Origin: Arthrobacter sp. AFG20
Lineage (GTDB): Bacteria; Actinomycetota; Actinomycetes; Actinomycetales; Micrococcaceae
DNA: 64,000 nucleotides
Assembly (NCBI RefSeq): GCF_002892795.1
Contig: NZ_PJMC01000003.1
Span: forward strand, 248,001 to 312,000
Direction: 5' to 3'
Shown piece by piece: positions 1 through 64,000 of this stretch. Positions within the stretch are counted from its first letter, which is position 1. Every line of letters begins with the position of its first letter. The notes under the pieces were generated by a model. It did not search any database and was not told the DNA's origin. It was given only the letters and a program-made list of their open reading frames with translations. A program made the translations under genes and the position numbers.

Positions 1-713
1 CCTCACTCGCGGCCTACGCCATGGAAAAGAAGCGGGCCAAGAACCCCGAACGCTTCGGCCGCGGCGCCGTCGAAGGCGTCGCTGCACCGGAAAGCGCTAA
101 CAACGCCGCCGCGACGTCCTCCTTCATTCCGCTGCTGACCCTTGGCATTCCCGCCAATGCCACCATGGCCATCATCTTCGGCGCGCTGCTGATCCAGGGC
201 GTCACCCCCGGACCACAGCTCGTCCAGAACGACCCGGAACTTTTCTGGGGCGTAGTCAACTCCATGTACATCGGCAACATCCTGTTGCTGATCATGAGCA
301 TCCCCCTGGTCGGCGTCTTCGTGAAGATCCTGCGGGTCCGGGCGGCCATCCTCGCCCCGATCACGGTGCTCATCACGCTGATCGGCGTCTACACCATCAA
401 CAACAGCATCTTTGATATCTGGCTGGTCATCGTCTTCGGCCTGCTCGGCTACCTGATGAAGAAGTTCGGCTTCGAGCCCGGCCCGCTGGTACTAGCCTTC
501 GTCCTTGGCTCCCTCCTCGAGGAAAACCTGAGGCGCTCCCTCCTCGTCTTCGGAGGCGACGCCGCCGGATTCGTTACCCGGCCCATCTCCGGAATCCTGC
601 TGCTCGTCTTCGTTGTGGTGATGCTCCTGCCGCTGCTCCAGAAGGCCTTCAGGAAGGTCCGGACCACCGCACCAGCCGTCGAAGCCCGGCACCATGAAAA
701 GGAAAAAGTATGA
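1..713 (+). CDS. TctA-family tripartite tricarboxylate transporter, large membrane subunit (5' truncated)
   Basis: Only the C-terminal part, about 237 residues, lies in the window; the reading frame is open to the left edge. The segment FGRGAVEGVAAPESANNAAA followed by IPLLTLGIP is the conserved TctA signature, and several hydrophobic segments follow, as expected for the large permease of a TctABC uptake system in the cytoplasmic membrane. The TctC binding protein and TctB should lie upstream, outside the window. Its stop overlaps the next start (ATGA), so it is translationally coupled to the stress protein and glucarate genes. By context, and as inference only, the substrate may be glucarate/galactarate or a related dicarboxylate. 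Confidence 0.9.
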   Translation, partial: SLAAYAMEKKRAKNPERFGRGAVEGVAAPESANNAAATSSFIPLLTLGIPANATMAIIFGALLIQGVTPGPQLVQNDPELFWGVVNSMYIGNILLLIMSIPLVGVFVKILRVRAAILAPITVLITLIGVYTINNSIFDIWLVIVFGLLGYLMKKFGFEPGPLVLAFVLGSLLEENLRRSLLVFGGDAAGFVTRPISGILLLVFVVVMLLPLLQKAFRKVRTTAPAVEARHHEKEKV

Positions 714-1111
714 CCATTCTGATCGGCTACCTGCCCACGCCCGAAGGCGAGGCGGCCCTCGAGGCAGGCATCGCCGAAGGCCAGCTGCGAAGCGAAAGCA
801 TTGTCATCCTCAACTCTCCGCGCAAGGGAGCGCCCGTGGACGCTGCCCTCGCCTCGGTGGAACAAGTGGCTGAGCTGCTGCGGCGTGCCGAAGTGGCCGG
901 AGTCGAAGCCACAGTCCGGCAGCCGGGCCACACCGACGACCTGACCGACGAGTTTATTGACATCGCCGACGAAATCGACGCCTCCCTGATTGTCATCGGC
1001 CTTCGCAGGAGGTCCCAGGTGGGGAAGTTCATCCTCGGGAGCCACTCCCAGCGGATTTTGCTGCAGGCCGACCGCCCCGTGCTGGCGGTCAAAGTCCGGG
1101 AAAAGTCCTAA
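710..1111 (+). CDS. Universal stress protein (UspA family)
   Basis: A 133-residue single-domain Usp protein. It starts with the beta-strand ILIGYLPTPEGEAAL and ends with the typical nucleotide-binding region IVIGLRRRSQVGKFILGSHSQRILLQADRPVLAVK, which contains the G-2x-G-9x-G-(S/T)-like pattern; the match to IGLRRRSQVGKFILGSHS is good. The ATG overlaps the TctA stop. Usp genes are often attached to TTT and TRAP transporter operons, where they may sense ATP or modulate uptake, so the linkage is more informative than the name. Function in this operon is not established. Confidence 0.88.
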   Translation: MTILIGYLPTPEGEAALEAGIAEGQLRSESIVILNSPRKGAPVDAALASVEQVAELLRRAEVAGVEATVRQPGHTDDLTDEFIDIADEIDASLIVIGLRRRSQVGKFILGSHSQRILLQADRPVLAVKVREKS

Positions 1112-1184
1112 GCCAACCCAATTCAACCCACGCCCGGCAGCGCACCTCACCCGCCGGACCATGAAGCCAGGAGTAACCCAAGCC

Positions 1185-2477
1185 GTGAACCACCCCCTCA
1201 GCCCAACCGGGCCCCACCGCATTAGGGACATCGCCATCACCCCGGTGGCATTCAAGGATCCGCCCCTGCTTAACGCGGTGGGCGTGCACGAGCCGTTTGC
1301 GCTGCGGGCCATCGTGGAGATCACCACCGACACCGGTTTCCTGGGCCTGGGCGAGACCTACGGGGACGCCCCGCACCTGAGCCGGCTGCAACTCGCCGCC
1401 GAGGCCCTGGCCGGAACCGATGTCTTCAACATCAACGAGATGCGCCAGCGGGTCATCAAGGCCCTCAACGCCGACACCACCGTCGGCGGGCATGGGATGT
1501 CCGGGATGGTGACCGGCTCCAGCACCCCTGACCGGGTGCTGTCTCCCTTCGACGTTGCTTCGCTGGACATCCAGGGAAAGGTCCTGGGACGCCCTGTCAG
1601 CGACCTGCTCGGAGGCGCGGTCCGGGACGAGATTCCCTTCAGCGGATACCTCTTCTACAAGTGGGCGGGCCACCCGGGCCACGAGGAGGACTCCTGGGGA
1701 GCGGCGCTGGATCCGGAAGGAATCGTCCGGCAGGCCCGGCGCATGGTGGATGAGTACGGCTTCACCGCGCTGAAACTTAAGGCGGGCGTGTTCCCTCCCG
1801 AACAGGAAGTGGAGGCCATCAGGGCGCTCCGGGCCGAATTCCCGGATCTGCCGCTGCGCATCGATCCCAACGCGGCATGGACGGTGGACACCTCCATCCG
1901 GGTGGGCAAGGATCTCGACGGCGTCCTGGAGTATCTTGAGGATCCGACGCCGGGCCTTGCCGGCATGGCCGAAGTGCGCCGCAACGTGTCCATGCCCCTC
2001 GCGACCAACATGTGCGTGGTCAGCTTCGGCGACGTGCCTCCGTCCGTTGAGGCCGGTTCCGTGGACGTCATCCTCTCGGACCACCATTTCTGGGGCGGCC
2101 TGCGCCGGTCGCAGGCCCTGGCCGGCATATCGGAGACCTTCGGCCTTGGGCTGTCCATGCACTCCAACTCGCACCTGGGCATCAGCCTGGCCGCGATGGT
2201 TCATCTGGCTGCTGCCACGCCGAACCTGGACTACGCCTGCGATACGCACTGGCCGTGGAAGGACGCCGGGGAAGATGTCATCGTTCCCGGCCCCCTGGTT
2301 TTCCGCAACGGCGCCGTCGGTGTTCCCACCGCGCCCGGACTCGGCGTGGAACTGGACCGCGATGCCCTCGCCCGTCTGCACGAGCAGTACCTGAAGTCCG
2401 GCATGCTCAACCGCGACGACACCGGCTACATGCAGAGCCTTCACCCCGACTACGAACTGGAATCCCCGCGGTGGTGA
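1185..2477 (+). CDS. Glucarate-dehydratase-like enolase superfamily enzyme
   Basis: About 430 residues from the GTG at 1185, chosen because AGGAG at 1169-1173 precedes it; an in-frame ATG at 1161 is possible. The fold is mandelate racemase/muconate lactonizing enzyme: N-terminal capping domain, then the barrel with the KxK motif in ALKLKAGVF, metal ligands in RIDPNAAW, YLEDPTPG and the ATNMCV region, and the SMHSNSHLG segment carrying the catalytic His. These fit the GudD subgroup, which dehydrates D-glucarate or L-idarate to 5-dehydro-4-deoxyglucarate. It is clearly divergent from the second copy at 5195-6523, so the two may split substrates such as glucarate, galactarate or idarate. Confidence 0.85.
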   Translation: MNHPLSPTGPHRIRDIAITPVAFKDPPLLNAVGVHEPFALRAIVEITTDTGFLGLGETYGDAPHLSRLQLAAEALAGTDVFNINEMRQRVIKALNADTTVGGHGMSGMVTGSSTPDRVLSPFDVASLDIQGKVLGRPVSDLLGGAVRDEIPFSGYLFYKWAGHPGHEEDSWGAALDPEGIVRQARRMVDEYGFTALKLKAGVFPPEQEVEAIRALRAEFPDLPLRIDPNAAWTVDTSIRVGKDLDGVLEYLEDPTPGLAGMAEVRRNVSMPLATNMCVVSFGDVPPSVEAGSVDVILSDHHFWGGLRRSQALAGISETFGLGLSMHSNSHLGISLAAMVHLAAATPNLDYACDTHWPWKDAGEDVIVPGPLVFRNGAVGVPTAPGLGVELDRDALARLHEQYLKSGMLNRDDTGYMQSLHPDYELESPRW

Positions 2478-2527
2478 ATCACCGGCGGCTCAATACTCTA
2501 CGGGCATCACTCAATACATAAATAGGC

Positions 2528-2557
2528 TTAGACAGACATCAATCGGCTGCCTAGTCT
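2528..2557 (+). promoter_or_regulatory. Possible sigma70-type promoter before kdgD
   Basis: In the 134-bp gap after the first dehydratase gene, TTAGAC is followed after 18 bp by TAGTCT. This is a weak match to -35/-10 consensus, but the stretch is AT-richer than its surroundings. It would give kdgD and the genes behind it a start separate from the upstream transport genes. Confidence 0.3.
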
Positions 2558-2611
2558 GAATAAGAACCACACAACTCCCGCCGCTCCCGGCACCGACTCC
2601 AAGGACATCCC

Positions 2612-3526
2612 GTGGCAAAGTACTCACCCCAGGAACTCGCAAACATCCTCAAGGAAGGGCTGCTCTCCTTCCCCGTGACCTCCTTCGATGCAGAGCTGCA
2701 GTTCGACGAGGAGAACTACCGCAAGCACCTGGCATGGCAGGCCAGCTACCCCGTCGCCGGGCTCTTCGCCGCCGGCGGCACGGGTGAGGGCTTCTCCCTC
2801 ACCCCGGCCGAGTCCGCCCGCGTGGTCCGCGCCGCCGTCGAGGAAGTCGGCAGCACCGTCCCCGTTCTGGCCTCCGCCGGCGGTTCCACCGCCCAGGCCA
2901 TCGAAAACGCGAGGGCCGCCGAAGCCGCCGGCGCCGAGGGCATCCTGCTCCTGCCGCCGTACCTGACCGAAGCCGACCAGGGCGGCCTGATCGACCACGT
3001 CAGCGCCATCTGCAGCGCCACGTCGCTGGGTGTCATCATCTACAACCGCGCCAACGCCATCTACAAGGACACCACCGTGGCCACCCTGGCCGACCGGCAC
3101 GAGAACCTGATCGGCTTCAAGGACGGCGTGGGCGACCTCGAGCACGACGCCCGCGTCTACGCCAAGCTAGGCGACCGCCTGTTCTACTTGGGCGGCCTCC
3201 CCACGGCCGAGACCTTCGCGCTGCCGCTCCTGCAGCTGGGCATGAGCACCTACTCCAGCGCCATGTACAACTTCGTGCCGCAGTTCGCGCTCGACTTCTA
3301 CCAGGACGTCCGCAACAACGACCGCGTGGCCGTCAACCAGAAGCTCAACGACTTCGTCATCCCCTACCTGGACATCCGCGACCGCGTGAAGGGCTACTCC
3401 GTCTCCATCGTCAAGGGCGGCCTCGACGCGATCGGCCGCTCCGCCGGCGGCGTCCGTCCCCCGCTGCAGAACCTGGCACCGCAGGACCTTGCCGACCTCA
3501 AGGCGCTCATCGCCAAGGTCTCCTAG
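2612..3526 (+). CDS. kdgD: 5-dehydro-4-deoxyglucarate dehydratase
   Basis: A 304-residue member of the DHDPS/NAL class I aldolase superfamily starting with GTG. The Schiff-base lysine sits in [10 protein letters not shown] and the partner tyrosine in GVIIYNRAN; the N-terminal [11 protein letters not shown] and [10 protein letters not shown] are typical of KdgD, which dehydrates and decarboxylates 5-dehydro-4-deoxyglucarate to 2,5-dioxopentanoate (alpha-ketoglutarate semialdehyde). The enzyme is cytoplasmic. It lies between the two glucarate dehydratase genes and directly before the semialdehyde dehydrogenase, completing the non-phosphorylative route to 2-oxoglutarate. Confidence 0.95.
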
Positions 3527-3572
3527 CCGCCGGCCGCTTAGCCAAACCCACTTTTACCCAGGAGGAACCACC

Positions 3573-5198
3573 GTGACCCTCATCGGACACTCCCTGATCG
3601 CCGGACAGACCGTCGCCGGCGAAGGCAAAACCGCCTTCGCCTTCAACCCGGCCACCAACGAACAGCTCGAACCTGCCTACACCCTGCTCACCGAGGAGCA
3701 GCTCAAGGCCGCCACGTCCGCGGCCGCCGAGGCCTTCGAGTCATTCAGCGCCCTTGACCCCGAAACCCACGCTGCGTTCCTGGACTCGATCGCGGACAAC
3801 ATCGAAGCCATCGGCGACGAACTGATCGTCCGCGCCGGCCAAGAGACCGGACTGCCGGCCGCACGGCTGCAGGGCGAGCGCGCCCGCACCACCGGACAGC
3901 TGCGGCTCTTCGCCAACGTCGTGCGCCAGGGCGACTTCCGCGGCGTGCGCATCGACCCGGCCCTGCCGGACCGCACCCCCCTCCCCCGCGCCGACATCCG
4001 CCAGCGCCAGATCCCGCTGGGTCCCGTCGCCGTCTTCGGCGCCAGCAACTTCCCGCTGGCCTTCTCGACGGCGGGCGGCGACACCGCCTCGGCCCTCGCC
4101 GCCGGCTGCCCCGTGGTCTTCAAGGCGCACAACGCCCACCCCGGCACCAGCGAACTCGTGGGCCAGGCCATCGCCAAGGCCGTTGCTGACCTCGGCCTCC
4201 ACCCGGGCGTTTTCTCCCTGATCTACGGCCCGGGCAGCAGCATCGGCCAGGCCCTGGTCGCGGACCCGGCCATCAAGGCCGTGGGCTTCACGGGTTCCCA
4301 GAGCGCCGGCATCGCCCTGATGCGCACCGCCGCCGCACGCCCCGAGCCCATCCCGGTGTACGCCGAGATGTCTTCGCTCAACCCCGTGTTCGTCTTCCCG
4401 GGCGCGCTGAAGGGCTCCGCCGAACAAATCGACGCCCTGGCGCAGCAGTACGTCACCGCCGTCACCGGCAGCTCCGGCCAGCTCTGCACCTCCCCAGGCC
4501 TGCTGTTCGCCCCGGCCGGCGAGGCAGGCGACAAACTGGCTGCCGCCGTCGGACGCGCTGTTTCCGCCTGCGCCGGACAGACCATGCTGACCGCCGGCAT
4601 CGCCGGCTCCTGGAACACCGGCACCGAGGCGCTCGGCGCCGCCGAGAACGTGACCGTCGTCGGGACCGGAACCCCCGGCCCCACCGAGAACGCCCCGGCA
4701 CCTGCCATCTTCGGCACGGACATCCGCGACTTCATCAGCAACGAGGTGCTGCACGCGGAAATCTTCGGCGCAGCGTCCCTGGTGATCCGCTACTCCTCCG
4801 CCGAGGAGCTGGTGGAGGCCACCAACCGGATCGAGGGGCAGCTCACCGCTTCCCTGCAGCTCACCGAGGAGGACTACCCGACGGCGGCACGCCTGATCCC
4901 CGCACTGGAACAGAAGGTGGGGCGCATCATCGTCAACGGCTGGCCCACCGGCGTCGAGGTCGGGCACGCCATGGTCCACGGCGGACCCTTCCCCGCCACC
5001 TCTGACACACGCACCACCTCCGTGGGTACGCTGGCCATCAACAGGTTCCTCCGGCCGGTCGCCTACCAGAACCTGCCCCAGGAACTGCTGCCCGCACCGC
5101 TCCACGACACCAACCCGTGGCAGCTGAACCGCCGGATCGACGGCGACGTTGTTTCCGCCGACGCCGCTCAGGCAGAGAAAGAGGAGGTCAGCGCATGA
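3573..5198 (+). CDS. Alpha-ketoglutarate semialdehyde dehydrogenase (NADP-type aldehyde dehydrogenase)
   Basis: About 541 residues from the GTG at 3573, which has a strong AGGAGG at 3560-3565. The aldehyde dehydrogenase fold is clear: cofactor-binding [16 protein letters not shown] and FTGSQSAG, the general-base glutamate in YAEMSSLNP, and the nucleophile cysteine in [10 protein letters not shown]. The length, the FGASNFP segment and the operon position fit the 2,5-dioxovalerate dehydrogenase branch, which oxidises the KdgD product to 2-oxoglutarate. Its stop overlaps the start of gudD (ATGA), so the two are translationally coupled. Confidence 0.92.
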
Positions 5199-6523
5199 CC
5201 GCCCAGCCGACAGTCGCCCGCGTGGAGGTAGTCCCGGTTGCGGGCTACGACAGCATGCTGATGAACCTCAGCGGCGCCCACGGGCCGTTCTTCACCCGGA
5301 ACGTGGTCATCGTGACCGACTCCGACGGCCGGACCGGCCTCGGCGAGGTCCCGGGCGGCGAGAAGATCCGCACCACCATCGAAGAAGCCGGCGCACTGAT
5401 CACCGGCAGGCCGGTGGCCCGCTACCGTTCGCTGCTGCGCGAGATCGCCGCGGAGTTCGCGGACCGCGACGCCGGCGGCCGGGGCCTGCAGACCTTCGAC
5501 CTGCGCACCACCGTCCACGCCGTCACCGCCGTCGAGTCCGCGCTGCTGGACCTCCACGGCCAGTTCCTTGGCGTCCCGGTGGCCGAACTGCTGGGCGACG
5601 GCCAGCAGCGCACGTCCGTGCCCATGCTCGGATACCTGTTCTTCGTCGGTGACCACAAGCGGACGGATCTGCCGTACCTCGTGGAGGACGCGCCGTCGGA
5701 CCGCTGGGAGGAACTGCGCCGCCAGGAGGCCATGACGCCGGAGGCCGTTGTGGCGCTGGCCGAAGCCGCGCAGGAGCGCTACGGCTTCAGCGATTTCAAG
5801 CTCAAGGGCGGCGTGCTGTCCGGCGACGACGAGGTGGACGTGGTCACTGCCCTGGCCAAACGCTTCCCGGACGCCCGCGTCACGCTGGACCCGAACGGCG
5901 GCTGGCTGCTCGAGGAGGCCATCCGGCTGGGCAAGCGGATGCAGGGCGTCGTGGCCTACGCCGAGGACCCCTGCGGCGCGGAAGGCCGCTTCTCCGGACG
6001 CGAGGTCATGGCCGAGTTCCGCCGGGCCACCGGGCTGAAGACGGCCACCAACATGATCGCCACGGACTGGCGCGAAATGGCCCACGCCATCCGCAGCAAC
6101 GCCGTCGACATCCCGCTGGCCGACCCGCACTTCTGGACCATGCACGGTTCGGTCCGGGTGGCGCAGCTGTGCAACGAGTTCGGCCTCACGTGGGGCTCGC
6201 ACTCGAACAACCACTTCGACATCTCGCTGGCCATGTTCACCCACACCGGCGCGGCAGCACCCGGCGAGATCACCGCACTGGACACGCACTGGATCTGGCA
6301 GGACGGGCAGGGCCTTACAAAGAACCCGCTGCAGATCAAGGGCGGCGCCATCGAGGTTCCGGCCGCGCCGGGACTCGGCATCGAACTGGACCGCGAGGCG
6401 CTGGACAAGGCGCACCAGCTTTACCTGAAGCACGGCCTGGATGCCCGCGACGACAGCATCGGCATGCAGTACTACGTCGACGGCTGGTCCTTCGATCCGA
6501 AGCGGCCCTGCCTGGTGAGGTAG
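5195..6523 (+). CDS. gudD: D-glucarate dehydratase
   Basis: A 442-residue enzyme starting at ATG 5195 after GAGGAGG and closely resembling E. coli GudD along its whole length, for example in [43 protein letters not shown] and [17 protein letters not shown]. The KxK base is in DFKLKGG, a metal ligand is in LDPNGGW and the His of the His/Asp dyad is in SHSNNH. It dehydrates D-glucarate (and usually L-idarate) to 5-dehydro-4-deoxyglucarate in the cytoplasm. It is coupled to the upstream dehydrogenase and is the canonical copy of the two dehydratases here. Confidence 0.95.
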
Positions 6524-6567
6524 GTTTTTTGACCGTCTGCACATACACGTAAATAGAAGGGTCAAGA

Positions 6568-7488
6568 GTGGGCGGCGTTGTCTCCGGAATACTCATCGTT
6601 TCGGCAGTCATCGCCGTCGGTTACCTCGCAGCAAGGTTACGCATTCTGGGTCCCGAGGTCCAGGGTGCGCTGACCCGCACTGCCTTCTACATCACCAACC
6701 CTGCCCTGCTTTACACCGTGGTGGCCGGCTCCGATATCCGGGCCGCACTCGGAACGGACGCCCCGCTGGCGCTGCTATCGGCAGCGGCGGTGGGGCTTCT
6801 TTACTGGCTGTTGAGCTTCCTGTTCTTCCGCCGCCCGGCCGCGGAGACCGCCGTCGGCGCGATGGCCAGCAGCTACGCCAACGCCAACAACATCGGCATT
6901 CCGGTCTCGCTGTACGCCGTCGGCACCGCCCAGCATGTGGCGCCGGTGCTGCTGGTGCAGCTTCTGGTTTTGGCCCCGTTCTACCTCACGCTGCTGGGAG
7001 TCTTCTCCGGTGCCCGGATTTCGTGGAAGAAAATGCTGCTCCAGCCGCTGTCCAACCCGATGATCATCGCCTCGGCGCTCGGCGTGGTGGTGGCACTGAC
7101 AGGCTGGCAGGAGCCCGACCTGCTGCAGAAGCCCATCGACATGCTGGCCGGCGGTGCCGTCCCCATGGTGCTTCTCGCCTTTGGCCTGTCGCTCGCCGGA
7201 CGGGCGCCGCTGCAGAAGGACGACGGCCGGACCGAGACCCTCGTGGCAACGTTCCTGAAGATCGCCGGCATGCCCGCGATCGTGTGGCTACTGGGACGCT
7301 TTGTGTTTGGCCTGGAGGGGCAGCATCTGCTGGCCAGCGTGATCATGGCGGCGCTGCCCACGGCGCAGAACGTCTTCCTCTTCGCCTCCCCCTACGGCCG
7401 GGGCATGACCGTGGCCCGCGACGTGATCCTCTGCACCACCATCCTGTGTGTGGGGGCGCTGCTGGTTGTTGCCTGGGCCGCCGGGTAG
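6568..7488 (+). CDS. AEC-family (auxin efflux carrier type) permease
   Basis: A 306-residue, strongly hydrophobic protein with an N-terminal set of membrane helices (ILIVSAVIAVGYLAARL, FYITNPALLYTVV), a central loop and a second helical set containing LPTAQNVFLFA, a pattern seen in AEC transporters near the C-terminal helices. The start is a GTG 44 bp after gudD. AEC members export or import organic acids such as malate and malonate. Position at the end of the glucarate operon suggests transport of a dicarboxylate or pathway product; the direction cannot be told from sequence. Confidence 0.85.
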   Translation: MGGVVSGILIVSAVIAVGYLAARLRILGPEVQGALTRTAFYITNPALLYTVVAGSDIRAALGTDAPLALLSAAAVGLLYWLLSFLFFRRPAAETAVGAMASSYANANNIGIPVSLYAVGTAQHVAPVLLVQLLVLAPFYLTLLGVFSGARISWKKMLLQPLSNPMIIASALGVVVALTGWQEPDLLQKPIDMLAGGAVPMVLLAFGLSLAGRAPLQKDDGRTETLVATFLKIAGMPAIVWLLGRFVFGLEGQHLLASVIMAALPTAQNVFLFASPYGRGMTVARDVILCTTILCVGALLVVAWAAG

Positions 7489-7576
7489 ATGCTGGCGGGT
7501 TCTTATTTGCCCCCATCTGACGTCACACAACGCGACGGCATCCGAATCCGGACAAGCAACGCCCTACCCTTGACTG

Positions 7577-8134
7577 GTGACTTTGACTAAGATCCGCACC
7601 GCCGCCGCGAGCTCCCTCGCCGCCGCAGGTCTCCTCTTTACTCTCGCCGCCTGCTCCACGCCGGCCGCCACCCAGCCCTCCACCTCGGCACCGGCCGCCC
7701 CGGCAACCGCTTCATCCAGCGCCGCCGCCGGGCCCTGCACCGGTGTGAAGGTCATCGTCGATTCGGGCTCCCTGAAGCAGGCCGCCGCTGATTCGTCCGT
7801 TTGCGTCCCCGTGGATGCGCCCACTCTCGCTTCCAAGGTGCTCGACGAGGCAAAGGTGAAAACCGAGGGCACTGACGCCTATCCCAAGGAACTGGTGTGC
7901 CGTGTGAACGGCGTCCCCGCCGCAGACTTCGACATCGTGCACAAGGGCGGCACGTACCGGGAAGAATGCAAGAAGATGCCCGCGGCCTTTGCCTACTGGT
8001 CGCTCTGGGTTAAGCCGGCCTCCGGCGCCTGGGCATACGCGCAGGAAGGCCTCGCCACCCTGAAGGTGAGCCCGGGACAGAGCCTGGAACTGCTCTACAC
8101 GGTCGACGGCGCACCGGCCGCACCCGCGGCGTGA
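7577..8134 (+). CDS. Putative lipoprotein coupled to an ECF transporter
   Basis: A 185-residue protein with a type II signal peptide: basic start, hydrophobic ASSLAAAGLLFTL and lipobox LAAC, so the mature N-terminal cysteine is anchored to the outer face of the membrane. An Ala/Thr/Ser/Pro-rich linker follows. The C-terminal half has YWSLWVKPASGAW, then VSPGQSLELLY, which resembles the DUF4430/transcobalamin-C-like pattern; I treat this as a suggestion only. It starts with GTG and its stop overlaps the start of the ECF gene (GTGA). The likely role is an accessory vitamin-binding protein for that transporter. Confidence 0.75.
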   Translation: MTLTKIRTAAASSLAAAGLLFTLAACSTPAATQPSTSAPAAPATASSSAAAGPCTGVKVIVDSGSLKQAAADSSVCVPVDAPTLASKVLDEAKVKTEGTDAYPKELVCRVNGVPAADFDIVHKGGTYREECKKMPAAFAYWSLWVKPASGAWAYAQEGLATLKVSPGQSLELLYTVDGAPAAPAA

Positions 8135-11049
8135 CCTTTCGACCCGCGCCGTTACGCGCAGCGGCGGCTCTCGCCGTCGTCTTCATCGCGGCGCGGGTCA
8201 TCTACCGCATCCTTTTCAACGGGGCGGGCACCGATGGCGCGGTTCTGCTCAGCATACCGCCGGTGCCGCTGCCTGCCCCGTACGCCCATGTGGTCCTCCT
8301 CGGTCCGGTAACAGCACCTGGCCTCTGGGAGGCGGTCCTGTCCGCCCTGCCGATTGCCGGAATGATCCTCGGTTTCGGCATGCTCAACGCCTGGGTGGAT
8401 GTGGCCCGTGGCTTCGTGCACCTTGCCCGCGGCGGCCCCATGCAGGGCATCGCCCGGATGCTTGTGGTGGCTTGGGCGGCGCTCCCGGCGCTCTCCGACG
8501 CCGTGAAATCCGTGCGCCTGGCATTTCGATTGCGGGGAGAACGCTTCGGGCCCCGCGCTCTTGTTCCCGTGCTCGAGCGAACCCTCGAGCACGCCGGCCG
8601 GGTTGCCGCGGCCCTGGAGCTGCGGGGCTTCGGGAGCCGGGCAGCGCACCAGCCCGGCCGCGGTATCAAAGCACCGGTTCTCGTCCGGGACGCACAATTC
8701 CGCATTGGTGACACGCAGGTGGACGTCGCCGGGTTCGCGCCGCCGAGCGGGTCAATAACAGTCATTACCGGGCCGACAGGCTCCGGCAAGTCCACGGTCC
8801 TGCGAGGAATCGCGGGGCTCCTCTCCCACGTTGACGGCGGAAAAATCTCCGGCACGCTGCTCGTCGCCGGAACGGACCGGGCCACCACGCCGCCCCGCGA
8901 TACCGCCCGGCTCATCGGCGTCGTACTGCAGAATCCCCGCGCCGCATTCGCCACTACCGGGGTCCGGGACGAAATCGCCCTCGCACTTGAGCTGCGCGGC
9001 GTGGCATCCGGTACCGCCAAGGCCTGGGTGTTGGAGGTCGCGGAGCGTATCGGGGTTTCCGCGCTCCTGGACCGGAATCTCAGCACCCTCTCCGCGGGTG
9101 AAGCCACGCTCGTAGCCATCGCCGCTGCAGTGGTGGAGTATCCGCCCCTGCTCCTGGTGGACGAGCCCCTGGCCGACCTCGACACCGCAGCACGCGGACG
9201 CGTCGTCGCCGTGCTCAACGCCCTCGCCCTCGAAGCGGGTGTCTGCGTCATCGTGGCGGAGCACCGGGCGGAACCGCTCGCCCCCGTTGCCGACTCGTGG
9301 TGGACCATCGACGACGGCGCCCTCGTGCCGGGGGTAGCGCCCGCCCCTTCGCACACGGTCGTGGCCGAACCGACACCGCCACTGACGCCGGAACAGCGGG
9401 CGGAGCCCGCGCCCGTGCTGAGCGCGACGAAGCTCGCGGTGCACGGCGACGCCAAGCCGCTCGTGCGCAGCGCATCCCTGACCCTGCACCGCGGTGAAGT
9501 GGTCGCCCTGGTGGGGCCGAACGGTGCCGGGAAGTCCTCCCTCCTTGTGGCACTCGCCCTCGGTGAAGGCACACTCAGTGAAAGTACGGTCGACGGCGGC
9601 CGCGTCGCCCTTGTGCCGGACGCCTCGGACGACCTCTTCACCAGGGATACCGTCGCAGCAGAGCTCCGTGCGGCAGAGCGACGCCAGGCGCGCGCTTGGC
9701 GTCACGCAGAACAGAAAGACGCAGGGCGGCATCTCCCGGGCAGCGACCAGCTTCCCCCAAAGCCTGCGGAGTCACACCTTGCCCGGCTGCGGGGAGACGT
9801 TCGGATCCCCATCGGACACGAGCATCCCCGGGACCTCTCAGCAGGCGAACGCAGGATCCTTGCCATAGCGCTGCAGACCATGGACAGCCCACAGGTACTC
9901 CTGATCGATGAGCCCACCCGGGGACTCGATCCTGCGGCGCGCACAGCAGTCTCGGCGGCGCTGCGGGCGGCAGCGGACGCTGGTGCGGCGGTCCTGATCG
10001 CCACACACGACCTCGATTTTGCGCACGGCCTCGGCGCCCGGATCCTCCCGATGCGTGACGGCGTCGCCCCCTCATTCCAGAAAGAAGCAACGTCTGCAGA
10101 AGCCGCCCCGGCCGGTGCCACCCCGGCCACACCACAGCGCATCGCAGCACCAGGCACCGCAGCACCACGGTTCACCGACCGACCAACAGATACTCCAGCA
10201 GCCGAGAGAACCCGCCGCGTCCGGATGCCACGAGCTGCGGAGGTCATCGTCCTCGCGGCGGCAAACCTTCTGGCTCTCGGTGCATTCTGCTGGCCGCTGC
10301 TCGCTGCGGCCCTCCCGGAGGATGCCGCCGCGGCCGTCCCCTACGCGGCGCTGGCTATTGCACCCCTTGCCGTCGTTGCCATCGTGGTGTCCCTCGACGG
10401 CTCGGTCCGCTCCGCACACACGGTGGCGTTGCTCGGCGTCCTGGCAGCCGTCGGCTCGGCCGTGCGGGTGGCCAGCACCGGCGTCGGGGGTGTGGAGGCC
10501 GTCTTTATCCTGCTGATCCTGGCCGGCCGGGCCTTTGGTGCGCGTTTCGGCATGCTCCTCGGCGCCGCCACCATCGCCGTCTCAAGCGCCTTGTGGAGTG
10601 GCATTGGCCCGTGGTCACCGTTCCAAATTTTCGCCTGTGCGTGGGTGGGCGCCGGGGCAGGCCTGCTCCCCAAACGCGTGCGGGGAAAGGCCGAGCTCTG
10701 GATGCTTTGCGGTTATGGCGTCCTGGCGTCCTACGTGTTCGGCCTGCTGACCAATCTGTGGTTCTGGCCCTTCGCAGTGGGCGCCGGCACCGGCATCTCC
10801 TATGTGCCCGGCGCGCCGCTGGCCACCAACCTGAGCAGCTTCCTGCTCTACTCGCTTTTGACCTCGACGGCGGGCTGGGACACCCTTCGTGCCGTCACCA
10901 CGATCATCGGAATCGCCGTGGTGGGGCGGGCTATCCTCGCCGCACTGCGGCGGGTGAAGCCGGTCTCCAGCCCGGGCGGAAGCGCCGGCGGCCAAGCCGC
11001 GCGGGCACAATCCTCCCGGGCCAGGGACCGGCGTCAACTCACACCTTGA
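8131..11049 (+). CDS. Single-chain ECF-type vitamin transporter: EcfT-like, two ATPase and S-component domains
   Basis: A 972-residue fusion. Residues 1-190 are EcfT-like, with few membrane spans and two coupling motifs of the ARG type (FRLRGERFGP and LELRGFGSR). ATPase 1 (about 195-420) has GPTGSGKST, LSAGE and LLLVDEPLADLD; ATPase 2 (about 430-650) has GPNGAGKSS, LSAGE and VLLIDEPTRGLDP with THDLD. The C-terminal 230 residues form about six membrane helices like an ECF S component. ECF systems normally use four separate proteins. The upstream lipoprotein overlaps it and the 3' end converges with metH, which needs cobalamin, so B12 is the best substrate guess. Specificity is inferred, not seen. 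Confidence 0.88.
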   Translation: MTFRPAPLRAAAALAVVFIAARVIYRILFNGAGTDGAVLLSIPPVPLPAPYAHVVLLGPVTAPGLWEAVLSALPIAGMILGFGMLNAWVDVARGFVHLARGGPMQGIARMLVVAWAALPALSDAVKSVRLAFRLRGERFGPRALVPVLERTLEHAGRVAAALELRGFGSRAAHQPGRGIKAPVLVRDAQFRIGDTQVDVAGFAPPSGSITVITGPTGSGKSTVLRGIAGLLSHVDGGKISGTLLVAGTDRATTPPRDTARLIGVVLQNPRAAFATTGVRDEIALALELRGVASGTAKAWVLEVAERIGVSALLDRNLSTLSAGEATLVAIAAAVVEYPPLLLVDEPLADLDTAARGRVVAVLNALALEAGVCVIVAEHRAEPLAPVADSWWTIDDGALVPGVAPAPSHTVVAEPTPPLTPEQRAEPAPVLSATKLAVHGDAKPLVRSASLTLHRGEVVALVGPNGAGKSSLLVALALGEGTLSESTVDGGRVALVPDASDDLFTRDTVAAELRAAERRQARAWRHAEQKDAGRHLPGSDQLPPKPAESHLARLRGDVRIPIGHEHPRDLSAGERRILAIALQTMDSPQVLLIDEPTRGLDPAARTAVSAALRAAADAGAAVLIATHDLDFAHGLGARILPMRDGVAPSFQKEATSAEAAPAGATPATPQRIAAPGTAAPRFTDRPTDTPAAERTRRVRMPRAAEVIVLAAANLLALGAFCWPLLAAALPEDAAAAVPYAALAIAPLAVVAIVVSLDGSVRSAHTVALLGVLAAVGSAVRVASTGVGGVEAVFILLILAGRAFGARFGMLLGAATIAVSSALWSGIGPWSPFQIFACAWVGAGAGLLPKRVRGKAELWMLCGYGVLASYVFGLLTNLWFWPFAVGAGTGISYVPGAPLATNLSSFLLYSLLTSTAGWDTLRAVTTIIGIAVVGRAILAALRRVKPVSSPGGSAGGQAARAQSSRARDRRQLTP

Positions 11050-14000
11050 AGTACTTCGCCTCCGGGTGGTGGAACACGAACGCGTCGGTGGACTGTTCGG
11101 GGTGCAGCATCAGCTCATCACTCAGGATCACGCCCATCCGCTCGGGATGCAGCAGCTCCACCACCTTGCGGCGGTCCTCCATGTCAGGGCACGCGGGGTA
11201 TCCGAGCGAGAAGCGCGCACCGCGGTAGTCGAGCTTGAACAGCCCGGCCTTGTCCTTCGGCTCCTCGGCCGCGAAGCCCAACTCCGAGCGGATGCGCGCA
11301 TGCCAGAACTCGGCAAACGCCTCGGTGAGCTGCATGACCAAACCATTGAGCTCGTAGTAATCACGGTAGTGATTGCCCTTGAACAGCTCCCCGGTCACCT
11401 CATCGACATTCCCGCCGGCGGTGACCAGCTGCACCGGCAGGACGTCCACCTGCCCCGATTCGCGCGAACGCACAAAGTCGGCAAGGCACAGGTGCCGGTC
11501 GCGGCGCTGGCGCGGGAAGTCGAAACGCAGCCGCTCGGTGCCGACCGGGCCGCCTGAACCGCCGTCGGGCGCGAGAAGTCCCGCGGTGCCGAGTACGCCG
11601 TCGGGATCCGTACCGTGATGCAACACCACCACCTGCTCGCCCTCGGATACCACCGGGAAATAGCCGTAGGCGACCGATGCATCGAGCATTCCCTCGGCGA
11701 GGATACGGTCCAGCCAGTACCGCAGGCGCGGCCGGCCCTCACGTTCCACCAGTTCCTCATACGAGGCGCCGTCCTCGCCGCGGCCGGGCTTGAGCCCCCA
11801 CTGCCCCATGAACGTGGCGCGCTCATCGAGGAATGCTGCAAAGTCGTGGAGGGCGACACCGCGCACGATGCGCGTGCCCCAGAACGGCGGCGAGGGCACA
11901 GGGTTATCGGCGGCCACGTCGGACCGGCCAGGCATTGCCTCCGGCTCGGTCACCGTGAACTTCGGGCCGCCTTTATGGATCCGCTTCTTCAGCGGAGGAA
12001 GGCCGACGGCGTCCGGGTCGGCGCCGCGGGCCACCTGCACCAGCGGTTCCATGAGGGCGAGGCCTTCAAAGGCGTCCTTGGCGTACCTGACGGTTCCTTC
12101 GAACTGCTCCGCCAGGTCCTGCTCCACGTAGGCACGGGTCAGGGCGGCGCCGCCGAGGATGATGGGCCACTTCTTCGCGAGGCCCCGGGACTGGAGTTCG
12201 GCGAGGTTTTCCTTCATCACCACGGTGGATTTCACGAGCAGCCCGGACATGCCGATCACGTCGGCGTCGTGTTCCTCGGCGGCGGCGATGATGTCCGCGA
12301 TCGGCTGCTTGATGCCGATGTTGATCACTTTGTAGCCGTTGTTGGTGAGGATGATGTCCACCAGGTTCTTGCCGATGTCGTGCACATCGCCGCGGACGGT
12401 GGCGATCACCATGGTGCCCTTGCCGGACGCGTCCGACTTCTCCATGTGCGGCTCGAGCAGCGCGACCGCATTCTTCATGACCTCGGCGGACTGCAGCACG
12501 AAGGGCAGCTGCATCTCGCCGGCGCCGAAGCGCTCACCCACAACCTTCATGCCTTCGAGCAGCTGGTCGTTGATGATGGCCAGCGGGGTCATGCCTTCGC
12601 TGCGTGCGAGGTCGAGGTCCTCTTCGAGGCCCTTGCCTTCGCCGTCGATGATGCGCCGCTGTAGGCGTTCGCCGGTGGGCAGCGCGGCGAGTTCCGCGGC
12701 GCGCTGGTCCTTGAGCGCTGCGGTGTCGACGCCGGCGAACATGTCCAGCATGCTGTTCAGGGGGTCGTACGTGATGTTGCCGTCGGCGTCGTATTCGCGG
12801 CGGTCCCAGACGAGGTCCAGCGCCACCTTGCGCTGCTCCTCCGGCAGGGACGCGAGCGGCACGATCTTGGCGGCGTCGATGATGCCGCTGGAGAGGCCCG
12901 CCTGCACGGCTTCGTGCAGGAACACCGAGTTCAGGACGATGCGCGCTGCAGGGTTCAGGCCGAAGGAGACGTTCGAGACGCCGAGGGTCGTGTGGATGCC
13001 GGGGTACTTCGTGGTGATCTGGCGGATGGCCTCGATCGTTTCGATGCCGTCCCGGCGGGTCTCCTCCTGGCCGGTGGCGATGGGGAAGGTCAGGGCGTCG
13101 ACGATGATGTCCTCCACCCGCATGCCCCATTCGCCCACCAGGGAGTCAATGAGGCGGGAGGCGATGGCCACCTTGCCGTCGGTGGTGCGTGCCTGGCCGT
13201 GCTCGTCGATGGTCAGGGCGATCACGGCGGTGCCGTGTTCCTTCACGAGGGGCATGATGCGCGCGAAGCGGCTCTCCGGGCCGTCGCCGTCCTCGTAGTT
13301 GACGGAGTTAATTACCGGGCGGCCGCCGATGTGTTCGAGGCCGGCCTGCAGCACGGGCGGTTCGGTGGAGTCGATGACGAGCGGAAGGGTGGAGGCCGAC
13401 GCGAAACGCGAGACGATTTCCTTGATGTCGGCCACGCCGTCACGCCCCACATAGTCAATGCAGACATCGAGCAGGTGCGCGCCAACACGGACCTGCTCGC
13501 GGGCGATATCGACGCAGTCGTCCCAGCGCTCTTCGAGCATCGCCTGGCGGAACGCCTTCGAACCGTTGGCGTTGGTGCGCTCACCGATGGCCAGGTACGA
13601 GGACTCCTGGTCGAACGGCACATGATGATAGAGGGAAGCGATGCCTGCTTCACGCTCGGTGGGAAGGCGGCCGCCGTCGGCGCCCCTCCCGCCGCTGGTG
13701 ACGGCGGCTGTGTTGCGGAAGGGCTCAAGACGCTCGACGACGGCGGCCATGTGCGCCGGCGTCGTACCGCAACATCCGCCCACCAGGCCCAGGCCGAATT
13801 CCCGCACGAACTGTTCATGCGCGGTGGCGAGTTCGCTGGGTGACAGCGGGTAGTGCGCGCCGTTGGGGCCAAGCACCGGGAGGCCGGCGTTGGGCATGCA
13901 GGCGATGGCCACGGAGGACTGCTTGGAGAGGTGGCGGAGGTGCTCGCTCATCTCGTCCGGGCCGGTGGCGCAGTTCAGGCCGATGGCGTCAACGCCGAGC

Positions 14001-14689
14001 GGCTCGAGTGCGGTGAGCGCCGCGCCGATCTCGGATCCCATCAGCATGGTTCCGGTGGTTTCGACGGTCACCTCGACGAAGATCGGGAGGCGGATGCCGC
14101 GGGCCACGATGGCCTGCTTGCAGCCGTTGACCGCGGCCTTGGTCTGCAGGAGGTCCTGGCTCGTTTCGATGAGGAAGGCATCGGCTCCGCCGTCGATGAG
14201 ACCCTCGGCCTGCAGGGCGAAGGTCTGCTTGAGGTAGTCGTAGCTGGTGTGCCCGAGGCTGGGGAGCTTCGTGCCCGGGCCCATCGAGCCCAGGACCCAG
14301 CGCATGCGTCCGTCTGTTTTTTCTGCCGCTTCGGCGCGTTCCCGGGCGATCTTTGCCCCCTTGCGGGCGAGCTCTTCGATCCGATCGTCGATGCCGTAGT
14401 CGGAGAGGTTTGACCAGTTCGCACCGAAGGTGTTGGTTTCGACCGCGTCGATACCCACTGCGAAGTACGCGTCGTGGATGTCCGCGAGGACATCAGGGCG
14501 TGTGTCATTGAGGATTTCGTTGCAGCCTTCCAGCCCCAGGAAATCGGCCTCGAGCGAGAGTTCCCGGCCCTGCAGCATGGTGCCCATCGCCCCGTCGGCA
14601 ATGACGACCCTCTGGTTCACGGCGTCCAGAAGTTCCTGCGAACGGACGGGGCGGGGGACGGAGTCGATATCAAGCGCAAAACGAGGCAT
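11039..14689 (-). CDS. metH: Cobalamin-dependent methionine synthase
   Basis: A full-length 1,216-residue MetH. In order: homocysteine-binding domain with the zinc cysteines (LNCATG and VGGCCGTTPAHM); pterin-binding domain with IGERTNANGSKAF; cobalamin-binding domain with VHDIGKNLVDIIL, whose His is the lower axial cobalt ligand; and the C-terminal reactivation (AdoMet-binding) domain ending in GYPACPDMEDR. It transfers a methyl group from 5-methyltetrahydrofolate to homocysteine in the cytoplasm. Its 3' end overlaps the ECF transporter gene by 11 bp on the opposite strand. No B12 riboswitch is recognisable upstream. Confidence 0.97.
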   Translation of the reverse strand: MPRFALDIDSVPRPVRSQELLDAVNQRVVIADGAMGTMLQGRELSLEADFLGLEGCNEILNDTRPDVLADIHDAYFAVGIDAVETNTFGANWSNLSDYGIDDRIEELARKGAKIARERAEAAEKTDGRMRWVLGSMGPGTKLPSLGHTSYDYLKQTFALQAEGLIDGGADAFLIETSQDLLQTKAAVNGCKQAIVARGIRLPIFVEVTVETTGTMLMGSEIGAALTALEPLGVDAIGLNCATGPDEMSEHLRHLSKQSSVAIACMPNAGLPVLGPNGAHYPLSPSELATAHEQFVREFGLGLVGGCCGTTPAHMAAVVERLEPFRNTAAVTSGGRGADGGRLPTEREAGIASLYHHVPFDQESSYLAIGERTNANGSKAFRQAMLEERWDDCVDIAREQVRVGAHLLDVCIDYVGRDGVADIKEIVSRFASASTLPLVIDSTEPPVLQAGLEHIGGRPVINSVNYEDGDGPESRFARIMPLVKEHGTAVIALTIDEHGQARTTDGKVAIASRLIDSLVGEWGMRVEDIIVDALTFPIATGQEETRRDGIETIEAIRQITTKYPGIHTTLGVSNVSFGLNPAARIVLNSVFLHEAVQAGLSSGIIDAAKIVPLASLPEEQRKVALDLVWDRREYDADGNITYDPLNSMLDMFAGVDTAALKDQRAAELAALPTGERLQRRIIDGEGKGLEEDLDLARSEGMTPLAIINDQLLEGMKVVGERFGAGEMQLPFVLQSAEVMKNAVALLEPHMEKSDASGKGTMVIATVRGDVHDIGKNLVDIILTNNGYKVINIGIKQPIADIIAAAEEHDADVIGMSGLLVKSTVVMKENLAELQSRGLAKKWPIILGGAALTRAYVEQDLAEQFEGTVRYAKDAFEGLALMEPLVQVARGADPDAVGLPPLKKRIHKGGPKFTVTEPEAMPGRSDVAADNPVPSPPFWGTRIVRGVALHDFAAFLDERATFMGQWGLKPGRGEDGASYEELVEREGRPRLRYWLDRILAEGMLDASVAYGYFPVVSEGEQVVVLHHGTDPDGVLGTAGLLAPDGGSGGPVGTERLRFDFPRQRRDRHLCLADFVRSRESGQVDVLPVQLVTAGGNVDEVTGELFKGNHYRDYYELNGLVMQLTEAFAEFWHARIRSELGFAAEEPKDKAGLFKLDYRGARFSLGYPACPDMEDRRKVVELLHPERMGVILSDELMLHPEQSTDAFVFHHPEAKYFKV

Positions 14690-14727
14690 CTAAACAGATT
14701 ACGGGCGGGCCGGAAAGATTGCGCCGT

Positions 14728-14877
14728 ATGTCCGTGTACTACGACGGCGGATGGTGGGCGGTCAGCTCGCGCCCTGCAGTCCGCGAGGTGCTGGAAGCAG
14801 CAGGATACTCGCCCGGCAAGAGTGCCGGCACCCAGCAAGAAAATCGAGACATGGACTCAAAGCAAGCAGGCGGTTGA
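14728..14877 (+). CDS. Small hypothetical protein (49 aa)
   Basis: A short reading frame divergent from metH. It starts with ATG after GGAAAG at nine bases, and the first 35 codons are strongly GC-ending like real genes here. The protein begins MSVYYDGGWWAVSSRPAV and carries an amphipathic segment VREVLEAAGYS; the tail is polar. I recognise no family. It could be a genuine small protein or the surviving 5' part of a longer gene, because the last 15 codons lose the codon bias. Confidence 0.4.
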   Translation: MSVYYDGGWWAVSSRPAVREVLEAAGYSPGKSAGTQQENRDMDSKQAGG

Positions 14878-14926
14878 GTGTCATTCAGGACAATCACCGG
14901 TACCTTGTGGTTCATTAGCTTGAATA

Positions 14927-14950
14927 TTGCTGCACGCCGTCGTGCAGCAA
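14927..14950. repeat. Perfect 10-bp inverted repeat before the HsdR_N gene
   Basis: TTGCTGCACG and CGTGCAGCAA are separated by CCGT. The repeat lies 23 bp before the start codon of the HsdR_N-like gene and just before its ribosome binding site (AGGGGGA). It could be an operator or an RNA hairpin controlling that gene. Confidence 0.5.
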
Positions 14951-14973
14951 ACACGGTCTTTGTAGGGGGACAA

Positions 14974-16065
14974 ATGGAGTTCGCAGAAAAGCTCTCGGCT
15001 TTGGCAGCAAAGGTGCGCCAGCAGCGAGGTGTAATCCAAACAGAAGAAGCCACGAAGAACGCGTTCGTGATGCCCTTCATTTCAACGATTCTTGGCTACG
15101 ACGTTTTCAATCCCATGGAAGTCGTTCCTGAATTTGTCGCAGACGTCGGCCTTAAGAAGGGCGAGAAGATCGACTACGCGATCGTCAAGGACGGCGAAGT
15201 CCAAATCCTGATCGAGTGCAAGAAATCCGCGGAGCCAGTGAAAATTGAGCATGCATCACAGCTGTTCAGATATTTTGCGGTAACGAACGCGAGGATCGCC
15301 ATCCTCACCAATGGCGAGGTGTACCAGTTCTTTACTGACCTCGACGCACCAAACCGCATGGATGCCAAGCCGTTTCTGGTGCTGGATCTAAACGACATCG
15401 ACCAAATGCTCATCCCCGAACTGCAGAAGCTGTCAAAGGACGTTTTTGATCTCGATTCGATCATCAGTGCCGCTGGCGAGCTAAAGTACATCGGCGAGCT
15501 GAAGCGGACTCTGGCTGCGCAGTTTAGGGAGCCTGAAGATGAATGGGTCAAGTTCCTGACCGGGCGTGTGTATCCGGGCCCCTACACCCAGAAGGTGAGG
15601 GAACAGTTCACCGCTTTGGTGTCCAAGGCGTCGAAGCAATTCCTGAACGACCAAGTCAACGAACGTCTTAAGAAGGCCCTGGGCAACCCTGGCTTCCCGC
15701 AGAGTGAAGAGACCGCCGTGGCGGCAAGCGTCACCAGCGCTCCTGTAGCCGAAGCCGATTTGGCAGAAGCCGACGGGCTGGAGACAACACTGGAGGAGAT
15801 TGAGGGCTACCAAATAGTGCGGGCAATCGTATGCAGCGAGGTAAAGCCAGCCCGCGTGGTGCAGCGTGACGCCAAGTCCTACTTTGCAGTTCTGTTGGAC
15901 GACAACAACCGCAAGCCCATTGCACGCCTGCACTTCAATCGGACGCAGAAGTACATCGGGATCTTTGACGTCAACAAGGAAGAAACCCGGGTTCCCATCA
16001 GCTCGCTGGAGGAGATCTATGAACACACAGAAGCGCTGCGCGCGAGCGTCAAGAGCTACCTGTGA
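14974..16065 (+). CDS. Type I restriction enzyme HsdR N-terminal-domain protein (PD-(D/E)XK nuclease-like)
   Basis: A 363-residue protein from ATG 14974, preceded by AGGGGGA. The N-terminal 160 residues match the HSDR_N_2 type: TKNAFVMPFISTILGYDVFNP, then KIDYAIVKDGEVQILIECKK, which is a D...ExK nuclease-type motif, then ASQLFRYFAVTNARIAILTNG. The rest, which includes an Asp/Glu-rich hinge and a small beta-rich C-terminal domain, is not a helicase, so this is a stand-alone protein and not an HsdR subunit. The stop is directly followed by the GTG of a broken HhH-type gene. GC content is lower than in the flanking core genes. A defence or DNA-repair role is possible but unproven. Confidence 0.8.
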   Translation: MEFAEKLSALAAKVRQQRGVIQTEEATKNAFVMPFISTILGYDVFNPMEVVPEFVADVGLKKGEKIDYAIVKDGEVQILIECKKSAEPVKIEHASQLFRYFAVTNARIAILTNGEVYQFFTDLDAPNRMDAKPFLVLDLNDIDQMLIPELQKLSKDVFDLDSIISAAGELKYIGELKRTLAAQFREPEDEWVKFLTGRVYPGPYTQKVREQFTALVSKASKQFLNDQVNERLKKALGNPGFPQSEETAVAASVTSAPVAEADLAEADGLETTLEEIEGYQIVRAIVCSEVKPARVVQRDAKSYFAVLLDDNNRKPIARLHFNRTQKYIGIFDVNKEETRVPISSLEEIYEHTEALRASVKSYL

Positions 16066-16585
16066 GTGCGCCGGTTTCCGAATCTCGAGCGGTTACTCAT
16101 CGCCATTGAAGAAATGCCGACACCGTGGAAAGAGTGGCCGGGCGGATACCGCGAAGCATCTCGCGACCCAGGACCCGGTCGCACTCGAGAGGGTTTTGAA
16201 CCGCCAAAAGGTGCATTCAAGGAAAACGAAGGCGTTAGCAATTGTGGAAGCAGCTCAACGTTTCTTCGATATCGGCGTCACTGAACCTGCACTTTTGATG
16301 CCAGACAAACCCGGACACCGGGAGCGGTACACCGGGGTTTCAGGGCTCGGGCCGGTCACTTGGGAGTACTTTACGATGCTCCTAAACCATGACGGGGTAA
16401 AGGCAGACACCTGGATCACAGAATTCGTCGGGCGAGCCATCGGCGAGCGAGTCCCGTCCCAACGTGCCAGCGGACTGGTCAAGGAGGCCGCCCAGAAACT
16501 GGACGTGGACGAAAAGAAACTCGACCATGCGATCTGGAGTTATGCCAGCACCACGAGGCTAAAGGGTATGCCTGCCTTGACATGA
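16066..16585 (+). pseudogene. Broken helix-hairpin-helix (HhH-GPD-like) gene
   Basis: The GTG follows the previous stop without a gap. The first frame gives LLIAIEEMPTPWKEWPGG, a recognisable N-terminus of a family of about 200 residues with a helix-hairpin-helix. Near 16135-16150 the reading moves to another frame, which continues with LERVLNRQKVHS, then YTGVSGLGPVTWEYFTMLL (the hairpin) and KLDHAIWSYAS to 16585. The central part of the family is missing, so both a deletion and a frameshift have occurred. The gene formed a unit with the HsdR_N-like nuclease gene before it broke. Confidence 0.7.
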
Positions 16586-16601
16586 TTCTGCCCAGAGGTT
16601 G

Positions 16602-16635
16602 GAGGACGACGGCGGGACTTCCCGCCGTCGTCCTC
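16602..16635. terminator. Strong stem-loop terminator
   Basis: A perfect 15-bp stem (16602-16616 with 16621-16635), loop ACTT, GC-rich in the centre. It sits 16 bp after the broken HhH gene and faces the end of the minus-strand gene at 16740, so it may serve both directions. Confidence 0.75.
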
Positions 16636-16739
16636 TTGCGTTTGGTGCCGCTCCCCTACAGCGCCGACCAGCCGCCGTACGACGAGGGGCTTGAATTTGC
16701 GGCCAATTCGTCCGACGGGGACCACTGGATTATCAGCGG

Positions 16740-17045
16740 TCAGGCCGCGCCCTGGCCCTCGCGGGCCGTCTCCTCCAGTATCCTGGCTGTGGGCGCTGCC
16801 GTCATCAGCTGCCCTATCACCTCCGGGTTGTCCCACACCTCGCTGCGGAGCCGTTCCAGAAAGGCGTTCGCAGCATCCTTGGTGTCGAAGTCCAGGAGCA
16901 CGGCCACGCTGTTCTGGTCCTCTGTATCCCGGAACAGGCGGACAGCCCTGGCGCCCGAGGCGACGCGGCCTGCAGGATCGCTGTCGAATACTTTCTTGAA
17001 AGCCTCGTAGTCGCGGACCGGATAGCTGATCTGCAAGGTGAACAT
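16740..17045 (-). CDS. Small alpha/beta-barrel protein, antibiotic biosynthesis monooxygenase-like
   Basis: A 101-residue protein. MFTLQISYPVRDYEAFKKVFD, then RLFRDTEDQNSVAVLLDF, then AFLERLRSEVW fit the dimeric ferredoxin-like (ABM-type) fold often annotated as cyclase or hypothetical protein. No catalytic residues can be assigned. A GGAAAGG ribosome binding site precedes the ATG. Substrate unknown. Confidence 0.7.
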   Translation of the reverse strand: MFTLQISYPVRDYEAFKKVFDSDPAGRVASGARAVRLFRDTEDQNSVAVLLDFDTKDAANAFLERLRSEVWDNPEVIGQLMTAAPTARILEETAREGQGAA

Positions 17046-17139
17046 CGTCGTTCCTTTCCCTCGGGCTGTGTCAGGTCAAAGATAGGCCTTCCAGCGTCAT
17101 CCCGGTAGGGCCGGAGGGCGGCAGTGCTGCGGGGTCCTG

Positions 17140-17350
17140 CCGACGTCTGGTACGGCACCCCTACCGCCGACCAGCGCCGTCGGAAGCGAGGATGGTGCCG
17201 TTGACGTTGGTGGCGTCGTCGCTGAACAGGAAGGCGGTGGAGGCGGCGAGGTGGGCCGCAGTGGCGGGCGTGGGACAGTGGCCTGCATCAGCGGGCCGAG
17301 GCGTTCGGTCGCGATCCGGGATCCCCAGCTGGCCACGATGTTGGTGATAG
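17140..17350 (-). pseudogene. C-terminal remnant of a short-chain dehydrogenase/reductase
   Basis: One frame reads ERLGPLMQATVP and the next HLAASTAFLFSDDATNVNG followed by TILASDG, which together are the C-terminus of an SDR. Two frameshifts are visible: one between these segments, and one at the end, where a single missing base turns the usual SDGGWSAV ending into SDGAGRR. No N-terminal Rossmann part is present. The region 17046-17553 holds nothing else I recognise. Confidence 0.65.
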
Positions 17351-17553
17351 TGGGGCATGCGGGGACGGACCCGAATCCGGTTCCGTAACTAGGGGCGGCG
17401 GCGAAGGTTCTGCGGGAGGCTTCACAAGAGACGACGAATCAGGGCAACCGCGTCGATTCGGGCAAGTGGAGGACTCCCGAGAGTCGCTGATAACCGTGAT
17501 TCCGTCAAGGTGGCCGGGCGCTCGTTGACACCCATTTCGCTCTAGTTGGTGGT

Positions 17554-18186
17554 TCACCGAGAGGCTTTGGTTTCTGGCATCCATGGCTTGTGCTCGTGCG
17601 TGAGCCAAACAATTGCAGGGTTTAGAGAACGCACGAGTAGTTGGCCCTCCGTGCGGGGGTTATCGAGTTCGTCGAACCAGACTGCCGTGTCTCCAGCGAT
17701 GATCGTCGGGCCTTCATCTCCGTCGATGACAACGACTTGTGAGCCCCGGGTGTGACCTGGCGCTGAAAGGAGTCGTAGCCCGGGAAGCAGTTCCAACTCG
17801 CCGTCGACTGGAACGTAGTGCATCCCGGGTGGGTCCACCCATTCAGGGATGGTGTAGTCGTTCTGGTTGCGGGCGTCGTCGAGTTCCTGACGCTGGACGT
17901 AGATGGGCTTGCCCGAGAAGAGGTGATTGCCTCCGCAGTGGTCGAAGTGCAGGTGGGTATTGACGACGATGTCGACACTTTGGATGTCGAAGTCCTGTTC
18001 CTTCAACGGGTAAAGCCGGGGATCCATGTCGGCGACCGCGGGATGAAGCTGCGTCATGCCCGTGTCCACCAGCACACGCGCATCCGGGTGGTCAATGATG
18101 TGCACATAGACCGGCATCGGCTCGCCTTCGGGACGCAGCTCGGCCACACGAACGGCGGTAACAGGGATTGCAGCGGTGGAATTCAC
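17554..18186 (-). CDS. MBL-fold metallohydrolase of the N-acyl homoserine lactonase type
   Basis: A 210-residue metallo-beta-lactamase-fold protein. The zinc motif HxHxDH is seen as THLHFDHCGGN; further ligands are in APGHTRGS, IIAGDTAVW (bridging Asp) and THEHKPW. Order and spacing resemble AiiA/AttM-type AHL lactonases, which open the ring of acyl-homoserine lactone signals. It has no signal peptide and is cytoplasmic. At 210 residues it is shorter than the usual 250, and the C-terminus ends soon after the last ligand. Another lactone or ester substrate is possible. Confidence 0.82.
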   Translation of the reverse strand: MNSTAAIPVTAVRVAELRPEGEPMPVYVHIIDHPDARVLVDTGMTQLHPAVADMDPRLYPLKEQDFDIQSVDIVVNTHLHFDHCGGNHLFSGKPIYVQRQELDDARNQNDYTIPEWVDPPGMHYVPVDGELELLPGLRLLSAPGHTRGSQVVVIDGDEGPTIIAGDTAVWFDELDNPRTEGQLLVRSLNPAIVWLTHEHKPWMPETKASR

Positions 18187-18521
18187 TTCTTTACCTCAGT
18201 TCCGAATGATGGCCTTGACGTGTCCGGAGCAACAGGCCGACGAGCCGAGGGTGCCCGTCTGCTGCTCGGCTCTAGAATCCCATCCCGTGACGCCTCCGTC
18301 GAGCAGGTGCACCAGGACTCCTGATCCGACGCGCGAAGGGCAGCTGATCTTGACATAGTTGGCGTGACCGCTTGGCGATCAGCTGCGCAGGAACCAGCGC
18401 TCCAAGCACCAGGCCGTAGCCCAGCGCAATCCTCAATTGCGGCCGCTCCGCCAGCCATTTTCGAACGCCGATAATGAAAATTCCGTCAAGTAGTGCTCTG
18501 CGTATCGCAGTGGCTTGGCTT
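18187..18521. other. Intergenic stretch with no recognisable gene
   Basis: The only open frame of note (minus strand, 18272-18538) has one hydrophobic segment ALGYGLVLGALVPAQLIA but is arginine-rich on both sides and overlaps the phosphoesterase 3' end. I consider it a remnant or chance frame. Confidence 0.4.
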
Positions 18522-19565
18522 CTATTTCGGTGCTGCACGCGTACCTGCGTCCGTGCCCGGCCCCGTCGTCGGAACGAACTTCCAGGTGAAAGACCCGTTG
18601 TCCCGGAGTGTCATTCGAAGGAACCCGTGGGTGTTGCTGAACCTCTTCACGATGTACGACGGACTGCTGGTGAAGGCGCGGAGACCAATGCCTCCCGTGG
18701 ATACCTGGAACGCTGTCATCCCGTCACTGACGCACTGGTCCTTGTTGTTCACTGGACATGAGCGTTCGTAGTTGTGTTGTGACCCTGAAAGGGTCAGACG
18801 GACCCGGTGCTTATACATCACGTCGATCCACGGCTTGTGGTCGGCGGCCCGCTTATGTTCCTTCGTGTTCGACGTGAAGTACGGTTCATGGTGCACCACC
18901 GCCAGATGTTTACCCGCCGCCTGAGCAGCAGCGAGGTCCTTGTCCAGCCACGCCGTCAATGCCCGAGCCTGCGTAGGGTTGTACCGCCAGTGCGCGGAGG
19001 ACAGGAACGCGAAGTGCCAGTTCCCGAAGTCCTTCGAGTACGGTTTCCCGTTCTCGATGAACCCACGCTGCTGGTTGATCGCAGCCTTCGCCTTAGATCC
19101 CGGGCATTGACCGTTCATGAAGTTGTCGAGGTCTTCGTTCCGTCCAGGCTTCCAGTCATGGTTGGGTGCGGACACCCAGTACAACTTGGGCTTCGTGCCA
19201 CCCCACAGCCGCGTCCAGTACTTCACATAGTCAGCGCAGTACGCGGTGGCGTACTGGAAGTCCCCGAGCCCCAGGAACGCGTCAATCTCGTTGTTCCGCA
19301 CAAGCCTGGTGATCGCCGCACCGTTCCGCCCGGACCGGCTATTCGGCGCGTACGTCCTCGGGCCGTTCATGTCACCGACAGCAGCGATCCTCACCTCACG
19401 CCCAGGTGAAGCGGCCTTCGGTGACGGTGGGGGTGGCGCAGCGAGAGTCGTAGTTGGTGGGGGCACCCCATTGGCGGTGTTCCCACCGCCGCTGCTGAGG
19501 GCCAAAAGCCCAGTGACGGCCAAGAGGAAAGCGGACGTTTCAGCGATAACACGATTGCGGCGCAT
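18522..19565 (-). CDS. Secreted calcineurin-like metallophosphoesterase
   Basis: A 347-residue protein with an N-terminal hydrophobic segment AFLLAVTGLLALSS followed by a Pro/Ala-rich linker, so it is probably exported. The metallophosphoesterase signature runs in order: VGDMNG, GLGDFQY, APNHDW, VVHHEPYF and GSQHNYER, giving the two-metal Asp/His/Asn set. The conserved GNH(D/E) box reads PNHD here. It resembles secreted purple-acid-phosphatase-like esterases of actinobacteria. Substrate unknown. It lies between unrelated genes with no operon partners. Confidence 0.85.
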   Translation of the reverse strand: MRRNRVIAETSAFLLAVTGLLALSSGGGNTANGVPPPTTTLAAPPPPSPKAASPGREVRIAAVGDMNGPRTYAPNSRSGRNGAAITRLVRNNEIDAFLGLGDFQYATAYCADYVKYWTRLWGGTKPKLYWVSAPNHDWKPGRNEDLDNFMNGQCPGSKAKAAINQQRGFIENGKPYSKDFGNWHFAFLSSAHWRYNPTQARALTAWLDKDLAAAQAAGKHLAVVHHEPYFTSNTKEHKRAADHKPWIDVMYKHRVRLTLSGSQHNYERSCPVNNKDQCVSDGMTAFQVSTGGIGLRAFTSSPSYIVKRFSNTHGFLRMTLRDNGSFTWKFVPTTGPGTDAGTRAAPK

Positions 19566-20129
19566 GGGGCCGTGCCTCCCTTCGTGGGGGCGATGCTACT
19601 TCGGGCAAGATAGGGGTCCGCCCGGTATGTCGAGTTTAGAACAACCGGAACGATCAGGGCATCACAGTTCTCGTCACCGGGCAGGTTCCCGTTACCTTGG
19701 ACCCCGGACAATTTATGGCTTGAACGACGAGCGCCAGCCCGAGGACATGATGCCGTGCTCCAGGAAGACACTGCGATTGATGTCGCTCAGGGTAGGGGAG
19801 AGCATGCCAACGAGCTGGACGGCTCAGTGTCCCACGGAAACTCAAGGCGTCGACATCAATTTGCTTGAGGCTGGGTCAGGAACATCGCGGCCGGCGCGAC
19901 ATCCCGCTAGGATCCGCGCTGATGATCAACCAGGACAAGCAGTTCCGTAGACCTCACAGCAGCCTCTACGACCCGAGCAGTTTCAACGTCCGCCAGTACG
20001 AAGAGCAGTACGCAGCGCCGTGAACCGGCCGCCGGTGGGCAGTTCTGACTTCCAGACGCCGGCGAGAAAACACCGGACCGGAGGATTGACTGCCTCCGCC
20101 AGTTTCACCGCCCTCCGCTGGAAGCGGCC
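19566..20129. other. Intergenic stretch; possible 33-codon open frame at 19922-20023
   Basis: Most of this stretch is featureless. At its right end, ATG 19922 opens a 33-residue plus-strand frame beginning MINQDKQFRRPHSSLYDP, with AGGA nine bases upstream. It could be a small gene or the surviving tail of a lost one. I recognise no family. Confidence 0.3.
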
Positions 20130-20432
20130 TTAGCCTTCGCACTCAATGCAGTATGAGTGGCCGTTGTTCTCGCGCACGAGTTGGGACCGGTGTCGGACCA
20201 GGAAGCAGGAATAGCAGGTGAATTCATCCGCGGCCTCTGGGATGACCTGCACTATGAGCTCCTCGGAGAGGATCTCTCCACCGGGGGTCAGTCCTTCATC
20301 GAGTGCATCGGCTTCGTCCAGTTCCTTGACGACGCTGCGGGCATCCGGAGCGTTCGCAGACTGCAATGCCTCCAGCGAACGGTCCTGGGATTCCTTGACG
20401 TCGGAACGGACTTCGTCGTAATCGGCTGCCAC
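20130..20432 (-). CDS. DUF4193 protein
   Basis: A 100-residue acidic protein with GTG start (MAADYDEVRSDVKESQ), an alanine/aspartate-rich middle and a C-terminal zinc-ribbon-like motif CYSCFLVRHRSQL...CIEC. This pattern defines DUF4193, a small actinobacterial family often expressed as a core protein; function unknown. The first 16 codons and the upstream sequence are duplicated in inverted orientation at 31300-31699, where the copy is truncated. Confidence 0.88.
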   Translation of the reverse strand: MAADYDEVRSDVKESQDRSLEALQSANAPDARSVVKELDEADALDEGLTPGGEILSEELIVQVIPEAADEFTCYSCFLVRHRSQLVRENNGHSYCIECEG

Positions 20433-20780
20433 TTAGGTGATTCTCATTTCTGATGTTTTCGTTGATGTTCTTTTCTGACGAGACTGCAATGCCTATCAAT
20501 GCGTCGTTGTTCCCGTATCCAGGACGGTGAGGCAGTGCCGCCCCACACGGGCAGCGCCGATGGAACCTCTGGATCATATCGGAAGCAGGACACCGTGCCG
20601 GCCGCAGATAAGTCATCCGGTCAGGTTTAAGCCCCGCATCGGATCATGACTCGCCGAATAGGTTCGAATCGGATTATGCGTGTCAGCGGCGAGCATGGCG
20701 TCGACCTGGGCCGCCTGGTGCGCCCGAAAGGCCTTGTCGGCGTTAGCGTTCGTGCTGGCGAGGGACGGTATGTCGAGGCC
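20384..20780 (-). repeat. Copy A of a ~400-bp inverted duplication
   Basis: This segment covers the 5' end of the DUF4193 gene, its leader and the 3' part of the neighbouring 108-aa gene. Read on the minus strand it matches the plus strand at 31300-31699 closely, both in the encoded LDIPSLASTNANADKAF stretch and in the noncoding leader. The two copies therefore face each other across about 10.5 kb. Confidence 0.85.
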
Positions 20781-20939
20781 GGCATTGCATCCTCTGCAGC
20801 GAATCTCATCGGTGCCCACCCAGCTGTATGCCGGGTGCAGTTTCCGTACCTGTTGCATTGCTGCGGTGACAGCTTCGGTCTGGGCTGCAAAGTGAGCTTC
20901 GTCCTCATGACTGAGGATGAGCCCGATGTCGATGGTCAT
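20613..20939 (-). CDS. Hypothetical protein with a CxxC motif
   Basis: A 108-residue protein upstream of, and co-directional with, the DUF4193 gene. The middle contains WVGTDEIRCRGCNAGLD, a single CxxC that may bind a metal together with His residues elsewhere. The N-terminus MTIDIGLILSHEDEAHF is amphipathic. I recognise no family. That the 3' part survives, in frame and nearly unchanged, in the second copy at 31300-31467 supports it as a genuine coding sequence. Confidence 0.6.
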   Translation of the reverse strand: MTIDIGLILSHEDEAHFAAQTEAVTAAMQQVRKLHPAYSWVGTDEIRCRGCNAGLDIPSLASTNANADKAFRAHQAAQVDAMLAADTHNPIRTYSASHDPMRGLNLTG

Positions 20940-21730
20940 GGTGCCTCTTACTTCGTTCCCGATGGTCCATTGACAGTAATGCGTGCTGCTTCATCGAGGA
21001 ACGCCCCGAGGGTCACGGTTGCCTAACCCTTTTGGGCTCCTCGGGGGCGCGGCGTCCGCAGGAACGGATTGACGGCCTCTGGCTCTCAGACGTAGCGGCA
21101 AAGGAACTTTATTGGCAGAGCATCACTCCTCTACCACTAGATGAGTCCAAGACTGCTACTTCCGATCCCTAGCCCCGCGGGACATCCGCCTCGGGTACTG
21201 GTAAGCGTGCATATTCGATTTCGAACTCTTCGCACCGCGTGAAGAAGCTATGCGTCGGGTTGGGGCACACCCCAACCTGACATAGAAGAATCAAATACGC
21301 CCCAAAGCCCATCGACAGTTTGGCCGCAACTCTTTCATCGTCAGCGTCTCCTTAGCGGGGTTGCTTTCGTAACTATGGAAGCGATCCGGACCGGCGAAGG
21401 CGGCCCATCTTCCAAGGTCGTGGTCCACGGCGACAGCCGCACACCGAAACCACCGGGGCACGCTGCAAGGCGGCCCTCGACGTGACCCGGCAGGGAATAC
21501 TTTCCTGCTGACTCAGCTCACGCTTAGGCGGGTGCGGCCGCCAACGTACAACTGCAGGTCCCGCCGGGATTGGCGGGACCTGCAGTGCGTAATCGCGAAT
21601 AGTGCGCTGGCATTGGATGGACGAGTCGAAGGGCAGGTGAGGCCGTGCCGTCGACAGCGCTTTGCCTCGCACGGGAATTCGTGGGAGCTTCGCCCGCCTG
21701 AAATGGTTAGTAGGAGCAGACTCCTGCAGC
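20940..21730. other. Gene-poor stretch
   Basis: No credible gene. It holds an 8-bp GC-rich hairpin at 21258-21277 and the terminator at 21552-21585. A tRNA-like string near 21096-21132 does not fold. Base composition is more AT-rich than the flanks around 21100-21350, suggesting decayed sequence. Confidence 0.5.
21552..21585 (-). terminator. Terminator of the difructose-anhydride operon
   Basis: A perfect 14-bp stem CTGCAGGTCCCGCC with a 6-nt loop, 146 bp after the stop of the last operon gene. It is the first strong stem in that direction. Confidence 0.65.
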
Positions 21731-23074
21731 CTAAGAGCCGACCATGGGGGTGGCCCTGAAGGCATTGACAGCCCTGTCGGCGATAACTTGGTCGTCAGTT
21801 CCGGAATCAAGGATGGTGTTCCGGGCTGATTCAGGGTCCACTATTACGGTCGTCACGGCGAGTCCGGTGGCAGCGTCGGTTGCCAGCAAGGCGTCCACCT
21901 GCGCCTCGAAGCAGGAGTCGCTTGACTTGGAATCAACGTCCATCGCCACAACGTGGTTGTTGGAGACGAAGTTCCCGGTCCCTGCCTTCAGTCGGATGAT
22001 GACGGGCTTGGCGCCCTCCGGCCGGACGCTATGAGAGTCGATGACCTCGGAGAAGTGGTTCCCGATGACAGAGTTGCTGCTGCCGCTGATGCTGAGAAGC
22101 CCGGTAAGGTCATCGAGTCCGTTGTCGACTTCCAGGAAGGGCGTCCACGGCTCATGGTCACGCAGGAAGTGGTTCGTGGCCACGAGGTTTTCCGAACTGT
22201 TCTCCTCCAGCATCACCATCCCGGGGTAGAACGAGTGCAGACGGTTGTTGGTGACGCTGGAACGCGTGACGCCGTTAAAATGGACAGTGCTCGCGCCGCG
22301 GGGAAAGACATTGTTAGCGGTGACCAGGAGGCCTCCGTGGTTTTCGGCGTAGATTGAGTGACCTTTAGGTCCTGCTCCCACCAGGTTGTCGGTGATTTTT
22401 GATGCCTGCCCCCAACCCCGCAGTTCGATGCAGCTGCCGCATTCGGCCAGGAAGTTGTGGTGGATGGACAGCGCGTCCGCGTTGTGGATGGTGAGGGCGT
22501 TCTCCAGGTAAACAAACCCCATGTCGGTGACGCGGAACGAGTCATTGGCGCTAGCCACGTAGATGCCGGTCTTGCCGTTGACGTAGGTGTTTTCCGGGTG
22601 CATGTCGGAGCCGTCGGCAGTGAAGTGCAGCCCGTCGATGCAGAAGTTGGAGAATTCCACTGAGCTGATCCGGGGGCTGCCGCTGCGCTCAACGTAAAAG
22701 GCGGCTCCGTTGGATTTGTCGCCGCCTTCTCCCGCGGAGGGAAGGTCGACGATGATGCGGCTTCCGCCGGGCCACAGCTCGTGCAGTTCCGGCCATTGGT
22801 CTTTGGGAACGTTGAACCGGATGCTCGACGACGTAAAGCCGTGTCCCGAGCCTTCGATCCGAAGGAAGCTGACGTCGATCACCACTTGGGTGCGGAGGTG
22901 GTAGTCCCCGGGCGGAATGTAGATCACCGCGCCAGGCCTTCCGCCGTTGTCCACGTCGGTAACGGACTGCCGGTTCTTGATGTCGGTGATGATGCTGTTG
23001 ATGACTTCACCGACGTCCTTGGCCGGATTGCCGACCGGCCACGTGGTTACGTCGTAGTAATTGTTGTTTGACAT
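21731..23074 (-). CDS. Difructose anhydride hydrolase / inulin fructotransferase family beta-helix enzyme
   Basis: About 447 residues from the ATG at 23074. It is a right-handed beta-helix protein resembling Arthrobacter inulin fructotransferases (GH91) and DFA-III hydrolase: YYDVTTWPVGNPAKDVGEVI, IYIPPGDYHLRTQV, SSSIRFNVP, FCIDGLHFTADGS and CGSCIELRGWGQASKITDN are family hallmarks. Inulin fructotransferases are usually secreted; this protein has no signal peptide. With an intracellular GH32, a sugar kinase and a sugar importer in the same operon, hydrolysis of imported difructose anhydride to inulobiose fits better than depolymerisation of inulin. The two activities cannot be separated by sequence reading alone. 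Confidence 0.85.
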   Translation of the reverse strand: MSNNNYYDVTTWPVGNPAKDVGEVINSIITDIKNRQSVTDVDNGGRPGAVIYIPPGDYHLRTQVVIDVSFLRIEGSGHGFTSSSIRFNVPKDQWPELHELWPGGSRIIVDLPSAGEGGDKSNGAAFYVERSGSPRISSVEFSNFCIDGLHFTADGSDMHPENTYVNGKTGIYVASANDSFRVTDMGFVYLENALTIHNADALSIHHNFLAECGSCIELRGWGQASKITDNLVGAGPKGHSIYAENHGGLLVTANNVFPRGASTVHFNGVTRSSVTNNRLHSFYPGMVMLEENSSENLVATNHFLRDHEPWTPFLEVDNGLDDLTGLLSISGSSNSVIGNHFSEVIDSHSVRPEGAKPVIIRLKAGTGNFVSNNHVVAMDVDSKSSDSCFEAQVDALLATDAATGLAVTTVIVDPESARNTILDSGTDDQVIADRAVNAFRATPMVGS

Positions 23075-23101
23075 AGGTTCTTGCCTTTGCAATGTGGTTT
23101 T

Positions 23102-24085
23102 TTAGCCCTGCACCAGGGCGCATGCATGGGATGTTACGGAGGCTACGGCTTGATGCTCCGGGGGCTCCGCCCGCAGCTCCTCCGACGTTGGCGGCTGGGC
23201 ACCTGGGCGGCGTACTGTGATGGCCGCTGCTTTGGACGCCATGCGGCCCAGCGATTCCAGCACGGACGGTGCCAGCCCATCTGCTCCGCGCATGAGTAGT
23301 CCGTAGATCAGGGCAGACATATACGAGTCGCCAGCCCCAATGGTGTCCACTACGGCTGACTTGACCGAGGGAACGACTACCTGCGCCCCTCGGGTGGTGA
23401 GCAGGGATCCCTCCGCGCCCATGGTGACGACAGCGAGTCCGGCCCCAAGTGCGAGAACACGTTTTGAGATGTCTTCCAGTGATAGCCGCGGATAGAGCCA
23501 CAGTGCGTCCTCGTCGCTGAGTTTAACTACCTCCGTGATCGGGACGAGTTCCTCGAAGATGATCTTTGCCTCGGATTGGCTGCCGAGGAGTGCTGGGCGG
23601 ATGTTGGGATCGTAGGTGACGACACAGCGCTTATGTGATTGCTCGAGAAGCTCTCTTACTACTGTCGCTCCCGGCGCCAAGAAGGTAGCTATCGAGCCGG
23701 TGTGCAGGACTTTGGGAAGGGTCGCCGGAGCGATCCGCGGGAGGTCCCAGCGGATGTCGAAGTCATACTGTGCTGAACCGTTGGAAGCCAGGACAGCAGT
23801 TGCCGTGGCTGTCGTGCCAGGGACCTGGGAACCGGGCAGAAGATGAACACCGGCGGTCTGCAGGTGCTTCTCGATTTCCGAGGCATAGTGGTCGTCACCG
23901 ATAGAGGTCAATAACCCGGTGGCCACACCCAGGCGTCCGAGTCCGTAGGCAACGTTTGCGGGTGATCCCCCGGGATGCTCCACAGTGCCCCGGGGAGAGA
24001 CAACTATGTCCACGAGGGCTTCACCGACAACAACCACATCGAAGCTCGATTTGGCTTCATCGTCGGGATGATGAACTGCTGGCAT
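23102..24085 (-). CDS. PfkB-family sugar kinase, probable fructokinase
   Basis: About 327 residues; ATG 24085 is preferred because AAAGG lies seven bases upstream, and an ATG at 24100 is the alternative. Hallmarks: GEALVDIVVSPRG at the start, GGSPANVAYGLGRLG (sugar binding), and the C-terminal ATP site and base in DTIGAGDSYMSALIYG. These fit ribokinase-fold fructokinases that make fructose 6-phosphate. Its product would feed glycolysis with fructose released by the GH32 enzyme. It is 27 bp from the downstream DFA enzyme gene, in one transcription unit. Confidence 0.9.
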   Translation of the reverse strand: MPAVHHPDDEAKSSFDVVVVGEALVDIVVSPRGTVEHPGGSPANVAYGLGRLGVATGLLTSIGDDHYASEIEKHLQTAGVHLLPGSQVPGTTATATAVLASNGSAQYDFDIRWDLPRIAPATLPKVLHTGSIATFLAPGATVVRELLEQSHKRCVVTYDPNIRPALLGSQSEAKIIFEELVPITEVVKLSDEDALWLYPRLSLEDISKRVLALGAGLAVVTMGAEGSLLTTRGAQVVVPSVKSAVVDTIGAGDSYMSALIYGLLMRGADGLAPSVLESLGRMASKAAAITVRRPGAQPPTSEELRAEPPEHQAVASVTSHACALVQG

Positions 24086-24130
24086 TTTCGGACCTTTCAT
24101 GGAGTCACATACGTTTGGAAACGACGGAGA

Positions 24131-25714
24131 TTAATTGAGTGTTGAGACCGAGAGCTTCAGTATTGTTGCTGGGCCTCCCTCCGCCGACAGCCAGTTCTCC
24201 CGGTTTTCGGTTTCGGGGAAGATGAGATCAGTCAGGACCACCTTGCCGCCCTGCGCAAAGATCTCCACCGAGCAATGGTCGACGACGATCCTCAGCGTGA
24301 GCACGCCGTCCTCAAGGACCAGAGGGGCGGACTCCACGGAGGGAAACTTTCCGTGAAAGCCCGTGTTTCCTGATTGTCTGCGGTCAAGGACGAGTTGGGC
24401 GCTGGTTGTGTTGTAGCTCAGAATGGTTCCCTTGCTCCCGTCACTGCTTCCGAAGAGTCGGAAATCAAAACGTTCGGCGCTTCCGGGCAGGATCTCCGCC
24501 TCGATGATTTGGGCGCTACCGGGCACCGCATCCGGCAATCGGAGGGCTGAATTTCGCAGTTCGAAGGTGTCTGTGGTCATTTGGTCCTTCGCAGCAGGCA
24601 GCTCTTCCCCTGCGCAGGGGTCAGCGAGGACCGGTTCCTGGATCAGCCGGGCGGAGCCGTTGACCGCGGTGAGGCGCACTTCGCGGGCGAGGGTCATCGA
24701 CGACCGCCAGGGGGCGGTGGGCAGGTGGTTGGCGTAATCCCAGTTGTTCATCCAGCCCATGATGATGCGCCGGCCATCAGGGACGTTGCTGAAAGACACC
24801 GAGGCGTAGCAGTCGCGTCCCCAGTCCAGCCACAGGCACTGCCGCAGCGCCGCAGCGGCCGCCGCGGAATCACCCAGGGCGCTGACCCCGCCCGGCACCG
24901 CGACCGAGCAGGCATCCGCAACGAACCGGACTCCGTCGAAATGCCCGACGAAGTACTGGCCGCCGGACCCGCCCGCCACGGCGCCGGGATTGACGTTGAC
25001 GATCAGCACCCACTTAATGTTGTGCGGGTCCCCATCCACCGGCAGCGGAAAAAGATCGGGGCACTCCCACTCGCCGGCATCTGCATTGGCCGGGCCGAAC
25101 TCGCTCAGAAAGTCCCAGGATTTAAGGTCTTCTGAACGATACAGGACCACCTTTTGGTGCTGTGCTTCGACGGCGACCATGACCCAGCAGGCACCCCGGT
25201 CTCCCTGGTAGCGGAAGACTTTGGGATCGCGGAAGTGCGCGGAGTTTCTCGTGAGGACAGGGTTTCCTTCGTATTTTCGCCACGTCAGGCCTGCGTCTGT
25301 GCTGTAGGCCAGAGACTGGGCCTGCGTGCCGCTGTGCTCGGAGGCGGCCTTGTAGGCACTGGTGTAAATGGCCACCAGGGCGGGTGCATCCACCGTACCG
25401 AAACCGGACGTGTTGCCTTCGTCAACCACCACGCTCCCGGAAAAAATGTCCTCTGCCGCGTCGCAGGCAATGGCAATAGGGTGTTCCGTCCAGTGCAGCA
25501 AATCGCGGGAGGTGGCGTGGCCCCAGGACATGTTGCCCCAGACGTTGCCGTACGGGTTGTTCTGGAAAAAGAGGTGGTACAGGCCGTTGTGGAAAACCAG
25601 GCCATTGGGATCATTCAGCCAGGTGTTCTTTGCCGTGAAGTGGATGGCAGGCCGGAACCTGAAAGTTTCTGCCGGGGCTGTTTCCGGGCGTGCGGCATCA
25701 AGGCAACTGGACAT
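24131..25714 (-). CDS. Intracellular GH32 beta-fructofuranosidase
   Basis: A 527-residue GH32 enzyme. The nucleophile Asp lies in TWLNDPNG, the transition-state stabiliser in HFRDPKV and the acid/base Glu in WECPDLF; a C-terminal beta-sandwich with VDHCSVEIFAQGG follows. There is no signal peptide, so it acts on imported oligosaccharides such as inulobiose, sucrose or short levan/inulin pieces, releasing fructose. It lies between the LacI gene and the kinase gene with spacings under 50 bp. Confidence 0.93.
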   Translation of the reverse strand: MSSCLDAARPETAPAETFRFRPAIHFTAKNTWLNDPNGLVFHNGLYHLFFQNNPYGNVWGNMSWGHATSRDLLHWTEHPIAIACDAAEDIFSGSVVVDEGNTSGFGTVDAPALVAIYTSAYKAASEHSGTQAQSLAYSTDAGLTWRKYEGNPVLTRNSAHFRDPKVFRYQGDRGACWVMVAVEAQHQKVVLYRSEDLKSWDFLSEFGPANADAGEWECPDLFPLPVDGDPHNIKWVLIVNVNPGAVAGGSGGQYFVGHFDGVRFVADACSVAVPGGVSALGDSAAAAAALRQCLWLDWGRDCYASVSFSNVPDGRRIIMGWMNNWDYANHLPTAPWRSSMTLAREVRLTAVNGSARLIQEPVLADPCAGEELPAAKDQMTTDTFELRNSALRLPDAVPGSAQIIEAEILPGSAERFDFRLFGSSDGSKGTILSYNTTSAQLVLDRRQSGNTGFHGKFPSVESAPLVLEDGVLTLRIVVDHCSVEIFAQGGKVVLTDLIFPETENRENWLSAEGGPATILKLSVSTLN

Positions 25715-25753
25715 AGCTGGCGTTTCCTCTTAGAGGTTGAATGGGTCTGCGTG

Positions 25754-26797
25754 CTATTGCCGCGGAGCCGCGATGGAATCGCGGCGCACGAGGGGGCAAC
25801 CCAGAATGGTCGGGTGAAGGGACATCAGGGAAAGGTCGGTCTTCCCCTCAACGGCGTCAATCAGGTGCTCGGTAGCCCAGGCACCCATCTCGTAGTGAGG
25901 CAGGGCCACGGTGGTGAGGCCCGGGTGAAGGTTGGCAGCGATCAGTTCCTGGTCATCGAAGCCCACCACGGAAAGGTCAGCGGGGATGGCCAGTCCCAAC
26001 TCCGCAGCGGCGCGGTAGGCTCCCATCGCCATCCGGTCGTTGTAGCAGAACAGGCCGGTGGGACGATCCTCGCGCGCCAGGATCCGCCGGGCCGCCTCAT
26101 AGCCGCCCTGCACCTCCGAGACCTCGGACTCGACAGGTGCCGCGTCGCCGTGGAGCCCCGCTTCGGTCAGCGTGGCCCGGAAGGCCTGGAGGCGCTGTCG
26201 GGTGGCGGGGACATCATGGGTGTTGTTGATGAACCCCACCCGGGTGTGGCCTGCTTCGAGGAGCGCGCCCACGGCGGCGCGTGCACCACCTTCTTCGTCC
26301 GGGATCACGGCTGTGATATTTCCGCCTGTCGCCACCGAGTCGACCAGGACGGAGGGCACGCTGCCGAGATTGGCCGGCAGCTCCACATCGCGGTGGTACA
26401 TGGTGGCGTAGAGAATCCCGTCCACCCGCCGGTCCAGGAGTGCCTGAACATCGGCCTGACGGGACTCTAGGCTGGCTGAGCCGGAGGTGTTAATGATCAT
26501 GAGGTTGTACCCCCGGGCTTTGGCGGCCTCGTCAGCGCCGAGGATGATCCGGCCGGCGTGGGGCGTGGTGGCGATCTCCTCGCTGACCAGACCCAGCATG
26601 CCCGTCCTTTGGGTGCGAAGGGCCTGGGCAAGACGGTTGGGCCCGTACCCCAGTTGCTCGGCAACGGCCCTGACCTTGTCCCTGGTTTCGGGCCTGACCC
26701 GGGCGTAGGAAACCTCGTTGAGTACGTGGGAAACAGTCGTCACGGACACCCCCGCGGCGACAGCCACGTCCTTGATGCCGATGTTCTTGTTGCTCAT
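25754..26797 (-). CDS. LacI-family transcriptional repressor
   Basis: A 347-residue regulator with an N-terminal helix-turn-helix IKDVAVAAGVSVTTVSHVL, hinge segment NRLAQALRTQRTG and a periplasmic-binding-protein-like effector domain ending LHPTILGCPLVRRDSI. It is embedded in the operon between the transport and enzyme genes. It most likely binds the CAAATCG-type operators at 30142-30166 and 30276-30287, with a fructose-containing sugar as inducer (inference). Confidence 0.93.
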   Translation of the reverse strand: MSNKNIGIKDVAVAAGVSVTTVSHVLNEVSYARVRPETRDKVRAVAEQLGYGPNRLAQALRTQRTGMLGLVSEEIATTPHAGRIILGADEAAKARGYNLMIINTSGSASLESRQADVQALLDRRVDGILYATMYHRDVELPANLGSVPSVLVDSVATGGNITAVIPDEEGGARAAVGALLEAGHTRVGFINNTHDVPATRQRLQAFRATLTEAGLHGDAAPVESEVSEVQGGYEAARRILAREDRPTGLFCYNDRMAMGAYRAAAELGLAIPADLSVVGFDDQELIAANLHPGLTTVALPHYEMGAWATEHLIDAVEGKTDLSLMSLHPTILGCPLVRRDSIAAPRQ

Positions 26798-26881
26798 CTG
26801 TCTCCCACGTCCTAATGGTTGGTGATGCCCCTCGGGGGCTATCAGTAGGCTACTGGTTGGCTGTTCCAGCCCTTGGCGGTG

Positions 26882-27835
26882 CTAGCCCTTGACGGCGCCG
26901 AGCGTCATGCCGGCGACGATCTTGCGCTGCAAGAGAAGGGTCAGAAGGATGACCGGGATGGAGTAGACGGCGGCCAGCGCCGTCATGGATCCCCAGTCCA
27001 GGCCGAATTGGGTCTGGAAGTTCGCGATCACCACGGGCGTTGTCTGGGAGCGGATCGCCGTCATCAGGAGTGCGAAGAGGAACTCGTTCCAGGAGGCCAG
27101 GAAGGCGAAGATCGCGGTGACGGCGATGCCGCCGGAGACCACCGGGATCACCACCCGCCACAGGGCCCCGAGCCTGCTGCACCCATCCACAGTGGCAGCT
27201 TCCTCCAGGTCTTTCGGCACCGCTTCGAAGAAGCTGGACATCAGCCAGATCGAGAGCGGCAACGAGATGGTGGTGTGGGCGATGGACAGAGCGATGGGAG
27301 TGTCCGAAAGGCCAACCGCTGCCATCATCGAAGCCAGCGGAATACCGATCGCCACTGGCGGCACCATGCGGGTAACCAGGGCGGCCATGATGAAGATCCT
27401 GCCGCTGAGGGTTTGATACCGGGTGATGCCGTAGGCCGCCGGTACCGCCAGCACGAGCGAAAGCACGGTGCTGATGATGGCCGTCTGGATGCTGTTGATG
27501 AAGGAGGCGAGGACTCCGTTGCGGCCCAGCGCGTTGGCATAGTTCTCCAGCGTCCATTCCCGGGGCAGGATGGTCGGCGGTACCGCGATAGTGTCAATCG
27601 GGGTCTTGAAGGATGTGAACAGCAGGTACAGGAACGGGAAACCGTAGAGCACCATCGCTGCCGCGAGGAGAATCCACAGCAGGGTTCGGGTGCTCCGGCG
27701 GCCTGCTTCCAGCCCTTCCCGGTTAACGCCCCGGCGCCGGCGGCTGCTCCCCCGTGCGGTGGTTTGCAGGACAGGCTGGGCAGCCGTGGCAACTGCGTTC
27801 CCGTGGTCGGGCTTGGTTCGTTCGGCGACGCGCAT
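26882..27835 (-). CDS. Carbohydrate ABC transporter permease (MalG type)
   Basis: A 317-residue permease with about six membrane helices. The EAA loop, which docks to the ATPase, is seen as EAATVDGCSRLGALWRVVIP. An Arg-rich N-terminal extension precedes the first helix. The start overlaps the stop of the partner permease (TGATG). It is the second half of the channel for the sugar bound by the lipoprotein at 28790-30070. No ATPase gene is present, so a shared MsiK-like ATPase elsewhere must power it. Confidence 0.93.
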   Translation of the reverse strand: MRVAERTKPDHGNAVATAAQPVLQTTARGSSRRRRGVNREGLEAGRRSTRTLLWILLAAAMVLYGFPFLYLLFTSFKTPIDTIAVPPTILPREWTLENYANALGRNGVLASFINSIQTAIISTVLSLVLAVPAAYGITRYQTLSGRIFIMAALVTRMVPPVAIGIPLASMMAAVGLSDTPIALSIAHTTISLPLSIWLMSSFFEAVPKDLEEAATVDGCSRLGALWRVVIPVVSGGIAVTAIFAFLASWNEFLFALLMTAIRSQTTPVVIANFQTQFGLDWGSMTALAAVYSIPVILLTLLLQRKIVAGMTLGAVKG

Positions 27836-28722
27836 CAGTTGTCCTTTCCTGGCCGCCAGATGGTTGACACCGCGACGAACGCGACGGCGAGCATGGCCAG
27901 CAGATAGAGGGTGCCCATGGCGCTTGCCAGTCCGGGGTCACCAAAGCGAATCATCGTCCGGTAGATCAGCAGGCTCATGGTTTCCGATGCGGATTGTGGG
28001 CCGCCGTTGGTTTGGATGAGGATTGTGTCGAAGGCCCGGGCCGCGTCGATTCCGCGGACCACCAGCGCGACGGCGATGACCGGCCGCAGGAGGGGCAGAA
28101 TGATGCGGAACAGCATCGCTGGGGCGCGTGCGCCGTCCAGGCGTGCTGCCTCGATCAGGTCCCCGGGGATGTTCTGCAGCCCGGCGAAGAGCACCAGGCA
28201 CATGAATGAAGTAGTTAGCCAGATGTCCGGAATGGCGACCGAGTAGAGAACGATGTTCGGATCTGAGAGCCAGCCGATCTGGTTGGGGTTGGACAGGATG
28301 CCGGCCTGGTGCAGGAGGGTTCCGATGAGTCCGAAGTTGTCGATCATCAGGAACTTCCAGAGGAGGCCTGCCACGATCGGGGCGATCATCAGTGGGTACA
28401 TGAACACGGTCCGCCAGATTTGGGAGCTGCGCCCAAGGGTGGTGAACAGCAACGCCATGCCCAGGCCGAGGGCGAATTCGAGGGTGACCACCACCAGGGT
28501 GTAGGCCAGGGTCCGCCAGCCGGCACCCGTGAAGGCTTCGGAGGCGAAGGCCCGGAAGTAGTTATCGAGACCCACGAAGTCGCGGGGACCGCCCGCAATC
28601 GGTGAAATCTTGAAGAAGCTGTCCGCCACGAGGCGGAACAGCGGAAAGGCGACAAACACTGCCAGGAACAGGGCCGCTGGTGTCATCAGGAACAATGCGA
28701 AGCGGCGATCGGAGATACGCAC
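27835..28722 (-). CDS. Carbohydrate ABC transporter permease (MalF type)
   Basis: About 295 residues if translation starts at the GTG at 28722 (GGAAGAG upstream); a GTG at 28767 is an alternative without a good ribosome binding site. Six helices, starting with FALFLMTPAALFLAVFVAF, and the EAA loop in LIEAARLDGARAPAMLFRIILP. It pairs with the next permease. It is separated from the binding-protein gene by about 70 bp and overlaps the other permease by one base. Confidence 0.92.
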   Translation of the reverse strand: MRISDRRFALFLMTPAALFLAVFVAFPLFRLVADSFFKISPIAGGPRDFVGLDNYFRAFASEAFTGAGWRTLAYTLVVVTLEFALGLGMALLFTTLGRSSQIWRTVFMYPLMIAPIVAGLLWKFLMIDNFGLIGTLLHQAGILSNPNQIGWLSDPNIVLYSVAIPDIWLTTSFMCLVLFAGLQNIPGDLIEAARLDGARAPAMLFRIILPLLRPVIAVALVVRGIDAARAFDTILIQTNGGPQSASETMSLLIYRTMIRFGDPGLASAMGTLYLLAMLAVAFVAVSTIWRPGKDN

Positions 28723-28789
28723 GGTTTTCTCTTCCGCTGGTTGGGGACCGTGGCCGGCACCGGTCACTCAGGTGCCGGCCACGGGGGTC

Positions 28790-30070
28790 TTACTTGAGGA
28801 GGTCCTCGATCTGCTTCTTGGCGTCAGCGAGGAGGGTGGCGGAGTCACCGCCGGCTACGGCCTTCTGCAGCATGGGAACCAGTACCGTGTCCACGATCTG
28901 CTGCCACTTCTCGGTACCCGGGCGGGTGGCGGTGGCCGTGCCGTTGAGGGTTTCGATCAGCGGCTTGAAGCTCTCATAGCCGGGCTTGTCCTGGTACTTC
29001 TCGAAGGCGGAGATGCGGGAAGCCAGGCCCAGGCTGGATTCGATGCCCTTGTCGTTGTAGTCATAGGCGCACTTGACGAACTTCTTGGCGGCATCCGTGT
29101 TCTTGGTGGCCTTGGGCACGGTGAGGTACCAGGGCCCAGGAACGGCACCGACGCCGGCGGATCCAGCGATCATGGGAGCTGCTCCAACCTTGCCGGCGAC
29201 TGGTGAATCCTTGGGGATCTGCCGGTAAGCGTGGGCCCAGAAACGGGTCATCGCGGTCTTGCCCTGGTTGAAGAGGTTTTGGGCTGCGGCCCAGTCCACC
29301 TGCGCGGCACCGGACGGAGCGGACTTGGCAAGGCCGACGTAGAAGTCCAGGGCCTCCTTGTGGGCGGCATTGTCGATGACAACCTTGTCCCCGTCCAGGA
29401 CCATCGGTGAGCCGGCCTGCAGGACGTGGGCCAGCCATTCTGTTTCCACCCCGCCCTTGACGTCCGTTCCGTACATGCCGTCCTTGGTGAAGAACTCGGA
29501 GATGTCCTGGTACTGCTTCCACGTGGTGGGGGCAGCGAGGTCGTAGCCATACTTGGTCTTGAAGTCCGCCTTGTTCTTGGCGTCCTCAAACAGGTCCTTG
29601 CGATACAGGATGATCTCGGCGTTGGTCCAGGCGGGCAGGCCGATAAAGTGCCCGTCCACGTTCGCTTCCTTGACGAGCGCAGGGAAGATGTCCTTCTTCG
29701 CCTCGTCGGTGAAGAGCTCGTCAATGGGCTGAACCGCGTCCTTGAAGCTGGGCAGCCAGACGGAGTCAAGGGCGGCCACGTCGAAGGAGACGTTGCCGGA
29801 GGAGAACTCGCTGGAGAGCCGGTTGAACATGCCGTCGTAAGGCAGCTCGACGAAGTTGGCGCTAATGCCTGTTTCTTTCTTGCACTGTTCGGCGACCCCC
29901 GTCAGTTCGGCATGGCCACCGGCCTCGACGAGGACGTTGACTGTGCTGGTGCCGGCGCTACCCGATGTTGCCGCGGGGCCCCCCGCCCCGCAGGCTGTTG
30001 CTGCCAGAAGCACCGCGGTGGACAGCCCGCCAATGGCAGTGATCCGGGAAATCGTGGTTCGAGAGGACAT
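28790..30070 (-). CDS. ABC sugar-binding lipoprotein
   Basis: A 426-residue family 1 extracellular solute-binding protein. The signal peptide has hydrophobic GGLSTAVLLAAT and a lipobox ending in ATAC. The mature part has the usual two-lobe pattern (GISANFVELPYDGMFNRLSSE, FIGLPAWTNAEIILYRKDLF, GKTAMTRFWAHA). It is the first gene of the operon behind a LacI-controlled promoter. The substrate is inferred to be difructose anhydride or short inulin oligosaccharides. Confidence 0.92.
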   Translation of the reverse strand: MSSRTTISRITAIGGLSTAVLLAATACGAGGPAATSGSAGTSTVNVLVEAGGHAELTGVAEQCKKETGISANFVELPYDGMFNRLSSEFSSGNVSFDVAALDSVWLPSFKDAVQPIDELFTDEAKKDIFPALVKEANVDGHFIGLPAWTNAEIILYRKDLFEDAKNKADFKTKYGYDLAAPTTWKQYQDISEFFTKDGMYGTDVKGGVETEWLAHVLQAGSPMVLDGDKVVIDNAAHKEALDFYVGLAKSAPSGAAQVDWAAAQNLFNQGKTAMTRFWAHAYRQIPKDSPVAGKVGAAPMIAGSAGVGAVPGPWYLTVPKATKNTDAAKKFVKCAYDYNDKGIESSLGLASRISAFEKYQDKPGYESFKPLIETLNGTATATRPGTEKWQQIVDTVLVPMLQKAVAGGDSATLLADAKKQIEDLLK

Positions 30071-30141
30071 CGCTGTCGACTCCCTTTCTTTTGAACGGAA
30101 TCTACGGGTTTGTGGGGATTAGAAATCTTTCAAGCCGGTGA

Positions 30142-30201
30142 AAAATCGTTTTGCCAAATCGACTTGGCAACACAATAGATGCGTCGGCGGAAATGTGTCA
30201 A
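30142..30201 (-). promoter_or_regulatory. Promoter and double LacI-type operator of the DFA operon
   Basis: On the minus strand TTGACA (30201-30196), 18 bp, TATTGT (30177-30172). Immediately downstream are two 12-bp operator-like elements, CAAATCGACTTG read at 30155-30166 and AAAATCGTTTTG at 30142-30153, whose CpG centres are 13 bp apart. Both have the central CG of LacI-family operators. They cover the expected transcription start, so binding would block initiation. Confidence 0.7.
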
Positions 30202-30228
30202 GCGTCACTTGAGAGTTTTCCAAACCCC

Positions 30229-30287
30229 TTGACCACACCATGACAGTCGCCTTACAGTAAGAAAGCGCGGGGTGACAAATCGTTTTG
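30229..30287 (+). promoter_or_regulatory. Divergent promoter with a third LacI-type operator
   Basis: On the plus strand TTGACC (30229-30234), 18 bp, TACAGT (30253-30258), followed by CAAATCGTTTTG at 30276-30287. The geometry mirrors the minus-strand promoter. No intact gene follows; only a short stub at 30416-30502 remains. Confidence 0.55.
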
Positions 30288-30415
30288 GCGACCGCTACGG
30301 CGTCGTCTTTGCGCGTCCGGGAGTCCATCTCGGCGTTCGGCACCCTTTCCCGACCTTCCCGGGCCCCGGCGGGGGAACCTCGCTCCCTCTCGTCACCAAT
30401 CAAAAAGGAAACCAG

Positions 30416-30502
30416 ATGAACTCATCCCGGATATCAGCAGCCGGAGCGTGCCTCGGGCCTTCGCGCGGTGCCCCAGCTCCGGCGTCGAGCTCTGATCCGT
30501 GA
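30416..30502 (+). pseudogene. Stub of a lost gene divergent from the DFA operon
   Basis: ATG 30416, preceded by AAAAAGGAAA, opens 28 codons (MNSSRISAAGACLG...) and then stops. The leader is well formed and lies behind an operator-bearing promoter, but the body is missing and the minus-strand cupin gene begins 44 bp later. The N-terminus has weak signal-peptide character. It is probably the 5' end of a gene lost by deletion. Confidence 0.4.
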
Positions 30503-30545
30503 GCCGGTTGACGTTCCTTGAGGGCTATGTGGGCTTCGGTAAACC

Positions 30546-31082
30546 TCAACTCTGCAGCGGAGCCTCGCCGTCCATTTCCATGGGACGGGCCAGGCCGAAT
30601 CGATCAATAAGCCGAGGCAGGGATTCGAAGTCCATTTGCAGCCCGTACTTTACGTTGGCTCTCGCCATGCCTTCCAGGTCAGGTGGGGCGTTGTCCGGAA
30701 AGAAGGGTGCGATCTCTTGGAAGTATTGCTCGAAACCCGCAGGTGAGATGAGCTCCAGAACCTGCGCCGGTTCCTCGTCGGCATTCCAGAAGGTATGCCA
30801 CTGGTCCCTGGGTTTTCGGACCAGTTCACCTGGGCCAGCATGAAAGACATTCTCGCCCAGAAGGAAACCAACACGTCCCTTGGTAACGACCGTGAACTCG
30901 TCTTCGCGGCTGTGCATATGCAGCGGTGCTGCCAGTTCCTTCGGCGCCAGCAGGTGTTCGACGACGGAGAATCCTCCTTCCGTTGCTCCTGCTTCGAGTA
31001 TTGTCCGGGCAGTCATGGCGTCACCGAAACGGACCGTGGGACCAATGTCGGCGCCGACGGGTCCGAATTTATCTGGGCTCAT
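30546..31082 (-). CDS. Cupin-domain protein
   Basis: About 178 residues from ATG 31082; longer starts are open up to 31226 but lack coding character. One cupin domain: motif 1 in APLHMHSREDEFTVVTKGRVGFLLG and motif 2 in PGELVRKPRDQWHTFWN, giving metal-binding His/His/Glu/His. The C-terminal 60 residues (FEQYFQEIAPFFPD...) are typical of actinobacterial cupins of unknown function. No clear link to the neighbouring sugar operon. Confidence 0.8.
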   Translation of the reverse strand: MSPDKFGPVGADIGPTVRFGDAMTARTILEAGATEGGFSVVEHLLAPKELAAPLHMHSREDEFTVVTKGRVGFLLGENVFHAGPGELVRKPRDQWHTFWNADEEPAQVLELISPAGFEQYFQEIAPFFPDNAPPDLEGMARANVKYGLQMDFESLPRLIDRFGLARPMEMDGEAPLQS

Positions 31083-31299
31083 GGAGCAATGGTCCGCCTG
31101 GCCGGGCACTTCAACCAACGGTAAAGATAGATGCACGGCCAACAGTGGCAGGGAGTCGTCGAACGTCGTCGCCCGCGGGCAACTGTGGATGTACGCGGAG
31201 CCCGGCGAAAGCAAACTGATCGACACGGAAGTTTAGATCAGCAGGTCCGAATGGGCATCCGTCGGAACCACATCATCGGAGCCTCAGGGGCAACCTGGC

Positions 31300-31467
31300 G
31301 GCCTCGACATACCGTCCCTCGCCAGCACGAACGCTAACGCCGACAAGGCCTTTCGGGCGCACCAGGCGGCCCAGGTCGACGCCATGCTCGCCGCTGACAC
31401 GCATAATCCGATTCGAACCTATTCGGCGAGTCATGATCCGATGCGGGGCTTAAACGTGACCGGATGA
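31300..31467 (+). pseudogene. 3' fragment of the duplicated 108-aa gene
   Basis: In frame it reads LDIPSLASTNANADKAF and continues to MRGLNVTG and a stop, almost the same as the C-terminus of the protein at 20613-20939. The upstream half is missing or strongly diverged, so it is not an intact gene. Confidence 0.7.
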
Positions 31468-31699
31468 CTTATCTGCGGCCGGCACGGTGTCCTGCTTCAG
31501 ATACGATCCAGAGGTTCCATCGGCGCTGCCCGTGTCCTGGGCGCGGCACCGCCTCACGGTCCGGATACGGGAACAACTGCGCACTGGTAGGCGTTGCAGC
31601 CTCGTCAGAAAAGCACATCAACGAAAACATCAGAAATGAGAATCACCTAAGTGGCAGCCGATTACGACGAAGTCCGTTCCGACGTCAAAGAATCCCAGG
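31300..31699 (+). repeat. Copy B of the ~400-bp inverted duplication
   Basis: Matches the reverse complement of 20384-20780, with small substitutions and an indel near 31530-31550. It includes the end of the 108-aa gene, the noncoding leader with CATCAACGAAAACATCAG, and the first 16 codons of DUF4193. Identity stops abruptly after AATCCCAG at both loci. 31083-31889 contains no intact gene. Confidence 0.85.
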
Positions 31700-31767
31700 G
31701 CTCATGGGGCTTCAGGCCGTCAGCCAGGCAGGGACTGGGCCGCTGCGTGGCCCACTACTCCCCCTAG
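31651..31767 (+). pseudogene. Truncated DUF4193 copy
   Basis: Starts with the same GTG and MAADYDEVRSDVKESQ as the gene at 20130-20432, then departs into unrelated sequence and stops after 38 codons. The zinc-ribbon part is absent. Confidence 0.75.
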
Positions 31768-31889
31768 GTTGACGAAGCGCCGGCTATCGGCGAAGAGGCG
31801 TGTCCCGGGACTTTCGGACGCCCCCCGATCGTGAGGCCCCGGCGCCGGATCTGGAGGGGAACGAGTGTCCGCAGCTACCGGTGTTGGGA

Positions 31890-32486
31890 TCAGCGGAGCA
31901 TCAGGTTGATGCCGAGGACGAGCATCAGCATGCCTGTGGTTAGGTCTACTGCGGGCCACGTGCGCGTGCTGCTGAGCGGGCCCGAGAGTGCACGCGCCCC
32001 GTACGCCAGGGCGGGGAACCAGATGGCGCTGCCCATCACGGCCCCTGCCGCGAAGATCCACCGGCCATCGGATCCGTGCTGGTTGGCGAGGCCGCCCAGC
32101 AGTACCAGGGTGTCGAGGTAGACATGGGGATTCAGGTAGGTCACGGCCAGGGTCGTGCACACCACTGATCCCCGGGACCGCGGGGCCTCGGCGCTCAAGA
32201 ATGAAGGTTTCAGCGCAGCCGCGAAAGACCGCGCTGCCCACCACATCAAATAAGCGGTCCCGCCCCACTTCAGCACGGTCAATGCTGCCGGGAACCCGGA
32301 CACCAATGCCCCTATCCCGAAGGTGCCACCCAGGATGAGGATTGCGTCGCTGGCAACGCAGAGTGTCACCACCACGCCCATATGCTCGCGGCGGATACCT
32401 TGACGCAGCACGAACGCGTTTTGTGCTCCGACAGCGACGATCATAGCCAGTCCGGTCGTCAGCCCTGCACTCCAGATGCTCCACAT
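31890..32486 (-). CDS. LysE/ArgO-family amino acid exporter
   Basis: About 198 residues; ATG 32486 has AAGGAG eight bases upstream. Six membrane helices with the family signature near the N-terminus, AVGAQNAFVLRQGIRREH, and the helix TYLNPHVYLDTLVLLGG. LysE/ArgO proteins export basic amino acids. It is divergent from a LuxR-type gene and not from the usual LysG/ArgP regulator, which is notable. Confidence 0.9.
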   Translation of the reverse strand: MWSIWSAGLTTGLAMIVAVGAQNAFVLRQGIRREHMGVVVTLCVASDAILILGGTFGIGALVSGFPAALTVLKWGGTAYLMWWAARSFAAALKPSFLSAEAPRSRGSVVCTTLAVTYLNPHVYLDTLVLLGGLANQHGSDGRWIFAAGAVMGSAIWFPALAYGARALSGPLSSTRTWPAVDLTTGMLMLVLGINLMLR

Positions 32487-32741
32487 GGTCGGGACTCCTT
32501 GCACCACGGGATTAGCTCGGCACTGATGTTGGCGGCATTCCCCGGCCAGGACTTCCGGCTACTTCCCGCCGATATTTATCGGCTCCGTTGCCAGCGTCCT
32601 CTTTTTCACCCCAGCTTGATCGGATGGGGTTCTTTTAGAGTAGGGAAGCTACAACGCAAGGGGCATACGTACTTTTACGTACGGGGACCGGGTCAAAATT
32701 CTTCCGTGGACAGCTTCAGCCACCGTTTCTACACTTGCCAG

Positions 32742-33548
32742 ATGAGCCGGACAGAACAGCTCTACAGAACGTGGTTGGAACTTGCCGGGAGCATCCTCGA
32801 CCAACGCTGCGACAAAATGAAGCTTCCGTGGTCCGATATTGCAGATCTCCTGATTCAGTCATTCGATGCAGGATGCTGCAGTTGGAGCTGCGTCGACCTC
32901 CGCTGGGTAGACCACATGAAGGGATGCTGGCCCAAAGATTACCTGCCGAGCGAGCCACCGGGTGACCGCCCACCCGACGCAAGCTGGCAACCCCTACTGC
33001 GGTGGTACGCCCTGACAGGAGAAACCGCACCACAGACTATAGGACGCATTCCTCCTGAAGTCATTGATGCCGGGGCTTCGGCTGTTTGGAATGAGTTCGC
33101 CGACCCCATGGGCATCCGCTCACAAATCTCGATCCCACTTAATATGGGCGGCACTGGCCATCATGCGTTTGTCATCTCGAGACCAGATCAGGACTTTGGG
33201 GATGACGGCATCGCATTTGCACGGCTGCTGCAGCCACTCCTGGACGCATTCTTTGCCCAATACACGACTGCACTGCATGACAATCGCACGTCCAATGCCG
33301 CCACGTCCGCCGAACTTACGGTTCGTGAGATGGCAGTGCTCAATCTCTTGGGAAGGGGCATGACCGCGAGTTCAATCGGGCACCGCTTGGCGATTTCGCC
33401 AAGAACTGTGCAGAAACACCTCGAGCACGTCTACCGAAAACTGGATGTTGCCGACCGCCTTATGGCCGTGCAGACTGTGTTCGGCGGAGCCACCGCGCAA
33501 TGCTCATGCCGCGAACTCAATGATGGATGTTGTGAATCGACTGGCTAA
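32742..33548 (+). CDS. LuxR-type transcriptional regulator
   Basis: About 268 residues from ATG 32742; earlier in-frame starts exist but run into the LysE promoter region. The N-terminal 190 residues are of no recognised sensor type. The C-terminus has a complete LuxR helix-turn-helix: LTVREMAVLNLLGRGMTASS, then ISPRTVQKHLEHVYRKLDV. The last 16 residues (Cys-rich) look unrelated and end where the degenerate IS110 begins, so the original C-terminus may have been replaced. Confidence 0.82.
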   Translation: MSRTEQLYRTWLELAGSILDQRCDKMKLPWSDIADLLIQSFDAGCCSWSCVDLRWVDHMKGCWPKDYLPSEPPGDRPPDASWQPLLRWYALTGETAPQTIGRIPPEVIDAGASAVWNEFADPMGIRSQISIPLNMGGTGHHAFVISRPDQDFGDDGIAFARLLQPLLDAFFAQYTTALHDNRTSNAATSAELTVREMAVLNLLGRGMTASSIGHRLAISPRTVQKHLEHVYRKLDVADRLMAVQTVFGGATAQCSCRELNDGCCESTG

Positions 33549-34684
33549 AAGACTCGGACGTGGGAAGCGTTGAGGGTCACACGGGAATAGGAGTAGCTGC
33601 GACAACTCCCGGCTGGTGCCCGTTTTGGCCGCTTCCATCGAATCGACGCAGACTCACTACACTGACGCGTGGGTGGTGAGGTCATTTTTGATCGGGACAC
33701 GGCCAGCGCCGCGATTTCCAGGGCGGCTTTGAGGTAGTGGTTGCCGGGTCGGGTTTGGGTGGACTTGATTCGTCCAGCGGACTCGTTCTGGCTCGGACAC
33801 ACTCCCGCCCACGATGCCAGGTGACCCGCGGTGTCAAAGACGTTCATGTCCACGCCGGCTTCGGCGATGATGACGTTAGCGACATTCTTCGATATCCCGG
33901 GGACGGTCATCAGCAGCTCCCGGGCTAAAGAAAAAGGTTCCATCACCTTGTCGATGCGGGTGTCGAGGGCCGCGAGGGTCGCCTCGATCTGATCGATGCG
34001 GTTCAGATGCAGCTGCACCATGAAGGCGTGGTGGTCGGTGAAGCGGCCGGTGAGGGCTTCGACCAGCACCGCGGATTTGCGGCCCATCGAGGCGTGCGCC
34101 AGCGAAGCCAAGGCCCGCGGGTCACGCTCTCCGGATACGAGAGCATCGAGGATGCTGCGGGCGGATTGCGTGCCCAGCGTGCTTACCACCGAGGACAATT
34201 TGATGCCAGAGTCCTCCAGCCCTTTTTCCAGTCGTGAGTATTCTCGGGTGCGCTCATGGGTCAGGTTCGACCGCGTGCGGGTCAAATCCCGCAACTGGCG
34301 AATCGGCTCGGGCGGCACGAAACTGGCCGCCCGCAACAGATTGTGGGCGGCGAGCTCCGCCAGCCACGTCGCGTCTGAAACATCCGACTTCCTCCCTGGG
34401 ATATTCCGCGCAGCCTTCGCATTAACCAGTTGCACATTCAGCGACTCCGCCAGCAGGAAGTAAAACGGTTTCCAGTAATCACCAGTAGCCTCCATCACCA
34501 CCACCGTCACAGCAGCTGCTTCCAGATCACGGCGCAGCCGCACAATCTCGTTCATCGTCGCGCCATATGTGGTCACTGTCCTACTGGACGTTCCTGCCCG
34601 CGCTCCTGGTATCCGGATGCAAACCTTCGCATCGCGTTTGGAGATATCCATTCCTGCAGCGCGCTCGTGCACGATATCCATCAT
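33545..34684 (-). CDS. IS110-family transposase with degenerate C-terminus
   Basis: A 379-residue DEDD transposase: GMDISKRDAKVCI, VVMEATGDYW and KSDVSDATWLAELAAHNLL carry the RuvC-like acidic residues, and the C-terminal Tnp domain has TVPGISKNVANVIIAEAG and CPSQNESAGRIKS with the serine region. After ALAVSRSK the usual C-terminal tail is replaced by a short Arg/Ser-rich sequence that fits several frames, so the 3' end appears eroded by deletion and frameshift. It may be inactive. Confidence 0.85.
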   Translation of the reverse strand: MMDIVHERAAGMDISKRDAKVCIRIPGARAGTSSRTVTTYGATMNEIVRLRRDLEAAAVTVVVMEATGDYWKPFYFLLAESLNVQLVNAKAARNIPGRKSDVSDATWLAELAAHNLLRAASFVPPEPIRQLRDLTRTRSNLTHERTREYSRLEKGLEDSGIKLSSVVSTLGTQSARSILDALVSGERDPRALASLAHASMGRKSAVLVEALTGRFTDHHAFMVQLHLNRIDQIEATLAALDTRIDKVMEPFSLARELLMTVPGISKNVANVIIAEAGVDMNVFDTAGHLASWAGVCPSQNESAGRIKSTQTRPGNHYLKAALEIAALAVSRSKMTSPPTRQCSESASIRWKRPKRAPAGSCRSYSYSRVTLNASHVRVF

Positions 34685-34870
34685 CTGCTCCTTGCATCCG
34701 GGTCCAACAACACCACCGGCAGGCGGTGCCAGATGCCGCGGGAAGGGCGGGGAAAAACATTCAGGAATCTACTAAACGGGCTCATCAGACCAACACTGCT
34801 GGGCTTGCGGCACCAATCCACGGTTCCCGTGGAAGCCCTCCACACCACGCTCATAAACAGGCTCTAAGCG
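34685..34870 (-). ncRNA. Candidate bridge-RNA region of the IS110 element
   Basis: IS110-group elements are known to encode a structured bridge RNA in the noncoding stretch before the transposase. Here that stretch is about 186 nt, contains the hairpin-forming CTTCCACGG/CCGTGGA, and lies directly upstream of the ATG. Only position and length support the call; loops were not identified. Confidence 0.25.
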
Positions 34871-35342
34871 CTAAGACACCTCGGCGTCGACCGCGGCACT
34901 GCCATCATCCGCCGCTACCCAAGCCAGCCACAAGGCCGTTTTCTCAAACCCCCAACGCCGCGAAGCGGCTCCACAGCTCGTAACTAACGATGGATACACC
35001 GATTTCACTGAAGGTTGCGAGACATAGTAACGAGAACGCCCCAGCTGGACGGCAGCCGGGCAGGCTCGCAAAAAATGGATTGCGCAGGCCAGCTACCAAA
35101 TTGCTCAGTGAGACGCCTTGCATCCCAAGGGTTGTGTGACAAATGGAGACGCCGCCGGAGAGCCCTGGCAAGGGCCCAGGGCCGATGGTGTTTCCGGCGT
35201 GCCCTGCGAACATCCGCGTGGAACCCGCTTGCCAATGACATCAATCCATATCCGGCCGAAGTGATGAAACGCCAGATCGAACTACGCGAAACGCACCGAA
35301 CTGTTCCTGCCTGGGTTACTGAACCAACGCAGCGATGACCTG
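34871..35342. other. Stretch without recognisable gene
   Basis: A plus-strand frame at 35015-35338 ends in a plausible segment (PYPAEVMKRQIELRETHR) but its first half is Arg-rich and unconvincing. It may be the tail of a gene destroyed when the IS110 element arrived. Confidence 0.35.
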
Positions 35343-35678
35343 TCACATGTGGGCACGGACACTACTGTGGCCGGAGAGGCGGGAGAGCCCCGCCCCTGAA
35401 AGAAAGTTGCTGCTGCCGTTGCGGATTGCTGCGGCTTGAGTGGCACGGAACCTGGGTTGCATCTGCTCACCGCTGTGGCCGGTGCTCTGATCCCGGACTA
35501 AGCCAGTGCCGGCGATCTCCCGGACAAGGGCTATGGCCGCTGCTACTGCCCGTTTCGTGGCAAACGTCTCCGAGGAGGTCGCCCACGTGGTCCCGGAAGA
35601 ATCCACCAGTCTGAACCGGTAGCCGCCGTCGGGAGACGAGAAGACTTCGAATTGACCGGACATGGCAGTCTGCTCCAT
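35343..35678 (-). CDS. DUF1508 (YegP-like) protein
   Basis: A 111-residue protein; AAGGGGGAG precedes ATG 35678. Residues 7-60 are one DUF1508 unit: GQFEVFSSPDGGYRFRLVDS, then SSETFATKRAVAAAIALVRE. The family is small, basic and of unknown function, often stress-related. About 45 extra residues at the C-terminus have low complexity and may be read-through. Confidence 0.8.
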   Translation of the reverse strand: MEQTAMSGQFEVFSSPDGGYRFRLVDSSGTTWATSSETFATKRAVAAAIALVREIAGTGLVRDQSTGHSGEQMQPRFRATQAAAIRNGSSNFLSGAGLSRLSGHSSVRAHM

Positions 35679-36041
35679 CTCTCCCCCTTGGGAGTGACGA
35701 TCAACGAAACCCGGCCCCGGTTGAGCATCGGCAGTCACAAGGTCACACCTCGATCCAAGACCAAGCCCGGATCCACAAGGTGATGTCCTGCTGCAGGAAG
35801 CCGCCCGCGGGCGTTGTTGCGCTGGAACAATGAGGACGGGTTCTGCATACCGTCTGGAGGCAAATATCCTAACCACGGCAGTAGGTCCTTGAAAAGCCGC
35901 CGCCACCTCGAGCACAAGCACACCCCAAGACGGCTCCCGAGGCCAAGGCCCAGAGACAGGGCCGCACGACCTGCCTGGCCAAGCAACCCCGCGGGCGGCG
36001 GCAGCCGCCGCGGGAAGGGCCGTCCCGTGAGGCCGAAAGTG
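35679..36041. other. Intergenic stretch
   Basis: Long Arg/Pro-rich open frames here are composition artefacts on both strands. No gene, repeat or RNA recognised. Confidence 0.4.
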
Positions 36042-36182
36042 TCAGCCGCGGAGCGAGATCTCGGAAAACGAGATCTCGGGGAGGGACTCATCATCGGCCG
36101 CAACCCATGCGGTGAAGTCTGCGTACGACATAAAAGAGTAGTAGTCACAGAACCTCGCACCCGCTCGTTCATACGTGCCCAC
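36042..36182 (-). CDS. Small acidic protein (46 aa)
   Basis: GTG 36182 lies 11 nt behind a near-perfect Shine-Dalgarno (AAAGGAGGAG). The 46-residue product begins MGTYERAGARFCDYYSFMSY, continues ADFTAWVAADDE and ends with a duplicated element EISFSEIS. It has normal composition with many aromatic residues, unlike the overlapping Arg-rich frames. The DNA repeat CGAGATCTCG (twice, 36054-36078) is explained by this duplicated peptide. Family unknown. Confidence 0.5.
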   Translation of the reverse strand: MGTYERAGARFCDYYSFMSYADFTAWVAADDESLPEISFSEISLRG

Positions 36183-36404
36183 GCTGGTTGGTACTCCTCC
36201 TTTCTTAACCGTCTAATCCTTAAAACCGACATTGCGGATTGCGCATTCCCACTGAAGCGAAGCGAGACCGAACGCTGGGAGGACCGAAGGGCTCCCAGCG
36301 CCGGAGGAACCCGTGCGGCCGAGCCCAGGCTGGCGCTACTCCCGGTGACCGCCCTTCCATTGCTCGACGCGTCTACCGTGAGCGCCTACGGGCGGGAAAC
36401 TGTC

Positions 36405-36455
36405 TTGCCAGCGCGTGGTGCCGGTGCTATTAAATCTATGTCAGCGGATATAGAT
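36405..36455 (+). promoter_or_regulatory. Stress promoter 1 with 22-bp near-palindromic operator
   Basis: TTGCCA (36405-36410), 17 bp ending in GTGC, TATTAA (36428-36433), then directly the operator 36434-36455 of the form ATCTAT-N10-ATAGAT. Same architecture as the promoters at 38926 and 41985. It precedes the 106-aa gene and the FMN reductase and protease genes. 36183-36404 has no gene. Confidence 0.75.
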
Positions 36456-36566
36456 TGACGTGGTCCTGGGTCACGCCGGGAAAGCAGCATACTTCGCACC
36501 ACAACCGTATTGCCCGTTTCGCCAGGACATGGCCGTCCTGGTGCATCCCGAATGGAGGCAAAGACA

Positions 36567-36887
36567 ATGACGATCCAGTACATGGACGACGGGTTCGCTC
36601 CCCATGTTGACCGGGGCCTGGCAGCGGCCAGGGCGCGTCTTGATTCCGGGGCTGCGGGCCGGGACCAGGGCGGGGAGGCGGAGAGGCACTCCCGGGCTAT
36701 GGTGGAACACATTCTCGCCCTGGAACCCGAACGCGTCCCTGCCGTCACGGCTGAACTGTTCGCCGAGGCCATCGCCGTAGCCAACGCTGTCCGGCAATCC
36801 CAAGGAAGAGGACCTGTTACGTCTTTCCGTGCCAGGGACTTTTGGGAGATTTTGAAGGATCTGGTTGACAGCGTGTTGGAGCAGTAG
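36567..36887 (+). CDS. Hypothetical stress-island protein (106 aa)
   Basis: ATG 36567 with GGAGG eight bases upstream. The protein is alpha-helical and acidic: HVDRGLAAARARLDSG, then HSRAMVEHILALEPERVPAV, then FRARDFWEILKDLVDSVLEQ. No family recognised. It is the first gene after stress promoter 1, so it probably belongs to the same regulon as the Hsp20 genes. Confidence 0.65.
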   Translation: MTIQYMDDGFAPHVDRGLAAARARLDSGAAGRDQGGEAERHSRAMVEHILALEPERVPAVTAELFAEAIAVANAVRQSQGRGPVTSFRARDFWEILKDLVDSVLEQ

Positions 36888-37034
36888 CCGCATCAGTCCT
36901 GTACCGGAGTACCGGCCCGCTTGGCCGGCGGGGTTCGCGGCGAAGCGCCGCGTTCGCCGAACGGTGTTCTCGCTCCGAACGTAGCACGTGCTGGCGTAAG
37001 GCGTTGGAGAAGGTTATTGAAGGGAGTGGTTTGC

Positions 37035-37592
37035 GTGGTGAAGATTGCTGTGGTGGTGGGCAGCACCCGGCCGGGCCGGCGGAGCAAGCAGGTGGCTGAC
37101 TGGGTGCTGGCCAGGGCAACCGCCCGGGGCGGTGCTGACTTCGAGATGCTGGACCTGGCTGATTACGACCTGCCTCTGTTGGACGAACCGATGCCGCCGT
37201 CCCTGGGCAAGTACCAGCACGAACACACCAAGTTCTGGGCGGCCACGATCGCCCGGTTCGACGGGTTCATCTTCGTCACGGCCGAATACAACCACTCCGT
37301 GCCCGGGGTCCTGAAGAACGCCTTGGATTATCTTTACGAGGAATGGAACAACAAGGCCGCCGGCTTTGTCTCCTACGGCAGCGCCGGTGGAGTCCGTGCG
37401 GCAGAAAACCTGCGCCTGATCGCCGGTGAACTCCAAATGGCCGACGTCCGAGCCCAGGTGGCGTTGCCCTTTGCCACGGACTTCGAAAACTTCACCACGT
37501 TCACGCCCAGCACCGCCGCGGAAGAAGCCCTGGAACCACTCCTGCAGCAGCTCATTGCCTGGGCAACAGCGCTTAAAACGCTCCGCACCTAA
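37035..37592 (+). CDS. NAD(P)H-dependent FMN reductase
   Basis: A 185-residue flavodoxin-fold reductase starting at GTG 37035 (GAAGGGAG upstream). FMN phosphate loop GSTRPGRRSKQVADW, and the family motifs FVTAEYNHSVPGVLKNALDYLY and FVSYGSAGGVRAAENLR. Members reduce FMN, quinones or azo dyes with NAD(P)H. In the stress island it may defend against quinones or oxidants (inference). Confidence 0.92.
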   Translation: MVKIAVVVGSTRPGRRSKQVADWVLARATARGGADFEMLDLADYDLPLLDEPMPPSLGKYQHEHTKFWAATIARFDGFIFVTAEYNHSVPGVLKNALDYLYEEWNNKAAGFVSYGSAGGVRAAENLRLIAGELQMADVRAQVALPFATDFENFTTFTPSTAAEEALEPLLQQLIAWATALKTLRT

Positions 37593-37645
37593 TGCTGAGG
37601 AGGTGCGCCGGGCGGCACAGGCCCCGTAAGAGAGAGGAATATCCA

Positions 37646-38803
37646 ATGCACCCCCGGAAACCGTCACGCCGCGTCTCCCGCGTGGGCGGGATGGCGTGCG
37701 CGGCAGCGGTACTCGCAGCGATCCTGTCCGGATGCACGGCTCCCGGCCAGGCCCCGGCTGCGTCATCACCGCAGCCGTCCGGCAGCGCCACAGGCAGCCC
37801 ATTAGGGAGTGCTTCAGGTGGTGCACCAGGGGGCGGGGTCTCGCCGGGCCAGCCGTCCCAGGCGCCATCATCACCGGCACAGGGCGGCCCGGGGACCGGT
37901 CAAGGGCCGGTTGATATTCCCACGATTGTCAGCAACGTCCAGCCATCTGTCGTGACCGTCTTCACCGACGGCGGGCTGGGAAGCGGCGTGGTGTATTCGA
38001 AGGACGGGCTGATCCTCACCAACGAGCACGTGGTGCGCGGAAACCGCGCTGTGGAGGTGGGCTTCGCCGATGGCCGCCGGGTAGCCGGAACGGTACGGGC
38101 AATGGACCCCATCTCGGACCTTGCCTTGGTGGAGGCAAAGCGGACAGGCCTCCCTGCCGCCAAATTCCAGCCTGCCCTGCCCCGCATCGGCGAGCTCGCC
38201 GTCGTGATCGGTTCACCGCTCGGGTTTGAGAACACGGCGACGGCCGGCATCATCTCGGGCCTGCACCGGCAGATCCCGGGGTCTGCGTCCAGCAGCCAGT
38301 CCCTGGTAGACCTCATCCAAACCGATGCCGCGATCAGCCCCGGCAACTCCGGCGGCGCAGTCGTGAACAGCAGGGGCGAAGTGGTCGGGATCAGCGAGGC
38401 CTACATACCCCCGCAGTCCGGGGCCGTGGCACTCGGCTTCGCCATCCCGGCCGCCACCGCGGTAAAGGTAGCCGACCAACTCCGTGCGGACGGAACCGCC
38501 GAGCACTCCTTCATCGGCCTGGGACTGGGCGAGATCACCCAGCAGATCGCCGAAGAACTGGGGCTGCCGGACACCCGCGGGGCGCTGGCACTCACGGTCC
38601 AGGAAGGCGGCCCCGCAGACAAGGCCGGTATCCGGCCCGGTGACGTCCTCACCAGACTCGACGGCGACGAGCTCGCATCCCCCGAGGACCTGCTCGCCGC
38701 GCTGAGAAGCAAAAGCCCCGGCCAAACAGTCACCGTCGAATTCCGTCGAGGAACGGCCCGGCAAGAGGTCAAAGTTCCGCTTGCAGCACGCCCTGCCTCA
38801 TAG
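37646..38803 (+). CDS. HtrA/DegP-type serine protease lipoprotein with PDZ domain
   Basis: About 385 residues; AGAGAGG precedes ATG 37646. A lipobox LSGC after a hydrophobic segment anchors it outside the membrane; a Ser/Pro/Gly linker follows. Trypsin-fold triad: His in LTNEHVVRG, Asp in ISDLALVEA, Ser in SPGNSGGAVV. The C-terminal PDZ domain includes VQEGGPADKAGIRPGDVL. HtrA proteases degrade or refold damaged envelope proteins under heat and oxidative stress. It lies between the two Hsp20 promoters, close behind the FMN reductase. Confidence 0.93.
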   Translation: MHPRKPSRRVSRVGGMACAAAVLAAILSGCTAPGQAPAASSPQPSGSATGSPLGSASGGAPGGGVSPGQPSQAPSSPAQGGPGTGQGPVDIPTIVSNVQPSVVTVFTDGGLGSGVVYSKDGLILTNEHVVRGNRAVEVGFADGRRVAGTVRAMDPISDLALVEAKRTGLPAAKFQPALPRIGELAVVIGSPLGFENTATAGIISGLHRQIPGSASSSQSLVDLIQTDAAISPGNSGGAVVNSRGEVVGISEAYIPPQSGAVALGFAIPAATAVKVADQLRADGTAEHSFIGLGLGEITQQIAEELGLPDTRGALALTVQEGGPADKAGIRPGDVLTRLDGDELASPEDLLAALRSKSPGQTVTVEFRRGTARQEVKVPLAARPAS

Positions 38804-38925
38804 CCCCTCCACTGGCGGCCCCACCCCGCGGGCCCATCAAGGCGCCAACCGAATCCTGTTGGACTGACCGTGCTGCTCCCCCGGCAACCCCGGCTACGGC
38901 GGCGGAGTTTCACCGTCCCAACCTC

Positions 38926-38976
38926 TTGCCAATGGTTAACGGAAGTGGTAGAAAATCTGTATCAACGGATATAGAT
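38926..38976 (+). promoter_or_regulatory. Stress promoter 2 with operator, upstream of hsp20
   Basis: TTGCCA (38926-38931), 17 bp, TAGAAA (38949-38954), operator 38955-38976 of the form ATCTGT-N10-ATAGAT. The right half GGATATAGAT is identical to promoters 1 and 3. The operator starts exactly at the base after the -10, so a bound protein would cover the start site. Confidence 0.75.
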
Positions 38977-39010
38977 CCGACCCAGTCAATGATGATCAAG
39001 GAGGCATGTC

Positions 39011-39436
39011 ATGTTGATGATGAGCGATCCCTTCCGCCAGCTGGACCGGCTTGCCCAGCAGGTCTTCGGCACGGCCGCACACCCGGCCGCCATGCCACTG
39101 GATGCCTGGCGGGAGGACAGCGAGTTTGTGATCGCGGTCGACCTGCCCGGCGTGGACGTGAACTCAATCGACGTCGACATCGAGCGGAACGTCCTGACCG
39201 TGAAGGCTGAACGGAAGAACACCGCCCCCGAAGGGGCCGAACTGGTGGCCGCTGAGCGGCCGCAGGGCGTCTTCAGCCGGCAGCTGGTCCTGGGCGAGGC
39301 GTTGGATGCCGAGAACGTGACCGCCGGATACGACGGCGGGGTGCTGACCCTGCGTATCCCGGTCGCTGCCAAGGCACAGCCACGAAAGATCGAAATCACC
39401 AGCGGCCAGGGCGCCCAGCAGCAGATCAGTGCCTAA
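39011..39436 (+). CDS. Small heat-shock protein (Hsp20 family), copy 1
   Basis: 141 residues; AAGGAGG lies six bases before ATG 39011. Alpha-crystallin domain: [43 protein letters not shown] and the conserved GVLTLRIPV near the C-terminus. It forms ATP-independent holdase oligomers that bind unfolding proteins. It is a close paralogue of the copy at 41459-41884, and both have the same promoter/operator type. Confidence 0.95.
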
Positions 39437-39553
39437 CCGGCAGCGAGGGACGCCGAACCGCCCAGGCTGTTTCAGGGCGGCTGGCCTTCAGCGATGAACG
39501 CCGGTGCGTCTTTCGCGCAGAGGCAGGAACAGCAGGCCAGGGGTCCCCTCCCC

Positions 39554-39594
39554 GGCGCGGTCCCCGGTACCACCGATGACCCGGGGACCGCGCC
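39554..39594 (+). terminator. Terminator after hsp20
   Basis: Perfect 14-bp stem GGCGCGGTCCCCGG with a 13-nt loop, 118 bp after the hsp20 stop and before the next gene. Confidence 0.65.
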
Positions 39595-39651
39595 ATTACA
39601 CGACGAAGGTGCACACCCCCAGACAATGAGGAGGACGGGAGACTCGCTGCA

Positions 39652-40428
39652 ATGCCAGTCACACGCAACGTGGCCTGGGACAGGCGTTTGGAATCCTTCA
39701 AGGGCAGGGACACGACACAGTACGTGCTCACGGCTGCCTCCATGGCCCGGACGTGCGCCGCCCGCCGGGGGACCCTTGAGACCGGTGAGCCGCTCTCACT
39801 GCTGGTAAACGTCACGGAAAGCACCGCACCGGACGGAACCAGTTACGTCACCTTCACCGACTGCGTCTGCCACCGCCGCTGCAGTGATCCCGGGCTGAGT
39901 GTCCAGCACAGCCAGTGGGCGCCAAACAAACTCACCCCCATGGCCGCACGGATGGTCCTCCCCCGGCAGTCCGGCGACGGACAGGAACACCCAGTGCCGG
40001 TGCTGGCCTACACGCTGGTCCCGGTCGTGGCTTTTCGGGAGAACGACGGCGACCTGACCTCCGCCCTCGTCTCGATCCTGCTCTTCCACGGCTTCCAATT
40101 GGCCATGAGCCCGGACTTCGGCGACATCCTGGAAGACGCCGTCGAAACGTCAGCCAGCTGCAGCTTCGCCGTGACACCTCAGGGCCTGATCACCCTCAGC
40201 ATCGGCGACAGAACCCTGTTCGGGGAACAGCTCCACCAGGATGAACCCAACGACGCGCTGTGGCTCAAGGCCGCCCGCGGCGGCCATGTCCTGGTCATCA
40301 GCGGGGACAACCTCATCATCACCACCAATGGCCTCGACATCCGTCATGCAGCAGCGCAGGGAACACTGGTCATCGGCACCGTCCCCGTCCCCGTCCGCCC
40401 ACAGGCCATCGACCCCCTGCCCCGCTGA
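39652..40428 (+). CDS. Hypothetical protein (258 aa)
   Basis: ATG 39652 follows GAGGACGGGAG. The protein is soluble, without signal peptide or clear transmembrane segments; a Cys pair in TDCVCHRRCSD could bind metal. Later segments (VLAYTLVPVVAFRENDGDLT, CSFAVTPQGLITLSIGDRTL) look like beta-sheet domains. I know no family for it. Its place among heat-shock genes suggests a stress role. Confidence 0.65.
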   Translation: MPVTRNVAWDRRLESFKGRDTTQYVLTAASMARTCAARRGTLETGEPLSLLVNVTESTAPDGTSYVTFTDCVCHRRCSDPGLSVQHSQWAPNKLTPMAARMVLPRQSGDGQEHPVPVLAYTLVPVVAFRENDGDLTSALVSILLFHGFQLAMSPDFGDILEDAVETSASCSFAVTPQGLITLSIGDRTLFGEQLHQDEPNDALWLKAARGGHVLVISGDNLIITTNGLDIRHAAAQGTLVIGTVPVPVRPQAIDPLPR

Positions 40429-40478
40429 TACCAAGGTACGTGCTCGCCCAACGGGACAGAAACTACTCCACCAGCAAG

Positions 40479-40868
40479 CTACTCCGCGAGCGGAGGCGGG
40501 CCGAAGAGGAATTCGTTGGCGTGCGACACGGCTTTGCGGAATGCGTCATTCCGAAGCGCCACGAGGTGTTCGCTGTCATCCTTGCCGGGCTCAAGGAAGC
40601 CGGTAAAGCCCGGGCGAAGCACCCAGATATCCCCGGCGGGCGGCAGGTAGAACACCGCAAAGGAACGGTGCTGGCGGTCGTCGTCGGTCCAGATGGGCAC
40701 CACGGCCAGGGCCGCCCCGGTTGCTGGGTTGATCCATTGTGCGCGGGGCAGCGGCTCCTCATAGGCCTCGGGGTCCAGGAACGGGGCTGTGCCCTTGCCC
40801 CAACGCTGCTCGAAACGCTCATGGAAGGCCGGGATCAGATGTGAATCGTAGCGGCGCCAGTCGCTCAT
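40479..40868 (-). CDS. Hypothetical protein next to a DnaJ gene (129 aa)
   Basis: ATG 40868 with AGGAGA upstream. Soluble, aromatic-rich protein: MSDWRRYDSHLIPAFHERFE, later FAVFYLPPAGDIWVLRPGF. No family recognised. The J-domain gene ends 36 bp upstream of its start, so the two are likely co-transcribed with Hsp20 copy 2. Confidence 0.65.
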   Translation of the reverse strand: MSDWRRYDSHLIPAFHERFEQRWGKGTAPFLDPEAYEEPLPRAQWINPATGAALAVVPIWTDDDRQHRSFAVFYLPPAGDIWVLRPGFTGFLEPGKDDSEHLVALRNDAFRKAVSHANEFLFGPPPLAE

Positions 40869-40904
40869 CGGGGTAGTTCTCCTCTGGATCTGTTGCATGT
40901 GTTG

Positions 40905-41330
40905 TTACGCCCACGGTCCGCTCTCCCACCTGACGGCAGTGGCGCGCAGTGGCGGCTCCCGGCGCCGGACCACGCGGACCGGAATATCTTGCGGACTGCT
41001 GCCGTTCCGCCTTCCGGCGCTCCGGCTGGTGCCCTGGCCGCTCTCTTCCGAACGTCCCGGCCGGTTGTCCTCCGCCGGTGGATCACCGGGCCCTGTCCGG
41101 GAGGCTTCCCGGTCGTAGGCGTGGCGGCGCTTGGGGTCACGGAGCACGGCGAAGGCCTGCATGATCAGCTGCAGTTCGGCAGGCGCGGCCCCCTCCCCGG
41201 CAACATCGGGGCCGGCAAGATCGGGGTGGTGCCGGCGCATGAGAGAGCGGTAGGCGCGCGCAATTTCCTGTGGCGAAGCGCCACGGGAAACATGCAGGAC
41301 CGCGTAGTAGTCCGGGACAGGTCTGGCCAT
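40905..41330 (-). CDS. DnaJ-domain protein
   Basis: 141 residues. An N-terminal J domain with DYYAVLHVSRGASPQEI and the HPD tripeptide in RRHHPDL; helix IV ends in DPKRRHAYD. The rest is Gly/Ser/Arg-rich and basic, without the zinc or substrate-binding domains of full DnaJ, so it is a type III J protein that may recruit DnaK to specific clients. It lies between Hsp20 copy 2 and a gene of unknown function. Confidence 0.9.
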   Translation of the reverse strand: MARPVPDYYAVLHVSRGASPQEIARAYRSLMRRHHPDLAGPDVAGEGAAPAELQLIMQAFAVLRDPKRRHAYDREASRTGPGDPPAEDNRPGRSEESGQGTSRSAGRRNGSSPQDIPVRVVRRREPPLRATAVRWESGPWA

Positions 41331-41458
41331 CTGAAGCCTGTTGCTGCTGCAGGATTGTGCTGGTCGTTTGCGGTTGCCGGTGGCAGCGGTCCGGGGCGGC
41401 CTCCGGCAGACACCCGAAGGCAGGAACCGGAGGCCGCCCCGTCAACCGCATCGAAGGG

Positions 41459-41884
41459 CTACGTCTCGATCTGGTGCTGCTGGCCTTTGCTTTCGATCTC
41501 GATCTTGCGCGGCTTTGCCTGCTCGGCGACCGGGATCCGCAGCGTCAGCACGCCGACGTCGTAACTCGCCTTGATGTTCTCCGCGTCCAGCGTGTCGCCA
41601 AGGATAAGCTGCCGGCTGAAGACGCCGCGCGGCCGCTCGGAGACCACCAGCTCCACGTTGGGCTGGGTGGCGTCCCGGCGCTCCGCCCGCACAGTGAGGA
41701 CGTTCCTCTCAACATTCAGGTCCACGGCGTCGGGCGAAATCCCGGGCAGGTCAAACGCCACCACAAATTCCCCGTCTTCCTGCCACGCGTCCATCGGCAT
41801 CGCCGCCGGACGGGCCGCTGTTCCGAAGACCTGCTGGGTGAGCCGGTCCAGCTCACGGAACGGATCAGTACGGATAAGCATCAT
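41459..41884 (-). CDS. Small heat-shock protein (Hsp20 family), copy 2
   Basis: 141 residues, aligned end to end with copy 1: [48 protein letters not shown] and GVLTLRIPV. It is transcribed divergently from the HspR-like MerR gene, and the shared intergenic region carries stress promoter 3. It probably leads a short operon with the J-domain gene and the gene at 40479. Confidence 0.95.
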
Positions 41885-41932
41885 TTCCCACTCCCTTCAG
41901 CATCTAGGTTTCGTCGCTACCCACCGCCGCAC

Positions 41933-41985
41933 ATCTGTGACGGTGGATATAGATTTCTTATAGCACTGGTGACAAACTGGTGCAA
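41933..41985 (-). promoter_or_regulatory. Stress promoter 3 with operator, between hsp20 copy 2 and the MerR gene
   Basis: On the minus strand TTGCAC (41985-41980), 17 bp ending GTGC, TATAAG (41962-41957), then two bases and the operator 41954-41933 (ATCTAT-N10-ACAGAT on this strand). It lies 49 bp before hsp20 and 62 bp before the MerR start, so one operator may control both directions, including autoregulation. Confidence 0.75.
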
Positions 41986-42016
41986 GAGGAAATCAGAGCG
42001 AATTGACGGGAAACTC

Positions 42017-42328
42017 GTGGCAAAACAACGCAGCAGCGGGCGCGGGCTGTACGCCATTTCGGTGGTGGCGGAACTCCTGGGGACGGGTCAGCAAAACATC
42101 CGGCTCTATGAACGCCGCGGCCTGCTCACCCCGGAACGGACCGAGGGCGGCACCCGCCAGTACAGTGAATCCGACCTTGCCGTCCTGCGCCGGATCGGAG
42201 AGCTTCTGGACGAAGGGCTCAACCTGGCCGGTGTAGCCAAGGTACTGGAACTGGAAGTGGACAACGCCCGGCTGCGGCGCCAGTTAAAGCGCGCCCGAAG
42301 CGCCCGCCCGGACGACAACGGCATGTGA
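42017..42328 (+). CDS. HspR-like MerR-family regulator
   Basis: A 103-residue protein with GTG start at 42017. The MerR helix-turn-helix and wing LYAISVVAELLGTGQQNIRL followed by YERRGLLTPERTEGGTRQYS resemble HspR, the actinobacterial repressor of dnaK and other chaperone genes; a short coiled coil LELEVDNARLRRQLKRA ends the protein. It lacks the longer tail of typical HspR. Divergence from hsp20 and the shared operator make it the best candidate to control the 22-bp sites in this island. Classical HspR binds another repeat (HAIR), so its specificity would be new. Confidence 0.88.
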   Translation: MAKQRSSGRGLYAISVVAELLGTGQQNIRLYERRGLLTPERTEGGTRQYSESDLAVLRRIGELLDEGLNLAGVAKVLELEVDNARLRRQLKRARSARPDDNGM

Positions 42329-42355
42329 AGCAGCCAAAACCCTCGCGCGGCCTAA

Positions 42356-42385
42356 GGCCGACTGCCTGCGAGCAGGCAGTCGGCC
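42356..42385. terminator. Bidirectional terminator
   Basis: Perfect 13-bp stem GGCCGACTGCCTG with loop CGAG, 28 bp after the MerR stop and facing the end of the minus-strand gene at 42444. Confidence 0.7.
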
Positions 42386-42443
42386 ACAGCCACCCCGAAC
42401 AGTCCCGTACGCCACACATCGTTCCGGGACGCCTTCTCCGCTT

Positions 42444-42692
42444 CTAGGACAGGCCTGCAATCCCGGGCTGCTTCCAGGACGGTTCCCGCCCGGGGATGTT
42501 CCGGCTGAGTAGATCCAGCAGTTCCCCCTGGTCCAGGCCGGTCGCCTCGCTGACCTCGGCAAGGGTGGCATCCCCGGTGCGCAGCAGCGCGGTCGCGGAT
42601 TCCCGCAGCGTCCGGCATGCCACCTCCAGGGTGGTTTCGGCGGTTGCTATGACCGCCGCCAGCGCCCGCAGCCTCTGAAGTTCTGGGTTCAT
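42444..42692 (-). CDS. Small hypothetical protein with possible helix-turn-helix (82 aa)
   Basis: From ATG 42692. Helical: LQRLRALAAVIATAETTLEV and RTGDATLAEVSEATGLDQGE, the second resembling a helix-turn-helix. A longer frame runs back to 42779 but crosses the tRNA fragment. It is the first gene behind stress promoter 4, so it is likely a further regulon member. Confidence 0.55.
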   Translation of the reverse strand: MNPELQRLRALAAVIATAETTLEVACRTLRESATALLRTGDATLAEVSEATGLDQGELLDLLSRNIPGREPSWKQPGIAGLS

Positions 42693-42754
42693 TTTCGCAT
42701 CACCGCCCCTTCGTCTGGACCCCGCGGACCAGGAGCCGGTGGAATGATCCGGCG

Positions 42755-42791
42755 TGCACCCGGTGGGGCTCGAACCCACGACCCGAGGACC
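42755..42791 (-). pseudogene. 3' fragment of a tRNA gene
   Basis: On the minus strand GTGGGTTCGAGCCCCAC forms a perfect T-arm, followed by CGGGTGCA, a tRNA acceptor 3' strand with discriminator base. The complementary 5' acceptor GCACCCG is absent upstream, where stress promoter 4 sits instead. Such 3' tRNA fragments are typical leftovers at integration sites. Isotype cannot be told. Confidence 0.6.
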
Positions 42792-42826
42792 ATAGATTTT
42801 TTAGCACTGCCGCAGCGCGGACGCAA
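42792..42826 (-). promoter_or_regulatory. Stress promoter 4 with half operator
   Basis: On the minus strand TTGCGT (42826-42821), 17 bp ending GTGC, TAAAAA (42803-42798), then ATCTAT (42797-42792), the same arrangement as promoters 1-3. The right half of the operator is replaced by the tRNA fragment. It points toward the gene at 42444-42692. Confidence 0.6.
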
Positions 42827-43410
42827 GAACCATTGACCTGGCGAAGAGAGTTCGTCCCGGCGACACCGCTGCAGGTGAGGGTCGAGTTTGGAAGCCACCT
42901 CCCAGGAGATAAGCTGCGCCGTCGGAAACCGCCCGGGGATGTACGCAGTGATGTCGGCAGGACCAGCCTCGGACTAGAACTCGCGACAGGCCTTGGCGCT
43001 GCGCTGACTCCGGGAATTAGCTCCTGGCGAGATGCCAAGATCTCCTGCAGCTCAGACTCCCCCGCGTAGCCTGCATCGGCTATGCCAGCCAAGACCCGTC
43101 GCTCTGCCGAATGAGTATCCCACTCATGCTTACCGACCTTTCGATGGGAGCCGTGGGTGATCCCGCTGGCTTTGACTGGGACGATTCCCGCGGGCGATGC
43201 CTGATCTGTTCCGAGTGAGGGGCCAATGGCGCGGGCGGAGGTGGAAGGCCGGTGAAAGGCAGGAGTCAGCGCTGGATTCTGTTGCAGGGGCCGAAGGATC
43301 GGCATTGCGCGGACTTACTAACCCCTCCCAGGGGTCATTGAGTTGGGAGTTCCCGGGCGGCAGGAAGTGAAGGCGCCCCCGGGGCAATCCTTGGAGCAAG
43401 AATTCCTGAC
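42827..43410. other. Stretch without recognisable gene
   Basis: About 580 bp. The open frames are Arg/Pro/Ser-rich and mutually antisense. A minus-strand piece around 43000-43120 (ERRVLAGIADAGYAGESELQ) has normal composition but no start, end or family. Confidence 0.4.
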
Positions 43411-43815
43411 TTACTCACCGCCATCATCGGATTTCTTGCTTTCTCCGGGGGCAACCTGCCCCTGTTCCTGCTCGCCGGGGCGCTGATCGCTGGCTCCTCT
43501 GGTGGGCTCGTAGCCGGGGACGTCCGGATGTTCTCCGTCTTCGCCCGGTCCGGCGGTCGTGTCGAGCTCGTCGGCGTAGGGTGCGCGAAGGCGGGGCACA
43601 GCGTCGATGAGTTCGTTGGCGGCCATTGCCAGCAGGTCCCGCTGGGCCTCGGGGAGGGACAACAGGCCTTGCAGGTAGGCCTCGACCTCGTACTCCCCGA
43701 CGGTGCCGCCGATGCTGAAATAGTTCAGCCATAGCTCTGCCGGGGTGATGTCGGAGGCTTTCAGCGCAGCGCGGAGCTGGCGCCGCTGAGCGGGTTCATA
43801 GGGATCGAAGCCCAT
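43411..43815 (-). CDS. Hypothetical acidic protein (134 aa)
   Basis: Begins MGFDPYEPAQRRQLRAALKA; residues 1-85 are helical with the pattern ITPAELWLNYFSIGGTVGEYEVEAYLQGL, split here only for description, and the C-terminal 45 residues are disordered and acidic. It is probably co-transcribed with the GAF-ANTAR gene 11 bp upstream. No function assigned. Confidence 0.65.
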   Translation of the reverse strand: MGFDPYEPAQRRQLRAALKASDITPAELWLNYFSIGGTVGEYEVEAYLQGLLSLPEAQRDLLAMAANELIDAVPRLRAPYADELDTTAGPGEDGEHPDVPGYEPTRGASDQRPGEQEQGQVAPGESKKSDDGGE

Positions 43816-43826
43816 GACGTCCGCCG

Positions 43827-44546
43827 TCAGTCCCGGTGCGCCGGCGTTCCGGCGATGAGTTCGGCGCTGATCTGCTTGGGGCTGCTGCCGGTTTCCCGGG
43901 CGCGGTCCATGAGGTGCTGCAGGGCCTGCTCATGGTTCAGCCCCTGGCGTTCCATCAGGATTCCACAGGCGCGGTTGATGGTGTCCCGGTGGTGCAGGGC
44001 CATTTGCAGGCTCTCGCTGATGCGCTTCGGCGCCTCGCTGGTCTGGATGTGGGAGAGCAGCGTTGCGGCCGGGGCGGCGAACTGCTCCAGCAGCCGCCCG
44101 GTGTCCGCGCCATAGGCGGAGGGAAGCGGTGAGTAGATTTTCAGCGCCCCCAGGCATTCCTTGCCGGAGATGAGCGGTGCGCTGACGACCGAGCGGACGG
44201 GCAGGGCGGCGACTGCGGCGCTCCACTGGGGCCAGCGCGGATCCGTCTGGACGTCCTCGATGAGGATTGTTTCCTCGGCAGCCCAAGCTGTCAGGCAAGG
44301 GCCTTGTCCGAGCTGGTACTGCAGGGCATCTGCCTGTTTGACGATATGGTCGGTAAATCCTGCGCTGGTCCGGCGGCCCCGGGCATTCAAGAGCGACACC
44401 CCGGCTCCTACGGTTCCGGGGATGGCATCCTTGATGGCCCGGGCCAGGAGCTGAACGGCGCGGTCGACTTTTTCTTCGGTGAGGAGCAGGCCCTTGATCC
44501 GGCCAATAGCCGTGGAAAGTTCATCAAGGGAAAGTCTTGGTTCCAT
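43827..44546 (-). CDS. GAF-ANTAR RNA-binding regulator, copy 1
   Basis: 239 residues from ATG 44546 (GGAGGAAT upstream). GAF domain (about 20-165): AGVSLLNARGRRTSAGFTD, then QYQLGQGPCLTAWAAEETIL, then SVVSAPLISGKECLGALKIY. C-terminal ANTAR three-helix domain: HRDTINRACGILMERQGLNH with the conserved Ala/Gly and Gln pattern. ANTAR proteins bind paired RNA hairpins to prevent termination; the GAF domain senses a small molecule or redox signal. Confidence 0.9.
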   Translation of the reverse strand: MEPRLSLDELSTAIGRIKGLLLTEEKVDRAVQLLARAIKDAIPGTVGAGVSLLNARGRRTSAGFTDHIVKQADALQYQLGQGPCLTAWAAEETILIEDVQTDPRWPQWSAAVAALPVRSVVSAPLISGKECLGALKIYSPLPSAYGADTGRLLEQFAAPAATLLSHIQTSEAPKRISESLQMALHHRDTINRACGILMERQGLNHEQALQHLMDRARETGSSPKQISAELIAGTPAHRD

Positions 44547-45040
44547 GAGGATTCCTCCGGTCGTGTCCGGGCGAGCAGCCTCGGGACGGTGCGGGGAAAG
44601 CCACCGCGCACAAAACCATGCGCCATCTTCAGCATAACCCTCACAGCCTTGACCGTGCGGTGGAAATCCGGCCGTTGCCGCCATGGCCACCACCTTGAAG
44701 CTCAGTGGCCGGGGCCGCGGGTGCCGCCCCCGGAGTCGTTGCCGAGGGCAGCGTCCCGGATGGTGATGGAGTGGCTGCGGCGCAGAACGGAATCAGGGCC
44801 CCGGTCCCAGAGGCCGAATTCGGGCTCCTGGGGAGCCCAAACCAGGGGCTCCACAATCCCCGCCGCGACGTTAGGGGCAGTGCCGGCAGCTTGTCCTCGG
44901 CCCGCGCTGTGCTAATTGGCTGGTTCTTTGCCTGAGCCTGCGACGTAGACTTCAAAGTAGTCCAGACACGTGGACCAGAGTCCTTTACGAAAGGGCTATG
45001 CCCTTCAGGGATTGCTGCCAGGGCAAAGCAGGAAGAGGCC
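44547..45040. other. Spacer between divergent GAF-ANTAR genes, with possible 50-codon frame at 44702-44854
   Basis: The minus strand holds GTG 44854 opening 50 codons (MEPLVWAPQEPEFGLWDRG...) with GC-ending codons and a stop at 44702. It could be a small gene or a remnant tail. No terminator or RNA motif is clear otherwise. Confidence 0.3.
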
Positions 45041-45781
45041 ATGATGACCACAGAGGAACCTCGCATCGACACTGTCGCCGAACATCTTCAGGACCTTGTG
45101 CTCGGCTGCGCGGACGTCGAGGACCTCCTCACCGAACTTGCCGTTTTTTCGGCGATGAGCCTCTCCGTCCAACACCGGCTCCTGGCCAGTGTCACCTTGC
45201 TGCGGCATAAGAAGGCCACCACTGTGGCCTGCAGCGATTCAAAGGCAGTTGCCCTGGATGAGATTCAATACGGGTTCGGCGACGGCCCTTGCCTCACAGC
45301 CATCCGCGACATGGACATCGTGCACATACCGGACCTCAGCCACGAAACAAGATGGCCGGAATACTCCGCTGCGGCACGGGATCAGGGGATCGGTTCGATC
45401 CTGTCCGTGCCGATGCCCCTGGAAGGGGAAGCGAAGGCGGGACTGAACCTGTACTCCACGGATCCCCATGCCTTCCGCGGCGAAGACATCGAAGAAGCCG
45501 AGGCGTACAGCGGTCAGGCTTCCAAGGCGCTGCGCCTGGCCGTGAGGATCGCCCAGCTCATCGATACCCGCAACAACATGACCGCTGCGATGCAATCGCG
45601 CACCACGATCGATCTGGCAGCGGGAGCGATCATGGCACAAAACCATTGCACCCAAGAGGCCGCGATGAAAATCCTCAAGATCGCTTCCAGCAGCCGCAAT
45701 GTCAAGCTAAGGGACGTCGCCGCGTCCGTGGTTGCCTCCATATCGCAGGACCCCGCGGTCCTCACGCACTTCGACGAATGA
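45041..45781 (+). CDS. GAF-ANTAR RNA-binding regulator, copy 2
   Basis: 246 residues. GAF domain with ALDEIQYGFGDGPCLTAIRD and SILSVPMPLEGEAKAGLNLY; ANTAR domain with MQSRTTIDLAAGAIMAQNHC, then AMKILKIASSSRNVKLRDVA. It differs clearly from copy 1 in sequence and lies divergent to it. It probably acts on terminators of distant stress or nitrogen genes. Confidence 0.9.
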   Translation: MMTTEEPRIDTVAEHLQDLVLGCADVEDLLTELAVFSAMSLSVQHRLLASVTLLRHKKATTVACSDSKAVALDEIQYGFGDGPCLTAIRDMDIVHIPDLSHETRWPEYSAAARDQGIGSILSVPMPLEGEAKAGLNLYSTDPHAFRGEDIEEAEAYSGQASKALRLAVRIAQLIDTRNNMTAAMQSRTTIDLAAGAIMAQNHCTQEAAMKILKIASSSRNVKLRDVAASVVASISQDPAVLTHFDE

Positions 45782-45894
45782 CCTGGAACTGCGATTAGCC
45801 GCCATACTCCTCAACAATCACAGCCACCACCGGATCGACAGTCGCAGTATCGGGCCGGTGGTGTTCGGCCACACTCCGGTTCGTTCCTTTGCGG

Positions 45895-46470
45895 CTATTC
45901 GGTGTGTCGTCCTGTCAGCTTATCCAGCAGCCGGTCCACCATGCCGACGCCTGGGCCCACAGTCTTGTGGAACAGCTCAGAGTGGGGGGCGCTCGGGTGC
46001 GGTCGGGTCGGCGCGGCTTTTTTGGCGTTCTGGACTTTTTCTCCCATCTCCACGAGCTTCTCATGGGGGATGTGCGAGCGTAGTTTGGGGAACTGCTCAG
46101 TTTCCTCATCGTTGGCGTGGTGGCTCAACTGTGCCTGCAACTGCCCGATCAATTCCAGGAACTCCGAGGCGGAGGGGTCCACGCCTTCGATTCGCTTCAT
46201 CAACTTGACGATCTCGTCGTGCTCTTTCTTATCGTGTTCGACTTCCTCGGCGCCGTTGGGCACGTGGTCTTCAACGGCCGGGTAGACGAACATTTCCTCC
46301 GCTACGGCATGGCGCATCACTTCGGCGATCAACGTGTCAGCTATGTCTCGGCGCTGTCCGGCCTCGGGCGTGTGCTCAATCTGGCCGATCAGTTCAATCA
46401 TCTCCCGGTGGTCCGCGGTCAGGATGTCAACGACATCAGAGTTCGTCCCGTGAGTGTTGGTCTCGGTCAT
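45895..46470 (-). CDS. Hemerythrin-like (HHE) domain protein
   Basis: 191 residues; AAGGAGG precedes ATG 46470. Four-helix HHE domain with metal-binding His/Glu in ILTADHREMIELIG, MRHAVAEEMFVYPAVEDHV, EHDKKEHDEIVKLM and LSHHANDEETEQFPKLR. The C-terminal 45 residues are flexible and end in GMVDRLLDKLTGR. Such proteins bind a di-iron centre and respond to oxygen, NO or oxidants. Confidence 0.92.
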   Translation of the reverse strand: MTETNTHGTNSDVVDILTADHREMIELIGQIEHTPEAGQRRDIADTLIAEVMRHAVAEEMFVYPAVEDHVPNGAEEVEHDKKEHDEIVKLMKRIEGVDPSASEFLELIGQLQAQLSHHANDEETEQFPKLRSHIPHEKLVEMGEKVQNAKKAAPTRPHPSAPHSELFHKTVGPGVGMVDRLLDKLTGRHTE

Positions 46471-47035
46471 GGCCGGATCCTCCTTCGGATCTTGGATATT
46501 CGGCGCCGCTAAGAGGGCCCAACGTACCATCGGGCATCCAGGATGGCTATGGATTTTATCCGCAGGCCCAGCTGCACAGGGACCGTGAAGACAGCCCGCC
46601 CCAGGCGCGTGGTCAGGCTTTTCCTTCAGTCTGTGACTCTTGACCGAGAATAGCGGATAAGCCGAGGGTTGAAATGGCAGCTACAGGGACGCACTTATGT
46701 CTCGGAACCCTACGGTTACGAGACGTTCTGATTCCTACCCCGACGTTCTGAATACGCCCTTTCCCGAAGCTACTTAGAACCACTACGTAGTCGTCAGCTG
46801 CACCGGGACTGCCAGGTGAAATTTGCTGAAAGTGGTGAAACCGGTGAATCTTTCCCAACCTGGCAGCAAGGGCTACGAATCTTTGTGTTCGTGCCCTCAA
46901 AACGCCTTGTGAATTTCAGTGCATCTTGTGAGTTTGGTGAGTCTTGTGAGTCGATAGCTGAATATGGCAGATTATCGTTGGCGGGCCTCAGTGTAGGCTG
47001 CTTCCGCTTCCCGCACGGAAGGCTACATTCGCGGC
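46471..47035. other. AT-richer leader region of cspA
   Basis: No gene. The last 200 bp are less GC-rich and carry repeats of CTTGTGA and GGTGA (46830-46955). Cold-shock genes often have long structured leaders, so the last 100-200 bp may be the cspA 5' untranslated region. Confidence 0.4.
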
Positions 47036-47239
47036 ATGGCAACAGGCACGGTCAAGTGGTTCAATGCGGAAAAGGGCTTCGGCTTCATCACCCCGGATGA
47101 CGGTGGGAAGGATGTATTCGCGCACTATTCCTCGATATCCGGCCGCGGTTACCGCTCACTGGAAGAGAACCAGAAGGTTACTTTCGAAGTCGAGCAGGGC
47201 CCGAAGGGACCGCAGGCGCAGAACATCACCACGCTCTAG
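47036..47239 (+). CDS. cspA: Cold-shock protein
   Basis: A 67-residue OB-fold protein: [20 protein letters not shown] and [10 protein letters not shown] contain the RNP1 and RNP2 motifs, and [18 protein letters not shown] closes the barrel. It binds single-stranded RNA/DNA and melts RNA structure. It closes the stress island and has a long gene-free leader. Confidence 0.97.
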
Positions 47240-47439
47240 CTTGCCCCGGTTCCTATCGTCGTTTGCGGTTAGACCTGGTCTTCTGAAGCCAACTCAGACT
47301 CTTGCTTTGCACTGCGGAGGACGGCGGGGCGGGTGGGCTTTGCCCGGCTTGAGGAACAGGACAGGCCAGGTGATCCGCATCCGGTAGATTCCAGGGCAAG
47401 CACGCACAACCGGGCGGCAGGTCACTTGGCGAAGCTCCG

Positions 47440-47715
47440 GGCAAATAGCGGAATGGGCCTACGCCAAGCCCTACGCATCAGAGGCCGAGCGTGTTGCCGC
47501 TTTTGCCGACTGGCTCCATCACTACACAAGCGAGCATGGTGCGGTTGTAACGCCCGACTTTGCCGTTGGTTTGTGGCCTGTACGGGCGGGGCGTTTGTGC
47601 TTGATGTCTGGGCCCAGGGCGTCCTTGAACGCGTGGGAGCGGTAGCAGGAGCCGTTGTCGGTCAGCACCCGTTTGACGGTGAAGCGGCAGGACTCAAAAT
47701 AGGCAGTGCAGCGAC
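47440..47715. mobile_element. IS481-family transposase remnant with internal inversion
   Basis: On the minus strand frames read KRVLTDNGSCYRSHAFKDAL, then RPQTNGKVGRYNRTMLA, with a frameshift between; the catalytic Glu of NGKVERF is replaced by Gly. The next part of the same protein, EWAYAKPYASEAERVAAF, then ADWLHHY, appears on the plus strand at about 47446-47525. So the 3' end of the transposase gene is inverted relative to the rest. No complete element remains. Confidence 0.65.
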
Positions 47716-48859
47716 CGGGCTTGCCTTCCGCGCCTTGGCCTGTGTCTTACTGGCCAAGGCTGCGCGGGGGTGGGTGCCTTCACTGCGTGCTGCTGCGAGC
47801 CTGCCCTTTACCTGCTCGTCGGTGGCCGCGCCGGCAAGGGACGCGGCGAACGCCTGGTGATGGGCTTCGGAACCGTACTCAGCTGCTGAGCTGCTTTCGG
47901 CCTTTTCACCCTGACTTTGAAGTCCTTTGCTGTCGGTGCCGGTGACGCTGTTCTCGATCTCGCGGCCCAGGGTCTCGATGCGGGCAAAGAGGTCGGCTTC
48001 GGTGCGTTCGTAGCGCTGCTCGAGCGGCTGGTCGTGAGTGCCGGTGAACCGCCTTCGGCGAGGAGTTTGGCCTCGTGCCACTCTCTGGCGGCGTCCACGA
48101 AGGAGGCGGCCGTGAAGTGGTCCTCGCCTGCGCCGTTGAAGTTCGCCGTGGTTTCTTCGGGGAGCTGGTCAATGGTGGGACCGTTTGTGCCGTCTTTGGC
48201 CATCAGGTACAGGCGTTCCTTCACAAGGATGTCGGCAGCTTCGACCGCCTCGGGAATCGGGCGTCCTGTGGGCTGTCTGCAGCGCTGCGACCAGTGCCTG
48301 GTTGGTCAGGTACTCGGCGGGGACCTGGTGCCTCTCCATGGCCGGGGCGAGCTTTTCGGCTTTTACCCGGAGGTCTTCGGCCTGTGCCGCAGCGATGAGT
48401 GCCATGCCCTTGTCATGCTCCCGGGCCGCTTGAGAGCGGGCCCGTTCGGCGCTGACGGTTTCGACACCGGATTCCAGGTACGCGGCGTCGGCGCCGATGT
48501 GGGGGTGTCGATTCCGTAGCGGCGGTGAACCTCATTGCGGATCCGGTCGGCCGCGGCCAGGGCGGCAGGGTCGTGGTCCTTCCATGCCTCGGACAGGGCG
48601 TACGCGTCGGTGATGTCTGTGGGCTGTGCCTGGTGCCACCACTGGTCCCGGTGGACCGGGCGAGTGCGCCCTGCATCGCTGCACGCCCGGCCATGTACCG
48701 GGACTGGGTCTCCGGTGCTGCCTGGGCGTCCTGGTGTTCGCGCTGGCGCAGGGATTCCTGCCGTTGCCGGGTGAGGGTTTCGGCGATGCGGGAGGCGATC
48801 AGCAGCGACTGCCGCAGCCCGTTGTCCAGGATGTCATTCATTCCGTCTGATTCACTCAT
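47715..48859 (-). pseudogene. Frameshifted gene of a conjugative/mobile element
   Basis: ATG 48859 opens MSESDGMNDILDNGLRQSLL, continuing ETLTRQRQESLRQREHQ; after 48660 the reading passes to other frames (AWKDHDPAALAAADRIRNEV, MALIAAAQAEDLRVKAEKLA, MAKDGTNGPTIDQLPEETTA, ERYERTEADLFARIETLG in turn). At least four frame changes occur. I know this type from plasmid and integrative-element regions of Arthrobacter near conjugation genes, but cannot name its function. The 3' end is broken by the IS481 remnant. Confidence 0.65.
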
Positions 48860-48889
48860 GGTGTTCCCCCCTACAGTTGGTGCCGGTTC

Positions 48890-49200
48890 TTACCGGTCGA
48901 TGACGGGCCCGGAATCGGGACCGGTGTGCAGGCGGGTTTGTGCCGGTGTTGGCGTGGTCGAGATGGCCGAGCCGGGGCGGATGGGGGCCATGCCGCGAAG
49001 CCCCAGTTCCACCGACTTCGGTGCGGTGTCTGTTCTGGTGCCGTCACCGCCGGCGCGCCGGCGGCGACGGGTTTGGGCAGGGTCGCGGCGAACGGTTTGA
49101 GCTGTGATCATGCTTCGGCACCGCCGGCAGCCGCTCCACCAGCTCGGTCGCGTCGCGAGTGTAATCCACCCAGAGCCGGCGGTCCGGTGTAGCCGTTTCT
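48890..49200 (-). pseudogene. 3' remnant of a second mobile-element gene
   Basis: One frame gives RLWVDYTRDATELVERLPAV; a shifted frame ends in PAQTRLHTGPDSGPVIDR and a stop 31 bp before the start of the pseudogene downstream. It looks like the C-terminus of a conjugation gene (transfer ATPase or relaxase region) but is too short to assign. Confidence 0.45.
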
Positions 49201-49309
49201 CATATGTAAACCTGCGGCCGCGGCTCCCTATGCAGACTGGAGGCTAAAAAATATTGCCATTGCGCCCTGCAATTGCGATCAAGGGAGCACTCCTGCAGCA
49301 GAGCCCTGA

Positions 49310-49360
49310 GCGAAACGGACGCTAGGCCCCGAAACCGTTGGGCCACAACTGTCCGTTCGC
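49310..49360 (-). terminator. Stem-loop after the ABC exporter operon
   Basis: Interrupted stem with outer arms GCGAAACGGAC/GTCCGTTCGC and inner arms GGCCC/GGGCC, 13 bp after the stop of the second ABC gene. A plausible terminator separating the exporter from the mobile-element relics. Confidence 0.55.
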
Positions 49361-49372
49361 GCTCAAAGCCCC

Positions 49373-51370
49373 CTAAACCTCAGCCGCCGGGGCCGCGAAC
49401 TGCGCCTCGTACAGCCGCGCGTACGCCCCGCCGGCGGCCAGGAGAGAAGCGTGCGTGCCCTGCTCCACGATCTGCCCGGACTCCATCACAAGGATGAGGT
49501 CGGCGTCGCGGATGGTGGAGAGGCGGTGCGCGATCACGAAGCTTGTCCGGTCGCTCCGCAGCGCGCTCATCGCCTTCTGCACCAGCAGCTCGGTCCGGGT
49601 ATCCACCGAAGAAGTCGCCTCGTCCAGAATCAGCACGGACGGCCGTGACAGGAACGCCCGGGCAATCGTCAACAGCTGTTTCTCCCCCGCGGACACATTG
49701 GAGCCCTCGTCCTCGAGCACGGTGTCGTACCCCTCCGGCAGGGAGCGCACGAACCGGTCCACGTACGTCGCCTGCGCCGCCTCCACAATCTCGGCCTCCG
49801 AAGCCGAGGGACGGCCGTACGCGATGTTGTCCCGGATGGTCCCGCCGAACAGCCACGTATCCTGCAGCACCATGCCCATCCGCGAGCGCAGCTCCCGCCG
49901 GGAAACAGCGGTGACGTCCATGCCGTCGAGCGTTATCCGCCCCGCATCCAGCTCGTAGAACCGCATCATCAGGTTCACCAGGGTGGTCTTGCCGGCCCCG
50001 GTGGGGCCAACAATCGCCACCGTCTGCCCGGGTTCGGCAACGAGACTGAGGTCCGTGATCAGCGGCTTGTCCGGTGAGTAGGAGAACGAGACGTTCTCGA
50101 ACACCAGCCGGCCCCGCCCGCCGTCGAACGAACGTCCGCCGGCGTGCCCAAGCGAAGCACCAGGATCCGCCGACTGCTCCTCCTCATCCAGCAGTTCGAA
50201 CACCCGCTCCGCCGACGCCACCCCGGACTGCAGCAGGTTGGCCATCGACCCCAGCTGGGCCAGCGGCTGGGTGAACTGTCGCGAATACTGGATGAACGCC
50301 TGCACATCGCCCAGCTGCATCGCCCCGGACGCCACCTGCAGCGCACCCACCACCGCGACCCCCACGTACACCAGGTTCCCGATGAACGTCAGCGCCGGCA
50401 TGATCAGGCCGGAAATGAACTGCGCGCCGAAGCTCGCCTCGAACAGCTCCGCGTTCTTCTGCCGGAACCGTTCCTCCACCTCCCGCTGCCGCCCGAACAC
50501 CTTCACCAGCGCGTGCCCCGTATAGGTCTCCTCGATCTGCCCGTTCAGCTCGCCCGTGTGCTTCCACTGCGCCACGAACAGCTTCTGCGAGCGCTTGGCG
50601 ATCAGCGCCGTCGTCACCAGCGTCAGCGGCACCGTCACCAGCGCAATCAGCGCCAGCACCGGCGAGAGCAGGAACATCATCACCAGCACGCCCAGCACCG
50701 TCAGCAGCGACGTGACCGCCTGGGAGATGGACTGCTGCAGGCTCTGCGAGATGTTGTCCACGTCGTTCGTCACCCGGCTGAGCAGCTCGCCGCGCTGGAT
50801 CGAGTCGAAGTACCGCAGCGGCAGCCGGTGGATCTTCGCCTCGATCCGCTCGCGCAGCCGGTACACGGTCCGCTGCACCACACCGTTCAGCACATACGCC
50901 TGGATCCAGCCGAACGCCGACGCCAGCACATACAGCGCCAGCGCCCACAGCAGCACGTTCGCCAGCGCCGCGAAGTCGATCCCCGCCCCCGGCGTCAGCG
51001 TCATCGCCCCGATCATGTCCGCCTGCGCATCCTGCCCCGACGCCCGCAGCCCGGCGATCACCTCTTCCTTGCTCACCCCGGCCGGCAGGTTCTTGGACAC
51101 CACGCCGGCGAAGATCAGGTTGGTCCCCTCGCCGAGCAGCCGCGGCCCGGTCACCGAGAACGCCACGCTCACGACGGCGAGCGCCAGTACCAGCGCCAGC
51201 CACGCCCGCTCGGGGCGCAGCTCCCCCAGCAGCCGCCGGGCCGACGGCCCGAAGTTCAGCGCCTTCTCTGCCGGGACGTTCATCCCGGCGAACGGTCCGC
51301 CGCGGCCCGGTCCGCCCGTCGGCCGGGGAATGCGTACGACGGCGGTGCTCGCCTTATCGGTCGTACTCAT
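49373..51370 (-). CDS. ABC exporter subunit B (membrane and ATPase domains)
   Basis: A 665-residue half-transporter. Six membrane helices in residues 60-370, then the ATPase with Walker A GPTGAGKTT, signature VSAGEKQ, Walker B VLILDEATSSVDTRT and H-loop IAHRLST. The signature reads SAGEK, where the partner has SGGQR, typical of heterodimers with one degenerate site. An unusual N-terminal Gly/Pro-rich extension of about 55 residues is present. It overlaps the partner gene by ATGA. Resembles MdlB/TM288-type multidrug or lipid exporters. Confidence 0.93.
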   Translation of the reverse strand: MSTTDKASTAVVRIPRPTGGPGRGGPFAGMNVPAEKALNFGPSARRLLGELRPERAWLALVLALAVVSVAFSVTGPRLLGEGTNLIFAGVVSKNLPAGVSKEEVIAGLRASGQDAQADMIGAMTLTPGAGIDFAALANVLLWALALYVLASAFGWIQAYVLNGVVQRTVYRLRERIEAKIHRLPLRYFDSIQRGELLSRVTNDVDNISQSLQQSISQAVTSLLTVLGVLVMMFLLSPVLALIALVTVPLTLVTTALIAKRSQKLFVAQWKHTGELNGQIEETYTGHALVKVFGRQREVEERFRQKNAELFEASFGAQFISGLIMPALTFIGNLVYVGVAVVGALQVASGAMQLGDVQAFIQYSRQFTQPLAQLGSMANLLQSGVASAERVFELLDEEEQSADPGASLGHAGGRSFDGGRGRLVFENVSFSYSPDKPLITDLSLVAEPGQTVAIVGPTGAGKTTLVNLMMRFYELDAGRITLDGMDVTAVSRRELRSRMGMVLQDTWLFGGTIRDNIAYGRPSASEAEIVEAAQATYVDRFVRSLPEGYDTVLEDEGSNVSAGEKQLLTIARAFLSRPSVLILDEATSSVDTRTELLVQKAMSALRSDRTSFVIAHRLSTIRDADLILVMESGQIVEQGTHASLLAAGGAYARLYEAQFAAPAAEV

Positions 51371-53118
51371 GCCGCCTCCTCCGCCGCCAGCTGCGAGGAC
51401 ACGATCTCGCGGTACGTCTCCGAACTCTCCAGCAGCTCACTGTGCGTTCCGCGCCCGACGATCCTGCCGCCGTCGAGCACCAGAATCTGGTCCGCGTCCA
51501 TGATGCTGGAGACGCGCTGGGCAATGATCACCAGCGTCGCCCCGGCGGTGTCCCGGTGCAGCGCCCGCCGGAGCCGCGCGTCCGTGGCGGTGTCCAGCGA
51601 CGAAAACGAGTCGTCAAAAATGTACAGTTCCGGCCGCTTCACCAGCGCCCGGGCGATCGCCAGCCGCTGCCGCTGCCCGCCCGACACGTTCGTGCCGCCC
51701 TGTGAGACCGGCGCGTCCAGGCCGCCCTCCATCTCGCGCACAAAGTCCTCTGCCTGGGCCGTGGCCAGCGCGTGCCACAGCTCCTCCTCGGTGGCATCCG
51801 GCTTGCCGTACAGCAGGTTGCTCCGCACGGTCCCGGAGAACAGGTACGGCCGCTGCGGCACCAGTCCGATGTGCCCCCACAGCAGGTCCGGGTGTAGCTC
51901 CCGCACGTCGACGCCGCCCATCAGCACGGAGCCGGACGTGGCGTCGAACAGCCGCGGCATGAGGTTGACCAGCGTGGTTTTCCCCGACCCCGTGCTGCCG
52001 ATCACCGCCGTCGTCCGCCCCGCCGGGGCCGTGAAGCTGATGCCGCTGAGGACCGGCCGCTCGGCGCCCGGGTAGGCGAATACGACGTCGCGCATTTCCA
52101 GCTCACCGCGGGCGGTGGCCCGGGAAGTATCAGCCGCGAAGACCACCGGGTTCACGGGCGGCCGCACGGACGACTCCGTCTCCAGCACCTCCCCGATCCG
52201 GTCCGCCGAGACCGCGGCGCGCGGGATCATCACGGCCATGAAGGTTGCCATCATGACGGACATCAGGATCTGCAGCAGATAGCTCAGGAACGCTACCAGC
52301 GTGCCCATCTGCATTGAGCCGTCCTCGATCCGGAACGACCCGAACCAGATCACCGCCACGCTGGAGACGTTGAGCACCAGCATCACCACGGGAAATGCGA
52401 GCGCCATCAGCCGTCCGGCCCGCAGCGCCGTGTCCGTGACGTCCTCGTTGGCGCCCGCGAACCGCTCCGATTCCAGGTCCTCGCGCACGAACGCCCGCAC
52501 CACCCGGATGCCCGCCAGCTGCTCGCGGAGCACCCTGTTGACGGCATCGATCCTCAGCTGCATCAGGCGGAACAGCGGCACCATCCGGCTGATGATCACC
52601 CCGACGCCGAGCAGCAGCACCGGCACGCTCACCGCGATCAGCCAGGACAGCTGGGCATCCTGCCGGACGGCCATCACCACGCCGCCGATGCTGAGCATGG
52701 GCGCGGCCACCATCAGCGTGGCGGACATCAGCACCAGCTGCTGCACCTGCTGGACGTCGTTGGTGGACCGGGTGATGAGGCTGGCCGGGCCGAACCGGGT
52801 GACCTCCTGCTCGGAGAACCCGCCCACCCGGGTGAAGATCGCCCCGCGCAGGTCCCGCCCCATCCCCATCGCCGCCTTGGCTCCGAAGTACACCGCCGTC
52901 ACCGCGCACGCAATCTGCAGCAGGGTGATGAACAGCATGAGGCTGCCGACGCGCAGGATGTAGCCGGTGTCCCCCGTGGCCACGCCCAGGTCGATGATGT
53001 CCGCGTTCAGGGTGGGGAGATACAGGGAGGCAATGGACTGCGCCAACTGAAAAACGACGACGGCGATCAGCAGCCGCCGTTGCGGCTGCAGGTACCGGAC
53101 AAGAAGCTTCCAAAGCAT
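51367..53118 (-). CDS. ABC exporter subunit A (membrane and ATPase domains)
   Basis: 583 residues from ATG 53118; the open frame continues to 53298 but that part is not coding-like. Membrane domain starts MLWKLLVRYLQPQRRLLIAV; ATPase has GSTGSGKTT, signature VSGGQRQRLAIARAL and Walker B LYIFDDSFSSLDTATD. The Walker B ends in Asp (IFDDSF) instead of the catalytic Glu, so the hydrolysing site is the other one. First gene of a two-gene operon. Confidence 0.93.
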   Translation of the reverse strand: MLWKLLVRYLQPQRRLLIAVVVFQLAQSIASLYLPTLNADIIDLGVATGDTGYILRVGSLMLFITLLQIACAVTAVYFGAKAAMGMGRDLRGAIFTRVGGFSEQEVTRFGPASLITRSTNDVQQVQQLVLMSATLMVAAPMLSIGGVVMAVRQDAQLSWLIAVSVPVLLLGVGVIISRMVPLFRLMQLRIDAVNRVLREQLAGIRVVRAFVREDLESERFAGANEDVTDTALRAGRLMALAFPVVMLVLNVSSVAVIWFGSFRIEDGSMQMGTLVAFLSYLLQILMSVMMATFMAVMIPRAAVSADRIGEVLETESSVRPPVNPVVFAADTSRATARGELEMRDVVFAYPGAERPVLSGISFTAPAGRTTAVIGSTGSGKTTLVNLMPRLFDATSGSVLMGGVDVRELHPDLLWGHIGLVPQRPYLFSGTVRSNLLYGKPDATEEELWHALATAQAEDFVREMEGGLDAPVSQGGTNVSGGQRQRLAIARALVKRPELYIFDDSFSSLDTATDARLRRALHRDTAGATLVIIAQRVSSIMDADQILVLDGGRIVGRGTHSELLESSETYREIVSSQLAAEEAA

Positions 53119-53176
53119 GCAGGTCCACCCTCGCAGCAGGTCCTCGAACTGATCGGAAGGCCAGTTTACGTCCGGC

Positions 53177-53216
53177 GGCTTGGGGCAGCCTGTAGGGGCT
53201 TGGGGCAGCCTGTAGG
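53177..53216. repeat. 20-bp tandem duplication in the exporter promoter region
   Basis: GGCTTGGGGCAGCCTGTAGG is repeated twice in direct tandem, 59 bp upstream of the ABC operon and 70 bp before the divergent gene at 53286. It may be a recent slippage product or a doubled regulatory site. Confidence 0.75.
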
Positions 53217-53285
53217 CTGGGGCCATCGCCGGAATTCCGGAAACGCGGCAGTTGAACACCGCGAATGAAAACCGCAAATTGAAGA

Positions 53286-53768
53286 ATGGGGACTTCATTG
53301 AGCGATCAGCAGTTGGGCTTTCGCGAGCCCGGAAACATTGGGCCAGTAAACGTACCGCAGGCTGTCCGGCTCGCGGCCGCCTGCTGGGTGGCCAGCGCCG
53401 TGGTGGCCGGCATGATGCCTGTCATCCTGGAGGTGGCCGGCATCGACTTCGGCCAGTCGATACCGGACTGGGCCGTGCCCTATCTCGTGGCGTTCGCCGT
53501 TCCGCTGACGGCCCTGCAGGTACTGGCGGCCCAGCATTTGCTGCACGGCGCACGCTGGGCCCGCATCCTCCTGACCGTCGCCGCCGCCCTGTCGGCGCTC
53601 GGCGCACCGGTCGACCTCACCGCTTTGATCCTTGCCGGCCTGGTGCTGACGCTGGCGGGTGCCACGCTGATGTGGCTGCCCGCGTCCAACCGGTTCTTTC
53701 TGCTCCGCCGCGTTCCTGCCGATCCGGTATCTGCTGTTGCGGCCAACACGGCAGGGCCACTTTCCTGA
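53286..53768 (+). CDS. Small integral membrane protein (160 aa)
   Basis: Four predicted membrane helices: AVRLAAACWVASAVVAGMMP, VPYLVAFAVPLTALQVLAA, ARILLTVAAALSALGAP and LILAGLVLTLAGATLMWLP. The N-terminus is polar. ATG 53286 lacks a good ribosome binding site, and TTG 53298 is an alternative. Family of unknown function common in Arthrobacter; divergent from the ABC exporter. Confidence 0.65.
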   Translation: MGTSLSDQQLGFREPGNIGPVNVPQAVRLAAACWVASAVVAGMMPVILEVAGIDFGQSIPDWAVPYLVAFAVPLTALQVLAAQHLLHGARWARILLTVAAALSALGAPVDLTALILAGLVLTLAGATLMWLPASNRFFLLRRVPADPVSAVAANTAGPLS

Positions 53769-53861
53769 ATTGGCTCTGGTGGTTGTCCGGCAGGCTGCCT
53801 ACCGTGGTTGGGGACTCCACCTGAGTTCCGGCCGACGTTGAATCTCCAGAGAAAGGCCAGC

Positions 53862-54710
53862 ATGCCCGCCACCGTTAACGAGTACCCCTTCTCGCAGGTC
53901 GACGTCTTTGCCCCCGGGCCCAGGCCCGGCAACCCGGTCGCCGTCGTCCATGGCGCCGACGGCCTGTCCGACGCGCAAATGCAAAGTTTCGCCAACTGGA
54001 CCAACCTCTCGGAAACCACGTTCCTGCTGAAGCCGACGCAGCCGGAGGCGGACTACCGGCTGCGGATCTTCACGCCGGCGTCCGAGCTTCCCTTCGCCGG
54101 CCACCCGACGCTCGGCTCCGCGCATGCGTGGCTGGAGAACGGCGGCCAGCCGCAGCGCCCGGGAGAACTCGTGCAGGAATGCGGGGTGGGGCTCGTCAAG
54201 ATCAGCCAAACGGCCGGCGAACACTTCTTCGAGGCCCCGCCGCTGCGCCGTTCCGGTCCGGTGGAAGCCGAGGTGCTGGAGCAGGCCATCGCCAGCCTCG
54301 GCATCACGCCCGAGCAGGTCCTGGACAGCAACTGGGTGGATAACGGCCCGGGCTGGCTCGGCATCCGGCTGGCCTCGGCCCGGCAGGTGCTGGATCTGAC
54401 GCCGGACTTCGTGGCCATGGGGAAGCTGAACGTCGGCGTCATCGGCGCTTACGGGGACGGCGGCCCGGCGGACTTCGAGGTGCGCGGCTTCGTTCCCGGC
54501 CTCGCAGTCCCCGAAGACCCGGTCACCGGCAGCCTGAACGCAGGCCTTGCGCAGTGGCTCATCGGCTCAGGTATGGCGGACGGCGACTACACCGTCAGCC
54601 AGGGCACTGTCCTGGGCCGCGACGGCCGGCTGACCATCACGACTGAAGGCGACAGCATCTGGGTCGGCGGCACCAGCCGTACCGTCATCCGGGGCAGCGT
54701 CTCCCTGTAA
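53862..54710 (+). CDS. PhzF-family isomerase
   Basis: 282 residues from ATG 53862 (GAGAAAGG upstream). DapF-like fold: QVDVFAPGPRPGNPVAVV, the catalytic Glu in NLSETTFLL, then LPFAGHPTLGSAHAWL and the phosphate/anion loop EDPVTGSLNAGLAQWL. PhzF catalyses isomerisation in phenazine synthesis, but most relatives in actinobacteria lack a phenazine pathway, and none is visible here. Substrate unknown. Confidence 0.92.
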   Translation: MPATVNEYPFSQVDVFAPGPRPGNPVAVVHGADGLSDAQMQSFANWTNLSETTFLLKPTQPEADYRLRIFTPASELPFAGHPTLGSAHAWLENGGQPQRPGELVQECGVGLVKISQTAGEHFFEAPPLRRSGPVEAEVLEQAIASLGITPEQVLDSNWVDNGPGWLGIRLASARQVLDLTPDFVAMGKLNVGVIGAYGDGGPADFEVRGFVPGLAVPEDPVTGSLNAGLAQWLIGSGMADGDYTVSQGTVLGRDGRLTITTEGDSIWVGGTSRTVIRGSVSL

Positions 54711-55042
54711 TTCCATTCCCGGTTGGAACAAGAACTGCCGGGGACGGGCGGTGCCCCATTGAACCTGCCCGTCCCAGTCCGTGGCGTCTCTTGGCTGATC
54801 TTCATATAGGTCTCTTGCGGGGCCGCGGCGCTTCTGCACGGCCCCTGGGAAATACTGTGCCCCGGCAGGCTCAAGCCTGGCGCAACATTCCGGCAGGATC
54901 GCCGCAAGATCCTGCGGGTGCCGCTGTCGGCCGATCAGGCTGTCTGCCAGCTTCAGAACTGGGCAACAACGTGAGGTTCCCCTCAAAGCCGAAACACCGG
55001 CCGGCCCCGAGCCGTTGGACAGGGGAGACGGAAGGAGGCCAC
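54711..55042. other. Intergenic stretch before the kinase gene
   Basis: About 330 bp without a credible gene. The plus-strand frame that runs into the kinase gene is Arg/Pro-rich before 55043. Nothing else recognised. Confidence 0.45.
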
Positions 55043-55624
55043 ATGATCATTGTTCTGACAGGAATCGACGGTTCAGGAAAAACCACGGCGGCCCGTTCCC
55101 TGGTTGGGGCGGCGCGGGCGGAGGGCAGCAGCGCACTTTTACTGAGCAACTATGCAGGCCGGCGGCGCATGTCCCTGCTCGGCGCCAGGCTCGGCATCCA
55201 CCTGCCTGCCCCGCTGGCCGACGCGGCGGAAACCACCATGCGGGTATTCAACGTGCTGGTGTCCGCTGTCCGGGCAACCCGCTTCGAGGGGCTGGTTGTC
55301 ATGGACCGCCACCTCCACTGCCAGCTGGCACTGCGCGAGACAAGGGGCCTGCGCCGGGGACGCCTTCTCCCCTGGTTGCTCCGGACTCTGCCGGCCCCGG
55401 ACCTGGTCCTCCACCTGGACGTGAATCCCGAAGCGGCGCACCGGCGGATCCTGGCGCGCGGGACAGATAAGGAGTCACTGGCCGAACTGACCGCCCTCCG
55501 GAACGCCTACCGTGCACTTCCCGAGTATCCGGGCATGGTGAAGATCGACGCCGGCGGCCCGCCTGCCGATGTGCTCGCCAGGCTGATCGACGCGCTCCAT
55601 TCGCAACGGCAACTCAAGGTTTAG
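55043..55624 (+). CDS. Thymidylate-kinase-like P-loop protein
   Basis: 193 residues; GAAGGAGG lies before ATG 55043. Walker A GIDGSGKTTAARSL at the start, the DRH (DRY-like) motif in VVMDRHLHCQLALRE, and LHLDVNPEAAHRRILARGTD, where dTMP kinases have the LxVxPExxxxR motif. The LID is short. It lacks several nucleobase-contact features of Tmk, so it may phosphorylate another substrate. Similar genes accompany glycosyltransferase clusters like the one that starts 1.6 kb downstream. Confidence 0.75.
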   Translation: MIIVLTGIDGSGKTTAARSLVGAARAEGSSALLLSNYAGRRRMSLLGARLGIHLPAPLADAAETTMRVFNVLVSAVRATRFEGLVVMDRHLHCQLALRETRGLRRGRLLPWLLRTLPAPDLVLHLDVNPEAAHRRILARGTDKESLAELTALRNAYRALPEYPGMVKIDAGGPPADVLARLIDALHSQRQLKV

Positions 55625-55895
55625 TCAAGAATTCCCGAAACGGCCGAATACGCCTTCCCGGAAGTCCATCCGGCTGTACATTAGTGCCAGCTCTCCTCTT
55701 TCCCCCCAAATCGGAGCGCTGGAAGCCTCCGCGCTGGAGTCCTTTGATTCGCGCGGAGGCTTCCCCTTTTCACCCGTGCAACCACGGTCCGGGCACTGAC
55801 TGCTCTGGCCACGCTTCGACGTCGACGATATAGTAAGCAAGCTGATGACTTCGGATTCCGGACCATCATCTGTTCACTTCGACGAAGGAGACACT

Positions 55896-56840
55896 ATGAG
55901 CACGAGGGTTGAGAAGCGCATTCTGGTGAACGTGCCGGTCAGCACGGCATACAACCAGTGGACCCAGTTCGAGGACTTCCCGCACTTTATGGGCGGCGTC
56001 AAAAAAGTGACCCAACTCAGCGACGACCGCCTCGAATGGGTCGCCGAGATCGCGGGCGTGAAGCGCAAGTGGGAGGCGAGGATCCTCGAGCAGCAGCCGG
56101 ACCAGAAGGTTGCCTGGGCGGCCACTGAGGGGGCCACCAACGCCGGCTCGGTGGAGTTTGAAGACGTGGGCGGCGGCCAGACCTCCATCAAGCTGTTCAT
56201 CGACTACGAACCCGAAGGGATCGTAGAGAAGATCGGCGACAAGCTGCACGTCGTGGAGCACCAGGCCGAGGCCGACCTCAAGAGGTTCAAGGCGTTCATC
56301 GAGGACGAAGGCTACGCCAGCGGCGCCTGGCGGGGCTCGGTCAACGAGGGCGGCTCGGTGGGCACCCCGGGCGTTGAGCACGCTGCCGGATCGCTTGGCG
56401 ACAGCGGCAAGGCCGGCGTCTCCGGCAAGATGGCGGCAGCTGCCGGAGTGGCCGCCGCAGCAGGCGCGGCGGCGGCAGTCGCAGCGGGAGGCAAGGACAA
56501 GGACACCGACGCTGTGTATGTCGTCGACGAAACCGTCACCCCTGTGGTGCCGGAGTACACCGAACCCACACTCGTCACCGACACGACCGATACCCCGGGC
56601 TTCGCCGGCGGGACAGCAGCGGACACCGTTACGGGCACGTCTGCGGCCGGCACCGGTTCGGCACTGACGGACGAGACCGTCGCCCATCCCTTCGACCAGA
56701 CCAACGGCCTGATTGACGACGAAGGGGACTCGGACGAGACCATTGCCAGCGATACAAGAAGCGCCGCCGACCGGGCCGAAAGGGACGACCGCGGCCCCGG
56801 CACGGTCCCGCCCCTTGGCGGCACCTCCGGCCAGCACTAA
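55896..56840 (+). CDS. SRPBCC-domain protein with long Ala/Thr/Asp-rich tail
   Basis: 314 residues from ATG 55896 (GAAGGAGACA upstream). Residues 1-145 form a START/COQ10-like SRPBCC domain: VNVPVSTAYNQWTQFEDFPH, VKKVTQLSDDRLEWVAEIAG and VEHQAEADLKRFKAFIEDEG. Then come a Gly/Ala stretch, a short hydrophobic AAAAGVAAAAGAAAAVAAGG segment and a low-complexity acidic tail. The hydrophobic segment may associate with the membrane. Ligand unknown. Confidence 0.82.
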   Translation: MSTRVEKRILVNVPVSTAYNQWTQFEDFPHFMGGVKKVTQLSDDRLEWVAEIAGVKRKWEARILEQQPDQKVAWAATEGATNAGSVEFEDVGGGQTSIKLFIDYEPEGIVEKIGDKLHVVEHQAEADLKRFKAFIEDEGYASGAWRGSVNEGGSVGTPGVEHAAGSLGDSGKAGVSGKMAAAAGVAAAAGAAAAVAAGGKDKDTDAVYVVDETVTPVVPEYTEPTLVTDTTDTPGFAGGTAADTVTGTSAAGTGSALTDETVAHPFDQTNGLIDDEGDSDETIASDTRSAADRAERDDRGPGTVPPLGGTSGQH

Positions 56841-56908
56841 ACGCGGCCTCCACTGAGAACGCCAGCGCCGCCGTCGAGCGTTAATCAGACGGCGGACCGG
56901 CGGAAAGT

Positions 56909-56944
56909 CAAAAACGACGGCGGGACAACCCGCCGTCGTTTTTG
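56909..56944. terminator. Strong intrinsic terminator
   Basis: Perfect 16-bp stem (56909-56924 with 56929-56944), loop ACAA, with GC core and A5/T5 at the base so that it works in both directions. It closes the SRPBCC gene. The 298 bp that follow hold no gene. Confidence 0.85.
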
Positions 56945-57254
56945 TCCATTTAAGTGCCCTAAATGCACCCGTCGTTTGAACGCTATATTTTGAGCATTGA
57001 CCTCTGCCGCGCGCAGTGGCAACGTGGGACTCACCTTGTCTCCCCCAGCGCCGGGGGCATGCACAACCTTTACCTTGCCCGATGTGTGCGCCGGGCAAGG
57101 ACAAGCCGATACATCGATAGTTTCGGCAGCGATATTCCGCACCCGGACATTTATGAGAGCTCTCCAATAATTCTCTCTTTCTCGATTAAGTCTTCTCACT
57201 GAGGCTTGCCGAACAAACATTCCCTTAAAGAACCGGCAGGCTGTGGCGGCCCAC

Positions 57255-58469
57255 ATGGAAATCCTAAGAATTGTTCTTTATTCACACGACTCGTTGGGGC
57301 TCGGTCATGTCAGACGCAATCTCGCGCTGGCCCACGCCCTGAGCAACCAGCTCCCCCTCCTGACGGGCCGCTACGTTACCGGCATCCTCATTTCCGGCAC
57401 CGCACTCGCCCCCGGATTCGATCTTCCGGCCGGCTGGGACTGGGTCATCCTGCCCGGAGTGGAAAAGAGCCCAGCCGGTTATCAGCCCCGCCGCCTAACA
57501 GTGCCCATGCAGGACCTCGTTTCCCTCCGAGCCGGCCTGATCCAATCGGTGTTGGAGGGCTTCCGACCCGACCTGGTGGTGGTTGACCGCCACGCCACCG
57601 GCATCCACCGCGAACTTGAAGCCGCCCTGCGACGGGCGCGCGCGGCCGGGCCCGTCCGCACAGTTCTTGGACTCCGCGAGGTCCTGGATGAGCCTGCGGC
57701 GGCCATCGCCGAATGGGAGAAGATGGGCGGCGCGCCACTGGTCAAAGACCTGTTTGACGCCATCTGGGTTTATGGCGATCCTGCCATCCACGATCCTGTT
57801 GCTGCGGGCGAAATTCCGCATTCCTTCACCAAACTGATCCGGTACACCGGATACCTTGCGGCAGGGCGGCCGCCAGGCTCCGGGAAGCTCAGCGTGCAGC
57901 GCCCCTATTTCATGACGACCGTGGGCGGCGGCGCTGACGGGCACGCCCTGGCATCGATGGCGGCGGCGGCCGACGTGCCTGCGGGCGTGCGGCATCTGAT
58001 CATCGCCGGCCCCCAGATGCCTGCGCGGCAGATCACGGACCTGCGGCGGCGCGCAGCCCCGGGTGTAAGAATTGCCGAGCGGCTCAATGACATGGTGCTT
58101 CACCTGCGCGGGGCCCAGGCCATTGTGTCCATGGGTGGTTACAACACCGTGTGCGAAATCATGAGCACCGACGTCCCTGCCCTGATTGTGCCCCGCATCC
58201 ACGCCCGCTCCGAGCAGCGGATCAGGGCCGCCTCCCTGGCTTCCGCAGGTTACCTGGAATATCGCGAGATCAACACGTTGACGCCGGGCATCCTCTCCGG
58301 CTGGCTGGCCCGACGGCTGGGCACCAGGGTGGACCGGAGGCAGGCGCGGCTTGACGGGCTGGTCCGCGTGCCGCAGCTCGCGGCCGATCTCCTGCAGCCC
58401 GTGCTGCGCGGTGAGGCATCTTCAGCGGCCAGCAGCTCACGGGAAGGTGCCGCGCATGCTGCAATCTGA
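57255..58469 (+). CDS. MurG-like glycosyltransferase family protein (COG4671 type)
   Basis: About 404 residues from ATG 57255; a GTG at 57243 is an alternative. GT-B fold: N-terminal RIVLYSHDSLGLGHVRRNLA and LRAGLIQSVLEGFRPDLVVV, C-terminal FMTTVGGGADGHALA and the donor-binding VSMGGYNTVCEIMST followed by ALIVPRIHARSEQRIRA. The family is annotated as predicted glycosyltransferase. It overlaps the next glycosyltransferase gene by 14 bp, and the cluster through 62785 has overlaps or 2-bp gaps, so all are one operon. Confidence 0.88.
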   Translation: MEILRIVLYSHDSLGLGHVRRNLALAHALSNQLPLLTGRYVTGILISGTALAPGFDLPAGWDWVILPGVEKSPAGYQPRRLTVPMQDLVSLRAGLIQSVLEGFRPDLVVVDRHATGIHRELEAALRRARAAGPVRTVLGLREVLDEPAAAIAEWEKMGGAPLVKDLFDAIWVYGDPAIHDPVAAGEIPHSFTKLIRYTGYLAAGRPPGSGKLSVQRPYFMTTVGGGADGHALASMAAAADVPAGVRHLIIAGPQMPARQITDLRRRAAPGVRIAERLNDMVLHLRGAQAIVSMGGYNTVCEIMSTDVPALIVPRIHARSEQRIRAASLASAGYLEYREINTLTPGILSGWLARRLGTRVDRRQARLDGLVRVPQLAADLLQPVLRGEASSAASSSREGAAHAAI

Positions 58470-59673
58470 ACCGGCTACCGCCTACATCCTGAAAATGTAC
58501 CCGCGGTTCTCCGAGACGTTCATCGTCTCCGAGATTCTGGCGCGCGAGGCCGCCGGAGACAGGATTGAAATCTTCTCCCTCCGACCACCCAACGACCCCC
58601 GCTTCCATCCCGAACTGGCACGCGTCAAGGCGCCCGTGACGTATATCGCCCGGCCAAAGAGCGCCGAGCGTGTCTGGGAGACCTTCCGCGCCGCGGAAGC
58701 AGCCGGGCTCGCCCCGGCGGTGTCCCGGGTCTTCGCGGAACTGGCCACCACCGACACAAACGATGCGCTTCAGGCCATCAACCTCGCCGTCGCCCTGCAG
58801 AACCGCAACATCAGGCACCTGCACGTCCATTTCGCGTCAATCCCCACGACCGTGGCGAGGCTCGCATCGGCCATCACCGGTATTCCCTATTCCTTCACGG
58901 CCCACGCGGTGGATATTTTCGTTGAGACCGTCGACGACGATCTCCGGACCAAGTTTGTCCAGGCCCACCATGCCGTGACCATCAGCGAGTACAACCTGCG
59001 ATTCCTGCGGCGCCGCTTCCCGGACGTCACCTCCCGCCTGCACCTGGTGCGAAACGGCCTGGAGCTCGACCGCTTCCCGTACCGCGACCCCCGGCCCATC
59101 GGCGCCACGGTGCGGGTGGCCGCCGTCGGACGTTTCGTGGAAAAGAAGGGATTCCAGCATCTGGTGCCGGCCGCCGCCGAGCTCGTGGCCCAGGGCGTCC
59201 CCCTGGACCTGAGAATCGCGGGAACAGGACTGCTCGCCGCACAACTGCAGTCCGCCGTCGAGCAGCTGGGGCTTGCGGACCACGTCAGACTGCTGGGGCC
59301 GCAGACCCAGGACCAGGTCCATGAGCTGCTGGATTCCTGCGACGTGTTCGTTGCTCCCTGCGTGGTGGCGGCGGACGGCAACGCAGACGGGATGCCCACG
59401 GTGCTGCTGGAGGCCATGGCCACCGGCGCGCCATGCATCTCCACTGCCGTGACCGGCATCCCTGAGGTGGTGCACAACGGACGCACGGGAATCCTGACCC
59501 CGCCCGGCGATCCGCACCTGCTCGCACAGGCCATCCGCCGCATGAGCGCTCCGTCAATGAACAGGGTGTCCCTGGCGCGCAATGCCCGTGCACTGATCGA
59601 ACGGGACTACGACGTGCGGCACCAGGCGGAGATGCTCCGTGCCCTGGCGCCCGTGGCAAGGAAGGTGGCGTGA
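58456..59673 (+). CDS. Family 4 glycosyltransferase, copy 1
   Basis: 405 residues, GT-B retaining type. N-terminal ILKMYPRFSETFIVSEILAR, middle HVHFASIPTTVARLASAI and FTAHAVDIFVE, nucleotide-sugar region VGRFVEKKGFQHLVPAAAEL and E-x7-E-like GMPTVLLEAMATGAPCIST with VTGIPEVVHNGRTG. The N-terminal SETF motif is found in exopolysaccharide transferases of the colanic-acid WcaL/AmsK type. Cytoplasmic or membrane-associated. Confidence 0.92.
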   Translation: MLQSEPATAYILKMYPRFSETFIVSEILAREAAGDRIEIFSLRPPNDPRFHPELARVKAPVTYIARPKSAERVWETFRAAEAAGLAPAVSRVFAELATTDTNDALQAINLAVALQNRNIRHLHVHFASIPTTVARLASAITGIPYSFTAHAVDIFVETVDDDLRTKFVQAHHAVTISEYNLRFLRRRFPDVTSRLHLVRNGLELDRFPYRDPRPIGATVRVAAVGRFVEKKGFQHLVPAAAELVAQGVPLDLRIAGTGLLAAQLQSAVEQLGLADHVRLLGPQTQDQVHELLDSCDVFVAPCVVAADGNADGMPTVLLEAMATGAPCISTAVTGIPEVVHNGRTGILTPPGDPHLLAQAIRRMSAPSMNRVSLARNARALIERDYDVRHQAEMLRALAPVARKVA

Positions 59674-60872
59674 TGCGCGTCGCCTATGTGTGTGCCGACC
59701 CGGGAGTCCCCGTCTTCGGCACCAAGGGATCATCAGTCCATGTGCAGGAGATCGTTCGGGCTTGGCGCCGGGCCGGGGCCGATGTCACGGTTTACTGCAC
59801 CCGTGCCGGGACCGACCGGCCGGCGGACCTGGCCTGGCTGCCCGTCGTCGAAATCCCGCCTCACCGCGCTGAGAGGGCCGGCGCGGCTTCCGGGGCCGGG
59901 CCGGCTTCCGGGGAGGAGCGGGAGCGTGCCATCGAGGAGGCAGCAGTGGCCCTGGCGGAGACGGTGGTCCGGGACGGATGCGACGTGGTCTATGAGCGCT
60001 ACTCGCTCTTCAGCCCGGCCCTGGCCATGGCCGCCGGAGCCCTGCGGGTCCCGGGGGTGCTGGAGGTCAACGCGCCGTTGATCGAGGAACAGCAGCAGTA
60101 CCGGCAGCTGTTCGACCGCCGTCTGGCAGAGGCCATACTCCAGCGCAACGCCCTGGCCGCGGACACCGTGGCCGCTGTCTCGGAGCCCGTGGTGCGGTGG
60201 GTTGAGCGCCGGGTGCCGGGTGCCAAAACGCTGCTGGCACCCAACGGCGTGAACACGGAACGGATCGGTCCCCGGCCGCGCGGCCGCCGCCACCCGCGCC
60301 GACTGACCGTGGGATTCGTGGGCACACTGAAACCCTGGCACGGTGTTCCCGCCCTGCTCACGGCGGTGGCGCTGGCCAACGCCTCGGCGGACACTGACGG
60401 ACGGTGGACCGTAAAGATTATTGGCGACGGTCCCGGCAGGCAGGACCTCGAACGGGCGGCAGCCGGGCTGGGCGTGGAGACCGAATTTACAGGTGCCGTG
60501 GCTCCGGATTCCGTGCCCGGACTGCTGCATGAGTGCGATGCCGCGGCCGCACCATACCCGCAGCCGGTGCGCGGCCGGGAAGACTACTTTTCGCCGCTGA
60601 AGGTCTACGAGTACCTGGCCGCCGGCATGCCGATCGTGGCCACGGCGGTGGGCCAGATACCGTCCATCCTGGAAGACGGACGCACAGGCCTGCTCGTTGC
60701 GCCGGGCGATGCGTCAGCTTTCGCCGCTGCGCTTCTTCGCCTTGGTGCGGACACCGTCCTGCGTGAGCGCCTGGGCATCCAGGCGAGGGCCGCCGCCGTC
60801 GGGCTTTACAGCTGGGACGGCGTGCTGTCCCGCATCACCGCGGCGCTGCCCGGCCGCCAGGAGGTGGCCTGA
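59673..60872 (+). CDS. Family 4 glycosyltransferase, copy 2
   Basis: 399 residues from ATG 59673, overlapping the previous stop (TGATG). N-terminus VAYVCADPGVPVFGTKGSSV, then HVQEIVRAWRRAGADVTVYC; donor site VGFVGTLKPWHGVPALLTAV; C-terminal YFSPLKVYEYLAAGMPIVAT and VGQIPSILEDGRTGLLVAPG with the family Glu residues. Together with copy 1 it probably adds two successive sugars to the same acceptor. Confidence 0.92.
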   Translation: MRVAYVCADPGVPVFGTKGSSVHVQEIVRAWRRAGADVTVYCTRAGTDRPADLAWLPVVEIPPHRAERAGAASGAGPASGEERERAIEEAAVALAETVVRDGCDVVYERYSLFSPALAMAAGALRVPGVLEVNAPLIEEQQQYRQLFDRRLAEAILQRNALAADTVAAVSEPVVRWVERRVPGAKTLLAPNGVNTERIGPRPRGRRHPRRLTVGFVGTLKPWHGVPALLTAVALANASADTDGRWTVKIIGDGPGRQDLERAAAGLGVETEFTGAVAPDSVPGLLHECDAAAAPYPQPVRGREDYFSPLKVYEYLAAGMPIVATAVGQIPSILEDGRTGLLVAPGDASAFAAALLRLGADTVLRERLGIQARAAAVGLYSWDGVLSRITAALPGRQEVA

Positions 60873-60874
60873 CC

Positions 60875-62788
60875 ATGACCGCGTACGACCACCGAGCGCA
60901 GCCGTCAGGGCAGAAAGCGGCCGCCGGGCGGAAGCCTGCGGGACCGTCCAGGCGGCGGGGGCGGAACCCCGCCCGGCCGCCAAAGCCGGATTCCGGGTTG
61001 CGGCGCACACTGCGCAGTGTGCGCCCGCATCTCCAGGGCCACCGCGTCCTCATGGTGGGCGGATTCGTCGGGCTCACGTTCGACGTGGCTTTCCGCCTGG
61101 TGGAACCTTGGCCCCTCAAGGTGGTGATCGACGCCGTCTCCCGCTCGCTGGGCGCCACGCTGCACAAACCCGGTCCCACCATGGACGCCAGCATCCAGAC
61201 TCTCATCCTGTGCGGGGCGGCGGTGGTGGCCATCAGTATTGGGCGCGCCATCTCCAACTACTGGTCCGCGGTCTGCTTCGCCCTCATCGGCTCGAGGGTC
61301 GCCGCTGACCTGAGGGCACGGGCCTTCCGCCACGTGCAGGGCTTGTCCATGCGCCACCACACCCGGGCGTCCACTGGGGACACCGTCCAGCGCCTGGTGG
61401 GCGATGTGACCCGCCTGCAGGACGTTGCCATCACCGCCGGGCTGCCGCTCCTGGGCAACCTGGCCACCCTGGTGGCGATGACCGGCATCCTGCTTTGGCT
61501 GGATCCCCTGCTCTCCCTGGTGGTGGTCCTGGCCGCCGGCGTCTTCGTGCTCCTTTCCCGCGCCAGCTCAGGCCCCATCACGGCGGCGGCCGGCAATTCC
61601 CGAAGGGGGGAAGGGCACCTGGCCACGACGGCGGCGCAGACTTTGGGTGCCATCCGCGAGGTCCAGGCTTATGGACTGGAGGACACCATTAGTTCCGGCT
61701 TCCGCAGCAGTAACCAGGCAACCTTGGGAACGGGCATTGTGGCGCTGCGGCTCGCCGCCGGCCTCGAGCGGCGCACGGACGTGCTGATCGGCATCGCGAC
61801 GGCCGTGGTGTTGGCTGGCGGCGGCTGGCGGGTCATGGAGCACGTGATCACACCGGGTGACCTGGTGATATTCCTGATGTACCTCAAGACGGGCATGAAA
61901 CCGCTCAAGGACGTGGCGAAACAGATTGGCCGGATCGCGCGTGCCACGGCCTCCGGCGAGCGCGTGGCGGACCTGCTGGAAGCCCAGACGGACCTGCCGG
62001 AGTCCGCCCATGCCCGCCGCCTGGACAACAGGGACCCTGACATCGTGATTGATGACGTGTCCGCGGGCCACGGCGATGGAATGGTGCTGCACGGGATCCA
62101 CCTCACCATCCCGGCCGGTGAGCACGTGGCCATCCTTGGCCCGTCCGGCGCCGGAAAGTCCACCCTGGCCAGCCTGATCCTGCGCATGATCGATCCCGCC
62201 AAGGGGTCGGTCAGGGTGGGCGGCGAGGACCTGCGGGACCTCAAAATCGCATCCGTGCGGTCGCACGTGTCCATCCTGCTGCAGGACTCCGTGCTGTTCG
62301 GTGCATCCGTCCGGGACAACATCCGGTTCGGCAGGCTGGACGCCACGGACCAGGAGATTGAGGAGGCTGCAGCTCTGGCCCAGGCCGGCGACTTCATCCG
62401 TGCCCTGCCGAACGGCTACGACACAGTGCTGGGCGAAGCGGCGAAGGACCTGTCCGGCGGCCAGCGGCAGCGGATCGCCATTGCCCGTGCCATCCTCCGG
62501 CGGGCCCCGATCGTGATCCTCGACGAAGCGACGGCGGGCCTGGACGCCGCCTCCCGGGATTCCGTCCTGCATGCCCTCACCGCCCTGACCCGCGAACGGA
62601 CCTCCATCACGATCACCCACGATCCCCACTCCGCCCGTTCCTGCGACCGCATCGTGTGGCTCGAAAACGGCAGGATTGTGGAGGATGGACGCCCGGAGGA
62701 GCTCCTGCGGGATCCCGGGTCCAGGTTCGCCCGCTGGATGGATGACGAGGACCCCAGCCTGCCAGAAGAAAAGCTGGAAGTGCCATGA
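60875..62788 (+). CDS. ABC exporter (fused membrane and ATPase domains)
   Basis: 637 residues, AGGAGGTGG before ATG 60875. A basic, disordered N-terminus of about 45 residues, six helices (61-340), then the ATPase: Walker A GPSGAGKST, Q-loop SILLQDSVLFG, signature LSGGQRQRIAIARAI, Walker B IVILDEATAGLDAAS and H-loop ITHDPHS. It acts as a homodimer. In a glycosyltransferase operon it may flip a lipid-linked glycan or export a glycosylated product. Confidence 0.93.
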   Translation: MTAYDHRAQPSGQKAAAGRKPAGPSRRRGRNPARPPKPDSGLRRTLRSVRPHLQGHRVLMVGGFVGLTFDVAFRLVEPWPLKVVIDAVSRSLGATLHKPGPTMDASIQTLILCGAAVVAISIGRAISNYWSAVCFALIGSRVAADLRARAFRHVQGLSMRHHTRASTGDTVQRLVGDVTRLQDVAITAGLPLLGNLATLVAMTGILLWLDPLLSLVVVLAAGVFVLLSRASSGPITAAAGNSRRGEGHLATTAAQTLGAIREVQAYGLEDTISSGFRSSNQATLGTGIVALRLAAGLERRTDVLIGIATAVVLAGGGWRVMEHVITPGDLVIFLMYLKTGMKPLKDVAKQIGRIARATASGERVADLLEAQTDLPESAHARRLDNRDPDIVIDDVSAGHGDGMVLHGIHLTIPAGEHVAILGPSGAGKSTLASLILRMIDPAKGSVRVGGEDLRDLKIASVRSHVSILLQDSVLFGASVRDNIRFGRLDATDQEIEEAAALAQAGDFIRALPNGYDTVLGEAAKDLSGGQRQRIAIARAILRRAPIVILDEATAGLDAASRDSVLHALTALTRERTSITITHDPHSARSCDRIVWLENGRIVEDGRPEELLRDPGSRFARWMDDEDPSLPEEKLEVP

Positions 62789-64000
62789 CCGGGGCAGAAT
62801 CAGCGTTCAGGGATCCGGACCTCTCCCTGGCCGGCCGCGATGATGCGCTTCCCGGCCTTCCCTACCTGCTGGACGACGCCCGGCTGTCCTCGCTGCTCGG
62901 CGAAACCGTCCGCGTGACCCGGGTCCGCTATAAACCTCGCACCTCCTTGCTGGTGGCATTCCGGTGCATCCGCAACAACGCCTTCGCCTACGGCTGGGCC
63001 ATGACCCGGACCCGTGCCGGCAACGCCAAGCTCCTGCGGCGGGAACTCACCTCGCGGTCCCGCGGCGGAGGCATCCGGGTCCTGCGCCCCGATCCGCGGC
63101 AGGACGACAATCTGGTGGCAGTGGGCGGCGTCGAGGACGACTGGGTCCTCTACAGAAACCTGCTCTGGCTGCGCGAACAGGGTATGGAACGGCTCGGCCT
63201 CCCGCAGCCGGGCAGTACGCTGGCCGGAGCAGGGAGTGCACTACGGTACAAACCCGAGCGCCGACTGGTCCTCTTCGTCCAGAACTCCGGCGCACCGGTG
63301 GTCATCAAGATCGCCGCCACGCCGGCTGACGCCAAACAGGAGGCCCATTTCCTGGAACGGCTGAACCTGCACGGTGTTCCGCACCTCCCCCAGCTGGGCG
63401 ACGCCGAATGCCTGGGGCACGGCATCACGGCCTGCGCGGCCTGGGGCGGCGGCGACCTTGCAGGCCTCGACGACGACTCCGGAGCGGTGAACGCGGGGGA
63501 AGCACTGGCAAGGCTACATGGCATACCCCCCGGCGGATTTACGGAAGGGCAGGACGTCTGGCGGGACCACATCGCGGCGCAGATGCAGGCCACACGGTCC
63601 ATGGTTGCGTTGCTGCTTCCCGCACTGGCGGAGCCGGCCAGGCGGGTCGAATCCGAGCTCCGCGGCCGCCTGCTGGCGGGCGGCGCGGCGGCCGAGTACG
63701 TCCTGGTGCACGGGGACTTCTCCGCTGACCAGGTGCTGGTGGGAGGCTCGGAGGTGCGCCTCATAGATTTCGACCGGGCGCGCACCGGGGTGGCTGAGGC
63801 TGACCTGGGATCGTTCGCTGCCGCCGAGGAAGCCGTCCGTGCCAGTGCTTCCGCGGTGCCGGCGGGAGGCGCGGGAGGCCCGAAAACCGCACGGCTCAAC
63901 GAGGGCTACGCCAGGGCGGGCGGGAAGTTTACCGAAGCCGGCGTGGACGCCTGGGCGGCCTACCGGCTCTACAACAGCAGCGTCGACCCCTTCCGTGACC
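62785..64000 (+). CDS. APH-type phosphotransferase (3' truncated)
   Basis: Starts at ATG 62785 overlapping the ABC stop (ATGA); the frame is open to the window end (405 codons). Two kinase-like lobes: RYKPERRLVLFVQ with VVIKIAATPADAKQEAHFL (ATP-site Lys) and Brenner-type catalytic segment VLVHGDFSADQVLVGG followed by VRLIDFDRAR (metal Asp). The normal Asn of HGDxxxxN is Gln here (ADQ), as far as aligned by eye. APH-fold kinases phosphorylate small hydroxylated molecules, including sugars, so it may prime or modify the cluster's glycan. Confidence 0.85.
   Translation, partial: MTGAESAFRDPDLSLAGRDDALPGLPYLLDDARLSSLLGETVRVTRVRYKPRTSLLVAFRCIRNNAFAYGWAMTRTRAGNAKLLRRELTSRSRGGGIRVLRPDPRQDDNLVAVGGVEDDWVLYRNLLWLREQGMERLGLPQPGSTLAGAGSALRYKPERRLVLFVQNSGAPVVIKIAATPADAKQEAHFLERLNLHGVPHLPQLGDAECLGHGITACAAWGGGDLAGLDDDSGAVNAGEALARLHGIPPGGFTEGQDVWRDHIAAQMQATRSMVALLLPALAEPARRVESELRGRLLAGGAAAEYVLVHGDFSADQVLVGGSEVRLIDFDRARTGVAEADLGSFAAAEEAVRASASAVPAGGAGGPKTARLNEGYARAGGKFTEAGVDAWAAYRLYNSSVDPFRD

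Follow-up and report, generated by a model that had tools for sequence, protein, structure and literature searches.

Small heat-shock genes of soil actinobacteria and relatives in many families appear to be switched by a MerR-type repressor and DNA site unlike HspR/HAIR

Results

Organization of the stress island

We analysed a window of 64,000 nucleotides from the 4.9-Mb genome of Arthrobacter sp. AFG20. The features between positions 36405 and 42826 of the window are as follows.

36405..36433, + strand: promoter 1, read from the sequence; TTGCCA (36405-36410), 17-bp spacer, TGc-TATTAA (36428-36433)
36434..36455, + strand: operator 1, ATCTATGTCAGCGGATATAGAT; pattern scan and profile R1 over the whole own genome (E = 3.2e-5)
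36567..36887, + strand: gene for a 106-aa protein, first after operator 1; no Pfam or NCBIfam match
37038..37592, + strand: NADPH-dependent FMN reductase (PF03358, E = 1.6e-42)
37646..38803, + strand: HtrA-type serine protease with a PDZ domain (domain/family search)
38926..38954, + strand: promoter 2, read from the sequence; TTGCCA (38926-38931), 17-bp spacer, TGg-TAGAAA (38949-38954)
38955..38976, + strand: operator 2, ATCTGTATCAACGGATATAGAT; pattern scan and profile R1 over the whole genome (E = 5.6e-3)
39011..39436, + strand: hsp20 gene a (PF00011, E = 9.6e-21)
39652..40428, + strand: 258-aa protein; no family match in the Pfam/NCBIfam search
40479..40868, - strand: 129-aa protein (p129), third gene of the hsp20-dnaJ-p129 operon and conserved as such in 68 of 80 named loci
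40905..41330, - strand: J-domain protein, second operon gene (PF00226, E = 7.6e-16; 70 of 80 named loci)
41459..41884, - strand: hsp20 gene b, first gene of the hsp20-dnaJ-p129 operon (PF00011, E = 2.3e-22)
41933..41954, - strand: operator 3, between hsp20b and merR; pattern scan and profile R1 over the whole genome (E = 1.4e-7)
41957..41985, - strand: promoter 3, towards hsp20b, read from the sequence; TTGCAC (41985-41980), 17-bp spacer, TGc-TATAAG (41962-41957)
42017..42328, + strand: merR gene, GTG start assumed; winged helix-turn-helix and dimerisation helix, no sensor domain
42444..42692, - strand: 82-aa protein; homologs in 7 of 121 genus genomes
42754..42789, - strand: 3' part of a tRNA-Lys(UUU) gene, deletion-fused to a left operator half (alignment with loci L194 and L195)
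42790..42826, - strand: broken promoter/operator unit of the 82-aa gene; TTGCGT (42826-42821), 17 bp, TAAAAA (42803-42798), left operator half only, ATCTATGG; read from the sequence and aligned to the intact unit in L194

A sequence-only reading had described three ATCTRT-N10-ATAGAT palindromes, at 36434, 38955 and 41933, and each fits this pattern with 0 mismatches. Scanning both strands of the window with up to 2 mismatches gave 6 matches, which are these same three places, against 0.95 expected; none of 100 shuffles reached 6. The palindromes lie directly behind the -10, as had been claimed: the operator starts 0 nt after it in promoters 1 and 2 and 2 nt after it in promoter 3. The promoters share TTGC at -35 and a 17-bp spacer, and the GTGC or GTGG before the -10 is an extended -10 (TGn). 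Since a palindrome allows either orientation, the GGATATAGAT half adjoins the -10 in promoter 3 and is the far half in promoters 1 and 2. Family searches bore out the genes named downstream of the sites, that is, the 106-aa gene and two HSP20 genes, with the third site also facing the MerR gene, and likewise the HtrA-type protease and J-domain protein; the 106-aa and 258-aa proteins again had no family match. Three other Arthrobacter genomes encode homologs of the 106-aa protein close to operator-driven hsp20 genes. The p129 model was of low confidence (pLDDT 70) and had no significant match among solved folds.

Perfect palindromes occur at four places in the whole source genome: the three in the window and C19:37485, which again lies between an hsp20 gene and a merR copy, at a second hsp20<>merR locus. 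At up to 2 mismatches, the genome held 28/24 matches versus 12/9 for the reversed pattern, so most of the 2-mismatch places may be noise. We also prepared a profile, R1, spanning the -10 and the operator, from 36 merR-adjacent sites preselected by at most 1 mismatch to the pattern of the sequence-only reading and including no site of the source genome. This profile ranked the four own-genome sites first (E = 8.8e-10, 1.4e-7, 3.2e-5 and 5.6e-3), the next place having an E-value of 0.33. The exact 22 letters of operator 1 recur before hsp20 in plasmid pSI-1 (L202) and in L184; L056 has them at a distance of 2.3 kb from merR. Among 118 distinct units, in which the -10 was defined by similarity to TGnTATAAT, 112 had a TTG -35 spaced 17-19 bp from the -10 (17-18 bp in 110). 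The -10 was extended in 102 of the 118, and the operator began 0-3 bp behind it.

The palindrome accompanies a MerR subfamily and hsp20 genes

Our sample comprised 170 subfamily loci, leaving out three duplicates (L120, L121 and L130); it held nine genomes twice, and 161 distinct loci remained after their removal. Proteins were classed as subfamily or canonical HspR by the higher-scoring of two queries, by which L233, fetched as subfamily, became canonical. At 127 of the 161 distinct loci, the 400 bp upstream of merR contained the palindrome with at most 1 mismatch, loci cut by contig ends being scored as misses; 15 of 3400 shuffled upstream regions reached this level. The other 34 loci had at least 2 mismatches. 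An hsp20 gene was the divergent neighbour at 150 of the 161 loci versus none of 29 canonical HspR genes, which are a weak comparison for the operator itself, since all 29 hspR genes have coding sequence upstream of them. In 80 named loci, exact ATCTRY-N10-RYAGAT occurred 52 times versus 0-1 times for 30 draws of permuted palindromes. No recognisable site was found in the upstream regions of L144, L206, L216, L219 and L221; the divergent hsp20 is kept in L144 and L206 and absent from the other three. In L029 and L032, a site with different letters lies at the expected place.

The sequence-only reading had also proposed scanning related genomes with a matrix of these sites. In the R1 scans, for which some of the family and genus genomes had themselves supplied R1 sites, matches clustered before hsp20 genes and co-occurred with this MerR subfamily. 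Among 121 genus genomes, 112 had both gene and site, 6 had neither, 2 the gene only and 1 the site only (site E ≤ 0.05, gene E ≤ 1e-20). All 20 of the 120 family genomes with a site (E ≤ 1e-3) fell among the 39 with the merR gene. Much of this co-occurrence stems from physical linkage. Genome G466 has a site before hsp20 and no merR at E ≤ 1e-20, and G050 has a site and an hsp20 operon with no merR at the cut-off; G425 and G106 carry merR, that of G106 without its start, and no site at E ≤ 0.05.

Among the matches listed, 28 strong sites lay away from an intact merR, and 24 of these preceded an intact hsp20 and 2 a broken one. Of eight family sites without an intact merR adjoining (E ≤ 1.4e-3), seven preceded an intact hsp20; the eighth preceded p129, next to a fragment of merR. 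Twenty genus sites not beside merR, again from among the matches listed, preceded an intact hsp20 (17), a broken hsp20 (2; L275 and L277, the match in L277 covering the first half only) or the gene of a 434-aa protein (1). Four weak R1 matches (E = 0.03-0.33; G096:C24, G009:C11:262759, G006:C8 and G000:C48) were not before hsp20 in the stretches read.

Beyond this island, the hsp20/MerR/operator system is spread over many families of the class. Operator and MerR subfamily are also found on plasmids (M. intracellulare, StoSoilB13-1), and actinobacterial plasmids carry the operator in exact or variant forms. Several other plasmid matches were set aside: those of S. maltophilia and Actinomyces oris have a canonical-type helix-turn-helix, the latter inside a dnaK operon, and those of pYLL2 and a Tsukamurella plasmid have no hsp20 among annotated or matched neighbours. 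In R. opacus pKNR and R. jostii pRHL1, hsp20<>merR is present with no site at up to 1 mismatch; another palindrome is readable there.

The regulator is a relative of HspR

The MerR protein matched PF13411 (E = 1.4e-20), with the winged helix-turn-helix and dimerisation helix of the MerR superfamily; its model (pLDDT 88.7) had GlnR-DNA as the best solved structural match. It had been called HspR-like. HspR is indeed its closest named family (NF047375, E = 5.3e-25), at 87.2 bits against a cut-off of 105; according to the tree and the C-terminal tail, it is better called a relative of HspR. In a tree built on 91 columns from 137 of the 190 distinct sequences, those of named Arthrobacter having been thinned, the 29 canonical HspR sequences lay on one side of a branch with support 100/99, and the subfamily fell outside the HspR clade. 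The hydrophobic C-terminal tail motif of HspR was found in none of 169 complete subfamily proteins versus 15 of 20 canonical ones, and a slightly stricter motif in none of 169 versus 5 of 8.

The operator is unlike HAIR, as had been claimed: none of the 170 subfamily genes had HAIR within 3 mismatches in its upstream region. CIRCE within 3 mismatches occurred in only 1 of the 170, and at 150 of the 161 distinct loci the subfamily gene adjoins its divergent hsp20 rather than lying in a dnaK-grpE-dnaJ operon. The source genome also carries a canonical HspR gene, on a different contig and 4 kb away from a dnaK start that is preceded by two HAIR-like sites with 2 mismatches each. At up to 2 mismatches, HAIR occurs at 10 places in this genome, fewer than the 20 of the reversed pattern, which leaves only the pair next to dnaK as informative.

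The operator letters vary with the recognition helix of the MerR protein. Among 166 usable loci of the 170, and in tests that ignore phylogeny, helices ending in RVYE, essentially one clade, had C at operator position 2 in 11 of 15 loci versus 18 of 151, and DPQS helices had C at position 17 in 8 of 9 versus 1 of 157. Both operator halves are changed in the RVYE clade.

An operator before a tRNA-Lys gene

Two Arthrobacter genomes carry the operator ahead of a tRNA-Lys(UUU) gene and the 82-aa gene; in a third, the 82-aa homolog lies directly behind the operator. Alignment with L194 and L195 gave the intact order of promoter, operator, tRNA-Lys and 82-aa gene. Compared with these, the copy in the window is a deletion-fused relic, missing the stretch from the middle of the operator to the middle of the tRNA; ARAGORN found no complete tRNA in the window. 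We had considered the tRNA fragment at 42754-42789 as an attachment site and dropped this reading because of the intact order in L194 and L195 and the deletion in the window copy.

Discussion

The palindrome is very probably the operator of the adjoining small MerR protein, a predicted dimer without a ligand domain that would repress hsp20 and a few companion genes. The computations show the palindrome, its geometry and its associations; dimer binding, repression, autoregulation, heat response and sensor are inferred. As the operator begins 0-3 bp after the extended -10, a bound dimer would cover the transcription start and block RNA polymerase. The same dimer would also border the divergent merR on its upstream side, making autoregulation of this gene probable. 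Under stress, the repressor would leave the DNA, allowing expression of the hsp20-dnaJ-p129 operon and of unlinked hsp20 copies. Since the protein lacks the hydrophobic tail, which is DnaK's route on HspR, the sensor is more likely the MerR protein itself or a co-encoded chaperone (the J-domain protein or Hsp20) acting as feedback partner.

It is conceivable, if unlikely, that the palindrome belongs to another, unlinked repressor and that the adjoining MerR protein controls something else or is a bystander. The sites of G466 and G050 would fit this, and hsp20 can have other regulators, as RheA controls hsp18 in Streptomyces albus (excerpt of PMC2687793). Against it, the operator tracks the subfamily across many families and onto plasmids, its letters vary with the MerR recognition helix, and the site is also missing in 6 of the 7 merR-less genus genomes. 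A shade less probable is that the regulator is simply HspR with a diverged operator, an ordinary DnaK-dependent paralog: HspR is the closest named family, but the sub-threshold score, the separate clade, the missing tail, the position of the gene divergent to hsp20 and the lack of HAIR speak for a distinct protein.

Membership of the MerR superfamily could also suggest a classical activator that underwinds a long-spaced promoter, and in 70 of 118 units a hexamer adjoining the operator can also be read with TTG placed 19 bp ahead of it. The 17-18-bp spacing found with the TGnTATAAT match, and an operator behind the -10 rather than between -35 and -10 of a promoter with a 19-20-bp spacer, make such an activator very unlikely. 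Least probable of all, and in our judgement highly unlikely, is a promoter or RNA element (a sigma-factor motif or 5'-UTR hairpin) in place of an operator. The palindrome would, by reasoning, also fold as an RNA hairpin near the transcript 5' end; against this stand its symmetry, the change of both halves in the RVYE clade and its presence ahead of genes as unrelated as hsp20, the 106-aa gene and a tRNA gene, and no Rfam family reached its cut-off in 34000-48000.

The repressor/operator reading may extend, tentatively, to a further actinomycete heat-shock circuit beside HspR/HAIR and HrcA/CIRCE. Such a circuit would consist of a tail-less, DnaK-independent MerR repressor whose operator evolves with the recognition helix and which travels with chaperone islands on chromosomes and plasmids; in some Arthrobacter it might also drive tRNA-Lys(UUU) and the 82-aa protein, as a stress-inducible tRNA. 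An operator ahead of a tRNA gene bears on the binding of a tRNA-Gln/Glu cluster by HspR of S. coelicolor, reported earlier (excerpt of PMC2687793). How actinobacteria regulate hsp20 is only partly understood; in bifidobacteria, for example, the hsp20 promoter yielded no consensus motif (excerpt of PMC9004370). Judging from sequence, a widespread candidate repressor with a defined 22-bp operator makes this regulation directly testable, and the loci provide naturally varied helix/operator pairs from which MerR-type specificity could be learned. In the openly accessible papers searched, we recognised no description of this regulator or operator.

Among known systems, GlnR/TnrA of Firmicutes and HiNmlR, the best structural matches of the MerR model, share its MerR-type DNA-binding domain, and HiNmlR is likewise described as lacking a sensor domain. 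GlnR/TnrA answer to a partner protein, and all these regulators have other functions and operators than the subfamily; they are not known to have any chaperone linkage. RheA-hsp18 of Streptomyces albus is similar in that here, too, an actinomycete has a repressor devoted to a small heat-shock gene (excerpt of PMC2687793); RheA differs, by description, as a thermosensing repressor of another kind (title cited in PMC2687793). The dna-hsp20-clpG mobile island also combines a MerR-like first gene with hsp20, and is set apart by its description in an excerpt of PMC8290217 as having a dna-hsp20-clpG core and occurring in beta- and gamma-proteobacteria. Closest is HspR/HAIR of Streptomyces, Mycobacterium and Helicobacter, likewise a small, chaperone-linked regulator with a MerR-family DNA-binding domain and no ligand domain. 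HspR also controls the Hsp20 gene acr2 in M. tuberculosis (excerpt of PMC8223512), and its hydrophobic C-terminal tail is the route of DnaK action (title cited in PMC8223512). By contrast, the subfamily forms a different clade without this DnaK-linked tail; its operator reads ATCTAT... rather than the CTTGAG... of HAIR, and its gene is divergent from hsp20, whereas the HspR gene lies in the dnaK operon.

A chaperone island with a common promoter-operator unit

Between roughly 36.4 and 42.8 kb, the window contains a chaperone island with genes on both strands.

Chaperone island of the window, in gene order
+ strand, in order: 106-aa protein, FMN reductase, HtrA-type protease, hsp20a, 258-aa protein
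Minus strand, next: p129 (129-aa protein), J-domain protein, hsp20b
+ strand: merR, encoding a small HspR-like regulator divergent from hsp20b
Minus strand: 82-aa gene

The sequence-only reading had placed three 22-bp palindromes behind similar promoters, and this was borne out. All three island promoters combine TTGC at -35 with an extended -10 across a 17-bp spacer, and a palindrome, ATCTRT-N10-ATAGAT (the operator), begins 0-2 bp past each. The window holds six palindrome matches versus 0.95 expected. Perfect palindromes occur at only four places in the 4.9-Mb genome of AFG20: the three window copies and one flanked by further copies of the hsp20-dnaJ-p129 operon and of merR, the latter 92% identical to the window merR. 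Allowing up to 2 mismatches, the genome yielded 28/24 places versus 12/9 for the reversed pattern, and many of these 2-mismatch places may be noise.

A conserved CAGTnT..CAC stretch lies in the hsp20 promoter spacer of Arthrobacter merR-hsp20 intergenic regions (e.g., window 41957-41985). It was not seen in the two non-divergent window promoters and may serve as a -10 for merR, transcribed in the other direction. The surroundings of the island include an IS110-family transposase gene (33545-34684, -) about 1.7 kb before it and two adjoining genes for GAF-ANTAR proteins (43827-44546, -; 45041-45781, +). GAF-ANTAR genes are also close to hsp20 on Arthrobacter plasmid pSI-1 and on a Mycobacterium intracellulare plasmid.

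The operator accompanies a MerR subfamily

Orthologs of the window MerR were found in 114/121 genus genomes (E<=1e-20) and 39/120 family genomes (E<=1e-15). Among the matches listed from a class sample of 296 genomes, at least 65 scored 104 bits or more, one of which (genome G210) was later classed as canonical HspR; the others listed scored about 90-103 bits and included canonical HspR. Of the 80 named loci kept from 326 found, 75 had an operator with <=1 mismatch in the 400 bp preceding merR, and 56 had the gene order p129-dnaJ-hsp20 <> merR, with variants in most others. Of 161 distinct subfamily loci, 73 matched the looser pattern ATCTRY-N10-RYAGAT perfectly, 54 had one mismatch, 16 had two and 18 had three or more; the divergent neighbour was hsp20 in 150.

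The operator accompanies this MerR subfamily and differs in its letters according to the recognition helix. These associations, drawn from 166 of 170 loci, are at the level of clades and do not represent independent events: helices ending in RVYE are associated with ACCTGTATC-N4-GGTTACAGGT, with C at position 2 in 11/15 versus 18/151 others, and the right half is CTAGAT in 8/9 loci with DPQS helices versus 1/157. In a pair with MEQHNLRQYE, the site is at the same place with other letters. Structure prediction of the window MerR yielded a winged helix-turn-helix with a recognition helix at 24-32 and a dimerisation helix; a sensor domain was absent. The best solved structural matches of the model were GlnR-DNA and TnrA-DNA, and a CbpM/J-domain complex was also among the matches.

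The predicted regulon

To relatives of AFG20 we applied R1, a 38-nt profile of the -10/operator unit. It was derived from 36 sites next to merR in other genomes, themselves chosen at <=1 mismatch to the pattern. Over 120 family genomes, the four AFG20 sites ranked first. At E<=1e-3, R1 matched in 20 family genomes, all with the MerR gene, and in 0/81 without it, some family genomes having supplied R1 sites. Eight family sites with no intact merR adjoining were read: intact hsp20 followed seven, and p129 beside a merR fragment followed the eighth. None of four weaker matches (E 0.03-0.33) had hsp20 downstream. The 20 genus sites read that had no intact adjoining merR preceded intact hsp20 (17, with the hsp20 start 73-88 nt from the match start), broken hsp20 (two) or a 434-aa protein gene (one). 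Across 121 genus genomes, 112 had both merR and site, two the gene only, one the site only and six neither. The clustering of sites before chaperone genes and their co-occurrence with the MerR subfamily, both anticipated from the window, hold in relatives. Because sites away from merR mostly precede hsp20 and gene and site co-occur, the regulon would comprise chiefly hsp20 copies, with J-domain and p129 genes behind one, plus small island proteins.

A tRNA gene behind the operator

The 82-aa gene is rare (7/121 genus genomes). In three of these genomes, tRNA genes lie between the operator and this gene.

L194 1812-1884, -: tRNA-Lys(UUU), behind operator, before 82-aa gene
L195 1812-1885, -: tRNA-Lys(UUU), behind operator, before 82-aa gene
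L196 1277-1426, +: tRNA-Gln and tRNA-Lys(UUU), behind operator with hsp20 remnant, before 82-aa gene

The tRNA-Lys genes of L194 and L195 are complete (Rfam 61 and 70 bits). In a further locus, L198, the operator (1 mismatch) is directly ahead of the 82-aa gene and the tRNA is absent. Window 42754-42826 retains a promoter, the left operator half and a 3' tRNA-Lys part, followed by the 82-aa gene, and reads as a deletion scar that fused the half operator to the tRNA. The arrangement in L194, L195 and L196 suggests a putative stress-controlled tRNA.

Plasmid-borne units

Plasmids bear related units. In pSI-1, hsp20 follows an identical 22-bp operator; plasmid StoSoilB13-1 has the entire operon plus a perfect operator; and the M. 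intracellulare plasmid has hsp20 <> merR and a site with two mismatches. Rhodococcus plasmids pKNR and pRHL1 have hsp20 <> merR and no site at <=1 mismatch. On plasmid pYLL2 (L305, 786-2471), a subfamily merR stands without an annotated hsp20. Some 270 bp upstream of this merR is a perfect operator, with two small genes and a gene for a SigB/F/G-type sigma factor close to it. A conjugative plasmid of Arthrobacter FW306-05-C (L201) carries dnaK-grpE-dnaJ-cbpM-clpB and genes for a trypsin-like protease, a mechanosensitive channel and FtsH; its sole place at <=1 mismatch falls inside a coding gene. This plasmid looks like an actinobacterial counterpart of proteobacterial stress-tolerance islands.

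Comparison with canonical HspR and a proposed mechanism

AFG20 also has a canonical HspR gene (C3:78350), whose product is 38% identical to the window MerR. The dnaK start is about 4 kb from it and is preceded by two HAIR-like sites; the two systems coexist in this genome. No HAIR was found near subfamily operators, which agrees with the earlier proposal of an operator specificity other than HAIR. The subfamily is apparently not HspR proper. The window MerR falls below the NCBIfam HspR cut-off, and 29 canonical sequences formed one side of a branch (support 100/99) in a tree whose overall bootstrap was unsettled. Among the 29 canonical genes, 0/29 had a 0-1-mismatch operator, a weak comparison given that coding DNA precedes hspR in all 29, and 0/29 had an hsp20 neighbour. 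Fisher tests of subfamily versus canonical genes in the 170-locus table, ignoring kinship, gave 4e-17 and 1e-25. Finally, a hydrophobic LVVWRP-type tail ends 15 of 20 complete canonical proteins read, whereas the motif occurs in 0/169 subfamily proteins. PMC8223512 cites a title that names the HspR tail as mediating DnaK dependence.

With its extended -10 (TGn) and 17-18-bp spacing, the promoter would be independent of any activator, and the operator overlies the expected transcription start site. Steric repression is therefore favoured over MerR-type activation. The common divergent position suggests that merR is autoregulated. Because the MerR has neither ligand domain nor tail, the natural candidates for a stress sensor would be heat lability of the MerR itself or feedback by one of the chaperones encoded with it, Hsp20 or the J-domain protein. 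CbpA, a J-domain protein of Helicobacter, is described in PMC4063869 as binding HspR.
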